64,000 bases of DNA from Euphorbia lathyris (lineage: Eukaryota; Streptophyta; Magnoliopsida; Malpighiales; Euphorbiaceae): the NCBI RefSeq assembly GCF_963576675.1, contig NC_088919.1:50118501-50182500 (forward strand), given 5' to 3'. The translations under genes and the position numbers were made by a program. Positions 1 to 64,000 of the stretch are shown one piece after another (within the stretch, counting starts at the first letter, position 1; each line of letters opens with the position of its first letter). The notes beneath the pieces were generated by a model. It saw nothing but the letters and a program-made list of their open reading frames with translations. It searched no databases and had not been told where the DNA came from.

Positions 1-1700
1 TTGAGCAAACGTTTCTTTCTTGCTTGTTGTAAATCAAAATTAAGTTTTCTAATAGCCCAATAGGCTTTATGTTCTAATTCAACTGGTAAATGACATGCTT
101 TTCCATACACCAAACGGTACGGAGTCATTCCTATTGGTGATTTAAATGCAGTACGGTATGCCCATAGCGCATTATTGAGTTTTTGTGACCAATCTTTTCT
201 TGATGACGAAACAGTTTTCTCTAGAATCCATTTGAGTTCTCTATTTGAGATCTCCGCCTGACCATTCGACTGAGGATGGTATGGCGTTGACACGCGGTGG
301 CGTACTCCATATTTTTTCATAAGCATATCGAAATTCCGATTTATGAAATGGGTACCGCCATCACTAACAACGTACCTAGGACAACCGAATCTACAAAATA
401 TATCGTCAAGAAAAGTAATAACTACTTTAGAATCATTCGTAGGGGTTGCAATTGCTTCAACCCACTTCGAAACATAATCAACGGCTACTAATATGTAAGT
501 TTTACCATTGGAAGGCGGAAAAGGTCCCATGAAATCAATTCCCCACATGTCGAAGATTTCAACTTCCAACACGTTTTTGAGGGGCATCTCATCTTTCCTT
601 CCTAAATTTCCCGTTCTTTGGAATTTATCACAACGAGTAATAAATGAACCAACGTCCTTAAACATTGTAGGCCAAAAGAAACCACATTCTAATATTTTAG
701 CTACCGTTTTATTAACTCCATTATGTCCTCCATATGAGCTGGAATGACATTCTGTTATTATAGATTCATATTCATTTTCTCCAACACATCTCCTAATTAT
801 CCCGTCACCACATGATTTAAATAGAAAGGGATCTTCCCAAAAATATTGTTTAATATCGAAGAAAAATTTCTTCCTCTGTTGGGGAGATAATCCTTCCGGA
901 ACGATATCGGTTGCAAGATAATTAGCAAAATCTGCATACCATGGTGACATGATACTTTCTACATGATAGAGATGTTCACTGGGGAAATCATCTCGTATAC
1001 CGACAGTTTCACCTATAGGACCGTTTTCATCTTCTAGTCTTGATAGATGATCGGCGACAAGGTTTTCTACCCCTTTTTTGTCTTTAATTTCTATATCAAA
1101 TTCTTGTAACAACAAAACCCATCTAATCAGACGCGGTTTTGCATCTTTCTTAGCAAACAGATAACGTAAAGCTGCATGATCTGTATAAATAATAACTTTA
1201 GATCCTAATAAATATGACCTAAACTTATCACATGCAAATACTACGGCTAACATCTCTTTTTCTGTTGTTGTGTAATTTAACTGTGCACCGGACAATGTAT
1301 GACTTGCATAATAAATAACATGTAATTTTTTATCCTTTCTTTGACCTAAAACACATCCTACTGCTAGGTCACTTGCATCACACATGATTTCAAAAGGCAA
1401 ATCCCAATCGGGTTTAGCAATTATGGGCGCACTGACTAAGGCTGTTTTCAATGTTTCAAAAGCTTTAATACAATCTTCATTAAAGTCGAAGGTTGAATCC
1501 TTCATAAGTAAATTAGTAAGTGGTTTGGAAATCACAGAAAAGTTTTTTATAAATCTTCTGTAAAAACCTGCATGTCCTAGAAAAGATCTTACTCCCTTGA
1601 CAGTTGTTGGTGGGGGTAATTTTTCTATTACTGAAGTTTTTGCTCTATCCACTTCTAATCCCTTTTCAGATATTTTATGACCTAAAACAATTCCTTCGTC
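1..1700 (-). pseudogene. Element 1 RNase H and integrase, cut by window edge
   Basis: Continuation of pol after the frameshift, open to the window edge. RNase H is recognisable at about 1100-1450 ([45 protein letters not shown]). Integrase follows: an HHCC finger around 600-760, then the core with the first catalytic Asp in WGIDFMGP (about 530-550), the second in VSDGGTHF (about 345-368) and Glu in [10 protein letters not shown] (about 231-263). The last zinc ligand is lost: the expected CxxC reads CDKF, so Phe replaces Cys. The C-terminal part of integrase lies outside the window. Confidence 0.88.
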
Positions 1701-2371
1701 GACCATGAAATGACATTTTCCCAATTTAATACCAAATTCGTTTCTTCGCATCTAGAAAGAACTCTATCTAAGTTTTTTAAACATGCATCAAAAGAATCTC
1801 CATAAACTGAAAAATCATCCATAAATACTTCCATGATATCTTCGATGAAATCATTAAAAATTGCAGTCATGCAACGTTGAAAAGTTGCTGGTGCATTACA
1901 TAAACCAAAAGGCATTCTTCTATATGCAAATGTTCCATAAGGACATGTGAAGGTTGTTTTATCTTGGTCATCCGGGTAAATATATATTTGAAAGAATCCG
2001 GACTAACCATCGAGAAAACAATAAAATGCATGACCGGCTATCCTTTCGATCATTTGATCGATGAAAGGTAAAGGAAAATGATCTTTCCTAGTTGCCTTAT
2101 TTAGGTTCCTATAATCTATACAAACCCTCCAACCGGTGGTGGTTCGCGTAGGTATTAATTCACCTTCATCATTCCTTACTACAGTTATACCTCCCTTTTT
2201 GGGTACACAATGGATTGGACTAACCCATTCACTATCCGAAATAGGATAAATGATTCCATTGTCTAAAAGTTTAGTAATCTCATTTTTGACTACTTCTTTC
2301 ATGTTCGGATTTAAACGTCTTTGTCTATCCGCTTTAGGTGGCTTATCTTCTTCTAAGTGAATCCTATGCAT
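1682..2371 (-). pseudogene. Element 1 reverse transcriptase, broken
   Basis: RT domain in the same frame as gag. Visible motifs in order are LNPNMKEVVKNEITKLLD, WRVCIDYRNLNKAT, FPLPFIDQMIERIAG, MPFGLCNAPATFQRCM and the catalytic box FMDDFSVYG near 1801-1832. Two lesions are clear. A TAG at 2003-2005 replaces the aromatic codon of the conserved GYSG motif. Near 1724 a run of A is one base short, shifting the frame just after LVLNWE. The downstream RNase H and integrase continue in the shifted frame. Confidence 0.9.
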
Positions 2372-2413
2372 TACAATACTAGGATTAATCCCTTTTAAAT
2401 CTGAAATCTGCCA

Positions 2414-4930
2414 TCACATACTTCCTATTCTATTTCTAACAACTTCTTTCAATTTTTCTTCTTGATTTTCTCTTAATTTGTTAGAGATGATTATAGGTAG
2501 AGTATCACTTCCGCCTAGGAAAGTGTATCTCAGATGGTTTGGTAGTTCTTTAAGTTCTAATTTAGGTGGAACTATTACTGAAGGCGGAACTGGTCCATCT
2601 TCTCTAATCAAAGGCTCTGGGTCCTTATCTTCTAATTCTTCGCCCATTACAGGTTCTATTATTTCTTCTCTTTGAACAATGTCATTAACACATTCTTCAA
2701 TTAAATCAAGCTTCATACAAGCGAAATCCTCCATAGGATATTTCATCGCTTGACTCATATCGAACTCGATCTTATCGTCACCTATTCGTAAAACTACTTT
2801 TCCTTCCGACACATCAACTAGAGCACGTCCCGTGTTCATGAATGGTCTACCAAAGATTAGCGGACAATTAGCATCATAAGCAAAATCTAAGATAACAAAA
2901 TCAGTAGGAAAAATAAATTTGTCAACTTTTACCAAAACGTCTTCAATTATACCATATGGTCTTTTAGTGGATTGATCCGCTAATTGCAAAACCATATTGG
3001 TACGCTTGATGTCTTCTTCTAATCCTAATTTCTCAAAAATAGACAATGGCATCAAGTTTATACTAGCTCCTAAATCACAAAGACAACTTGGGAATTCCAT
3101 ATTTCCCAAAGTACACGGAATGGTAAAGCATCCGGGATCTTTGAGTTTAGTAGGTAATTTGCTTGATACTATCGAACTACATTCTTCAGAAAGTGAAATG
3201 GATGAAATTCCTTCCCAACTAATCTTTTTTGAAATTAAATCTTTCAAGAATTTTCCATAGTTAGGAATTTGCGTAATTGCATCCATGAATGTTAAATTTA
3301 TATGCAAATTTTTAAGTTTGTCCAAAAATGATAAAAGTTGTTTATCATGGTCCTTATTTCGGACCCTGTGTGGAAAAGGTGGTTTTGGTACAAAGGGTTT
3401 CGGATTAGAGTCAATTGGTGTATCTTTTTGTTTTAATGTATCTTCTTTGGATTTTGGTAAATCATTTCCAGGTAAAGTTGAAATTCCGGGCATTTCCGGA
3501 CCTAAATAGTTTTTCCCCGATCGAAGAGTGATAGCCTTAACATGCTCTTTCGGATTTTCTTCCGTTTGGCTGGGAAGACTTCCCTCTTTGCGGGATGGAA
3601 TTGATTTAGCAAGTTGTCCAATTTGAACCTCCAAATTATGGATGCTAGATGATTGGTTTTTGATAAGCTGATCGAATTTATTTTCGATCCGTTTAAAACC
3701 ATCGTCTTGATTACTTACCTTTCCATTCATAGCGTCTATAAATTTGTCGATTTTTGAAGATAAATTGCTAATCGTATCTCTTGTTTGATTTTGATAATTG
3801 TTTATACGATATTGATTAGCTTTTGCATTATTATTATTATTACCATCTTTCCAGTTAAAGTTAGGATGATTTCTCCATCCAGGATTATAAGTATTAGAAT
3901 AAGGATTAGTAGTTTGGTTTTGTCCTTGGACAAAATTTACCTGTTCTATCTCGTTCATACCTTCGTAGTCAATGTCTCTCTGGATCGGATCATTAGGATC
4001 GCATGGTGCCATAAATTTATCAATTTTGTGCGATAAGACAGAAAATTGGGCTTGTAACATTGCTACAGGATCAAGATTCATTATACCTTTAACCGATGAT
4101 GTACATGAGGATGATGGTTTCGCCGTTGGTATATGTCCACGCTCTGCGGGCCATATACTGCTGTTGATTGCCATTTCCTCCAAAAGTTCTCTTGCTTGGG
4201 CGGACGTCTTCTTCATAAATAACCCTCCAGACATAGCATCTAATGAACCTCTAGTCGTAGGATTTAATCCATTATAGAATGTCTGCATTAAAAGTGCATC
4301 TGGAAATTGGTGGTGTGGGCATAAACGTTGAAGTTCTTTAAAACGTTCCCAAGCTTCATAAAGAGTTTCATTATCATTTTGTGTGAAAGATGTCAACTCT
4401 TTGATGACTCTTGCGGTTTTTGCTAAGGGAAAATATTTTTATAAAAATGCTTGGGCTAATTGGTCCCAAGTTTCAAATGTTGCAGCAGGCATAGAAGTTA
4501 ACCAAATTTTTGCCTTATCCTTCAAAGTGAAAGGAAAGAGGCGAAGTTTGATTGCTTCTGCTGTTACATCAGTAATTTTAAAAGTGTCACAAATTTCTAA
4601 GAAATTTGTCAAATGTGCATTAGGGTTTTCGTTAGGCAATCCGTAAAACGTTACGTTGTTCTGCAACATATTAAGCAAAGCAGGCTTAATTTCAAATTGA
4701 TTTGCGTTTATACGGGGTCTAACTACACTATTAGTTACACCGGCCATTCCTGGCCTAGCATAATCCATAAGTGTCGGTGGATCGGCCATGATTTCTGGCT
4801 GGACTACTTTGGTTTTTAAGGGTGTTTTGTCTTTGTTTTTGTTGTTTTTCTTGTTTTTCTTAAGTGTTCTTTCAATTTCTGGATCAAAAGGATCTGGTGG
4901 CGTGCCCGAATTTCGTGAACTGCGCATCAA
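2414..4930 (-). pseudogene. Element 1 gag and protease, broken
   Basis: N-terminal part of the polyprotein, starting at the ATG ending at 4930, 168 bp from the primer site. Residues 40-250 are the retrotransposon gag core (FYGLPNENPNAHL, ELQRLCPHHQF). A low-complexity Asn-rich stretch with YNPGWRNHPNF follows, without an obvious CCHC knuckle. The aspartic protease motif CDLGASINLMP lies near 3060-3085, with DLGA in place of the usual DTG/DSG, as is normal for Athila. An in-frame TAA at 4439-4441 interrupts gag and a TGA at 2414-2416 separates protease from RT. Frame is otherwise kept throughout, so the damage is point decay. The product would have been the virus-like particle shell and its processing enzyme. 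Confidence 0.88.
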
Positions 4931-5097
4931 CTTGAAATTGTAACACGAGCCAAACTACCTTCAAAACAAAATTGAAAGCAAATATATTATAAAACTGAAA
5001 ATAAATAAAATATAAAAGTTGTATAAAAATAATGTATAAACCTAGATTCGAAAATAAAATGCGAAAAATAAAAATTTTGTCAAAAATTTTGGCGTAT

Positions 5098-5114
5098 CCC
5101 CGGCAACGGCGCCA
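5098..5114 (-). other. Primer binding site, tRNA-Asp type (element 1)
   Basis: The minus strand reads TGGCGCCGTTGCCGGGG, complementary to the 3' end of plant tRNA-Asp, the usual Athila primer. It lies six bases inside the 5' LTR boundary at 5121. The same site and the same six-base gap recur in element 2. Confidence 0.93.
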
Positions 5115-5120
5115 AAAACT

Positions 5121-6674
5121 TGTTGAGCGATTTCCGCAAGTGCACGGTTTCGCTTGTAGTAATAAAAATATCGATCCCACAGAGATACGTTTTTTAACGA
5201 AAAACTTATTTTTGAATCTTTAATTTCGAACTTGTTAGATTTATAAAATGTAAATAAAAAAGTGAAAATTGGATTAATTGAATTTAGGAAATTTATTTGA
5301 TTGAATTTGAAAACTTTGAGTATTTGAAAATGCTGGAATAAGATTATATATTTAGAATAAATCGATTGTTAGAAAGATCTTCTGATTTTAAGGATGAATT
5401 TTACAAAACAGGAACATTTAGAACTTATTAGAAAAAGGAATGAATTTGTTCATTTGCATTAAGCAAAGAAAACAACTTAAACTTTGTATTATTATGATGA
5501 TGAAATAAATGACGGAACCTCTAATTAATTGGCTTTGAACGCGACAAAACCCTTTCGGGATAGTTGCCCTTACTCAAATTAACACTCTTTCGAGATGATA
5601 ATTTGCCTAAGTGTTCAACAAAGTTTCCTTGTAATGATTTTGAATTCAAGTGCATATTAATGAAAACACCAGCCTCACTTATATTGGATTGGTTACCATA
5701 AGTGCTGCATAACGATTTGTCGAATAGAACGGACTTTATTAGATGAAATGTAAATTGATACAAGTTTACAGAGAATAAGGAGCATCGAGTTCTTCGAGGG
5801 CGTGCAAGTGAAGGGCTTGATCGGTTCCGCTTCCTTGGGTTTCCTAGGAGGTTGTCAGGCTCGGGGGCGAACACTTTACTCAATCTTCTCGCTGTAACTT
5901 CGTAATAGGGATTCGGTCGGCCACTACCATGATGCAAACTAAAACTGGAACAATGTCTAAACGCTACTGAGTTGTAATTAAACTATAAACAATATGTGTA
6001 CCTCATCTTGTTTTGTACAGAATCTAATTTCTAACTCTCGAAATGTTTTTACTTAGAACTTCGACATAAGTTCTACGCTCTGATTTCTATATCTATATTA
6101 TAGCATTTCATTACACTTTTTCTCAACATCAACTCTTTATTTATAGATGTTGAAGGGTTGTGTTTGAAGTGATGTATCCGTTGGTTAAGAGTCGTGTCCG
6201 TTGTGAAAGGACGTCTTTATCCACTTGAACGAACGCGTTTCTTGGATTTTCAGCATGTGTTAAATGCTCTTTGTAAATTTTCTGCACTTACCGAGGATAG
6301 TAATCCGCGGCCGTGAATGACGTAGCACTGAGCTGAGCGACGGACGAAGGGGAGAATTGGTTGTACCGCGCGTGTCGCGGCCGCGGGTCTGGGATCCACT
6401 GTCGTGGCCCGGCAGGTTTTCTTACTTCTTGCTTTCGTTCGTGTCCTCGACTTGGCGCTTTCGATTTACGTCGTCTTTGACTCCTTTTGAAGGGTTTTTC
6501 TTCTGTTTTTGATCATTTTTCGTTCCTATTTGGATTTTACCAAATATTTAGGTACCTCGCAAGAAAGAAAGATATTCGAAAGTAAAAGTAATCTAAACAT
6601 ATATAAATAACATGAATATGTAATAAAAATGATGTAAATGTTAATGATATTTTAGGTATATTTTGGGCTTAACA
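5121..6674 (-). repeat. Element 1 5' LTR (1554 bp)
   Basis: On the minus strand the LTR begins TGTTAAGC and ends GCTCAACA, an imperfect terminal inverted repeat with TG...CA ends. The inner boundary is fixed by the primer site, the outer one by the return of element 2 LTR sequence at 6675. U3 contains a GC-rich stretch at about 6290-6480. A TATA box sits at 6138-6145. Its partner LTR is off the left edge, so LTR divergence cannot be judged. Confidence 0.85.
6138..6145 (-). promoter_or_regulatory. Putative TATA box of element 1 LTR
   Basis: Minus strand TATAAATA inside the LTR, about 530 bp from the start of U3 and about 1 kb before the LTR end. Transcription would start roughly 30 bp further left. 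Assigned from sequence and position only. Confidence 0.55.
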
Positions 6675-7338
6675 TTGGTGTAGGAAGACGTGGGGCCAAT
6701 CGTGGCTTCGTGGGGACGGAATTGGTCTTTTTGACCAATTCCCGCAGGGCTGCTCGCCGAGCAGGGCGAGCTGCTCGGCACGCAGGGCTGCTCGCGACGA
6801 GCAGCCCCCTGCTCGCCGAGCAGGCGCCTGGCGGCCTGCTCGCCGAGCAGGCCTCTGGCGGCCTGCTCGGCAAGCAGGCCTCTAGGGGCCTGCTCGACGA
6901 GCAGAAATGGCCCACGGGGCCCTGCTTGCCGAGCGTTTTCGCCCGGAACGCGCTCGATTCTTGCCGAGTATCATTTATGTCATTTTTTCGCCCGAACTTA
7001 CACCTACGCACGTATAGAAACTCCAGATAACATTAGTCCGAAAGCTAAATTGATCCGTCAATCGCTTATTTTGAGCAAACGCTTCGTTTGGTGCGACTTT
7101 TGACGGACCAATTAGCTTCAAAAGATAACAGATTTATACTATGCATGCTATTTCGGCCGTATTTGCCTAAATTGATCATAAAACGAGCCTAAACGACGAA
7201 AAGTAAATAGAACGTTTCCAATTTCTAACTAACTCACACAAAAGCATTTAAATGCGAGAATTGCTCGCTTATTAACTAAATAACGCTAAAACCTGTCCTA
7301 AAACCGCACCCAAAGATAGGGGTTTTTGACCCCTATCA
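6675..7338 (-). repeat. Element 2 3' LTR, U3 portion
   Basis: Closely matches 13866-14490 of the 5' LTR and ends in the same ...gacccctatca. The length difference (664 against 625 bp) comes mainly from the palindrome row. Element 1 interrupts it at 6674/6675. The right boundary abuts the purine-rich tract of the internal region. Confidence 0.88.
6718..6905 (-). repeat. GC-rich palindrome row in element 2 3' LTR
   Basis: A perfect 10-bp hairpin (GGAATTGGTC, loop of five T, GACCAATTCC; 6718-6742) is followed by seven interrupted palindromes of the type CTGCTCG-n-CGAGCAG. Their centres are near 6757, 6778, 6796, 6816, 6843, 6870 and 6897. The last four form a 27-bp tandem repeat. The row lies in U3, upstream of where the TATA box of the intact LTR sits. 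Confidence 0.85.
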
Positions 7339-9117
7339 AACCTCCTCGCACTTAAAACTTTACTTGTCCCCAAGTAAACTAAAAAACTAAACCCGCCATC
7401 ACAAGCAAGCTAGAAAACCTCCCGGTTTGACTAGGCGCTTGACACAATTTCGAGCATCTGTAATTACATGCATTCGGAAATACAAAGTAGAGACACGATA
7501 TCCAAAAGCCGCATTTCAATTATCATGGGTCATAGTTTTAAGCAAATGGACACATGTTCAATTAAAAGAGCTTGAAGGGATCGCTAAGTAAAACACCTCA
7601 CCATAGGTAGTTCACTCATTTCACACAATTTTTGGTGGCTAAGGTGTTTACTCTCGGCTTATGTTCTTGCTTAGGATTACGTTGATTTTGCACGTTCATC
7701 CGCGTTCCTCTACTATGCTATATGATTCCGATGATATCAAAAACAGCCTCTAATCGGGGTTGTAATGTGGTTAGAGGGTTAAAGGTACAACAAGGGTTAT
7801 TAGTTCTAGCGCTACAAAAACAAAGTTTAAATGGCTTTAGCAAATATGAAATGACTGAGCTTTTTATTCATCCCTTATTATTTTCTTTTTGGGATGTATC
7901 CTTGAGACGTTTTTGATTTTTTTAAGAACTGGGGAATGAAGTTCTTCCCTTTTGTTCGTCTCTTTTCTTTTCTCTTTTTTTTTTCTTTTTCTGTTTTTCT
8001 GTTTTTCTGTTTTTTTTTTTGGGATAGAGATGCTCATTCACTTCTTAGCCTTTTGGCTTGCTACTGTAATGCCATAAACAAAGATAAAGCGCTAGAAAAC
8101 AAAAGGCTCTAATTGAGCTTTGCAAAATAAATTGGGTTAAATAGCAAACCAAGTTGTGGTTTGCAAAAATAGGTTAGAACGAAAGAAAAATCTATAAAAA
8201 AAAAAAAGGGCGGCCCGGTCGCATTACGCGTCCCCGCTGAGCGAGGGTCCGGGGAGGGGTCCCACCACAAGGGTGTATTGGGGGCAAGCCTTCCCTTGCC
8301 AATTTAATTGGCAAGAGGCCGCTCCTAAGACTCGAACCTGTGACCTCTGGTCACACGGCAACAACGTTTTACCGTTGCGCCAAGGCTCGCCCTCTGAAAG
8401 AAAAATCTATAAACTACAAAAATACAGGCTCAAAGGGGCTTCCTAGAGTGGATGAAAAAGAAAAAATAAGGTAAAGAAAAGGGTTAATTCTAATGAGGCT
8501 GATTCATCGTTTATCATCTCAAACCATTGCATGTAGGTTCAACATAGTATTAGGTGCAAAATCTGTAATCCTCCACAAGTCAAAGCATTCACACAAAAAT
8601 GTCAAGAAAAAGAGCTTTTTGATGTTCGTTCTTAGGCTCAAATTCAACTCACAATTCTTTGGGTTTCAATTTTGTGTTCACTAGTTTTCCCCAAACTTAA
8701 GTTTAATGTCACATGCCTTCAATTCTTAAGTTATCTACCTAAGTAATGATTTTGGCATTTCTTCAAAAGTAGGGTCTAAATGCAAACTTTAGCTCATGCT
8801 TTTACAGATACAAGAGTTGTGTCCTACGCCTAAACTAGTTGTCATGCAATTTTAGATTCGGTTCTCAGCCCTCAAAGACAAATAACGAAGTTTAGATTCG
8901 AAGGAGGTTCACGGTTTTAGGTCCTAAACATGCAAAACATAACAAAACCCAAAAACGCTAAACTAAACTAGACACGACGCAACAAAAATTAAAAATTTAT
9001 ACAATTTTTGTAAGTTTGTCTACCCCTCCTCCTCACACTAAAAATATGCAATAAGTTCCAACATTGCATCACAAATCATGAAATACGAGTGTAAAGAGTT
9101 AGGGTGGAGAAGACAAC
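7339..9117 (-). other. Element 2 3' spacer with polypurine tract
   Basis: Non-coding stretch between the integrase stub and the 3' LTR. Next to the LTR the minus strand reads GTGCGAGGAGGTT, the likely polypurine tract priming plus-strand DNA synthesis. A long pyrimidine run with ttttctg repeats lies at about 7970-8023. The Au-type SINE is at 8199-8395. Athila elements often keep an envelope-like frame in this position, but I see no such frame here. Confidence 0.7.
8199..8395 (-). mobile_element. Au-type SINE with target-site duplication
   Basis: Minus strand starts GAGGGCGAGCCTTGGCGCAA, the recognisable head of the angiosperm Au SINE family. A pol III A box (TGGCGCAACGG) and B box (GGTTCGAGTCT) follow. 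The body passes through the conserved CCTCTTGCC and GGACCC segments and ends in an A-rich tail (plus-strand coordinates 8199-8207). The 18-bp duplication gaaagaaaaatctataaa flanks it at 8181-8198 and 8396-8413. It is a short non-autonomous retroposon that relies on a LINE for mobility. Confidence 0.93.
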
Positions 9118-9475
9118 TTACTGATCGGTCGCCCATTCTGTGCTTGTCTGTAGGCGCAGAACTTGTACGTCCGAATCGTTCTTGCCAAGATAAAGCTTTA
9201 GGCGGTGCCTATTTACCTTTTGGGTGGCTCCATCCCTCCCTTTGATTTCAACCATTCCGGAGGGGTGTGCGTTGATGACCGAGAATGGCCCGTGCCATCT
9301 ACTTTTGAGTTTGCCCGGGAAGAATCTCAGTCGGGAGTTGTATAGTAGTACTTGGTCACCTATTTCAAAGGTTTTCTTTTGTACTTTCCTATCATGCACC
9401 CTTTTGGTTCGTTCTTTGTATAGCTTGGCATTTTCGTAAGAGTTGTACCGGAGTTCATCCAGTTTGTGCAGCTGA
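9118..9475 (-). pseudogene. Element 2 integrase C-terminal stub
   Basis: Encodes the end of integrase (LTQLHKLDELRYNSYENA, then VHDRKVQKKTFEIGDQVLLY and SRLRFFPGKLKSRWHGPF), the typical Ty3 C-terminal module. The HHCC finger and DDE core are missing; the stub is joined in a different frame to the end of the RNase H region. The join lies in a short direct repeat (plus strand gtagttc at 9483-9489 and 9495-9501). Confidence 0.88.
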
Positions 9476-9476
9476 G

Positions 9477-11735
9477 TTAGACGTAGTTCACTTTGTAGTT
9501 CGCGATGTCTGCAAACCAGGGGAGAGATCGTACCGAATACAATGTTTCGCCTGGAAATACCTCCTTGATTGCCTCGTGCTCTAAGGTTTGTTGCTCTGAC
9601 TCTAACCGGGATAGGTGGTCTGCTATTACGTTTTCCACTCCTTTTTTGTCTCTGATCTCGATGTCAAACTCTTGGAGTAGTAAGATCCAACGGATCAGCC
9701 TAGGTTTTGCATCCTGCTTGCTCATCAGATATCTCAAGGCTGCATGGTCAGTAAAAACAATTACCTTAGATAGTACCAAATAGGATCTAAATTTGTTAAA
9801 AGCAAAGACTACGGCTAGCAATTCCTTTTCAGTTATTGAATAATTTTGCTGTGCATCATTCAAGGTTTTGCTAGCATAGAAGATTGGGTGAAAAAGTTTA
9901 TCCACCCTCTGTCCAAGACAGGCTCCTACGGCCAGATCACTGGCATCGCACATTAACTCAAAGGGAAGGGACCAATCCGGGCTTACCATAATAGGTGCTT
10001 CGATTAATTTCTTTTTCAGTAATTTGAATGCAGACATACATTCTTCATTGAAATTAAAATCAGCATCTTTCAGTAATAATTGAGTGAGGGGTTTAGTGAT
10101 TTTTGAAAAGTCTTTTATGAACCGTCTATAAAACCCCGCATGTCCTAAAAAGCTCCTAACCAATTTTACATTGGTAGGAGGTGGCAGTTTTTCAATTACC
10201 TCAATTTTTGCCGGATCGACCTCGATCCCTTTTCCCGACACCTTGTGTCCTAACACTATACAATTTTGGACCATGAACTGGCACTTTTCCCAATTAAGTG
10301 CCAAGTTCTTGTCTTCACAACGTTCTAAGACTCGGTCCAAGTTTTCAAGACATTGGTCGAAAGTAGGTCCTACAACATTAAAATCATCGATGAAAATTTC
10401 TAGGAATTCCTCGACCATGTCAGAAAACATAGCCATCATACAACGTTGGAATGTGGCAGGGGCATTACACAATCCGAAAGGCATCCGCCTATATGCGAAA
10501 TTCCCATAGGGGCAAGTGAATGTGGTTTTCTCTTGATCCAAAGGGTCCACAGGAATTTGCATATAGCCGGATAGCCCATCTAAAGTACAGAAAAATTCGT
10601 GCCCTGCTAACCGCTCCAACATTTGATCAATAAACGGTAAGGGAAAATGGTCTTTACGGGTGGCCTCGTTTAATTTCCTATAATCTATGCATACACGCCA
10701 ACCCGTAACCTTTCTAGTTGGGATTAATTCCCCTTTTTCATTTTCCATTATCGTTGTTCCCCTTTTTTTGGGCACGCATTGAACCGGGCTTACCCATTGG
10801 CTATCAGAAATCGGAAAGATGATACCTGCATCGATGAGTTTTATAACCTCGACTTTTACCACCTCTTTCATGTTAGGGTTGAGCCATCGTTGAGGTTGGG
10901 CAGATGGCTTGATCTCTTCCTCAAGGAAAATTCTATGCGTGCAGATTTTGGGGTCGATGCCTTTGATGTCGTGGATTGACCATCCAAAGGCCCCTTTATG
11001 TTCCATCAGCACCTCCACCGATTTTTCTTCCTGTTCAACTGTCAACAAAGAAGAAATAATAACGGGTAAATCTGTGGGAGGTTGAAGAAAAACATATTTC
11101 AGCTTATTGGGTAAGGGCTTAAGCTCCAATTTTGGAGGTTCCTCTAACGAGGTTTTGGGTTTAGGTTTGATCTCACGATCAAGGTCCTCTTTTCTACCCT
11201 TAACCCAATAGTATTTTTCAGGTGGGATATCTTCAAATGGTTCATTCGAGTTTTCACATTCCTCACCACCTAGACCGAGTTCTAAAGAGGCATTTCTTAT
11301 ATCAAGGTCAACTTCCTCAACACATTCATCTATTAGCGCATCTACAAAGTTACAACTTTTGGAGCGCTCTTGAGGAAATTTCATAGACTCATAAACGTTA
11401 AATGTTACCTCTTCGTCCTGCACCCTTAGGACCAATTTACCTCCATGGACGTCTATCAGTGTCCTACCGGTTGCAAGAAACGGTCTCCCGAGGAGAATGG
11501 GGACGGAGTCATCTTCTTCCATGTCGAGGACCACAAAATCAACCGGGAAGATCAGTTTGTCCACCTTCACCAATACATCTTGAACTATGCCTCTGGGCCG
11601 TGTGATCGACCTGTCCGCCAGCTGCAGTGTCATGTTTGTCGGTGTAGGCTCTCCGAGTCCCAATTTCCTGAAAATTGATATAGGCATAAGATTAATACTT
11701 GCTCCTAAATCGCATAATGCTCTATCTATGTGCAT
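9477..11735 (-). CDS. Element 2 protease, reverse transcriptase and RNase H (open 752-codon frame)
   Basis: Longest intact frame in the window. Protease motif ALCDLGASINLMP is near residues 6-18. RT runs from about residue 280 to 470 with WRVCIDYRKLNEATRKDHF, MPFGLCNAPATFQRCMMAMF and catalytic box FIDDFNVVG (near 10378-10401). RNase H follows with [41 protein letters not shown] and [11 protein letters not shown]. The frame ends at WFADIANY, where integrase should begin, because of the integrase deletion. The ATG is internal: coding continues upstream in the same frame as the gag remnant, interrupted by a TAA at 11817-11819. Function would be particle maturation and reverse transcription. Confidence 0.9.
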   Translation of the reverse strand: MHIDRALCDLGASINLMPISIFRKLGLGEPTPTNMTLQLADRSITRPRGIVQDVLVKVDKLIFPVDFVVLDMEEDDSVPILLGRPFLATGRTLIDVHGGKLVLRVQDEEVTFNVYESMKFPQERSKSCNFVDALIDECVEEVDLDIRNASLELGLGGEECENSNEPFEDIPPEKYYWVKGRKEDLDREIKPKPKTSLEEPPKLELKPLPNKLKYVFLQPPTDLPVIISSLLTVEQEEKSVEVLMEHKGAFGWSIHDIKGIDPKICTHRIFLEEEIKPSAQPQRWLNPNMKEVVKVEVIKLIDAGIIFPISDSQWVSPVQCVPKKRGTTIMENEKGELIPTRKVTGWRVCIDYRKLNEATRKDHFPLPFIDQMLERLAGHEFFCTLDGLSGYMQIPVDPLDQEKTTFTCPYGNFAYRRMPFGLCNAPATFQRCMMAMFSDMVEEFLEIFIDDFNVVGPTFDQCLENLDRVLERCEDKNLALNWEKCQFMVQNCIVLGHKVSGKGIEVDPAKIEVIEKLPPPTNVKLVRSFLGHAGFYRRFIKDFSKITKPLTQLLLKDADFNFNEECMSAFKLLKKKLIEAPIMVSPDWSLPFELMCDASDLAVGACLGQRVDKLFHPIFYASKTLNDAQQNYSITEKELLAVVFAFNKFRSYLVLSKVIVFTDHAALRYLMSKQDAKPRLIRWILLLQEFDIEIRDKKGVENVIADHLSRLESEQQTLEHEAIKEVFPGETLYSVRSLPWFADIANYKVNYV

Positions 11736-11816
11736 ATTGCCTATCCTACACGGGATGGTAAAGCTCCCTTGATCTTTAAGCTTGGGGGGTAATTTATGGG
11801 TGATTATGGCCGAGCA

Positions 11817-12686
11817 TTATTCTGTTAAAGCCACTATCTCATTTTCCCCAAACTTTTTCTTTTTCGACAACATGTCTTTAAGAAATTTTGCATAGTTTGG
11901 CATCTCCTCTAGTGCTTCCATTAATGGAATGTTTATTTCTAATCTATTAAGGATTTCCGAAAACCGAGCAAATTTCTTATCTAAGTTGGCCTTTTTCTGC
12001 TTCTGAGGGAATGGCAGTTTTGGTGTATAAGGCCTAACTACTTTTTCTACAGCTACTTCAGGAGCTGGAGTTTCAGATGCGGGACCGGGTTTGCTTACCA
12101 CTTCCGGTTCCCTACTTACCTGAGGTGACAGATACGTTTGTGATGGAGGTGCCACGAGTGTGTCCACTTCCTTGCCGCTCCTTAGGGCGATGGCTTGAAT
12201 CGCCTCTTCTTGTAAGAGGAACGCCTCGTGGCATTCCCTTTCTTCTTGTCTGATTGTGGCAAGCTGGTTACTCAGGGTCCTGCATGCCTCCTCGTTGGCT
12301 GCCAATCGGACGGATATCTCTCTTAAGAGGGTCATTATTCCTCTTGAGTACTCTGTTTGCCTGCCATAAAAGTCAGAGTTAGAATGGGGACATGGAAGGG
12401 TATCCATGGGTGCCATGTAGGGCGTCAGTGGATATCGTGTATGCTCCCGATCGTAGTAGTTGTAAGTTGAGGGTTCAGAATTATACCTTTGATGATTACC
12501 CACATAACTTACATTCTCACCTCTAGGTACGTAATAGTTGATGTGGCATACCCTACCGGGGTGATTCTGGCCGCATCTCTCACAAAATGGTGTCCTTGGT
12601 TGGTCATTATGACTGTATGAAGCCACAAGGAAATCCATTTTTGTGTTAAGATCGTTCATGGACGGATTTGACGCTCTGTTATCCAT
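11817..12686 (-). pseudogene. Element 2 gag remnant lacking its N-terminal core
   Basis: Encodes 289 residues from an ATG only 180 bp from the primer site. It begins MDNRASNPSMNDLNTKMDF and has a knuckle-like CERCGQNHPGRVC (CX2CX3HX4C, one residue short of the classical CCHC). A Pro/Val-rich linker and the pre-protease helix KKKFGENEIVALTE follow. The roughly 300-residue retrotransposon gag core seen in element 1 is missing, so an internal deletion is likely. The TAA at 11817-11819 separates it from the protease frame; phase is preserved. Confidence 0.82.
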
Positions 12687-12862
12687 AGTTGCTGGAAGAA
12701 CGATTTTGTAAGTACCAATAATGTTAAGTAATCAATAAGTATAGTTACTATAAACAAGAATATATATAAACAGGTATAAATGATATTAACAAAGGATATA
12801 TTCACAAAGAATGCCTAAACTAACAAGTCGACCTTTGGTTTGATATTGCAGAAGAAATAAAT

Positions 12863-12879
12863 CCCCGGCAACGGCGCCA
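12863..12879 (-). other. Primer binding site, tRNA-Asp type (element 2)
   Basis: Minus strand TGGCGCCGTTGCCGGGG, identical to that of element 1, six bases from the LTR boundary at 12886. Confidence 0.93.
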
Positions 12880-13815
12880 AAAACTTGATGCGTCCTCGGT
12901 GAAGACTCACTAAGGGATAAGTGTACCCCGTCGTTATCAAGTAATAAATTTCTGGTCTAAGTCCAGGTTATCGTCCACAGGATTTATTTCTGCAAGTACC
13001 GAGCTACTCGATCTCGGATGTTATCTAGGCTTAGGGGGTTTTGAGTTGATTTGTTTAAACTAATCTACTCCTAGGTTGAATTATACTAATCCTAGCTAAG
13101 TTATCTAATTCTAACTAAGTTATTCTACGCCTAACTAAGTTACTCTACCCCTAATTGATCTTTCATTAATGAAATTATCCGAAGGAACATGGTATGGACG
13201 ATAATAATGAAGATAGATTATCAAGTCTATTGAATAAAAACCTAATCTGAGTCACTTGTATTCAAGGCGATTAACCCTACTTACCCTCCTGAGGTTCCTA
13301 GCGCGTGATTCCCTAAGGCCGAAACTAGGTCTAAGGCTCAGTAAATTGGCGCTTAATCAACTAAGAGGTCGTCAATCTCCTAGGCTCTGACTAGGTCAGA
13401 TTCAGCTCGCAATATGTGCCTACTAGATTTTGGGGCTTTTGAATGAGTTAAACCAATTGAATAAAGCGTAAAACAGAGATTAAACAAATAATCATAGAAC
13501 AAAACAAGAGCTAAATTATTATTAAAGGCGAAGATAATTGTCACAAGATACAATAAGTCAAGTTCGGCAACTGTATCAAAGAGTACAAACAAGGAAAGAT
13601 AAAAGGAGATACAAAAATCCCTTTCAGGGAACCTGTTTACTCTACAGCCGGCGACTTAATCTTAAGGACGGACCTTGATAATTCCTCGAGGAAAAGCTTT
13701 GAAGGAGCTTCAATGGAGGTTGAAGAAGATATGGAGAAGATGGAGAGGAATTACAAGGGGAAAGCTAAAATAATTTACAAAAACGAAAGATATCTAAATT
13801 ACAATGGAAAAATCC

Positions 13816-13823
13816 TATTTATA
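13816..13823 (-). promoter_or_regulatory. Putative TATA box of element 2 LTR
   Basis: Minus strand TATAAATA in context cgttTATAAATAgg, about 85-270 bp downstream of the palindrome row in the direction of transcription. Confidence 0.6.
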
Positions 13824-13908
13824 AACGTGGCTCGGGCCTCGTTTTGACCTATTTTCGTGTCCTTATTGGTGTAGGAAGACGTGGGGCCAATCGTGGCTTC
13901 GTGGGGGC

Positions 13909-14086
13909 GGAATTGGTCTTTTTGACCAATTCCCGCAGGGCTGCTCGCCGAGCAGGGCGAGCTGCTCGGCGAGCAGGGCTGCTCGCGACGAGCAGCCCCC
14001 TGCTCACCGAGGAGGCGCCTGGCGGCCTGCTCGGCGAGCAGGCTCCTGCTCTCCAAGCAGGCCTCCAGGGGCCTGCTCGTCGAGCA
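13909..14086 (-). repeat. GC-rich palindrome row in element 2 5' LTR
   Basis: Counterpart of 6718-6905. The perfect hairpin GGAATTGGTC / GACCAATTCC is at 13909-13933, then six or seven interrupted CTGCTCG/CGAGCAG palindromes follow. One unit fewer and scattered substitutions relative to the 3' LTR show that the row changes in copy number. Confidence 0.83.
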
Positions 14087-14490
14087 TTTTCGCCCGGAAC
14101 GCGCTCGATTCTTGCCGAGTATCCTTTATGTCCTTTTTTCGCCCGAACTTACACCTGCGCACGTATAGAAACTCCAGATAACATTAGTCCGAAAGCTAAA
14201 TTGATCCGTCAATCGCTTATTTTGAGCAAACGCTTCGTTTGGTGCGGCATTTTGACGGACCAATTAGCTTCAAAAGATAACGGATTTATACTATGCATGC
14301 TATTTCGGCCGTATTTGCCTAAATTGATCATAAAACGAGCCTAAACGACGAAAAGTAAATAGAACGTTTCCAATTTCTAACTAACTCACACAAAAGCATT
14401 TAAATGCGAGAATTGCTTGCTTATTAACTAAATAACGCTAAAACCCGTCCTAAAACCGTACCCAAAGATAGGGGTTTTTGACCCCTATCA

Positions 14491-17418
14491 TTACCATATG
14501 GGTTGCCACCTTTACGGGACATCCAACACCATATTGATCTAGTGCCGGGAGCTAGCTTGCCTAGTCTTCCTCACTACCAGATGAGTCCCAAGGAGAGTGA
14601 CGTGATGAAGGAGAAGGTGGAGGAGTTAATAAGAATGGGCTACGTTAGGGAGAGTATGAGTCCATTTGCGGTACCGGCTTTGTTGACACCCAAGAAAGAT
14701 GGGTCGTGGAGGATGTGTGTGGATAGTCGGGCCATCAACAAGATTACCATATGGTACAAGTTCCCGATTCCCCGACTTGATGATATGCTTGACCAATTGG
14801 GTGGGTCCAAGGTCTTTTCGAAGATTGACTTGAGAAGTGGATACCACCAAATTCGGATTAAGGCGGGAGATGAGTGGAAGACGACGTTTAAGAAGCGTGA
14901 TGGATTGTATGAGTGGCTAGTGATGCCATTCGGGATGACCAATGCACCGAGCACTTTCATGAGGTTAATGAACCAAGTCCTACGCCCGGTGATTGGGAAG
15001 TTTGTGGTGGTCTACTTCGACGATATTCTCATCTACAGCAAGACACTCGAAGAGCATGTAGAGCATTTGAGGGCCGTCTTAGTGTTACTTCGGGAGAACC
15101 AACTCTTTGCCAACACAAAGAAGTGTGATTTTGTGATGGAAAGCTTGGTGTTTCTCGGGTATGTGGTCAGTAGGGATGGTATCCGGGTGGATGAAGAGAA
15201 AGTTAGAGCTATTCGGGAGTGGCCGACTCCAAAGACCGTTGGGGACATTAGAAGCTTTCACGGGTTGGCTACCTTCTATAGACGGTTCATCCAGAATTTC
15301 AGCGCTATTGTGGCCCCTATGACCGAGTGCTTGAAGAAGGGAAGAGGCTTCAAGTGGGAAGACGAGCAAGAGAGTAGCTTTGCATTGATAAAGGAAAAGC
15401 TAAGCACCGCTCCGGTTTTAGCATTTCCAGATTTTGATAAGCTCTTTGAAGTTGAGTGTGACGCAAGTGGAGTAGGAGTTGGGGGAGTATTGATGCAAGA
15501 GAGGAGGCCCATTGCTTATTTCAGTGAGAAGTTGTGTGACTCGAGACAAAAATAGGCCACCTATGATAAGGAATTCTATGCGGTAGTGCGGGCTCTCAAG
15601 ACGTAGGAGCACTATCTCATTGGAAAGGAGTTCATGTTGTATACCGACCACCAAGCCCTCAAGTACTTGGGAAGTCAAAAGCAGCTCCGTAGTTCCATGC
15701 ATGCTAGATGGTCCACTTTTATGGATAAGTTCCCCTATAAGCTTCTCCACAAAGCGGGTCAACAAAACAAAGTAGCGGACGCTTTGAGCCGAAGGGTAGC
15801 ACTCCTCAAAACAGTCGCCTTGGAGTTAGTAGACTTTGAGCACATCAAGGGGGAGTACTTTGATGATCCGGACTTTGGGAGCGAGTGGGAGAAGTGTAGG
15901 AACGACGCCGAGGGAGGCGAATACCAGTTGGTGGATGGGTTCCTTATGAAGGGAAGTCAGTTGTGCCTTCCGAACACATCCATACGAGAACGGGTGATCC
16001 GAGAACTACATGGAGGGGTGTTAGGGGGCCACTTTGGTAGAGATAAGACCTTGGAGGCGGTTAGCTCTCGATACTTTTGGCCTAGGATGAGGAGAGATGT
16101 GGTGTATATCGTAGAGAGATGTGAGATTTGCCAAACCTCTAAGGGGCATACTACTAATGCCGGATTACGTATGCACTTACCGGTTCCGGAAACTATTTGG
16201 GAGGATCTTTCAATGGATTTTATGTTGGGGCTACCAAGGACTCAACGTGGTATGGATTCTATCTTTGTGGTGGTGGATAGGTTTTCGAAGATGGCTCATT
16301 TCATCCCGTGTCGGAAGACTAATGACGCCACCGCCACCGCCATTGCTAAGGTTTTCTTCCATGAGGTGGTGAGATTGCATGGGGTTCCAAAGAGCATAGT
16401 GTCGGATCGGGACACAAAGTTTGTTAGCCACTTTTGGCGAACTCTTTGGGCTATTCTCGGAACCACTCTGAAGTTTAGTACCACGGCTCACCCACAAACG
16501 GATGGGCAAACTGAAGCGGCAAATCAGACTTTGGAAAATCTATTAAGAAGCAAGTGTCGGGAGAAACCCAAGATGTGGGATTATGTTCTTGCCCAAGCCA
16601 AGTTTTCCTACAACTCTGTCGTGAGTTCAACCACCGGGAAGTCACCTTTCGAAGTTGTGTACACCAAAGCACCGAACCATTCGCTTGATTTGGGAGAGGT
16701 TCCGAAGGGGGAGAAGAAAAGCGTAGCGGCACACAATTTGGCCAATGACTACCATCAAATGCACCAAGAAGTTCGGCATAGCATTGAGGGGAATAATAGT
16801 AAGAACAAGGCCAAGGTTGATGAGCACCGGAGAGATGTACAGTTTGAGGTGGGGGATGAGGTGATGGTGTACTTGGGAAAGGAGCGACTCATGCATGCTA
16901 CTAATAGCAAATTGAGGCCGAGGAAGTATGGCCCCTATCGGATCACCAAGAAGATTAGTGCCAATGCCTACCAACTAACCCTTCCTAATTGGCTTGGGAA
17001 GATGTCTTCTTCTTTTAATGTGCAGGACCTTAGCTTGTGGAAACCGGAGGGAACATTGCCAACCAAGGCGTCGGAGGCGGAGTCCGACTCTTTCAAAGAA
17101 GGGGAGAATGATGAGGGCATCCCTTCCCTAAGCCCGAACCCGGAGCCCAGAGACGAGAACAACGAGAACCGGGGGAACCAGCCAAGCACGCGAGGCGTGC
17201 TCACCAAGACGCGGGGCGTAAAGGACTCCATTACCGAAGAATTGTCCAGGAGATCAATGATGCGGGGCGCCTCTCCAAGTGCGCGGGGCGTGAAACTAGA
17301 GTCCGAACTGAAGAGTTTCCAGGAGGCCGACTACGCGGGGCGTACCACCAGGGACGCCACGCATGAAGTCCATCAACAAGGATCACCAAGATCAGAGGCT
17401 CCAATACGCGGGGCGTGA
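14491..17418 (+). pseudogene. Element 3 pol (RT, RNase H, integrase), two stops
   Basis: Reading starts inside RT ([17 protein letters not shown]). RT motifs are [48 protein letters not shown] and the catalytic YFDDIL near 15010-15030. RNase H has [31 protein letters not shown] and KVADALSRR. TAG codons at 15553-15555 and 15604-15606 replace Trp, which element 4 retains. Integrase is complete: HHCC ([22 protein letters not shown]), then DDE in [15 protein letters not shown] and GQTEAANQ. After integrase the frame passes the polypurine tract (about 17094-17108) and continues into the 3' LTR to 17418. No chromodomain is seen. Confidence 0.9.
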
Positions 17419-17890
17419 CTCCAGGAACGCCACGCGTGAAGTGCTCCTCGAAGACTCTCCAATCTCAGTAGTTAAGTCACGTGGGGCGTACCAAGGTCCA
17501 CGCGGGGCGTGTCCTGCCAGAAGGATACTTCTCCTCCAAGTTCTTACCTTTGGGGGACAGATCCTGCTCTTGTGTAATTACTGTTTTTCCATCACCCCCT
17601 ATTTACTAGGTTGCCATTATTTCTTTCCCTTCCCATCTCACCCTTGTTCCTATGTTTTGCTAGAAACCCTATTCAAGGCTTTTAGTCTTTTCCTCTTATT
17701 TTGTTGCGGTAATATAAGCTCCTTTATTTGTAATGAAAGCCAACTTTTTATGAAATTTATCTCAAGCCTCCATTGGAGCTCAATGTTCATCTTTGTTTTG
17801 GGTTTATTCAACCTTCAAGTTTAGCTTGAAAAGATTGTATTCTTTGTGAGTTTACGATTAAAAACTCTCAGTCGATTTCACGCTACATCA
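17109..17890 (+). repeat. Element 3 3' LTR (782 bp)
   Basis: Begins TGATGAGGGCATCCC straight after the purine tract AAAGAAGGGGAGAA and ends CGCTACATCA. Exactly the same length as element 4's 5' LTR (43986-44767). U3 carries the phased palindrome array; a TATA-like aatataag lies at 17711-17718, where the solo LTR and element 4 have TATATAAG. Confidence 0.93.
17188..17510 (+). promoter_or_regulatory. Phased interrupted-palindrome array, ten sites (element 3 LTR)
   Basis: Ten 11-bp sites related to ACGCGGGGCGT (ACGC-GGG-GCGT) start at 17188, 17209, 17260, 17281, 17333, 17354, 17406, 17427, 17479 and 17500. Spacings alternate 21 and 51-52 bp, a 72-73 bp period. Several copies extend the stem, as in GCACGC-GAG-GCGTGC. 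DNA between sites is largely unrelated from unit to unit. The array lies about 200-520 bp upstream of the TATA-like site. The period is not a multiple of three, so the overlapping pol tail does not explain it. Confidence 0.9.
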
Positions 17891-19002
17891 ACATGTCAAA
17901 ATATCGCTATTTAAAGTTTTGGATAGATCAGGGGCTAAATAATTAGTTTATAAGCCGAATAACAAAATTTTGAACAGATTTAGGCTAAATAACACTTTAA
18001 AGCCTAAATATTAATAGAAAAAATCTTATTTAAAAATTATTCTTTATCATTTATTATTTTTCAAATATGAGACGATATACACCACATAGAAAGTTTATAG
18101 AATACTAAAAGGTTAATTTAAAATAGGATATATTTGATAGGTCAAAACTAAAAAATAAAAATATATTCCAAGAACTGTGGCTTATGTCCTATAAACTAGT
18201 ATTAGTTATGGATTCCACATCAGAATATATTTTAATAAATATCAATAATATATGATTTTATTAATATTATAATATAATATAATGCATTAATTAGGCTTGT
18301 GGTGGGAATTGGATTAGCTAATGAGATCATCATTTGCTTAAATCCAAATTAGTCACCTAATTACACTCACACTCACTAACACAAAACTTATTTTATTTTA
18401 TTTTTTTCATTTTTGTTTATTAATTATTGATCAAAATACCTAATTAAGTTAATGGTGTGATGATAATTTTTAAAAAAAATTAAGTTAATGGTGTGATCAC
18501 TTTATACATATAATTCATATATGTTTAGAAATTTTAGATAAGATTTTAAAGATTTGATATAAAGCAATTTTGTTGGGGTTTTTTATAATAAAAACATAAA
18601 TCCATTCCATCAAAGAGAAAAAATACATAAAAACAAAAAATTATCTACACAAATTCAAGATAAATCCGACATGAAATCTATAAATGGAAGAAAATCATCC
18701 ATAAAGGACAATTAGTTCCATCTATTAAACCGAAATGTTTATAATATATACTTTCAATCAAATAACAATTGTTTTTGGAAATTGATAATAACCGAATGTG
18801 TCACATGTACTAATGGCACATTACAGTCAAAAGTAATTATGAAGAAGATATTAATTGACACGTGAATTAATGAATCTTTATTCAGAATAGAGTTAGGACA
18901 CATTAAATCTATACGGTTCCACTTGATAAGGCACCTCCAATTTCACCCTTATACGTGTTAGGGCAAAGAAACTCACGTATCACCAAAAATGCCCTGTAAG
19001 CA
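17891..19002. other. AT-rich spacer, no gene recognised
   Basis: No coding frame or named repeat. A short direct repeat (aattaagttaatggtgtgat) occurs at about 18440-18500. It is the older sequence into which the flanking elements were inserted. Confidence 0.6.
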
Positions 19003-19007
19003 TTATA

Positions 19008-19735
19008 TGATGAGGGCATCCCTCCTTCAGTTGCGGACCCGGAGCCGAGAGACGAGACTCGTAGAGAGCTAGCCGAGGAAGACGAAGGCAATGGCAACCA
19101 GTAGAGCACGCGGAGCGCACCTAGTAGGGGCGCGGGGCGTGAAGAGCCCAAAGTCGGAAGAACAGCCCAGTAGGTCATACACGCGCGGCGTGCCCTTCGA
19201 GGCACGGAGCATGGATCCAGCGTCCAAAAAGAGTCTTGTCCAGGAGGTCAAGTACGCGGGGCGTACTTCTGGGGACGCCGCGCGTGAGGATCCCAGCGAG
19301 AACCACCAAGTCCATGAGCACAACCACACAGGGTGTGCTGAGGGTTATGCGGAGCGTGCCAACGCTGGATAATACTTCTTCAGCAAGTTCTTCCTGCCAT
19401 AACCATGAAGGACCACTTATCAAATTACTATTTAGTCTCTCCTTTTATTTACTGAATTACTTTCATCACTTTTTATTCCTATTTTACCCTTAGAGTTTTA
19501 ACTATGCTTGTAACCCTAATGTGGGTTTTTAGACATTTCATCTTAGATTTGAGGGAGTATATAAGCTCCTCATTTTGTAATGTTTTCTAACTTTGATGAA
19601 TTAAGAACATATAGCCTCCATTGGAGCCAATGTTTCTTCCTTGTTGGGTTTATTCAACCTTCAAGTTTAGCTTGAAAAGTTTGTATTCTTTGTGAGTTTA
19701 AGATTAAAACTCTCAGTCGACTTTAATCTACATCA
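19008..19735 (+). repeat. Solo CRM-like LTR with target duplication ttata
   Basis: Starts TGATGAGGGCATCCC, ends CTACATCA, 728 bp, flanked by ttata at 19003-19007 and 19736-19740. No internal region, so it is the product of LTR-LTR recombination. It is clearly diverged from the LTRs of elements 3 and 4 in the first 350 bp but shares the U5 end. TATATAAG lies at 19558-19565. It interrupts what was a TATA box (ttataaataa) of older sequence. Confidence 0.94.
19108..19357 (+). promoter_or_regulatory. Phased interrupted-palindrome array, eight sites (solo LTR)
   Basis: Sites related to RCGCGGGGCGT start at 19108, 19130, 19181, 19202, 19254, 19275, 19326 and 19347. Spacings are 22, 51, 21, 52, 21, 51 and 21 bp. 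Sequence between sites differs from elements 3 and 4, while motif and spacing are kept. Several sites are weakened (for example acacagggtgt). Confidence 0.87.
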
Positions 19736-19740
19736 TTATA

Positions 19741-20440
19741 AATAAGAAGCAACCTTAGCGCAGTTAGGGTATCACATTCTTACTTTCTCTGAATTCTACA
19801 TTCCTCCATTTTCATCATCTTCATAAACTTCTATTAGCTTAAGCATCAAAGTGTATATGTTGATTCTCCGTCCTCCTTTGATCATTTTTCTATTTTATTA
19901 CAGGTCTCACCTCCACCAATCACTTATCTAAAAACTTTCCTCAACTTTTACTCACATTAAATTGGTGTGGTAGACGTGGACAACATAGAACACATGACTC
20001 ACAATAAGATCCATGTAACCCCCACCAGCTCTTCTTTTACCTTAACTCCCAACCCTATATCTCCCTGAGAGCTAGTAAGCTCATTGGATGTAAATGGGCG
20101 ACCTATCCCCCTCCATTACACAACCCCCGAGCTAGATGAGCGCCTGAAGAAATGTTTGGGTTTCCCCGACATGAAAGGAGATGATTACATGATGGTATTA
20201 CAAAACAAACTCATCTATAGTTTGGAAATGCTTCGAGAGACTATGAATAACTGGGAGGTGAACATACATCTCAAATGGAACATATCCATATCCAACTTTG
20301 AGCAGTAGAGGAGGAAATCAACCGATCAAACCCAAAGGATCTATAGTATGCTCTACGAGACACCATATTATTCACGACTATCCCATGTATAAAGAGACCT
20401 CGCACACATTCAAGCCTGAATCCTAATAAATGGTCCAAGC
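19741..20440 (+). mobile_element. Degraded Tat/Retand-like fragment: LTR tail, leader, start of gag
   Basis: After ttataaataag comes a transcript-like leader with agcttaagcatcaaagtg, resembling the acttaagcatcggag segment common near the end of Tat/Retand LTRs. A Pro/Ser-rich leader and a short frame follow. The same order (TATA, ttaagcat, leader, similar gag start) recurs at 49560-50400. No LTR boundary or primer site can be fixed. Confidence 0.5.
20084..20308 (+). pseudogene. Tat-like gag N-terminal fragment
   Basis: 74 residues beginning MDVNGRPIPLHYTTPELDER. The pattern V-N-x-x-P, T-x-ELD, LxxxxMN matches the decayed frame at about 50200-50400 (DVNDNPL, SELDQQIEAYL, ESMNILRDK), which leads into a recognisable Tat-like gag. 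It ends at a stop at 20308. Function by analogy only. Confidence 0.4.
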
Positions 20441-21444
20441 ACTAAAAAAAATGCTTTGTTGTGGCAAAAAAAAAATCGCCACAACATACAAATATTTCGT
20501 CTAAATATACTTGTAGTGACAAACCCTTGCTTCCCATTGTAATTGCTATTGTAGCGCATGTGTGACCAGCCTATAAAGGCCATTGGGACTTGACGTCATC
20601 CATTTTGTCACAGCTTTTGTTGCAATAAGCTCTTCTTGATAAGTTTCTTCTAACGAAACTATTATTTATCTCTATTGTTAAGATTATGTTGTGAGAAAGT
20701 TTTATTAGTCACCTTTATCTTATATGTTGTGATTAATAATTTATCAGAATATGTATTATATTTGGTTGCTACAAGTTTATATTTGTTGCAAAATGTGAAT
20801 TGATTTGACAAAAATCTAACACCTATTTTCGACAATATTAGTTACGGTGAAAAATAATATTTGTGTTAGTTAATTTATAATTGTATTGTGACAAAAGATA
20901 ATGTGCTATTACGTTTTGTCAAATTGGTACTTGTAATTTGTTTTTGTCTAAATGGAGACTAAAGTTTTCTTTTTGCTAAAAATGATGATTTTTTAGTTTG
21001 ACATTATAAAAATGACCGTTAACAACTTCAAAATGGAAAATTCAAAGAACTAAAGTTGTTTAGTACCACATTTACTATGGAACCAAATTTTTTATTTTCG
21101 ACAATCATTATTTTCAGAGCTTTCTCTCTCTAAGCATTCACTTTCTCTTTGCTCACCAAACAACACCTCTCTCAAAATTAAAAAGTTAAAAAATTAAAGT
21201 TGCTTAAAACATAATCAAGTTTTTGAATTTTTTAATTTTGAGATCGCCAACGTTCATTTTAATTTTGAGATCCTTGTTTTTAGTAAAACGAAAAATTTCA
21301 ATTATCTTCTAATTGCAAACGAAAACCTCAGACATAGTTTAGGAATTTTTTTTTCTTTTACAAATATCAATTTGACAAAATGTGAAAGCATATGGTTTTT
21401 TTAAGACTTTATCTTATTTTTAATATAATATTTGTTGCAATTAA
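20441..21444. other. AT-rich DNA, possible DNA-transposon end
   Basis: Begins with cactaaaaaaaatgc (20440-20454), then a hairpin with perfect 9-bp arms tgttgtggc / gccacaaca (20457-20465, 20478-20486). CACTA transposons start with CACTA and often have such subterminal inverted repeats, but no matching far end was found. The rest is AT-rich without a frame. The LINE at 21464 interrupts this DNA, which resumes at 46446. Confidence 0.3.
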
Positions 21445-21552
21445 TTTAACGTAACAAATGATAACAACAACAATAACAAAGCCTTAGTCTCGAAATTATT
21501 CGGGGTCGGCTAATATGAACCATCATATAAAACCGTGAAATCAAGTCGGATC

Positions 21553-23059
21553 AGCGACACAAATTCTCCCCCTCCACTCTGCCCTATCCACTACCATATT
21601 TTTCTCAATCCCCAATAAACTCATATCACTCTCGATCACCCTCCTCTAAGTTTGCTTAGGTCTTCCGCTACCCCTCACCACTACATCCCTTTGCCACTCT
21701 TCAGTCCTCCTAACCGGCGCATCAAGCGCTCTTCGTTTTACGTGGCCAAACCACCTTAGTCGGTTTTCCCTCATTTTATTCTCAATAGATGTAACCCCTA
21801 CTTTTGTCCTAATTATTTCATTACTCACCCGATCCTTTCTCGTATGACAACACATCCATCTCAACATACGCATCTCCGCCACCGACATCTTATGGATGTG
21901 ACAGTGTTTAACTGTCCAACACTCCGTACCATATAACAGTGCGGGTCTGATTGCCGTGCGGTAGAATTTTCCCTTCAATCTATTAGGCATGCCGGGGTCA
22001 CAAAGGAAACCCGTAGCACTCTTCCACTTCGCCCAACCATATTTAATCCTATGAGCAACATCTCCATCTACTTCTCCATCTATTTGGATAATAGATCCTA
22101 AATACCGAACGCGATCTGATGCCTGAACCACTCTCCCATCTAGGATGATTGTCCCTGCCTCCCTACTCCTATCGCCGCTAAACTTACACTCCAAATATTC
22201 TGTCTTACTTCGGCTCAACTTAAAGCCTCTAGATTCTAAAGTTTGTCTCCATAGTTCCAACTTCCTCTCCACGCCTTCTTTCGTCTCATCAGCCAATACA
22301 ATATCATCTGCAAACAACATACACCATGGTATACCATCTTGAAGTGAACTCGTTAGTTCATCCATAACAATGGCAAAAAGAAATGGGCTTAGTTCAGAAC
22401 CTTGATGCACTCCAATCGTAATAGGGAACTCTTCACTCTTCCCAACACTGGTACGTACACTCGTGCATGCTCCCTCATACATGTCCTTTATGATGTCAAT
22501 ATATTTCCGCAAAATGTCTTTCCTTATTAAGGCCCACCAAAGTACTTCCCTTGGTACCTTATCATATGCCTTCTCCAAGTCAATGAAAACCATATGCAAG
22601 TCTTTCTTCTTATTTCGATAGTGCTCCATTAATTGTCTCATTAGATGGATGGCTTCCACAGTTGATCTTCCCGGCATAAAGTCAAACTGGTTTTCTGAGA
22701 TCTTCACCGTCCTCCTTAGCCTTTGTTCGATCACTCGCTCCCAAAGTTTCATAGTGTGACTCATTAATTTGATTCCTCGATAGTTGGCACAATCCTGGAC
22801 ATGGCCTTTGTTCTTATACAAAGGGATTAGGATACTTTTCCTCCATTCTGATGGCATCTTATTGTTTCTCCAAATTTTATTGAAGAACGTCGTCAACCAT
22901 TCAATTCCTCTCTCTCCCAAACATCTCCAAATCTCAATAGGGATGCCATCAGGTCCTACTGATTTCTTCAATCTCATCTTATTTAATGCCATTTTGACTT
23001 CACCCTTTTGAATTCTCCATATGCATTCACGATTTACCATATCGTGAGGGATACTTATA
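21553..23059 (-). pseudogene. RTE LINE reverse transcriptase half
   Basis: Continues the LINE frame from the element 4 insertion site (SIPHDMVNRECIW). RT motifs are KSVGPDGIPIEIW, ILIPLYKNKG, NYRGIKLMSHTMKLWE, FIDLEKAYDKVPR, GVHQGSELSPFLFAI and the catalytic FADDIV (near 22296-22322). A conserved tail follows with YGTECWTVK and RWFGHVKRR. TAG at 21646-21648 interrupts GRPKQT, where family members have Trp; the frame then runs on to a natural end at ADPT near 21553. The enzyme copies the LINE RNA at a nicked target site. Confidence 0.93.
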
Positions 23060-23568
23060 TGATGTAGCGTGAAATCGACTGAGAGTTTTAATCGTAAACT
23101 CACAAAGAATACAGTCTTTTCAAGCTAAACTTGAAGGTTTAATAAACCGAAAACAAGGATGAACCTTGAGCTCCAATGGAGGCTTGAGATAAATTTCATA
23201 AAAGTTAGGGTTTCATTACAAACAAATGAGCTTATATACTCCAAAAAAATAAGAGGGAAAAGACTAAAAGCCCTTGAATAGTGTTTCTATCAAAACATAG
23301 GAACAAGGGTGAGATGGGAAGGGAAAGAAATAATGGCAACCTAGTAAATAGGGGGTGATGGCAAAACAATAATTGCACAAGAGGAGGATCTGTCCCCCAA
23401 AGGTAAGAACTTGGAGGAGAAGTATCCTTCTGGCAGGACACGCCCCGCGTGGACCTTGGTACGCCCCGCGTGACTTAGCTACTGAGATTGGAGAGTCTTC
23501 GAGGAGCACTTCACGCATGGCGTTCCTGGAGTCACGCCCCGCGTATTGGAGCCTCTGATCTTGGCGAT
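23060..23568 (-). repeat. Element 4 3' LTR, left piece
   Basis: Plus strand starts tgatgtagcgtgaaatc, next to the LINE target duplication, and runs to gcgat (23564-23568), one copy of element 5's target duplication. TATATAAG on the minus strand is near 23226-23235. Four sites of the phased array remain here, including 23440 and 23461 (21 bp apart). Confidence 0.93.
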
Positions 23569-25783
23569 TGTTAGACAAGGTGCTGACGGCCTCGCCCGGG
23601 CGGACCGGGGGGTGGACACGTCATGGCGACGTAAGCGGTGATTGGCGCCGAAAGCAACCAATCGTGGAATCAAGCTGCTCGGCAGGACCGGAGCTCGGAG
23701 TATGGAAGAGTCGCTACCCACGAATGGGAAAATGAACACCGATCCCTTGCGGGAGACCGGTGAGGGTTCGGGAAACTTAGGTACGAGCCGAGAAGTCTAG
23801 CTCCTTTCCAGAGAAAGGCTACTAGGCACCCCGACATCACCCGGTTATGAACCACCGGCCTCCTACTCAGCGTGTTAGGCGATAACGGACTAATCGCATA
23901 TTTCTTTAAGTTTAAAATTCATTTGAAACCTTTTCTTTCTCGCTTTGAAAACCGTTTTGAGCATGTCATTAAAAGCCATTTTAGTAAAGAATCACCCATT
24001 TTACATAAATTAAAAATACATAGGAGAGAGAGGGGGAGAAGAAAGAATTGATTTATTCACAGTGTGATTTTATGCTTTAGACTATACACTAATTCTAAGC
24101 TAATCTCATTCCCCAAAAACGAGTTTATTTACATGATTCGTACTTTAATCGCTGTTGGAACGATTTAGGTACGTTTCATAACCCCGTTAATTTACATGAC
24201 ATCGACTCGAATCGATGTTGGAACGACTCGAGCGTTTGAAAACGTGAGATAAGAAGTTTTAACAAAAAAACGTGGTTAAGCATACAAGTCCATTTATTTT
24301 TGCACAAAATCAGTTAGACAAGAAAACGATTCAAAACTCTATTATTTACAAATAGAAAACGATTTTAATTACAAGGTTCGCTCAATCCGCCGTTGGAACG
24401 GATTTAAGGTTTCAACACGTGATATTTTGGAAATGGTTTAAAAATGACAAAAAACGTTATTTACACTTTAGGAATATCTAGAAAAGTTTTTAATTTAAAC
24501 AAACAACTTGAAATCTCTTTTTGTCTTTTATTTTCCCCTTTTCACTCAATTAGCCTTTACTTGAACATCATTACAATAATTAACAAATCAAGGCCAAATT
24601 TACCCAATCAAATATATTTAAATATATACATATATAGAAAAAAAAAATAGAAATACGTATATATACGTAGTTTTATCTAAAAATAAGGATATATCTATAG
24701 ATAAAAATGAGTAAGAAATACTATATGATATAATAAAGAAAATGAGAAAGAATACTAAATATAATACATTTTTTATTCTAGTTAAAGCTATGTAAAAATA
24801 ATAGGCAAAAGTCCCAAAATAAGAGAATATCATTTATCCCAAAATGGTTTCAACTAATAATAGCTAATATAACCCAAACAACCCAAAAACTATATATATA
24901 TATACATATATTACTTTATAACATTAAATCCAAACAAATTAAATTTCAACATGGAATAAATAGCTATATAATACATAATTAATAGTTATAGGACTTAAAA
25001 ATAATTTTTATAAACATATTACATAATTAAATACACATGTACACAAGTATAAATATCAAAAAGTTGAGAAAAGAGGGTTAAAAGGGTGATTTTCGGATTC
25101 CAGAAGATTACCGACGGAAAATCCGTCGGTAATCTGCTGTTAGTGACAGAAATGACAGAATATCAGAAACAGTCCCTATACTTTCCAGATTTATTCAAAT
25201 GCTTTAGATTAGATCTATTCTATCATTTTGGACCTCCGAACTACCAAAATAGGATCATAGTCTATAACGGAGACTCCTAAAACGACGTTTTATTTTTAAA
25301 CGTTATTTAGAAATATTTTCAAAACTTATAATTACAACGTTTTTTAATCCCGAACTACCTTTGAGTCGGATCACGGTTCATATTGGGATATTAAAACGAG
25401 GTTTTTTATTTCAAAAACAAAACCAAACGTTTGTTTAACACGAGACTAAAATTAAATAAATGCAGAATAATAAATAAAACGTGATAAATAAATAATTAAC
25501 TAAATAAATAAAACTTTAGAGTAAATAAATAAAATGAATAAATAAATAAAGGAAATAAATAAAACGAGTCTAGTCCTCGGATTATACCTCAAGATCGGTA
25601 TTGACAGCTGAAGTCGGTTGATTTCACGAATCGTGATTTTTCGGTGTTTTTGGTAAAATATTTAACTTTGAAAAATTTGGATTTTTTTAGGAAAAAAATG
25701 TTTTTCCCAAAAAATTCACTTTCTCTCTCTAAAAATTTCCTTAGAGTGAGAAGCTCTCCAAAAAGTCCTCACTCAAATGCATG

Positions 25784-25814
25784 GGGATCCGTGCCTTTTA
25801 TAGGCACGGATCCC
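25784..25814 (-). promoter_or_regulatory. TATA box forming the loop of a perfect 12-bp hairpin (3' LTR)
   Basis: Arms gggatccgtgcc (25784-25795) and ggcacggatccc (25803-25814) are perfect reverse complements. The seven-base loop reads TATAAAA on the coding (minus) strand. Transcription would start about 25-30 bp to the left. The right LTR keeps it unchanged at 39738-39768. Confidence 0.85.
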
Positions 25815-25822
25815 AAAAAAAA

Positions 25823-26010
25823 TTTGGGCGTAGCCCGATGGGTGTCGGGCTACGCCCAAAAATTTTGGGCCTACGCCCAAAATGGTTTGGCGAACGCCCA
25901 ACCAGTGTTGGGCGAACGCCCAACGTTGGTTGGGCGTTCGCCCAACAGACGTTGGGCGTTCGCCCAACGGATGTTGGGCGCACGCCCAACGTAGGTTGGG
26001 GGCGCGCGCC
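25823..26010 (-). repeat. Palindrome row upstream of TATA (element 5 3' LTR)
   Basis: Starts with a perfect 16-bp stem (25823-25838 with 25845-25860, loop tgggtg). Palindromes of type TTGGGCG-nn-CGCCCAA follow, centred near 25872, 25893, 25915, 25937, 25959 and 25981, that is every 21-22 bp. A more degenerate GC-rich tail extends to about 26090. Confidence 0.9.
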
Positions 26011-26225
26011 CCGCTGTCGCAGGGTGTGCGCCCCGCATGCGTCGGCTGCCGCTAGGCGCTCGTCCAACGCCGCTGAGCACCCGCGAGCCGTACACTTGAC
26101 GATCGCAACCCCTACAGATCCTCTCGTGATTTTTATTATTATTTTTGCTTTAAATTATCAGAACCAACCGCTTCAACCGTCTTGTTATGGGTTTTCGTCA
26201 CAGGTCCTCCGACTCGGTGTCTACA

Positions 26226-26260
26226 GTTGCCCCTACTTTCCTATTTTGACAGTGATGTGC
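26226..26260 (-). other. Polypurine tract of element 5
   Basis: Minus strand ...GGAAAGTAGGGGCAAC immediately before the 3' LTR start TGTAGAC, the expected position for plus-strand priming. Confidence 0.75.
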
Positions 26261-26399
26261 GTGTTTTGAAAACGTTTTTTGCTAACGCAACACATGCAAT
26301 GTAAATATATTAAAGTAAAATACACGTATAGAGTAGGAGGAAGAATACCTGATCTCCATGCCGCATGCTCCGGCCTTGTCTTCGATCTTTGCCTTGTCT

Positions 26400-27310
26400 G
26401 TCCCGTCAATAGCAACCCTGGTCCACGACCGCGGGTAAAATGGCTCAAAAGCAACCCTGGTCTCTAAATCGACCGCCGGCAAAATGGCTCAAAAGCAACC
26501 CTGGTCCATGACCGCGGGTAGAATGGCTCAAAAGCAAACCTGGTCCACGACCGCGGGTAAAATGGCTCAAAAGCGACCCTGGTCTCTAAATCGACCGCAG
26601 GCAAAATGGCTCAATAGCAACCCTGGTCCACGACCGTGGGTAAAATGGCTCAAAAGCAATCCTGGTCTCTAAATCGACCGCAGGCAAAATGGCTCAATAG
26701 CAACCCTGGTCCACGACCGCGGGTAAAATGGCTCAAAAGCAACCCTGGTCTCTAAATCGACCGCAGGCAAAATGGCTCAAAAGCAACCCTGTTCCACGAC
26801 CGCGAGTAAAATGGCTCAAAAGCAACCCTGGTCTCTAAATCGACCGCAGGCAAAATGGCTCAAAAGCAACCCTGGTCCATGACCGCGGGTAAAATGGCTC
26901 AAAAGCAACCATGGTCTCTAAATCGACCGCAGGCAAAATGGCTCAAAAGCAACCCTGGTCCACGACCGCTGGTAAAATGGCTCAAAAGCAACCCTGGTCT
27001 CTAAATCGACCGCAGGCAAAATGGCTCAAAAGCAACCCTGGTCCACGATCGCGGGTAAAATGGCTCAATAGCAACTCTGGTCAACGACCGTGGGTAAAAT
27101 GGATTAATAGCAACCTCGGTCATCGACCGTAGGTAAGATGGCTCAATAGCAACCTCGGTCATCGACCGTAGGTAAGATGGCTCTCTCTAGCAACCCTGGT
27201 TTCTAAATCGATCGTAGTTGAAATGGCTCTCTCTAGCGACCTTGGTCTCTAAATCGACCGCAGGTAAAATGGCTCTTTCTAGCGACCCTAGTCTCTAAAT
27301 CGACCGCAGG
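26400..27310 (-). repeat. Tandem repeat with alternating 39- and 44-bp units in element 5 3' region
   Basis: Units share aaaatggctcaaaagcaacc then alternate between ctggtccacgaccgcgggt (39 bp) and ctggtctctaaatcgaccgcaggc (44 bp), an 83-bp higher-order unit. Homogeneous from about 26415 to 27060, degenerate toward 27310. Its place between coding region and 3' LTR fits the hypervariable 3' region known from Ogre-type elements, a reported source of satellite DNA. Confidence 0.93.
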
Positions 27311-29470
27311 CGTGTAGTGATGCATATAGATGGGTGAATGTAGCCTAGTCTATGGATGCGTGTAAACCCCTATGTGTGTGTATGCAGGTGATAGTGCGTG
27401 TGTCTGAATGTATGTAAGTGTGGCATATGCGTTTTTCTTTATGCTGATGTATGGACATGTGTGTATGCAAACTATGTATGCGCAGATGAGCTGGTCGGAT
27501 GGATTCCCTTTTCATAGGCTTGAGGGTTTTGGTAGTTTTGGATCGAGAAACGATGTTTCAGTCCATCCCCAGGGTGTGCAAGGATGAGGGTGAGGATAAG
27601 TTTGAAACCAAGGGTTGTAAGGATGGGGATTTGGTTTTGATGAGCTTGTGTCAAAGGGGCTCTCGCCTTTAACCAGATATTGACGCATTCATTTTTTCCC
27701 TAATTTTGCTTAAGTCGCCCTTTTCGGGTTTTCGACTCAACGGGATCTCTCTGATATTCTCTATCTCTCCTTTTGCATGAACCGCCCCTAGGGGTTTTCA
27801 ATTCATCTTTTCTATATCTCACCGATTTTCTCTATCTCTCCTTTTGCTTGGATCGCCTCTTTTGAGGTTTTCAATCCAACTTTTGTTCAGTTTTTTTTTT
27901 ATTGTAAATGATACCGGATAGCACAGGGGGTTCATATCCACGGGCCACTTCTATGCTGAGCATTTGACGATGAGTTCATGCCTGGTGCCTTCGTTAATGG
28001 AGAAGCTTCCGGGGCGAGATGGACGGTGATCTGATTGCATGGTCGTGCCCCCGATTAAAGTTACCGTCTTGGTGTGGGTTAGAAGTTGATGCGAGCGCAT
28101 GCCCCTGCCAACTTGAGGTGAGATTTCACGTGCGCTCAAGCTAGGGATACTGCCGTTGGGAGTAGTTATGGAGGAGAGATGCTTCGGTCGAAGTTTGACT
28201 CTTGAGAGGACCATATAGGAGCGGAGGAACCAGACTTCATGGGGCATGAGAGAGAGGAATAGTCTCTTTTTTTAGTTTTTTTTCTAGATTTTGGATCGGT
28301 TTATGGGTGTGATTTTAGTTAAGATGGGGTGTCTATTGATGCGGGTGTTTTCATTGCAAATGCAACCGTCTAGCTTAAATAAAGCACTTGGCAAACATAA
28401 ATTGAATTGTTTACTGCTCAGTTCATTAACCACTGTCACCAAAGTATGCCCTTTCGGGTTTTCACATTTCAGTTATTTTAACGCTCTCCTTTTACCCCCC
28501 GGAATTTTCAAATAAGCGCCCTATGAGGTTTTCACTAATTGGGGTGTCCCTTATTGTTGCATAGGCCGTTCTTTGTGGATTTTCAACCTATCGGGATTTT
28601 CGTTCTTTTTTTTTTTTTAATTCTCATGAGAAAGATTCCTTGGGTTCCTTTAAGATTGACCGTAGTTCTAAACTTCGTCGCCGCCTTTGTCTTCATTCGA
28701 CTACACATTTGATCTTTCCTTGCTAAAGTGAGCTTTTCTCGTACATTAGATCACCCATTTGCTGGGCAATGTCAACCGCTCTTGTCCTCTTGACGCCCCT
28801 CGGCTAGTTACGTCTGCTTGATAATTTTCTCTTACTTCTGATTGGCTTGTCTTTGCCCCTGAGCCTTTTCAGCATTGCCTTTTTTTTTTACTTTGAGTCA
28901 TCATAGATCTGAACCTTTTCATTGATCCTGGAACATGGTCCTTTATCGTTGATAGGTTAGTTGCTCCCGTCTTGTTCTGAATGGTGCACTCATGCACTGG
29001 TGTCCCCTTTGGGGGGAGGAATTTTTGTCGATGCCTTAGTGCTAGCATGGTTCTGAGGGCTTGTTGCTTACCCCTTCTTTTCTTTTCTTTTTCTCTCTTT
29101 TGGACTTTGTTGATTGTCGCTCCGTCTTCTTTTTGGCAAAAGCCGGTGAGAACCCTTCATTTGATGGGTCTATGCCCGACTTATCATCGTAGAGCCAAGG
29201 AATCGCTTCTCATGATTTGTATTTTTTTTTTACTCTCTTAGTTTTCTCTCTTCAGTGGTTAAGTACTGAGCAACAAGTATATTCTAGAACTTATGTCCGT
29301 GCCATGATAGAAGCGGGAATATCTCAATTGAGTAGATATCAAATGTAAGTACGTATGTTTAGGATAAATTTGCGGAAATGAAATTTCATTGAATTCAAAA
29401 GGAGGTTAACAACATCTTGTGGAATAGAAGATAAAATAAAAGACAAGGATAAAGACTACAAGTGCAATCC
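27311..29470 (-). other. Element 5 3' non-coding region with dispersed GCCC...GGGTTTTC motif
   Basis: No gene recognised. Between about 27710 and 28600 a motif such as cgcccttttcgggttttc recurs at least six times (near 27716, 27782, 27846, 28446, 28518, 28562), with a small CCC/GGG stem followed by TTTTC. It may be the remains of an older tandem array. Confidence 0.55.
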
Positions 29471-29479
29471 TCTCTCTCA

Positions 29480-30300
29480 TGCTACTTCAGGAAGCTTCAG
29501 ATTCTTCCACTTCATAAGTGTCCTCAATCTCGAGAACTTCTTCTTTAGCTTATCCTGATCCGTTGTAGACTTCACCGTTCAAGGAACCAGTCGAAGGCTT
29601 CATCTGTTGAGAAGGATCTGGATCACTTATCTTTCCAGCTTCGATGAGATCTTGGATTTCATGCTTCAACCTCATGCAAGTACTTGTTTCGTGACCATAT
29701 TTCTGGTGGAAGTGGCAGTAGCCCCTGCGTTTGGCTAACTCAGTGGTTTGACCTCCCGTGGTTGGTAGAGGATGAAGTATGTCATGCATTCGTAGACCCT
29801 CCAACACTTCAAATAAGGGTTGAGTGAAAGTGGAGAATTCCCTTCCCTCCCTTCTATACTGAGTGGGCGATGGAGGGCGAACAACCCTGGTAATCTCATG
29901 TCCCCGATGGTGTGGATCTTGTTGTGTTCGTGAAACATGGTGTGAGACTACCCTTGGTGGAGTGAATGTTTGTGGATTAGCTTGTGACGCGAGCTGGAAT
30001 ATAGGTTTCTCCACAGCAGCTTTCGGGATCTCCGCAACCAGTGACTCGCTCAGGACCTCCCTGACCAACCTTTTCAGCTCTATCTTGAATTCATCTGAAG
30101 CAAGGATATCGGGAAGAACTTGCTCGATTTCTGCTCTGAGATTGAATCTCCTATCATCTCTTGGGAATTTTCAACCCCCTCATGCTTAGTAGCCTCCGGA
30201 TCATTAAGAGCACGTTTGAACTCATCAGAAAAGATGTATTTAGCTAAATCCCCTTGCACACGGCTCTCAAGATTGTGGTTTGAATTGCTGGACTAGGCCA
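29480..30300 (-). pseudogene. Element 5 gag-like gene (Tat/Ogre type)
   Basis: Probable start ATG at 30300, followed two codons later by TAG, then NLESRVQGDLAKYIFSDEFK. A frameshift near 30130 leads into the open frame 30068-29550. The key feature is YCHFHQKYGHETSTCMRLK followed by HEIQDLIEAGKI, matching the CxxHxxxGHxTxxC-LK-LI-G signature of Tat/Ogre gag. The TAA near 29550 is followed in phase by an acidic tail (EEVLEIEDTYEVEESEAS). About 270 codons, shorter than a full Ogre gag; the capsid core is not obvious. Probable RNA-binding part of a gag protein. Confidence 0.72.
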
Positions 30301-30639
30301 TGAGTTGGGTTTCTAATAAGGAAAGAGAAAGGATCGGTGAGTGGAGCATTTTAGGCATTATGAATTTTGATGATGCGATGCACGTGTGATGTGAATGCCA
30401 GAGCTATCTACTTGTGCCTCCTATCGCTGGATGTATGATTTATGCATGATTCGTGGTGTGTGCTTTATTTCTTACAACATAAACACGATTTGACTAGACC
30501 TATACCTCTTTTTACCAGAGCTGTCGGCAGCGCTTCGATCGTCTGTGCTAACTTACCTGTTTGGAAGTGCGGATGCCCGAAACCATTTCAACTATTGTAC
30601 ACACATTAGTATGAACCCTACGAGTTTACTATGCAATGC

Positions 30640-33600
30640 TTTACAAGATGTACAATGTTGAATGATGCTCGACATGACTGACGCTTGTGAGATTGAGACG
30701 ACCCTCATGATAAGTAAAATTCCCTAGGACGCTAGGTAGATGAGAGTGTACCCCGATGATATCCGTGACGTGTAGATACATTGGAGGGGTAGCGACATGA
30801 GTGGGGGGAAATGACATACTTGGTACATCGACACAACTCACGATCCATAACCAACAACATAAGCGACTATGCATGAGGTGTATGTGAGGGATTGTCATCC
30901 TCGGTAGCAATGGCGTACTTCGAAGATACGCGGTATTACATGGGATGATGTGACGCTCATGGTATGTCTTTGATAACGCGAGACTCGAATAGACCATGAT
31001 GAAGACATGTGAGGTACGTGTCGAGGGTTTACTTAGTATCGACACTAATAGCAGGGAACCGCATTTTTGGGAAACACGAGCTTCCTGAAATAGGTCGACA
31101 CGGAGGGTGCACCACATGCGGGGTGTGGGTCAATGGTGAGTTTAAATCCAAGATACAAATACATAGATGTACCAACGGAACCTTGGCGTGCTATGTAGAA
31201 AGTGGTAACACACGGGGTGTGCCCTAAACAGGTTAAGGCATAAGGAAGACACGAGTGACATACGTGATGTGCGCCAATTGTCAGCTTCTCTCGGAAAGCA
31301 ACTATTACAATGATGGGTATTATTTAACGGGACAATGAACACGGAATACACGATACTCGAGGTCCGAATAGGATGCATATGTCGACATACGAGGTATGTG
31401 CTAATTATTAACTCCTACTTGGCTCACTAGTATCATGACAGCGTGGTTTGAAACATGGTGCATTTAGGAAGTACGATGACGTACATGGTATGCCTTAGAG
31501 GTAGCCAAACGGCATGATGGGAGTCACACTTGATGTGCCCGCACGATTGACTTATACGCAACTCACGAACGATGTGATGGTTTGATTTTGGGATTTCGAC
31601 CATCGCGGGGGAAATCCGACATATTGGGTACGAGACACGAATAAGATACACATACGACACGCGTATTATCTGACCAACTTTGGACATAGATGAAGCATAG
31701 GGATGACTCAAGAGGTACCTCCTAACAACATTGGAGGTGTCAGCTAGACACGACATCGACACGCAGGCTGCAGTTTAAGGATTAACTCAAGCTAGAGACA
31801 CAAATACCTCGATGTATTCGCGGATATTGGTGCGTCTGGTAGAATGAGGGGTGTCCTAATCTGATCGAGGTACCAACGAGACGGAAACGACGACTTACCT
31901 GGTATGTGTCAAAGGTCAATTCGTTTCATAGCGCAAATCCGACGATAATATGTTTTATGAGAACCCCTAAAGATCTTACGTGGATACCTATGACATACTT
32001 GGTCCATCACCGATATTTGAGATACCAGCAATGACACACAGGGTAGACATCGATAGTTCAACTGGAACCTATCACTATAAACAATTCGAGGAGCAACGAA
32101 GGCGTAAACCAAGATCTTCGAGGTAAGCGCCAAATGTTGGACTTAGACGCGGTACGAACAACTCGATACTACTGATACGAACGAGACCCAAATAGTGACA
32201 CATATGGCATATGTCTCAGGCTCGTGAATAAGGCAATTCGGAGTTTGGGGGCGCATGGACAATGGTACCAATGATGTAGGGGGAGCGTGTCGAGGATTTG
32301 ACAATATAAACCAATCGCTGTTTGAGGCGTACTCAAGACATGAGTGACGATTTACGGGGCGTATGTCAAGAGTTTGATAGGAGCCTCATGACATGAACGA
32401 CTCAGTGTGTCAAGGTATGAGTGGGATGCTCGAGACGGCCCATAGGGTACGTGCCTAAGGGTATGACTTGGACTCGACGACATGAATCACTCTATATGAC
32501 AGGTACGTGCCAAAAGTTCAACTCGAACTTGACGATACAAATGACTCGACATTGGAGATGTAAACGAGATGCACGTGATGACATATATGAACTTGCCCCA
32601 GATTCGACTTAAACTCAATGACATGAATGACTCGACATTTGACCCGCGAACAGGACATACCAAACCATGTATGGGGGTGTGCGCCACAAACTTAACCCTG
32701 ACTGGATGGTATAAACGACTCAGTCTTTGAATGTGAGTAAGGTGCGAGGGATGACACACGGAACGTGCGTCAAAGGTCGGTCCAGAATTGGATAGCCTAA
32801 TGACATATTCGTGGACTACAAATATTACCGATGATAAGGCGACATGTGGGGCAAGCTTTGACAAGGCCCAACGTATGACTAAAGCGCAAGCGGTGACATA
32901 CGTGATATGTACCGAAAGCTGATACGTGTTCGAAGCACTAGTGTCACATGTTTGGAATACTGACGTGTTACGATATACGATGACACACCTGGTACGTCTC
33001 ATATCGATTTGGCTATTTTGAAGATGCGACGGGGTGTCTCAAGAAGACCAAGGATGCGCGGGTTACCCTAGTACAATGACATGTCGACATACAAGGTACG
33101 ACCGAGGGTACCAATGGGGTGTGACAATGACCTACTAGCTAAGAGGTTAGTCAAATGACGCATAGATTCATTAGATGTGACGAGGCGACATATAAGGCGC
33201 CAGTTAAAGCGCGGACGTGACGCCATGACTTCGTGTGAAGCGTGTGTCAGAGGGTCAATGTGAACCTGGGGTCCGGACAGTGGGATGATGTAAATACGAG
33301 GGGGCACTATGACGACCCTCGTGGCGCACCTAAAGGTACAAATAGGAAGCGTGGACAACACACCAGTCAAGGGTTCATTTCGAAGCTCAGGGTATTGCCC
33401 ATAATTCTGAAATACGGAGGTGCTACATATGGACTACCTCCCAGATGCGAATGACGACAGGTAAGCGAGATTCGTGGGAAACAGTTAACTTGGCCCTTAG
33501 GTACCGATCGTATAACAACGTAACTTTGGAGTATAGGTGTATGGTGCGCCGACATGCGTGGCATGTCTTAGCGTACGAAGGTCATGATGACAACTTACGA

Positions 33601-35480
33601 GATGAGAGGTACAGATAATATAACGACGTAATTTGGAATCACATGGGCATGGCGACATATGTGGGTATGTTTTGAGATACAAAAGGGGGGTGACGACGAC
33701 CCGGGAGATTATGGTTCCATTCGAGTCCAAGGTACCGGTCGTAATCTTGAGATATGTTGACTAAGGCGTAGCGACATACATGGTATGTCTTGAGGCATAA
33801 GTAGGACGTGTATGAGACATGTGACGAATGGTTAATTCGAATCTCGGGGGAACTGATGCTGTGACAATGTTTCTTATTTTTTTTTGGAACTATCAATATG
33901 TTGTCAGCGACGTGGCGACACACATAGTATGTCTCGAGTCGACCGTGCGGAAAGTGAATGGAATTTGCCCCACGATGCGAATGTTATGACAAACGAGGTA
34001 TGACCACCAAGAAGTTTGGATCTGGCAAGGACGCATATCCAACGAACAATATTCCTAATCATGATAGAGGGAGGCAGAGTACGTCGTGACACATGGGACA
34101 TGTCTCCGGATAACTTAAACACGGTGGTAAAGACGCATGTGATATGTCACGATGCACATGGTATACCCCCTAATGGTATAAACAGGACGATAAAGATGTG
34201 CGCGGCGTATCCCACACCAAGCATAACACGACGAAGACATAGGGAATACCTCAAGGTCTAAAGGTGCTCCTCCGGAATTATATATGAGACACATCATAAC
34301 ACGCGGGGTAGACCTTTTGACGGGCATGCGAGACATGGTGAAGACGCGCGAGATACATTGTGATATATGGGGCATGTCTTCCGTTAGGCACCCAGCAAGG
34401 CGAGAACTCAAGTCATGATATACGGGGTATGGCTCTATTCTAGCGTATATGATACGGAAGACGCATATGCGACCTATCGCGATGTACGACCTTGACAATA
34501 CTCTGACATAGGCGATGCATGGCGGCGCATCGAGTACACGTCTTAACTAGCGTATAGCTGACGTGATGGAGACGCATGGGACACTTCACGATATGGAAGG
34601 TGGGACGAGGCAAGGACGTATGGGATGCATCCCGGCTCAAATCGTATGCCTTTCGTCTAACGTATATAACATGGTGAACAAGCACCTGATATGCCATGAC
34701 ATACGGGGCGTGCAACTCCTGCCCCTCGCTTGGCGCAAGGAATGAGGCGAAGATGTACAGGATGCGTTAGGACACACATAGTACACCTTCTGACCGGTGC
34801 GTAATGACATGGTAGAGACACAAGGAATGGGTCATAATATACGAGGCACAACAGGGAAAAGACATATGGGATAAGTCACGACATAACAGGTATGCCTATT
34901 GATCGGTGTCTGAATGATTAATGGAAGATGCATAGGGTGCGTTACGTCTCATGGAGTATGACAAAGTAAAGATGCAAGGAATACATCACCACATGACAGG
35001 TGGGACTCATGACGGGTGGACACGTGATGACACGACGCAGCAAGGATATAGCGGATACGTCACCAGGGAACAGTACGCCTCTTGACAGGGTAAGGACATA
35101 TTGGAGGTGCCGCAACATACGGGGTACGCCAAAACAAAGGCGTAGGGGATACGCAATGACATAAGGGTTGTACCTTCTGACTAGTGCCTATGATACTAGG
35201 GAAATTACGAGGTACGCTACCATATGTACAGTATGCTAAGGCGAAGATGCATAGGATACGTCACGACATAATGGACATGCCTCCTCGCTAGCATACAAAC
35301 AACACTGTGAAGACGCCCGAGATGTGCCAAGGACGTATAGGATGCGTCCCAACACACATGCATGACAAGGCAAAGACGTATGGGATACGTCACGACATAA
35401 CTGGTATGCCTCCCGATGAACACGCGACGCTGGGGTCGACTCTTTCTCACATTCCTAACAAACACGTCCTAAGTCTACAA
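30640..35480 (-). repeat. Degenerate 5-kb palindrome array in element 5 leader
   Basis: Dispersed, strongly diverged units contain GACATAC-nn(n)-GTATGTC, an interrupted inverted repeat. Clear copies are at about 31383, 32890, 33551, 33652, 33770, 33915, 34086, 34350, 34870 and 35390. In the right half a longer unit recurs (gaagacgcatgggatacgtcacgacata-type, in sections) at roughly 100-bp intervals. Frames of 70-170 codons occur but have repeat-driven composition. The array lies between primer site and gag. Confidence 0.75.
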
Positions 35481-37514
35481 AACCTAGAATGGCTGCACGC
35501 AGTTCGGTTAGCATGCGACACTCTATATGGTATGACTGTAATGATTTGTTAAGCATAGGACGCATTATGACTTAAATCTGACTCGACTGATGTACAAACA
35601 GATAGAAATCCATACGAACAAACTAGTTAGCAAAAATCGTACATAACGCGTAATTAGATTGCAATGAGAAAACGTTAGATAACAATCACAATCATCACAT
35701 CATCTCTCTTCCATCCTTATTCCTCCACACACTCGTTGGTCCAAGTCTCTTTCCTAGGATTTTGGTATGGGCTCACATCGTGGTCCAGAGAACGCGTGAT
35801 GCCGTCGATTATTGCGAAAAAAGGTAAATCATCCATCAGACAATACAGTTCGTTTTGACGTATCAACGTTCAGTGACTAAGATATCGACCAAATGGATTG
35901 TCCTTTCGTATAACTCGTCTTTTGTTATTTCACGAGACGCATTGGTTCGGGTTTTGATTCCCTTTTGAGCGTATCTCAGATTTAGACGTGGTACGAGTTA
36001 TTCTTTTCAGTTCAATCGTTCGTTATTGACAATGACTCGTTCCCTTTTATTCGCGTGGGTTCGTGTCTCGATTTTTGGATTACAACGGGATCTTTTTGGG
36101 TCTATCGAGAGACGCAACCATGTGTTTGTTTAGTGAGAATATCACATTTTGATTTTTGTTTGGGAACGGACTCATCGCGTAACGTGTTTGTTTTTAGCGT
36201 CAAGAATCTGTTTGCTCGTTTTGGCTACGTGAGAAGACGGTGAGTCTTATTTGAGCGCACGGTAATCTTTTGGCTAGCAACAAATTTTTATTTCTTCCAA
36301 TTTACGGGATATATCATCCTAGCGTGGTTATAGGAAATCAACGTTTCGTTTAATCGCATGCTTATTCGAAGCAGGGATATTACCGTTCTTTTTCATTTAG
36401 GCACGAGTTAAGCAAACACACATGTCGGGCCATATTTCTTGCAGTTTTGGTAACAGTCGAAATGATCGAGCCATTAGTCAAACCCACAGTCTCGTCCATA
36501 TGGTGCAATCACGCGGTTTCTTAGCTTAATTCGGCTTCGTGATTTTTAAGCGGTGTATATACCAGTTCGAGGCACGTATTTAACGACATTGGTTCATTTT
36601 CTTTAACTACTCTCGGGATTGACATATATCGTAGATACAGAATGATTTTGGTCGTTTGATTATTTTTGCTTTTCTTTTATTTTCTTAGTCACTTTCGCGA
36701 ATACGTCCATTTCTCCTTAGAACAACACAAGGTATAACGTAAGAGCTCATTTTTTATTCGGAAGGGACGGGCCAAGTTCATGAAACTCTTTACGTTACAA
36801 CGGGGTCGTTCAAAACAGAAATGTTCTTCGTTTTCGTTTTGTCATAATCTCGTTTTATCCCAACCTATTAAAGAATGTGAATAACGGTTACTGTTAATAT
36901 AGTCTTTTGAATCGAGCTATAACTATCCTTAATACCAAACCGATTTGTACTAATACGTGCTTACGCCACAATGTATTTCCTGAACATGTGCCTTCTTCGG
37001 GACACGGAAAGGGACCAGGCGGGTCGCACAAGTTCATTCATACGAGATGACTAAGTCGTCTTTAGTTCGAAATGTTTCGATGTTTTGGGGTAGTTTGTAT
37101 ATCGGTTTAAGAGTATATATTAACGTATCGCTTCATTTTCTTTACACATTTTAGGATTAGACACGTATCATGGCAATTTAAAAACACGAACTGATTCATT
37201 TATCACATCAAAAATGGTAACGGGTAATCCTATGGCAACTTCTAAGGCTACTATATGCTGACACGACTGATCGCGGGACCTCATAGGACCGCACAAATTT
37301 GCCCCTAACGAATGGATGGGGACCCTTTGGCGCCTTACTGTAAGGGGGAACTTACACTAGCCTCTTTCGAGCGACGAATGGACTCTCGCTAGAGGTTTCG
37401 CGGAAATTACCCAAAATGTTTGCAATAATGCTTATGAATGCATACGAAAAGAAATAATACGATCCGTCCCCGTTAAGGGCTTAATACACGCCTTCCGGAA
37501 TCAAATTTCTCGCT
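35481..37514 (-). other. Element 5 leader next to primer site, nothing recognised
   Basis: About 2 kb with no convincing frame, repeat or structure beyond the scattered gtacgag/cgttt pattern. Belongs to the untranslated leader of element 5 by position. Confidence 0.6.
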
Positions 37515-37532
37515 TCCCCAGCAGAGTCGCCA
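37515..37532 (-). other. Primer binding site of element 5 (Tat/Ogre type)
   Basis: Minus strand TGGCGACTCTGCTGGGGA, two bases from the LTR. TGGCGACTC-type sites, probably tRNA-Arg, are characteristic of Tat/Ogre elements. Confidence 0.85.
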
Positions 37533-37534
37533 CT

Positions 37535-40243
37535 TGTTAGACAAGGTGCCGACGGCCTCGCCCGGGCGGATCGGGGGGTGGACACGTCATGGCGACGTAA
37601 GCGGTGATTGGCGCCGAAAGCAACCAATCATGGAATCAAGATGCTCGGCAGGACCGGAGCTCGGAGTATGGAAGAGTCGCCACCCACGAATGGGAAAATG
37701 AACACCGATCCCTTGCGGGAGACCGGTGAGGGTTCAGGAAACTTAGGTACGAGCCGAGAAGGCTAGCTTCTTTCCGGAGAAAGGCTACTAGGCACCCCGA
37801 CATCGCCCGGTTATGAACCACCGGCCTCCTACTCAGCGTGTTAGGCGATAACGGACTAATCGCATATTTCTTTAAGTTTAAAATTCATTTGAAACCTTTT
37901 CTTTCTCGCTTTGAAAACCGTTTTGAGCATGTCATTAAAAGCCATTTTAGTAAAGAATCACCCATTTTGCATAAATTAAAAATACATAGGAGAGAGAGGG
38001 GGAGAAGAAAGAATTGATTTATTCACAATGTGATTTTATGCTTTAGACTATACACTAATTCTAAGCTAATCTCATTCCCCAAAAACGAGTTTATTTACAT
38101 GATTCGTACCTTAATCGCCGTTGGAACGATTTAGGTACGTTTCAAAACCCCGTTAATTTACATGACATCGACTCGAATCGCCGTTGGAACGACTCGAGCG
38201 TTTAAAAACGTGAGATAAGAAGTTTTAACAAAAAAAACGTGGTTAAGCATACAAGTCCATTTATTTTTGCACAAAATCATTTAGAAAAGAAAACGATTCA
38301 AAACTCTATTATTTACAAATAGAAAACGATTTTAATTACAAGGTTCGCTCAATCCGCCGTTGGAACGGATTTAAGGTTTCAACACGTGATATTTTGGAAA
38401 TGGTTTAAAAATGACAAAAAATGTTATTTACACTTTAGGAATATCTAGAAAAGTTTTTAATTTAAACAAACAACTTGAAATCTCTTTTTGTCTTTTATTT
38501 TCCCCTTTTCACTCAATTAGCCTTTACTTGAACATCATTACAATAATTAACAAATCAAGGCCAAATTTACCCAATCAAATATATTTAAAATATATACATA
38601 TATAGAAAAATAAAATAGAAATACGTATATATATGTAGTTTTATCTAAAAATAAGGATATATCTATAGATAAAAATGAGTAAGAAATACTATATGATATA
38701 ATAAAGAAAATGAGAAAGAATACTAAATATAATACATTTTTTATTCGAGTTAAAGCTATGTAAAAATAATGGGCAAAAGTCCCAAAATAAGAGAATATCA
38801 TTTATCCCAAAATGGTTTCACCTAATAATAGCTAATATAACCCAAACAACCTAAAAACTATATATATATACATATATTACTTTATAACATTAAATCCAAA
38901 CAAATTAAATTTCAACATGGAATAAATAGCTATATAATACATAATTAATAGTTATAGGACTTAAAAATAATTTTTATAAACATATTACATAATTAAATAC
39001 ACATGTACACAAGTGTAAATATCAAAAAGTTGAGAAAAGAGGGTTCAAAGGGTGATTTTCGGATTCCAGCAGATTAGCGACGGAGTTTCCGTCACTAATC
39101 TGCTGTTAGTGACAGAAATGACAGAATATCAGAAACAGTCCCTATACTTTCCAGATTTATTCAAATGCTTTAGATTAGATCTATTCTATCATTTTAGACC
39201 TCCGAACTACCAAAATAGGATCATAGTCTATAACGGAGACTCCTAAAACGACGTTTTATTTTTAAACGTTATTTAGAAATATTTTCAAAACTTATAATTA
39301 CAACGTTTTTTAATCCCGAACTACCTTTGAGTCGGATCACGGTTCATATTGGGATATTAAAACGAGGTTTTTTATTTCAAAAACAAAACCAAACGTTTGT
39401 TTAACACGAGACTAAAATTAAATAAATGCGGAATAATAAATAAAACGTGATAAATAAATAATTAACTAAATAAATAAAACTTTAGAGTAAATAAATAAAT
39501 AAAGGAAATAAATAAAATGAGTCTAGTCCTCGGATTATACCTCAAGATCGGTATTGACAGCTGAAGTCGGTTGATTTCACGAATCGTGATTTTTCGGTGT
39601 TTTTGGTAAAATATTTAACTTTGGAAAATTTGGAATTTTTTTAGGAAAAAAATCTTTTTCCCAAAAAATTCACTTTCTCTCTCTAAAAATTTCATTAAAG
39701 TGAGAAGCTCTCCAAAAAGTCCTCACTCAAATGCATGGGGATCCGTGCCTTTTATAGGCACGGATCCCAAAAAAAATTTGGGCGTAGCCCGACGGGTGTC
39801 GGGCTACGCCCAAAAATTTTGGGCCTACGCCCAAAATGGTTGGGCGGACGCCCAACCAGTGTTGGGCGAACGCCCAACATCAGTTGGGCGCGTGCCCAAC
39901 AGACGTTGGGCGTTCGTCCAACGTCGTTGGGCGGATGTTGGGCGTTCGCCCCACAGACGTTGGGCGCCCGCCCAACGTAGGTTGGACGCGCGCCCCCCGC
40001 TGTCGTAGGGTGTGCGCCCCGCGCTGCCGGACGCGCGTCCAACTGCCGTCGGGCGCGCGCCGGCTGCCGCTAGGCGCTCGCCCAACGCTGCTGAGTACCC
40101 GCGAGCCGTCCACTTGACGATCGCAACCCCTACAGATCCTCTCGTGATTATTATTATTATTTTTGCTTTAAATTATCGGAACCAACCGCTTCAACCGTCT
40201 TGTTATGGGTTTTCGTCACAAGTCCTCCGACTCGGTGTCTACA
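37535..40243 (-). repeat. Element 5 5' LTR (2709 bp)
   Basis: Partner of 23569-26225. Same ends, same TATA hairpin (39738-39768), same 16-bp stem (about 39777-39814), and a longer, rearranged 22-bp palindrome row to about 40080. The stem at 39065-39103 differs from the left LTR by paired changes. Confidence 0.95.
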
Positions 40244-40397
40244 GCGATCCTTGTTGATGGACTTCACACGTGGCGTCCTCGGTGGTACGCCCCGTGTCTT
40301 GGTGAGCACGCCTCACGTGCTTGGCTGGTTGCCCCGGTTCTCGTTGTTCTCGTCTCTTGGCTCCGGGTTCGGGCTTAGGGAAGGGATGCCCTCATCA
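40244..40397 (-). repeat. Element 4 3' LTR, right piece with 124-bp deletion
   Basis: Starts with the second gcgat copy (40244-40248) and ends ctcatca at 40397, the first bases of the LTR on the minus strand. The two pieces add up to 658 bp, 124 less than the 782-bp 5' LTR. The missing DNA corresponds to 44533-44656: tacgccccgcgt joins directly to cttggtgagcac, so the deletion lies between two identical palindrome sites. Confidence 0.9.
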
Positions 40398-41488
40398 TTC
40401 TCCCCTTCTTTGAAAGAGTCGGACTCCGCCTCCGATGCCTTGGTTGGCAGTGTTCCCTCCGGTTTCCACAAGCTAAGGTCCTGCACATTAAAAGAAGAAG
40501 ACATCTTCCCAAGCCAATTAGGAAGGGTTAGTTGGTAAGCATTGGCACTAATCTTCTTGGTGATCCGATAGGGGCCATACTTCCTCGGCCTCAATTTGCT
40601 ATTAGTAGCATGCATGAGTCGGTCCTTTCCCAAGTACACCATCACCTCATCCCCCACCTCAAACTGTACATCTCTCCGGTGCTCATCAACCTTGGCCTTG
40701 TTCTTACTATTTTTCCCCTCAATGCTATGCCGAACTTCTTGGTGCATTTGATGGTAGTCATTGGCCAAATTGTGTGCCGCTACGCTTTTCTTCTCCCCCT
40801 TCGGAACCTCTCTCAAATCAAGCGAATGGTTCGGTGCTTTGGTGTACACAACTTCGAAATGTGACTTCCCGGTGGTTGAACTCACGATAGAGTTGTAGGC
40901 AAACTCGGCTTGGGCAAGCACGTAATCCCACATATTGGGTGTGTCCCGACACTTGCTTCTTAATAGGTTTCCCAAAGTCCGATTTACCGCTTCAGTTTGC
41001 CCATCCGTTTGTGGGTGAGCCGTGGTACTAAACTTCAAAGTGGTTCCGAGAATAGCCCAAAGAGTTTGCCAAAAGTGGCTAACAAACTTTGTGTCCCGAT
41101 CCGACACTATACTCTTTGGAACCCCATGCAATCTCACCACCTCAAGGAAGAAAAGCTTAGCAATGGCGGTGGCGTCATTAGTCTTCCGACACGGGATGAA
41201 ATGACCCATCTTCGAAAACCTATCCACCACCATAAAGATAGAATCCATACCACGTTGAGTCCTTGGTAGTCCCAATACAAAATCCATTGAAAGATCCTCC
41301 CAAATAGTTTTCGGAACCGGTAAGTGCATACGTAATCGAGAGCTAACCGCATCTCTCCTCATCCTAGGCCAAAAGTATCGAGAGCTAACCGCCTCCAAGG
41401 TCTTATCTCTACCAAAGTGGCCCCCTAACACCCCTCCATGTAGTTCCCGGATCACCCATTCTCGTATGGACATGTTCGGAAGGCACAA
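40313..41488 (-). pseudogene. Element 4 integrase, zinc finger damaged
   Basis: Integrase in the frame following a TAG (41489-41491, a Gln codon in element 3). The histidine half of the finger ([12 protein letters not shown]) is present, but the Cys half (RCEICQ and flanks) is deleted; the join is marked by a 15-bp direct repeat, tcgagagctaaccgc, at 41337-41351 and 41379-41393. The catalytic core remains: [16 protein letters not shown] and [13 protein letters not shown]. The C-terminal module ([14 protein letters not shown]) follows and the frame runs into the 3' LTR. Confidence 0.9.
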
Positions 41489-42455
41489 CTAACTTCCCCT
41501 CATAAGGAACCCATCCACCAACTGGTATTCGCCTCCCTCGGCGCCGTTCCTACACTTCTCCCACTCGCTCCCAAAGTCCGGATCGTCAAAGTACTCCCCC
41601 TTGATGTGCTCAAAGTCTACTAACTCCAAGGCTACTGTTTTGAGGAGTGCTACCCTTCGGCTCAAAGCGTCCACTACTTTGTTTTGTTGACCCGCTTTGT
41701 GGAGAAGCTTATAGGGGAACTTATCCACAAAAGCGGACCATCTAGCATGCATGGAACTCCGGAGCTTCTTTTGACTTCCCAAGTACTTGAGGGCTTGGTG
41801 GTCGGTATACAACATGAACTCCTTTCCAATGAGATAGTGCTCCCACGTCTTGAGAGCCCGCACTACCGCATAGAATTCCTTATCATAGGTGGCCCATTTT
41901 TGTCTCGAGTCACACAACTTCTCACTGAAATAAGCAATGGGCCTCCTCTCTTGCATCAATACTCCCCCAACTCCTACTCCACTCGCGTCACACTCGACTT
42001 CAAAGAGCTTATCAAAATCTGGAAATGCTAAAACCGGAGCGGTGCTTAGCTTTTCCTTTATCAATGCAAAGCTACTCTCTTGCTCGTCTTCCCACTTGAA
42101 GTCTCTACCCTTCTTCAAGCACTCGGTCATAGGGTCCATAATAGCGCTGAAATTCCGGATGAACCGTCTATAGAAGGTAGCCAACCCGTGAAAGCTTCTA
42201 ATGTCCCCAACGGTCTTCGGAGTCGGCCACTCCCGAATAGCTCTAACTTTCTCTTCATCCACCCGGATACCAGCCCCGCTGACCACATACCCGAGAAACA
42301 CCAAGCTTTCCATCACAAAATCACACTTCTTTGTGTTGGCAAAGAGTTGGTTCTCCCGAAGTAACACTAAGACGGCCCTCAAATGCTCCACGTGCTCTTC
42401 AAGTGTCTTGCTATGGGTGAGAATATCGTCGAAGTAGATCACCACAAACTTCCCA
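41489..42455 (-). pseudogene. Element 4 partial RT and RNase H
   Basis: Begins inside RT at [13 protein letters not shown] (catalytic box near 42420-42444) and continues through the RT end and RNase H ([45 protein letters not shown]). It keeps both Trp codons that are stops in element 3. Everything from the protease to the RT palm is deleted: the gag tail is joined directly to this point. The open frame extends upstream to 42583, but that part is gag read in another phase. Confidence 0.9.
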
Positions 42456-43935
42456 ATCATCATCATATTCTTCATCATCTTCATACCGCTCAACCTTGTT
42501 GGCGCTTCTCCTCTTGGGGCACTCATTAGAACGGTGGCCCAGCTCATTGCATCGGAAACATTTGAATGGAGCCAGCCTCGCATAGGGGTTGTTGCCCCTA
42601 GGGGGTTGTGTCGCCTTAAAAGGCCTCACATCTCCACTAGGTACCTTTCCCGCACTTGGCGCCTTGGGGTCGCTCGAACTTGCAATACCCTTGCCCTTAT
42701 CAATCCCCTTGGGAGCTCCTCTCCCTCCATAAGTACCTTCAGCTCCGGCTCTCCTATAGCCGTCACGCCCCCTCAAACTCAACTGCGACTCGGCCTTCAA
42801 TGCTAAGTTACGGGCGTCTTGGACCCGAATTACCATTTGCATTCCAATCCGGTCCTGAATGTTGTACCTCAATCCTTCAAGATACCTTGAAGTCTTTTGG
42901 CTTTCGGTTTCCGACAAGTTAGCCCTCGCCGAAAGCCGAAAGATACTCGTGCACACTCCTTGCACCTTGAGAGCAATTCCGGTAAGAATTGTAGATGTAT
43001 TGCTCGTAGTCGGGTGGTAGAAACCTCTCTCTCAACATCGACTTCATTCTAAGCCAAGATCTAATCGGCTCCCTTCTTCCTCTTCTTCTCCCTTCTTTAA
43101 CATTATCCCACCAAACCGAAGCTCCTCCATTCAACCGATAAGCCACTAAATAGACTTTCCGATCTTCCGGTATTCCCGCATAATCAAAGAACCGCTCCAC
43201 CTCAAGCAACCAATCGAGGAAGCCCTCTATATCAAGCTCTCCCCCGAATGATGGTAAGTCGACTTTCAACTTGAAGGCATCGTCCCTCTCAAAATTTCCT
43301 CCAAACCCCATTCTCACGTTCGGCTCGCCTCTGTATCTGCCTCTTTCATTACCCCAACCCCCATACGGGTCATTCAAACCAACATTTTCCCTCTCATAAC
43401 CACCTACAACATCATTATGCACAATATCCATATTCCCGGCACGCACATGCGCGGGACCAACAACATCATTCACATGCACATCATGTCTAGGTCTATCATG
43501 CATGGCATTATCATCAATCCTAATCCCCATATTCCTAGCAATCCTAGGCTTATCGTAATCATCAAATAAGTCTCCATCACTATCACTATCCACATTCCTA
43601 ATGATTACGGGATTAGTTCGTCTTACCTCTTTAACCCGTGGGTCCATTGTTTGGGGTGCATACGTTCTCTTTGGTGGTGGTGACGGTTTTCGGTCAGGTA
43701 GAGGGCGGGCTGGTTCTTCTTGCCTCCGGTGAGGCTCCCCGGTTAGAAGAGCTTGAGTAGTGCGGGTTGCTATTTTGAGTTCTTCAAGGGCGAGAAGAAT
43801 ATCTCGGGTACTCGTGTTATACTTTTCCTCGAACGTACTTAGAGACTCTGTTAGATGCTTCACATTTCCTTCTAGCGTCTCAACTCTTTGTTCCATGGAT
43901 TTGGTAGCTTTGTTTGTGATACGTGGTTGAACCAT
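42456..43935 (-). pseudogene. Element 4 gag, frameshifted
   Basis: Starts at MVQPRITNKATKSME. Residues about 10-65 form a coiled-coil-like heptad region. The gag core follows (VDLPSFGGELDIEGFLDWLL, AYRLNGGASVWW, LRERFLPPDYEQYIYNSY). A small deletion near 42940 shifts frame within the SVHEY region; the second part runs on with SETESQKTSRYLEGLR and a classical knuckle [14 protein letters not shown] (CX2CX4HX4C). The acidic tail [10 protein letters not shown] is then fused to RT by deletion at about 42455. Product would be capsid and nucleocapsid. Confidence 0.9.
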
Positions 43936-43971
43936 TTCCGAGAAGAAGTCTCCGGGAAGGAAAACGACTCG

Positions 43972-43983
43972 GCTCTGATACCA
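43972..43983 (-). other. Primer binding site, initiator tRNA-Met type (element 4)
   Basis: Minus strand TGGTATCAGAGC, the standard plant initiator tRNA-Met primer site, two bases from the LTR boundary at 43986. Confidence 0.95.
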
Positions 43984-43985
43984 AC

Positions 43986-44767
43986 TGATGTAGCGTGAAA
44001 TCGACTAAGAGTTTTAATCGTAAACTCACAAAGAATACAATCTTTTCAAGCTAAACTTGAAGGTTGAATAAACCCAAAACAAGGATGAACCTTGAGCTCC
44101 AATGGAAGCTTGAGATAAATTTCATAAAAGTTAGGGTTTCATTACAAACAAATGAGCTTATATACTCCAACAAAATAAGAGGGAAAAGACTAAAAGCCCT
44201 TAAATAGGGTTTCTAGCAAAACATAGGAACAAGGGTGAGATGGGAAGGGAAAGAAATAATGGCAACCTAGTAAATAGGGGGTGATGGCAAAAGAGTAATT
44301 ACACCAGAGCAGGACCTGTCCCCCAAAGGTAAGAACTTGGAGGAGAAGTATCCTTTTGGCAGGACACGCCCCGCGTGGACCTTGGTACGCCCCGCGTGAC
44401 TTAGCTACTGAGATTGGAGAGTCTTCGAGGAGCACTTCACGTGTGGCGTTCCTGGAGTCACGCTCCGCGTATTGGAGCCTCTGATCTTGGTGATCCTTGT
44501 TGATGGACTTCACGTGTGGCGTCCCTGGTGGTACGCCCCGCGTAGTCAGCCTCTTGGACACTCTTCACTTCGGACTCTAGTTTCACGCCCTGCGCACTTG
44601 GAGAGACGCCGCGCGTCATTGATCTCCTGGACAATTCTTCGGCAATGGAGTCCTTTACGCCCCGCGTCTTGGTGAGCACGCCTCGCGTGCTTGGCTGGTT
44701 GCCCCGGTTCTCGTTGTTCTCGTCTCTTGGCTCCGGGTTCGGGCTTAGGGAAGGGATGCCCTCATCA
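43986..44767 (-). repeat. Element 4 5' LTR (782 bp)
   Basis: Complete LTR, minus strand TGATGAGGGC to CGCTACATCA, bounded by the primer site on the left and the LINE target duplication on the right. TATATAAG lies on the minus strand at 44157-44164. Confidence 0.95.
44366..44688 (-). promoter_or_regulatory. Phased interrupted-palindrome array, ten sites (element 4 5' LTR)
   Basis: Plus-strand sites related to ACGCCCCGCGT start at 44366, 44387, 44439, 44460, 44512, 44533, 44585, 44606, 44657 and 44678. Spacings are 21, 52, 21, 52, 21, 52, 21, 51 and 21 bp. The array lies about 200-520 bp upstream of the TATA box. Confidence 0.93.
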
Positions 44768-46187
44768 TTATATCTCCCACATCTTGTCCGCGATCTCCGT
44801 TAAATAAGTTACCAAAATAGGACCTCCATTGTTCCTTGATATCCTTATCTCCAACTACGACTTTTTGGTCAACATCCTTCACACATTTAACTTTTCCAAG
44901 ATCTCGCGTCTTCCTATCTCTCATCCGAGCAATTCTATATATGTCTCTTTCCCCTTCCTTCGTATCCAATCTTGTATATAGATCCCGATTCACCTTTGCT
45001 CTAGCCTCTCGTATGACCTTCTTTACTTCCCTTTTAGCCTCTTTGTACTTTTCGTAGTTCTCATCACTCCTACACTTTCCTAATATTTTATAGGATTCTC
45101 GCTTACTCTTTACTGCTTGTCGTACTTCTTCTGTCCACCAAGATGTATCCTTACCCGGTGGCATGCTACCTTTAGATTTCCCTAGAACTTCCTTCGCTAC
45201 TTCCCTTATACTATGCTCCATCTTAGTCCATATCGAATCTATATCTAAATCCATATTACAAGTCCAAATATCTTTTTTGGCCATCTCATCCACAAATTTT
45301 TGTTGATTCTCCCCTTGCAGTTTCCACCACTTAATCCTAGTCTCCACTTGTGGTGTTCGTTTTCTCATACATCTCCTACTTCGAAAATCAAGCACCACTA
45401 CTCTATGTTGGGTTGTCGTACTCTCACCAGGGATCACCTTACAATCAATATAACTCTTTCTCCAAGCACTCCTTACTAGGAAGAAGTCAATTTGGCTCGC
45501 ATTACAGCCACTCTAATAAGTCACTAAGTGGGATCTTTTCATAAACCATGTGTTCATGATACTCAAGTCATAGGCTGCTGCTAATTCCAAGATATCATTT
45601 CCTGCTTCATTTTTATCTCCAAAACCATACCCTCCATGGACACTCTCAAACCCATCTCGCCTAGAACCCACGTGTCCATTAAGATCACCACCCAGTACCA
45701 TCTTTTCATCCCTAGGAACCTGTTGCACCACTTCCTCTAAGTCCTCCCAAAAGGCTTGTCTTATAGAGACATCTAATCCTATTTGTGGCGCATATGCACT
45801 TATGACATTCACAACCTCGTCCCCTATCACAAGCTTAACACTCATAATTCTATCGCTCTTTCTAGACACCGCTACTACATCATCAATATACTCCCGATCT
45901 ATAAGAATACCTACTCCATTTCTACCTCTGTCCTTTCCTGAGTACCACAGTTTATACCCCCAATGAGCTATCTCTCTAGTCTTGGCTCCAACCCACTTGG
46001 TTTCTTGCAGACACATTATATTTATTCTTCTCCTCTTCATAACATCTACAATTTCAGCTAATCTTCCTGTCAAAGAGCCTATGTTCCATGTCCCAAAGCG
46101 TAACCTATTACCCCTACCCCTGCCCTTACCATTACTGTTACCGTGGACTAGCTTATTTACCCGCAACACTTGCATATTTGACACCAC
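44768..46187 (-). pseudogene. RTE LINE endonuclease half
   Basis: Starts at the ATG ending at 46187. The AP-type endonuclease domain covers residues about 25-240: FGTWNIGSLTGR, CLQETKWVG, GVGILIDREYIDDVV, VISAYAPQIG, LGGDLNGHVG and ASQIDFFLVR. A TAG at 45513-45515 interrupts it after HLVTY, with phase preserved on both sides. The linker to RT is basic and helical (KYKEAKREVKKVIREARAK). The frame is cut at 44768 by element 4 and resumes in phase at 23059. The endonuclease nicks the target DNA to prime reverse transcription. Confidence 0.92.
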
Positions 46188-46445
46188 CCCCGGGTCCTGG
46201 GGTGGCGCGCCGCTTCGGGGCGAGGCGACGACCTAGCAACCCTTGCACATTTTTCACTACACCCGGGTCTAAGAAGTGCAGCGCGTCGCTGAGTAGGGAA
46301 CGCCCCCACGATATTCATATGTTGGTTCATGTCATAAGATGTGGCTAAGTTTTACGCTGGCCTCCACAAACCTACCGCAACCCTCCTCCTTTGTCCGGGC
46401 TTGGGACCGGCTGTAAATGCCACCAAGTGACCCTCAGAGGCGGAG
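46188..46445 (-). other. RTE LINE 5' untranslated region
   Basis: Short GC-rich leader typical of plant RTE LINEs, with AGCCGGTCCCAAGCCCGGAC and GGAGGAGGGTTGCG on the minus strand. It ends at the target duplication (46446). Presence of this leader suggests a copy not truncated at the 5' end. Confidence 0.75.
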
Positions 46446-46464
46446 TTTAACGTAACAAATGATA

Positions 46465-47187
46465 TTTTAACAATTTCGATTCAATTTAATATATATTTAA
46501 TTTTAGCTAATCTCAGAACCAAAAAGAAGAAAAAATTTCATTTGCTAGAATAAGTTTTCTAGGACATTATTTTTATGTGAAACAAATGGAGCTCTACTAT
46601 AAGAAGCAATGCCATCAAATTACATGTAGTAGCAGAAATTCCTTCTCTCCATTTTCGAGGGCAACTCCACGATATGCATTGGAATGTGGATAAGTCCCTC
46701 CTTCTCGTATTTTAGATATAAATTGGATAATATTGGGATGTGAACTGAATTTTCATCATCCTTATAAAGGAACCTGTTGCGCCCTATCGCCCGACCGGGG
46801 CGTGTGGCGTGCTCGCCCCAACCCCCGTGCGGACCCATTTTTTTTACCGTTTCTCTGTTTTACCTTTTTTATCGCCAAGCTTGCTCTTTATCTGTTTCGA
46901 GTCGCCATCAATCATAATTTGCTAATATGAGTACGAGCGTGATTAGTCGCCTGTTTATATGATTGACTCTGTGTTGATTTATAGTAAGGATAAACTGCAA
47001 AGAGATTCAGATTCGTTTTTCGGATACGTGTAGGGAAACGATAAAATATCACCATACACTGCCCAATAATAAATCGGTACTATCAGTGATATTATATCTG
47101 TGTTTTTTTGATGTATGATATTTTATTATTTCTTTTAGTAAAAGGCCAGAAATCGGGCCATTTTTTATTCAATTGAACCAAATATAG
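46465..47187. other. Unassigned DNA right of the LINE
   Basis: Continuation of the sequence interrupted by the LINE. AT-rich except a GC-rich patch at about 46770-46835. No frame or repeat recognised. Confidence 0.5.
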
Positions 47188-48015
47188 ATGTCATTTTGCG
47201 GGACCTTTGGAGCGCTCTTCGTGAGGTGCAATTCGGAAGCAAGGGAGTTATGTTTCATTCAGCTAAGAATCACCATGTTTTGTCGCAACTCTCTTTACTT
47301 GGTCGCCCTCCTCCCGCACCCTCCTGCGTGGAAGTTATTTGGCGTCCTCCACTGCCAGGTTGGATCAAAGTAAATTCAGATGGATTTGTGACTGATAATT
47401 TAGCAGGGGCAGGTGGAATTTTCAGAAACTATAGAGGATTTCCGCATGGTGCTTTTGCGATGCCGTTTAGCATTTGTCTCCCTCAAAAGGCGGAATTATA
47501 TGGTGTTATGCAGTCCATTCGTATGGCTTGGGATAAAGGCTGGAAGAAGTTTTGGATTGAATCAGATTCAAGCTATGTTGTTAATTTGTTAAAATCAAGA
47601 TCCAAGACTGTTCCTTGGCGTTTCCAACAAGAGTGGATGCTTTGCCTTTCCCTTCTGTCCCAAATGACAATTTTTGTTTCGCATATTTTTAGAGAAGGAA
47701 ATAGGATGACAGATTCCTTAGCTAACCATGGTCGATCTGCTTCTTCGTTGATTTCATGGAATTTCTCGCCTTCCTTCTGCTCTCATCTTGTGTCTGGTGA
47801 TTTGGCGGGACTGCCACAGTTTCGATTCCGCTAGTTTGTTTATATTTTATTTCGCTTTTTTGTTTGTCCTTTTTTATTTATTTTGTACGGATCTTCTCTT
47901 CTCTTTTAATAATATTTTGGGCTCGGCTCCATTTAATTCGAAGTTTGCTAACCTTGTTAGGATGCTTTGGTTCTTTTGGGTTGACCTCCAAGCTTTCAAT
48001 TAAAAAAAAAAGAAA
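47188..48015 (+). mobile_element. 5'-truncated L1-type LINE: RNase H domain and poly(A) tail
   Basis: Frame 47196-47834 encodes a plant L1-type C-terminal RNase H domain. Visible signatures are RPPLPGWIKVNSDGFV (first Asp), AGAGGIFRNYRG, KAELYGVMQSIRMAW (Glu), WIESDSSYVVNLL (Asp) and HIFREGNRMTDSLANHG (last Asp), so all four catalytic acids are present. A roughly 170-bp 3' UTR ends in an A-rich tail (48002-48015). RT and endonuclease are absent, typical of incomplete target-primed reverse transcription. I could not find the target duplication. Confidence 0.82.
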
Positions 48016-49559
48016 ACTATACGTATTAATGATTCTATGGTTCGAATTTCGAATTTTTCTAGGGTTTGATTTAGTATATGATTATATACGGCATATACAT
48101 AATCATACTTATTAATTTAAAATTCGATAAAATTTCCCGTATATCACATATATGAAAACGAGAAACGAACTTTAAACACGAGTATTTTAGATGTATTATG
48201 AAGTGGTTCGAGCAACACTCTCGAGTTAATTCGAATCAATTTAGCATCGCTGTTTTTTTTTCGTGTATATCACACGTACACTATGTTATTTATTATTTTG
48301 CCTCTTAACTTGTATGACATGTACGCGAAAAATTATATAAAAAAAATTGTACAAATCTATTTACATGATATAAAACGTTAGTTAAATCTGAAATAACATC
48401 TCAGATTAATTCTTATTTTATATTTTCAATTTAACAAAATTCGGTATTAATTATGTACAATGATTTTGAAACCGAGAATATTCACGAAGTAAAAGAAAAT
48501 AATTTGATAGTAAAAGAAAATAAATTAATAAACAGAAAATATACAATGAATTTGATGTTAATGAAATGAATAAATAAATATTAATTTGGAAGTCGATTAG
48601 TTAATCGAATTACATTGAATATTATATTACTCGATTAATCACCGAATAATTAATTTCTTGATTTCCAATTTATGAAGCAAAAATAAGAATTAAGTGGGTG
48701 AAATTAAAAAAAATGGGGGAAATTAAGAAAATAAATGCGCTAAGGAAAAATTTAAATGCGAAAGGACTCAATTGAACTTAATTCGAACAATAGGGGCCGG
48801 ATTGAAATGTGAGGAGTTCAATTGAGATTGATTTGTGATATAGAGAGGTTGAATTCAACTCAATTTGAAAAATGACTATTAATTTAGCATGTTGGTTATT
48901 ATTATTATTGTAGTGACTATTAATTTAGCATGATTGCATATTTAGCAATAGAATATTGGACATAACCACTATTTCGTTTTAGAATATTGCAAATTAGAAA
49001 GGGTATCCAATGTTATAATTCAACTTGAGAATTTGTTAATTAATGGAATCAAATCAAGTCATGCTTCATTCCATTCTTTCCTATATATATTGTATTGGTG
49101 AGATTCAAGATTCCTCTTTAGTTTCTTATGCTTATCTACTAAATCATACCTCATGATTTATAATGTACGTTTATTTGTTATATAATAGCAAATTATGAAT
49201 AATATTTGATTTATGGTCAAAGTGATGAAGAAATAGCATAAATCTTTTTATGCATATATTATTAGAATTGGAGAATTAATTGTAGTTTCGAGAGTAAGAT
49301 TGTCAACTGGTCGGATAAGAATAGAGAGTTATCTTTCTGTATTGTCCGATGAAACGAGGATTTCTCACCTATGATCAGCTTTGAACAAGTAATGTGATTT
49401 GTTTTCTATTTTTCAGTATGCGGAAAATTTTCATCATGCAGAGATTCTCATTTTTTGATTTTTATTTCATTTATATTCTAAAATTTAATTTAACCTACAT
49501 TGCAAAAACCAGGTTAATTGGAAAATGTTCGTAAAAGAAAGTGGTAGAGCAGAGAACAG
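48016..49559. other. AT-rich spacer
   Basis: No gene or named repeat. A 20-bp direct repeat with gactattaatttagcat occurs at about 48870 and 48915. Short homopolymers throughout. Confidence 0.6.
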
Positions 49560-50159
49560 TGCCTTTATCCCCTCTTCGTTCTCGCTTTCAAGGACACAAT
49601 TTATTCCTATAAAAGTCTCCAACTCTCTTATATTAAATAGTGAACCATAAATAACTATCTATATATGATAATATATAATTTATCATAATACATATGGACC
49701 AATCAATTGAGAGCTCAAAATCACACACATTTCTACGCACATCCAACACCGTGATTCGTGGAATCACGGGTACTACAATTATAACCGTTTTTTGGTTGCC
49801 AGTAGGCTCTCACTATTAACTGATTATCATGTAGATCTCTACCCTCATTTAGATACACACCCTAACTGTCCTATGAATACAAGGTACATAATACACTAAA
49901 AGGTACTTAATTCATTACCTCTGCTCACCTAAGATTAGATGCTACTCAATCACCTTTTCCATAACTAACTTAAGCATTGGAGCGGGGTTTTCAACCCCTT
50001 CTTGATCTTTTTTTTTTTGTTTTATTTCAGACAGTAAAGGGTCCCAGCAAGTCCGGGTCAGATTGTAGCACATCCAATTAGAGTGTGAACATGGATCTGA
50101 AATATTTACGCTATAACTCATTTAAACAGCTTCGTGATTCCACCATCCTCTGACATTCC

Positions 50160-51730
50160 TTCATCGCTTGCTCAACCATTAAGGAACAGGCCCCCAGTGG
50201 ATGTAAATGACAACCCGCTAAAACATGTTTAGGTTACTTCAGAGTTGGACCAACAAATAGAAGCCTATCTAGTCTCTTTGGATCCAGAACAATGGAAGTT
50301 CATGGATTGAATAACCAAACAACTCCTCTACAATATGGGTTTAGTGTAAGAGTCAATGAACATCCTCAGAGATAAACATGCAATAGAAATGGCAGTTGTT
50401 CGAGTGGAGTTGAAGGAGTCAATAAAAACAAACAGTGTCTTAGTAGGCAAAATTCAATCGTTTGTTTTATTGGACACCATATTGTTCGTACTTGCCCATG
50501 AAAGAGGGATATGTCCCTAGACTCTCATTAGGATGGAACTCGTGGTGGGTCAAAGGGACGGGAATCCAATCCTTATCACTGAAGGTTCCACCATTCGAAA
50601 ACACCATATTGCAAGCATCGTCACTACTCTAATGAATCAAGATCCATAAGCATAAGAAGATTATCCCTCAAAACTCTATTGAATCTCACTACAAAGACCA
50701 AGATGAGAACTTCTTCAAAGCTTCGGGTCTCAAACCTTACAATCGACGACAACCCAAACCAGACCAAAGAGTCAGAGATGGTGAGGCTCCTCTTGTCAAA
50801 TAGGAAATGTACAACATTATTCACAGCGAAGTTCATAATGTTATGGCAGGTGTCGATATTGACTCTAGAATCCCTGAAAGAACTGACACTAACTCACCAC
50901 TTTGTGCAGGCATTCTGACTAAAATCATTCCTAGGGGATTCAAATATCCCTCATTAAAGGAATATAATGGACCGGCATATCCCACTATGCAGGTTAAAAA
51001 TTTCTACAGGTATTTAGCAACTACCACTATCATAGATGCTCTCGTGTATAGGCTCTTCCTACCACACTCAAAGAGGTTGTCATTTACTAGTATGAGCAAC
51101 TCTTGCATGGATCTATTTAGGCATTTAATTAAATGGCAAATGAGTTTTCCAAATACCTCATCACATATATACCTGAGAGTAAAACCATATAGGACTTAAA
51201 CTATTTGGTACATGAAGCTCATGAGGACCTTTGGGAATGGATTGAAAGGTTCCAGAAGACTGCGATTCAAATTCCCCAACTGAATGTAGACAGAGTTGTT
51301 AATGCCATGGCCTCGAATTGTAGAAAGAAATGCATGTCGAAAAAATCTCACAACTATATGAACTAAAACCTTTCCAGATCTTATGCAATGGGCCATAGAC
51401 TTTGTAAAATGGATATGCATCACTTAAATCCTTTGCTAAAAGGCAGGTTAGGTCCGGTTAACACCTCAAAAAGATCTAGAAATGATAGAGATAATGATCA
51501 AAGGAGAGCAAGAGAGCACATGGAGTGTGACTTTGCACCACTAAACACTTTTTAAATTGGCTCGAAAAGAATAAACATCAGATCCAATACCTGTAGAAGC
51601 CAAAACCTCTGGTAGTCACCACATCAGGACATACTACGAGTTTCAAAAGAGTGAGGGCCATGATACCGAAGATTACCGATAGCTAGGAATATAACTCAAC
51701 AAAATGGCAAAGCATGGTAAGCTCTATAGA
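50160..51730 (+). pseudogene. Tat-like gag remnant
   Basis: The frame 50807-51199 carries the gag start of the capsid core (PLCAGILTKIIPRGFKYPSL, KEYNGPAYPTMQVKNFYRYL). It continues after a stop with the DLWEWIERFQKTAIQIPQL pattern known from Tat gag. A knuckle-type motif YYEFQKSEGHDTEDY near 51630-51670 has Tyr in place of both Cys. Several stops and frameshifts. Related to the fragment at 20084-20308. Confidence 0.7.
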
Positions 51731-51929
51731 TTCTTCAAGAACTCTAAGAAAGCATTCGAACAACCTGACATATGCAAGGTCGAATATGTGTGCCCAAGGG
51801 AGTCATAAACTTTATTACCGGAGGGTTACAAAAGTATTAGTCCGTAAAGATAAAAAAAAAGGTCTTTAAGGAAAAATAGTGTTTGTATGAGTCCAATTCC
51901 AAAGTCTAAAATTCATGCCAATGCAATCC

Positions 51930-52260
51930 CATGAACACGCCTTAATTATTGAAATGTTGATTGAAGACTTCAAATTTCGATGGAAATTCATCGATACAGG
52001 TAGTTTAGTAAATATTATCAGCAGGAAATCCTTTGAAGCCCCAACTTAATCTTGAATGAATGACATGAGCACTATCTCCACTAGTAGGAATTAGGGGTCA
52101 TATAATACCCATGTTAGGCATCATGAATATGAGGGTCGCAATCGGGGACGGTCAGATAAAATGGCATAATGAAGTAGAATTCCAAGTGCTTGATATTATC
52201 ATACCGTACAATGCCATTATGGGAAGTGCATTATTGTGTGAATCTTCGAAAGCCCTCTCC
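51930..52260 (+). pseudogene. Tat-like protease remnant
   Basis: Active site FIDTGSLVNIISRKSF near 51985-52030 (DTG type, as in Tat/Ogre, unlike the DLGA of the Athila elements). Downstream VLDIIIPYNAIMGSALL matches the usual YNAIxGRPxL segment. Multiple stops lie between them. Confidence 0.72.
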
Positions 52261-52288
52261 ATCTATCATTTTTCCTAGTAGATACCTA

Positions 52289-52584
52289 CAACAAAAGGTA
52301 TGGCTATGGCGTACGAAAATCAAGTGATCATGAAAGAGACCTATATGTCCTCCTTGAATATGAATTTCTCATCAATATATCCAGTAAAAGAAGTAAGAGA
52401 AAGAGCTGAACCAGTGGGTTCCCTCGAAACAGACCGCAACAAAAGGTATGGCTATGGCGTACGAAAATCAAGTGATCATGAAAGAGACCTACATATCCTC
52501 CTTGAATATGAATTTCTCATCAACATATCCAGTAAAAGAAGTAAGAGGAAGAGCTGAACCAGTGGGTTCCCTCGAAACAGTTTG
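52289..52584 (+). repeat. 148-bp tandem duplication
   Basis: Two adjacent copies (52289-52436, 52437-52584) sharing ggtatggctatggcgtacg and ending ccctcgaaacag, with only a few differences. It lies between protease and RT of the decayed element and postdates it, as the copies are far more alike than the surrounding decay would allow. Confidence 0.92.
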
Positions 52585-52789
52585 GCTTGCCGAGAGAAAA
52601 TTAGTCCAAATCTTAGCTGAAGTGTCTAAGAAGGTAAGAGAGGCAACGTTACATGCATTTATGGAAAACATCATGGCCTTTTTCCTGGTGTCAGACAGAC
52701 ATCATAAGAATCTCCCCTGAAGTCATGATGCATTCATTAAGTGTGGATCCATAGGCCTCTCTAGTAAAGCGAAAGAAGTGAAACAACAT

Positions 52790-53107
52790 AATAGAACGAC
52801 AAAAGGTGATTAAAGCTGAAGTAAAGAACTTGAAAGACTACGACCAAATTGAAAAGGTCCATTATTTGAAATGGATGGATAACGTGGTCTTAATAAAGAA
52901 TATCAATGGGAAGTTGAGATTATGTGTTGACCTCACAAATATGAATAAGGCATACCCGAAGGAATCTTACCACCTCCTATGCATCGACATGTTAATTGAT
53001 TCCAGTTGGATATCATCAAATCCCAATGAACCCAAGACACATAAAAAAAAGCTTCACCACGCATGAAGGAACTTACTGCTATAGGGTCATGCCCTTCGGG
53101 TTGAAAA
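52790..53107 (+). pseudogene. Tat-like reverse transcriptase remnant
   Basis: Visible motifs are VIKAEVKNLKDYDQIEKVHY, WMDNVVLIKNINGKLRLCVD, LTNMNKAYPKESYHL and, after a frameshift, THEGTYCYRVMPFGLKNV. The catalytic YxDD region is lost where L1 sequence begins at about 53108. Confidence 0.75.
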
Positions 53108-54590
53108 ATGTTAAAACTTTCGCACATATAAGAAACAAATAGGGCAAAATAGGATCTCCTTAACGAAGACTCGTTCTTGGTTTTACAAAACCTTTAGGTA
53201 CCCCATTTATAAGGAAAGAAAATGACACTAAAGTTATACATTTCAAAAGTAGCCTGAAAAATCCTATAGAAATCCCATAGTTCTCATTGCCTCAACAATG
53301 AAGTACCACTCCACCCTATATAGGCTTTACTTATATCCAATTTCAACGCACATAATCTTTGATGCCCCCTCCCCCCATACTTTATAGAGTGAAATAGTTC
53401 AAATGCAATAAGGGCATTGTCAGTGATTAATCTACTAGGGACAAAGGCACACTGAGACTAATTGATTATAGAATAAAGAATTAGCTTTATCCTATTGGCT
53501 AACACTTTTAACACCAACTTGTATATCACATTACATAGACCAATAGGATGTAAATCTTTCATTGTAGCAGGAGCTCGAATTTTTAGGATCAAATTGCCGA
53601 AGGTATGATTGAGATCAGGAGGAAGATCGCTACTTTGGAGAATCCCGAGCACCAGTGAAGTGACATCCTAGCCCAATATGTCTTAGTAGGTGGAGAAAAA
53701 TAAAATATGTATCCAGTCCTTGTGCCTTGAGAGGATGCATCTGATCAAGAGTTGCTTTCATTTTATTTAAGGAATAAAGAGCCAGTAGATCCTGGCACTG
53801 GTCCTTTGATAGACTAGCTTCTAGAGCATCTAATACCTTATTCTGATTGACCAGGTTAGAGGTAGAAAATAGCTCAGAGTAATATTCAACCACAATCCCT
53901 TCAATTTCAACATCTTTCTATGTCCAAACCCCTGCAGAATTTTTGAGCTTTACTAGACTATTAACTTTCCTTCTTGCACTAGCTTTAGAGTGAAAACTTG
54001 GTATTATGATCACCTTCTGTTAGCCACAAAGCCCTAAATCGTTATTTCCAGTACAGTTCTTGCTTTTCCTGTACCTCGAGTAGTTCCTTAGTTAGTACTG
54101 CCAACTCTTCTTCCACACTAGGATTGTTTACCCAGGATTGTAGCCATATGATTCTCTCATTATACTTCCCGATCTTCGTGTTAAGCTAGCCCACCTCTTC
54201 TCTACTCCATTTTCTCACATTATGCACACATGACCCAATTTTCTCATCCACCAGATCAAATGCCTCTCTACTACGCTTTCTAGAAATCTTCCACTACCTT
54301 TTTTGCAATTCTCTTCCTTAATCCAATAGGATTTGAACTGAAAACAATCTCCTCCCTACCCTCCTTAGCCCTTCTGAGTCTAACGGAATGGGAACAGGAT
54401 CAGAGCTCACACGCGCAAGGTGGTGGACCATCGACCGTAGAAACATGACATCCTACTCTACGATTCTGACAAAACGATCTAATCTCTCCCGTATTACCGC
54501 ATCTCCTTGACAACCATTAACCAATGTGAACTCTGCTCCCTTGAAGCCCATATCGAACATATCACATTCACCTGGGCACACATTTAACAG
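53108..54590 (-). pseudogene. L1-type LINE remnant: endonuclease end and RT
   Basis: Minus strand, heavily decayed. From right to left: endonuclease C-terminus (FTLVNGCQGDAVIRERLDR, then VSSDPVPIPL where SDH is usual), the linker with LWLTEGDHNTKF, VVEYYSELFSTSNLV and KAQGLDTYF, then RT motifs [40 protein letters not shown] and a GDPILPYLFLICAK segment near 53150. Both ends are missing. Independent of the L1 tail at 47188. Confidence 0.78.
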
Positions 54591-54925
54591 TCATTTTAAA
54601 TGTATTTGCTTTGTGATTTTTTCATAGACTAAGGAAAAGAAATAAAAAATATTTATATTTATTAAGTTTATTAAAGATTAATTAAAAAATTAGTATCCAT
54701 TTAATTTTTCTTTTTTAAATTTTTATATATAATTTTATAATTAAAATAGAAAAATAATTGTTAAAGTCAAGAAAGTACCAAGGAAGTGACTGCCCTTTTA
54801 GGGATAGGAGCAGCTTTCTTATGATTTAACTATTTTAAAATGAAAATTACCTAATATATAACTGTATAAAAATGTGAAATGTGGAAGTGGTTTGGGTTAG
54901 CAATATTATGATAAATAAATTGGGG

Positions 54926-54957
<32 letters not shown>

Positions 54958-55184
54958 AATAAATAAACAAATAAATAAATAAATAATAAAATGAGAATGG
55001 AGACAAGGAAAGAGGAAGATTAGTCATCAATTAATAAGGTCTCATTTTGTGAGTCAGCAATGACTATAACTCCTAACCCAACAATTCCACGTTACCATCA
55101 TAATCACCATCATCATCATGTTATACATTCCATGTGCCATGCCTTGCCATTGCCATGTCATGAATTTTATGGCAAAATGTATCC
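54591..55184. other. AT-rich spacer with (aataa)n microsatellite
   Basis: Contains ataata/aataaa repeats at about 54929-54990. No gene. Provides the target for the outer MITE. Confidence 0.7.
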
Positions 55185-55218
55185 TGATTTTTTTGGCTTA
55201 ATACAAAAACATTGAATA

Positions 55219-57335
55219 TGTCACCCCCGATCCTAAACGACCTCAATCGAATCGGGCGTGAAATAGAAAGATCATAATCAATCCTTAAAAGTCTTCAATT
55301 TATGCAAATATCATTATATTACAATTGCAATATCAAAGTTCTAACCATAACTCTAACAATAAGCAACAACTTCCGATCCTTGCTTAATCGGTCGGTAACC
55401 TTCTCTCTATCATGTACTTTCTCACCTAAAAACATTAAAACATTTAAAAAGGTGAAACAAAAATCTCAGTAAGAAACTATCAGCTATAAAAACCAACTTT
55501 ATTTAATATAGCTACATATATACATTTATAAAGGGATTTAATCAAAACTTTATAAAATATACTCAAAACATAAGTTTATAAGATAGTCATCAAAACCTTA
55601 TAAAATATACTCAAAACTTAAGTTAATAATATAGTCCAAGTAGTAAACCAAAAACATATAAAATATATAATATTGTGTCCATCCTCGAATTCCACCCGTG
55701 TAGATCATAACATCAATCATAACAATATCGAGATATCTCATTTATATCCCGTTCCTTGCCTAACAGTTAGGACTACCAGCCGTGCACTCTGGCCATATCG
55801 CCATTAGATATGGTCTTACAAATACAACTCCTACCCCGGGCAATCCTAGATGGACAAAACCATTTAATCTTTCGAAATATCACAACTCATAAAAATCATA
55901 TTTGGACTTCAATCCAAAATAATAACAACAATAACCGCAACAGATTTCTCAATCCAAAAACAATTCTTAAGAAATCATCAATTGAAACCCAAAACATATA
56001 TGTATATATGTAAATCAACCAAATGAAGCCTTAAATCAACATAATCAAGTAAAATCTGAAATTCACATAGAAACATAGTCAATAGCTTCATTTGAACCAT
56101 AATTTCACAATAAAAAGCAAAATCGTGAAAAATCCCAATTTACAAAATACCCGTATAATCCTTAAATATTAATTTCTGAAAATTCTTTGATTATAAATAT
56201 ATCTATATACATAAAACTCAAAATATAGTTGATAGTTACTTACCTTGGTCACTAATTGAAGAAAACACACCCGTTCAATTCGCCTTTAAATTCTGTCTAA
56301 GACATTTCCCTCCAATCACTGCCGAAACTCAAAAACTCTTTGGTTAGGACTTAGATCTATGCATAAGGATGCTATGGTTCCAATTTCGAGTGATTCGGAC
56401 GATCGAATCTCCATAAATCAAAGAAACGGTGGAGAAACGGTTCAGAGAAAACTGATTAATTTCAAATGAATTGAAAAAGAAAAAAAAGAAAAAAAAGAAG
56501 ATGACGATCGTATCTCACCGCCTGAAATTTAAGATATATATCTCAAATTTGGCAAACATCACATTTGATCCTCCATCTTTTTATAATCTTTTAAAATTAT
56601 TCTAAACCTTTAATTTAGACATAAACTTATCAAATTAACTCCAAACTTTTCCTATTTTCGCTTTCTTAAGCACATATATATTAACTTCAAAACTCATCAT
56701 ATCATTTCAAAGTCTCATAACCTTACTTCACATCTGAGATACATATGTTTTTAAGCTAACTATTAAACTCTCAAATATCAATTCCAAGTCATACTAAGGA
56801 GAAAAATCAAACAAAAACCAAATTCTGGTTTAAAGCTAAAATGGCCAACGTATGTCGTTTCCAGCATAACTTTTTCATACGGAGTCCGCTTAAGGCGATT
56901 CAAAAACTCTTGGAAACGTAAGATAATACTAAAGAACTTTCATTTAGGACTCCATGACAGATTCGGCCTATATCTGGTCTAAAAATGCATCACAAGATTC
57001 AGGTATGAATCTGATTTTCTAGCAGCACCTATATAAACAAGTCTCTATATCTCTAGCTCAACGTTATGACTTACTCATAACCCATATCACCAAATATCAA
57101 ATAATTTACTATTTTTTATACACCTAGATATTGCTAACCATCAAATCTCATGTTTACACCTCATTAGCTAGTTACTAAATCCTCGAAAAATTCCAAATTA
57201 TTTCTTAACTTTCATCAAATATTCATATTCCTCAATGATTATCGATTATTTCTTAGCTATCACCAAATATCGATATTCCTCAATTACTATCCACTTTAGG
57301 TCCGAAGAATTTAACCTAGAGCTCTGATACCAAAC
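55219..57335 (-). repeat. Element 6 unit 1 (LTR copy plus internal remnant)
   Basis: 2117 bp. 55219-56655 matches the other LTR copies; 56656-57335 is internal remnant ending at the primer site. The first copy starts tgtcacccccgatcc. A near-perfect palindrome around TATATAT lies at 56525-56550 with one arm mismatch. Confidence 0.88.
57321..57332 (-). other. Primer binding site, initiator tRNA-Met type (element 6, first)
   Basis: Minus strand TGGTATCAGAGC, three bases from the second LTR copy. Confidence 0.9.
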
Positions 57336-59443
57336 TGTCACACCCGACCCTAAACGACCTCAATCGAATCGGGCGTGAAATAGAAAGATCATAATCAATC
57401 CTTAAAAGTCTCCAATTTATGCAAATATCATTATATTACAATTGCAATACCAAAGTTCTAACCATAACTCTAACAATAAGCAACAACTTCCGATCCTTGC
57501 CTAATCGGTCGGTAACCTTCTCTCTATCATGTACCTTCTCACCTAAAAACATTAAAACATTTAAAAATGTGAGACAAAAATCTCAGTAAGAAACTATCAG
57601 CTATAAAAACCAACTTTATTTAATATAGCTACATATATACATTTATAAAGGGATTTAATCAAAACTTTATAAAATATACTCAAAACATAAGTTTATAAGA
57701 TAGTCATCAAAACCTTATAAAATATACTCAAAACTTAAGTTAATAATATAGTCCAAGTAGTAAACCAAAAACATATAAAATATATAATATTGTATCCATC
57801 CTCGAATTCCACCCGTGTAGATCATAACATCAATCATAACAATATCGAGATATCTCATTTATATCCCGTTCCTTGCCTAACAGTTAGGACTACCAGCCGT
57901 GCACTCTGGCCATATCGCCATTAGATATGGTCTTACAAATACAACTCCTACCCCGGGCAATCCTAGATGGACAAAACCATTTAATCTTTCGAAATATCAC
58001 AACTCATAAAAATCATATTTGGACTTCAATCCAAAATAATAACAACAATAACCGCAACAGATTTCTCAATCCAAAAACAATTCTTAAGAAATCATCAATT
58101 GAAACCCAAAACATATATGTATATATGTAAATCAACCAAATGAAGCCTTAAATCAACATAATCAAGTAAAATCTGAAATTCACATAGAAACATAGTCAAT
58201 AGCTTCATTTGAACCATAATTTCACAATAAAAAGCAAAATCGTGAAAAATCCTAATTTACAAAATACCCGTATAATCCTTAAATATTAATTTCTGAAAAT
58301 TCTTTGATTATAAATATATCTATATACATAAAACTCAAAATATAGTTGATAGTTACTTACCTTGGTCACTAATTGAAGAAAACACACCCGTTCAATTCGC
58401 CTCTAAATTCTGTCTAAGACATTTCCCTCCAATCATTGCCGAAACTCAAAAACTCTTTGGTTAGGACTTAGATCTATGCATAAGGATGCTATGGTTCCAA
58501 TTTCGAGTGATTCGGACGATCGAATCTCCATAAATCAAAGAAACGGTGGAGAAACGGTTCAGAAAAAACTGATTAATTTCAAATGAATTGAAAAAGAAAA
58601 AAAAGAAGATGATGATCGTATCTCACCGCCTGAAATTTGAGATATATATCTCAAATTTGGCAAACATCACATTTGATCCTCCATCTTTCTATAATCTTTT
58701 AAAATTATTCTAAACCTTTAATTTAGATATAAACTCATCAAATTAACTCCAAACTTTTCCTATTTTCGCTTTCTTAAGCACATATATATTAACTTCAAAA
58801 CTCATCATATCATTTCAAAGTCTCCTAACCTTACTTCACATCTGAGATACATATGTTTTTAAGCTAACTATTAAACTCTCAAATATCAATTCCAAGTCAT
58901 ACTAAGGAGAAAAATCAAACAAAAACCAAATTCTGGTTTAAAGCTAAAATGACCAACGTATGTCGTTTCCAGCATAACTTTTTCATACGGAGTCCGCTTA
59001 AGGCGATTCAAAAACTCTTGGAAACGTAAGATAATACTAAAGAACTTTCATTTAGGACTCCATGACAGATTCGGCCTATATCTGGTCTAAAAATGCATCA
59101 CAAGATTCAGGTATGAATCTGATTTTCTAGCAGCACCTATATAAACAAGTCTCTATATCTCTAGCTCAACGTTATGACTTACTCATAACCCATATCACCA
59201 AATATCAAATAATTTACTATTTTTTATACACCTAGATATTGCTAACCATCAAATCTCATGTTTACACCTCATTAGCTAGTTACTAAATCCTCGAAAAATT
59301 CCAAATTATTTCTTAACTTTCATCAAATATTCATATTCCTCAATGATTATCGATTATTTCTTAGCTATCACCAAATATCGATATTCCTCAATTACTATCC
59401 ACTTTAGGTCCGAAGAATTTAACCTAGAGCTCTGATACCAAAC
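57336..59443 (-). repeat. Element 6 unit 2
   Basis: 2108 bp, differing from unit 1 by scattered substitutions and small indels (for example in the a/g-rich run near 58600). The palindrome at 58633-58658 is perfect. Confidence 0.9.
59429..59440 (-). other. Primer binding site, initiator tRNA-Met type (element 6, second)
   Basis: Minus strand TGGTATCAGAGC, three bases from the third LTR copy at 59444. Confidence 0.9.
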
Positions 59444-60969
59444 TGTCACACCCGACCCTAAACGACCTCAATCGAATCGGGCGTGAAATAGAAAGATCAT
59501 AATCAATCCTTAAAAGTCTCCAATTTATGCAAATATCATTATATTACAATTGCAATACCAAAGTTCTAACCATAACTCTAACAATAAGCAACAACTTCCG
59601 ATCCTTGCCTAATCGGTCGGTAACCTTCTCTCTATCATGTACTTTCTCACCTAAAAACATTAAAACATTTAAAAATGTGAGACAAAAATCTCAGTAAGAA
59701 ACTATCAGCTATAAAAACCAACTTTATTTAATATAGCTACATATATACATTTATAAAGGGATTTAATCAAAACTTTATAAAATATACTCAAAACATAAGT
59801 TTATAAGATAGTCATCAAAACCTTATAAAATATACTCAAAACTTAAGTTAATAATATAGTCCAAGTAGTAAACCAAAAACATATAAAATATATAATATTG
59901 TATCCATCCTCGAATTCCACCCGTGTAGATCATAACATCAATCATAACAATATCGAGATATCTCATTTATATCCCGTTCCTTGCCTAACAGTTAGGACTA
60001 CCAGCCGTGCACTCTGGCCATATCGCCATTAGATATGGTCTTACAAATACAACTCCTACCCCGGGCAATCCTAGATGGACAAAACCATTTAATCTTTCGA
60101 AATATCATAACTCATAAAAATCATATTTGGACTTCAATCCAAAATAATAACAACAATAACCGCAACAGATTTCTCAATCCAAAAACAATTCTTAAGAAAT
60201 CATCAATTGAAACCCAAAACATATATGTATATATGTAAATCAACCAAATGAAGCCTTAAATCAACATAATCAAGTAAAATCTGAAATTCACATAGAAACA
60301 TAGTCAATAGCTTCATTTGAACCATAATTTCACAATAAAAAGCAAAATCGTGAAAAATCCCAATTTACAAAATACCCGTATAATCCTTAAATATTAATTT
60401 CTGAAAATTCTTTGATTATAAATATATCTACATACATAAAACTCAAAATATAGTTGATAGTTACTTACCTTGGTCACTAATTGAAGAAAACACACCCGTT
60501 CAATTCGCCTTTAAATTCTGTCTAAGACATTTCCCTCCAATCACTGTCGAAACTCAAAAACTCTTTGGTTAGGACTTAGATCTATGCATAAGGATGCTAT
60601 GGTTCCAATTTCGAGTGATTCGGACGATCGAATCTCCATAAATCAAAAAAACGGTGGAGAAACGGTTCAGAGAAAACTGATTAATTTCAAATGAATTGAA
60701 AAAGAAAAAAAAAGAAAAAAAAGAAGATGATGATCGTATCTCACCGCCTGAAATTTGAGATATATATCTCAAATTTGACAAACATCACATTTGATCCTCC
60801 ATCTTTCTATAATCTTTTAAAATTATTCTAAACCTTTAATTTAGACATAAACTTATCAAATTAACTCCAAACTTTTCCTATAGCACCAAATAAAAATCAC
60901 ACACCTAATAATTATCATATATACTAATATCAAAATATAAATTATAGAAATTTAGACACGGACGTGACA
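59444..60969 (-). repeat. Element 6 third copy: the complete LTR
   Basis: 1526 bp. It matches units 1 and 2 to 60881, then has 88 bp that they lack, ending GACGTGACA at the target duplication. It is therefore the only copy with its original U3 start; the other two carry a shared deletion joining U3 to internal sequence. Confidence 0.85.
60751..60776 (-). promoter_or_regulatory. Putative TATA box centred in a 26-bp perfect palindrome
   Basis: Arms aaatttgagata and its reverse complement meet around TATATAT. The same palindrome is perfect at 58633-58658 and nearly so at 56525-56550. Position in U3 suits a core promoter. Confidence 0.6.
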
Positions 60970-61089
60970 GAATAGCCCATGAACTTTCAAAGTGTCTCAA
61001 TAACTCATTCAACTTATAAAAAATGTTCAGCTAGCTTTCCTAAACTTGCGTAAAATGTAATCAATTGTAAAAAAAGTAAGTTAAATGCG

Positions 61090-61603
61090 GGCTTAATACA
61101 TCATTTGCCTCTTGAACTTGTCCAAAAAGCTTGATTGGCCCCCTGAACTTTCAAAGTGTTTCAATAGCCCCCTGAACTTGCATAAAATGTTCAGTTAGCC
61201 CCCTGAACTTGCGTAAAATGTAAGCAATTGATCACTCGATTGCAAAAAAGTACGTTAAATGTGGAAGATGTATTCCACGTGTCTTAGAATGTTATTACAT
61301 AATTCAAAAATAGAGTAAAAATGAAGCTATCACTTGCTCAACTATAAACCTTGTATTCTCTAATATTACAACCGCAATATTCCGATCTTGATTGTTTTAC
61401 TTTTTTAAGACGTGTGCAATATATTTTCCACATTTAACTTATTTTTTTTGCAACCGACTGATCAATTGATTACATTTTACGCAAGTTCAGGGGGCTAACT
61501 GAACATTTTATGCATGTTCAGGGGGCTATCGGAACACTTTGAAAGTTTAGGGGGCCAATCAAGATTTTTGGACAAGTTCAGGGGGCAAATGATGTATTAA
61601 GCC
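61090..61603. mobile_element. Mutator-like MITE (inner copy)
   Basis: 514 bp with long terminal inverted repeats (ggcttaatacatcatttgcc ... ggcaaatgatgtattaagcc), flanked by a 9-bp duplication ttaaatgcg at 61081-61089 and 61604-61612. Repeats contain several ccccctgaactt units and their complements. It is inserted in the outer MITE of the same family and is clearly younger, its repeat arms being better matched. Confidence 0.93.
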
Positions 61604-61964
61604 TTAAATGCGAAAAATGTATGTACGCTTTTTAAAAAAGTAAAACAACCAAGATTGGGGTATGCATGTATAATATTAGAGAATGCAAGTTTTATATTTG
61701 AACAAAGAATAACTTGCTTTTTTAATATGTTCTTGAATTATGTAATAACATTTTAAGACGCCTGAAATACATCTTCCGCATTTAACTTACCTTTTTACAA
61801 TTGAGTAATGAATTGATTACATTTTACTCAAGTTCATGGAGCTAATTAAATATTTTACATAAGTTAAGGAGACTATCAGAACACTTTGAAAGTTCAGAAA
61901 GTCAATCAATCTTTATGAATTAACAAATTCATGAGGCAAATGATGTATCAAGCCTGATTTTTTT

Positions 61965-62614
61965 ACTGTTTGGTTCATTTTGGACAACTTAAACTCTTAA
62001 TTGTTTATTTTTGTCACATTCAACCTCTACCTACAAATTAGTTAATGTTAGAAGATCTAATTCAGTTAAAAATGTATTATTTATGTTATCTGTATTTGAA
62101 ATTATATTTATTACAATTTAAAATAGTTTTTTAAAGTTTTTTATAATCGCATTACACATATGAGCAACAGTTTTCAAAATGTAAAAATTATGAATTTTTT
62201 GAATGCATGTGAAATGAATAAAGCCATAACTAACTAAAATTTTATGTTCAAATCGAGTTAAACATCCAAATGGATATTTTAACTCTATGATTAAAAAAAC
62301 AAACTCATTAGGTCGGTGAAAAATCTGATTTTGTACCATTACGGCAGACTTATCGTCGTAATGTGGCTGTTTTTAATTACAGAATTAAAAACAACCCATT
62401 AAAGGAGATTATTTTCCAACCATTACTAGATTGGGAATAATTCTCTTAAAAAACTCTTTTTTAGGGTTTAACCCGTTCAAATCTAACTTTTTATATCATG
62501 AAGGGTTAATGTGATTAAAAATAAAATATTAGAGACGTGATATGTATAGATAAAAAATCAAAAACTTAATATTCCAAGAAGTAAAATATCAAGAACCTCA
62601 TTATACTTTTTGCT
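61965..62614. other. AT-rich spacer
   Basis: No gene or recognisable repeat apart from homopolymer runs. Confidence 0.6.
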
Positions 62615-62623
62615 TTTTATTTT

Positions 62624-62960
62624 GGCTTAATGCATTAGGAAGCCCTATAATTAGTCTAAAAAGTTAATAACATTTGAACTTATAAAATGTTTCGTTAGCT
62701 CTATGAACTTATTTAAAAGACCATCAAAATTTGTAAAATGATTTATTTATACATTGAACTTGCTTACATTGATCTATTGACCTACTGAATTTATTTAAAG
62801 TAACATACATTTCAATTTGTTAAAACCTCTCTTGCTCTGTCACGTGGATTTAGCGGTTTAATAATATTACACTAAGCAAGTTCACGGGGTTAAAAAAATA
62901 TTTTTTAATTTAGAGAAGCAATTTTTTAATCCAAATTTAAAGGTCCTAGTGTAGTAAGCC
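62624..62960. mobile_element. Third Mutator-like MITE, diverged
   Basis: Ends ggcttaatgcattagga and its imperfect complement ...tcctagtgtagtaagcc; 9-bp duplication ttttatttt at 62615-62623 and 62961-62969. The duplication is low-complexity, so support is weaker than for the inner copy. Internal gaactt units match the family. Confidence 0.65.
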
Positions 62961-62969
62961 TTTTATTTT

Positions 62970-63850
62970 TATTTTTATTTTTAAAAATCTTTAACCTTCT
63001 GTTTTTTTTAATGATTAAGATATAATTTTTTAATTTAACACATTAAACCTTAATGAATTATAATATTAGTTATCATAATTAAAATTTAAATATAGTTACC
63101 TTAAAGTAATTAAAATTGTATCTTTTGCAATTTAAAATCATATTTATACAATTTATTTATAGCTACATCACACTTGTAAAAAGTTATTTTTGAATAGTAA
63201 AAAACATAATTTCAATTACAGTTAAATAAATAATGATCTTTTATTCACAATTTAACTTTTATTCTAACTAAGGGATTATATTTAATTAATAATAATTAAG
63301 ATTTTCTATTTTGTATTTCTTCTTATATTTAGACTGATATATTATCCGTTGTTTCGTAATATATAGATTGTTTTATAAAAAATAATAATTTAATGTGTCA
63401 CTTAAAAAAAATCAATATATCAAGTAGAAAAATCAAGCACTTAATCAACAGAAATAAATAAAAATTAGAGACTTTATGGAAAAAAAAAGGGACATCTTTT
63501 ATGACCCTCATGATGTTTTTATAGAAAGTTTTATTTATTTTCCTAGTATTATTGATTAGAGCAGCCTTTGTAAATTCAAGAGATTGTTTTATACCTATCT
63601 TGACTTTGTTTTCATCTTAAATATTTTAATTGTTTTTAAATTTTTGACATAATAATTAAAAATTAATTCTATCTTTTGTTATATTTTCTTAAATATTGGC
63701 CCGCTTTGAAGGTGTGCATGAACTGCGATTGCATAAGGCCTCAAATAATAAGGGCACTATAAAAATTCTTGTGATATTAATCTAGCTGTTGTAGAATTAA
63801 ATAGAGTAAACAGGCTTGATCCATTTACCGATCCATTTACGTAATCTAAC
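62970..63850. other. AT-rich spacer
   Basis: Very AT-rich, no frame of note and no repeat recognised. Confidence 0.6.
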
Positions 63851-64000
63851 TGTAACAATCCGGTCCGGGTGGCGCCGGGGTAAGAAGGCCTGAGTAAGGA
63901 GCGACCCTAAAGGATGGCGATGGGGGCAGGAATGAACTGAATCCTACATCGCAAATGGAGAGGGAGTGATTGGGGCTTATTAATAAGATGTGAATCCAAT
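63851..64000 (+). mobile_element. Possible start of another element, cut by window edge
   Basis: Abrupt switch from AT-rich DNA to GC-rich sequence beginning tgtaacaatccggtccggg, with cctacatcgcaaatgg downstream. Such a TG start and 'cacatcg'-type segment are common at LTR or terminal-repeat starts in plants. The class cannot be determined. Confidence 0.3.

Follow-up and report, generated by a model that had tools for sequence, protein, structure and literature searches.

The window, a 64,000-nucleotide stretch of Euphorbia lathyris DNA, contains LTR copies A, B and E and two parts, D and C, of a further LTR, and an array of ten ACGC-N3-GCGT sites lies in the U3 of copy A (Table 1). The LTRs of A, B and E start with TGATGAGGG and finish with CTACATCA, and TGGTATCAGAGC, which we take to be the complement of initiator tRNA-Met, is found immediately 3′ of the 5′ LTR E, in the position of a primer-binding site. 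The solo LTR B has TTATA on either side as a 5-bp target duplication (one copy checked). In the ORFs leading into copy A, RVT_1 lies ahead of the integrase domains, which is the Ty3/gypsy order; Integrase_H2C2 and SH3_Tf2-1 scored above the Pfam cut-off, and the rve core slightly under it. By LTR ends, primer-binding site, 5-bp duplication and RT-integrase order, the window elements appear to fit the description of the CRM clade. The available portion of that description (PMC3059260) likewise has TGATG/CATCA termini, a tRNA-Met type primer-binding site, a 5-bp target duplication and coding into the 3′ LTR, but it describes no palindrome array such as the one present here.

Table 1. Features of the window, with positions counted from its first letter
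Feature	Position	Strand	Context or basis
ORF with reverse transcriptase and RNase H domains	14503..15555	+	upstream of integrase ORF
ORF with integrase domains	15634..17418	+	C-terminal tail through sites 1-6, stop at site 7
LTR copy A, 3′ LTR, TGATG...CATCA, family A	17109..17890	+	boundaries and genomic copies
Array, ten ACGC-N3-GCGT sites	17188..17510	+	U3 of CRM-like LTR copy A
Array site starts	17188, 17209, 17260, 17281, 17333, 17354, 17406, 17427, 17479, 17500	+	
TATA-like sequence taatataagc	17710..17719	+	by eye
LTR copy B, solo LTR, 8 sites, 5-bp duplication TTATA	19008..19735	+	
LTR part C, remainder of 3′ LTR begun by part D	23060..23563	-	
LTR part D, first part of 3′ LTR of copy E's element	40244..40397	-	
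LTR copy E, 5′ LTR, ten sites, spacing as in A	43986..44767	-	

Parts D and C are split by a nested LTR element with the target duplication ATCGC; in part D, 124 bp are missing between sites 2 and 5, the break falling inside the site word. The nested element (23564-40243) has LTRs of the form TGTAGACACC...TAACA that are 97% alike over 2.4 kb, and within it, at 26426-27310, 8.8 tandem copies of an 83-bp unit are followed by a 46-bp unit. Beside part C lies a 485-aa ORF (21646-23103) that resembles a LINE-type reverse transcriptase by eye. Further along, a direct repeat of about 3.5 kb (55219-60881), 98.6% identical, overlaps itself at an offset of about 2.1 kb and is a 2.1-kb tandem unit.

The ten sites of the array follow one another at start-to-start spacings of 21, 51, 21, 52, 21, 52, 21, 52 and 21 bp, with sites 6 and 8 scored on the minus strand, and the array starts about 520 bp and ends about 200 bp upstream of the TATA-like sequence near 17710. 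The initial annotation, made from the letters of the window, had described ten sites with this 21/51-52 alternation 200-520 bp upstream of a TATA box, and all of them were found where it had placed them. When up to two mismatches were allowed, the window gave 49 site matches against 4.28 expected, a number reached by 0 of 100 dinucleotide shuffles. Copy B carries spacings of 22, 51, 21, 52, 21, 51 and 21 bp, of which the 22-bp step was absent from the 20 other B copies fetched. In the 264 kb around the window, distances between sites with at most one mismatch peaked at 73, 21, 94, 146 and 52 bp. These results confirm that the spaced sites are real and more extensive than had been reported.

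Site spacing in the genome and across LTR families

The E. lathyris genome (1.02 Gb) was searched for the exact word ACGCGGGGCGT, which occurs 41,448 times (20,359 + 21,089), against 158 (87 + 71) for the reversed-word control. Same-strand exact pairs numbered 7,023 at 16-46 bp, 8,926 at 47-77 bp and 9,017 at 78-108 bp, with 0/1, 0/0 and 0/0 control pairs in these ranges, while the off-phase counts, which cover 23-29 and 54-61 bp genome-wide, came to 7 and 16 pairs, respectively. The matches listed, 100 per search, all lie on one contig (C1), the same-strand lists spanning 0.1-8.9 Mb; since the copies are related, they are not independent events, and independent spacings are far fewer than the counts. 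Of 300 listed pair distances (16-108 bp), 294 lay no more than 1/8 turn from a whole number of turns at 10.45 bp, the exceptions being 70 (twice), 80, 90, 92 and 106 bp. Between 110 and 480 bp, the 100 single sites listed gave 139 same-strand distances, whose best period was 10.42-10.43 bp, with a phase of 0.002 turn and R of 0.86, and this estimate is sharp because the distances span up to 44 turns. Among the matches listed, no whole-turn step in the range of 11 to 26 turns was left empty. The 94 listed exact pairs at 21 bp enclosed 61 different 10-bp spacers. Moreover, pairs with the second word turned (one of the two inverted arrangements) numbered 854, and 45 of the 50 listed stood at 21 bp, which would follow if the site works as a dyad.

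The same phasing was seen when LTRs were compared. Among 89 LTRs from four family groups (28 A, 20 B, 20 F and 21 F2, including two A and one F2 from the window region itself), 560 of the 576 consecutive intervals of 12-80 bp fell in whole-turn classes (20-22, 30-32, 41-43, 51-53 and 72-74 bp), which make up 22% of that range. A scan of periods from 8 to 14 bp over pair distances of 12-110 bp was best at 10.4 bp for A, B and F and at 10.2 bp for F2; at 10.45 bp, the phase was -0.03 turn, and -0.09 for F2. Sites thus stand at nearly integral multiples of 10.4 bp from one another, even where the second word is turned, and pair distances peak at 21, 52 and 73 bp, which bears out the same-face phasing put forward for the window array. 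These periods come from motif scans, used in place of a motif-free palindrome scan whose demand for perfect 5-bp arms was too stringent for A, with its 4-bp arms, and whose best periods were unreliable (A 12.5 with 17 pairs, B 8.0 with 16, F 10.6 with 21, F2 10.7 with 3). A scan of viral contigs for the site pair returned 47 stretches; four sites in a row occurred only in L013 (21, 33, 21), which we took as chance in GC-rich DNA.

Arrays of this kind span several LTR families rather than the one CRM-like family to which they had been assigned, and a short inverted repeat, ACGC-N3-GCGT or more generally ACNC-N3-GNGT, recurs in their U3. In family B, 16 of the 20 copies fetched elsewhere keep 21, 51, 21, 52, 21, 52 and 21 bp (counted where sites are present, with weak extra matches ignored). 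B elements look short, since the 40 B places listed include nine pairs at a distance of 2.7-3.1 kb. Family F has two arrays in the 264 kb around the window, with sites (T/C)ACGC-TCC/CCC-GCGTA, and outside the sites its alignment with A is confined to some 60 bp close to the LTR end. F2 is a diverse group with the half-site CAC(T/A)C-N3-G(A/T)GTG, whose commonest site has T-T at positions -3/+3 (52/92), and its spacings are 21 (29 cases), 51 (18), 31 (10) and 20 bp (7), plus seven others. We considered whether F2 sites were a wholly different motif and rejected this, as ACNC-N3-GNGT is common to both. An exact search for a pair of the F2-type word gave one match genome-wide (start-to-start 20 bp) and is uninformative because the word is too degenerate. 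A further group, G (L156, L159-L164), appeared among ten arrays picked from the genome-wide list; it resembles A, B and F only within the array, and five of its seven arrays contain 83-84-bp (8-turn) gaps. One member, L160, includes part of another LTR, the insertion target of G.

Some features of these elements were seen in passing. The ORFs of an F and an F2 element (L084:53-3626, L080:4700-6600) are without evident RT or integrase by eye, and the ORF before the 3′ LTR has a WVDxxxRDIPFDVG-like motif repeated several times, also by eye. In L150 (about 120-290), part of an F2 array is duplicated in inverted form within one LTR.

Conservation of the half-sites and overlap with the integrase frame

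Between families, the sites stay above background while the DNA between them diverges to near chance. In MAFFT alignments of A with B, half-sites were 82% alike (54/66) and spacers 54% (85/156), while the LTR outside the array was 69% alike downstream and 72% upstream. In the comparison anchored on the lattice (23 A and 16 B copies), identities of arms, centre and spacers were 0.83, 0.66 and 0.55, and they were 0.85, 0.21 and 0.33 for A against F and 0.64, 0.26 and 0.28 for A against F2; as the site lists come from motif scans, arm identity is favoured in these figures, most of all for A against F. The expectation that sites are better conserved than the DNA between them was thus borne out between families, but it did not hold within family A alone, where arms (0.894) were less conserved than spacers (0.928). 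Over 31 A rows, two of them repeats, transitions were more frequent in arms than in spacers (0.052 vs 0.032) and transversions less so (0.0065 vs 0.0166), a pattern that fits CpG decay after insertion masking constraint on active copies. Gap openings per 100 bp were much lower in the array than downstream only in B (array 0.13, downstream 1.40, upstream 0.17; 12 full-length B LTRs); in A (0.35/0.40), F (0.94/1.38) and F2 (1.34/1.99) the array value was at most modestly below the downstream one.

The claim that the array is not protein coding was too strong, given that the integrase ORF passes through sites 1-6 before its stop. An integrase frame without a stop for 95-110 codons is found in 13 of 28 copies of family A (the 28 include A and E of the window) and likewise in 8 of the 17 readable copies among the 20 B copies fetched, and in a 14th A copy it reads on to 191 codons; in the window, copy B has a stop just ahead of the array. 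In copies selected for an open frame, dN/dS over the integrase tail was 0.65-0.76, which leaves room for weak coding constraint. A protein search with the tail gave a single match, P0001, an annotated E. lathyris fusion protein in which retrotransposon pol and LTR sequence is joined to a permease-like domain (PF00860), and which is probably a gene-model artefact or chimera.

It is conceivable that selection acts on this tail and that the DNA repeats arise as a by-product, as the open frame through sites 1-6 in A and B copies and the dN/dS value would allow, together with a figure legend in the accessible part of PMC3059260, in which CRM group A coding enters the 3′ LTR. We regard this as highly improbable. 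The site word is translated in three frames of the overlapping ORF (TRGV, YAGRT/DATRE and IRGA), so that conservation attaches to the DNA word and not to a single peptide; sites 8-10 lie past the stop; the dN/dS value comes from open-frame copies only; and a minority of arrays are free of stops over their whole length in some frame (A 8/28, B 7/20, F 2/20, and F2 9/20, whose arrays of only 150 bp are shorter). The single F internal region listed was likewise without an evident RT or integrase ORF by eye. Given the three frames, the word beyond the stop and the mostly closed F arrays, constraint at the DNA level is the simpler reading.

A candidate U3 platform and its alternatives

On the strength of these sequence comparisons, we think it somewhat probable that the array serves as a regulatory platform in the U3, where a dimeric host factor would bind along one face of the helix. 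Each site would be bound by a dimeric, sequence-specific host nuclear protein; whole-turn spacing would place all dimers on one face of unwrapped B-DNA, where they would touch one another; and the complex so formed, lying 200-520 bp ahead of the TATA box, may raise (or gate) transcription of the element. Recombination or template switching at the sites might add whole units to a family or take them away, with the phase kept. A cooperatively bound protein had already been named as a natural explanation; the spacing and the arm conservation agree with it, and binding itself is what we infer from them. Taken as a whole, the interpretation in the initial annotation is partly supported. More tentatively, and with less than even confidence, we suggest that one host protein, or a few paralogues with shifted half-site taste, forms a one-sided array of tens of turns on the U3 of many unrelated families, the lattice being a conserved code that families have converged on or traded.

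The lattice could also have a mechanical origin, as an old tandem repeat whose units recombined at the sites, so that the spacing is inherited and not selected. DNA between sites had been called unrelated and recent tandem duplication denied. The first statement holds for most unit pairs but fails for units 3 and 4: across the long spacer of copy E, 19 of 30 positions match (2000 letter shuffles, printed p 0.000). Unit 4 was duplicated from unit 3 and is the relic of a 73-bp tandem event, so tandem duplication did contribute to the array. Family A, moreover, has the units of B plus one of 73 bp, the F array matches itself at the unit offset (83%), and part D lost its 124 bp exactly between two sites. 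The gain of a unit and the loss in D point to recombination or template switching at sites, which changes the number of units and leaves the phase intact. Steps of 31, 42, 63, 84 and 105 bp do not arise from it alone, and the mechanical account leaves unexplained these new whole-turn spacings, the whole-turn phase with the word turned, the scarcity of off-phase pairs and the arms that outlive the spacers. We hold this account to be unlikely.

Rotational positioning of nucleosomes, possibly CENH3 nucleosomes, would use GC-rich words at whole turns to set rotation, and 73 bp is half of 146 bp. The pitch of nucleosomal DNA is about 10.2 bp, and F2 taken alone would fit; its distances are better fitted by 10.2 than by 10.4 bp, which counts against the platform. 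The 10.43-bp pitch, on the other hand, fits unwrapped DNA better, and an exact 11-letter word common across families exceeds what rotation needs, so we consider positioning quite improbable. At least as doubtful, and in our opinion very improbable, is a role of the palindromes as RNA hairpins or small-RNA templates, as argued for maize Sireviruses, whose palindromic clusters attract small RNAs according to the available text of PMC10760457, citing another paper. The RNA fold of the window array was no better than that of shuffles on either strand (z 0.21 and -0.67), the commonest F2 site, with its T-T pair, would be mismatched in RNA, and spacing by helical turns is not needed by RNA.

As a special case of the platform, the bound protein could be a CAMTA factor with its CG-1 domain, and the elements would then be calcium- or stress-responsive. 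The accessible part of PMC10417383 gives the CAMTA core as (A/C/G)CGCG(T/C/G) or (A/C)CGTGT and mentions dimerization through the TIG domain. The link to this core, offered as a guess in the initial annotation, agrees with A, B, F and G, where 477 of 649 sites carry the core, but poorly with F2, where only 19 of 87 do and CACTCGCCGAGTG-like sites lack it; the scarcity of the core in F2 argues against CAMTA as a general answer. The core, moreover, does not need a second half-site. We therefore rate CAMTA as a rather unlikely candidate for the protein that would occupy the platform.

Among repeated motifs in plant LTRs, Tnt1-type boxes are short, repeated, partly palindromic activator boxes of the U3 in two or three tandem copies, against 7-14 here, and we know of no helical lattice among them. 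Such Tnt1-type cis-boxes are mentioned in the available portion of PMC2829016, which describes palindromic repeated motifs (RM boxes) upstream of the TATA box in Sireviruses; as far as that text goes, these are the closest known system. As here, many palindromic copies cluster in the U3 upstream of the TATA box, the core varies between elements and is CpG-rich, and a regulatory function was inferred with no common binding factor identified. Sireviruses are Ty1/copia elements, however, whereas the window elements have the Ty3/gypsy order (RT before integrase); the Sirevirus core is CGG-CCG, instead of ACGC-N3-GCGT or, in F2, CAC(T/A)C-N3-G(A/T)GTG; and no whole-turn lattice is described for the RM boxes in that portion of the paper. 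A search of titles and abstracts in the open-access literature, with most subscription papers outside it, found no phased LTR palindromes, and the Sirevirus work was nearest. Set against the Sirevirus motifs as described there, a whole-turn lattice of such depth, extending across several families, would be new. ACGCGGGGCGT is also printed within a lettuce FISH oligonucleotide (in the part of PMC11598091 available), and we draw no link from this.

Whether and how strictly spacing matters in the grammar of enhancers is a long-standing question. Here, one word is present tens of thousands of times in a single genome, and a DNA pitch of 10.43 bp can be read from its spacing out to 44 turns; many natural variants in number, order, orientation and half-site offer a direct test of same-face cooperative binding. 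The array is, moreover, a handle for finding a plant protein on which several retrotransposon families may depend.
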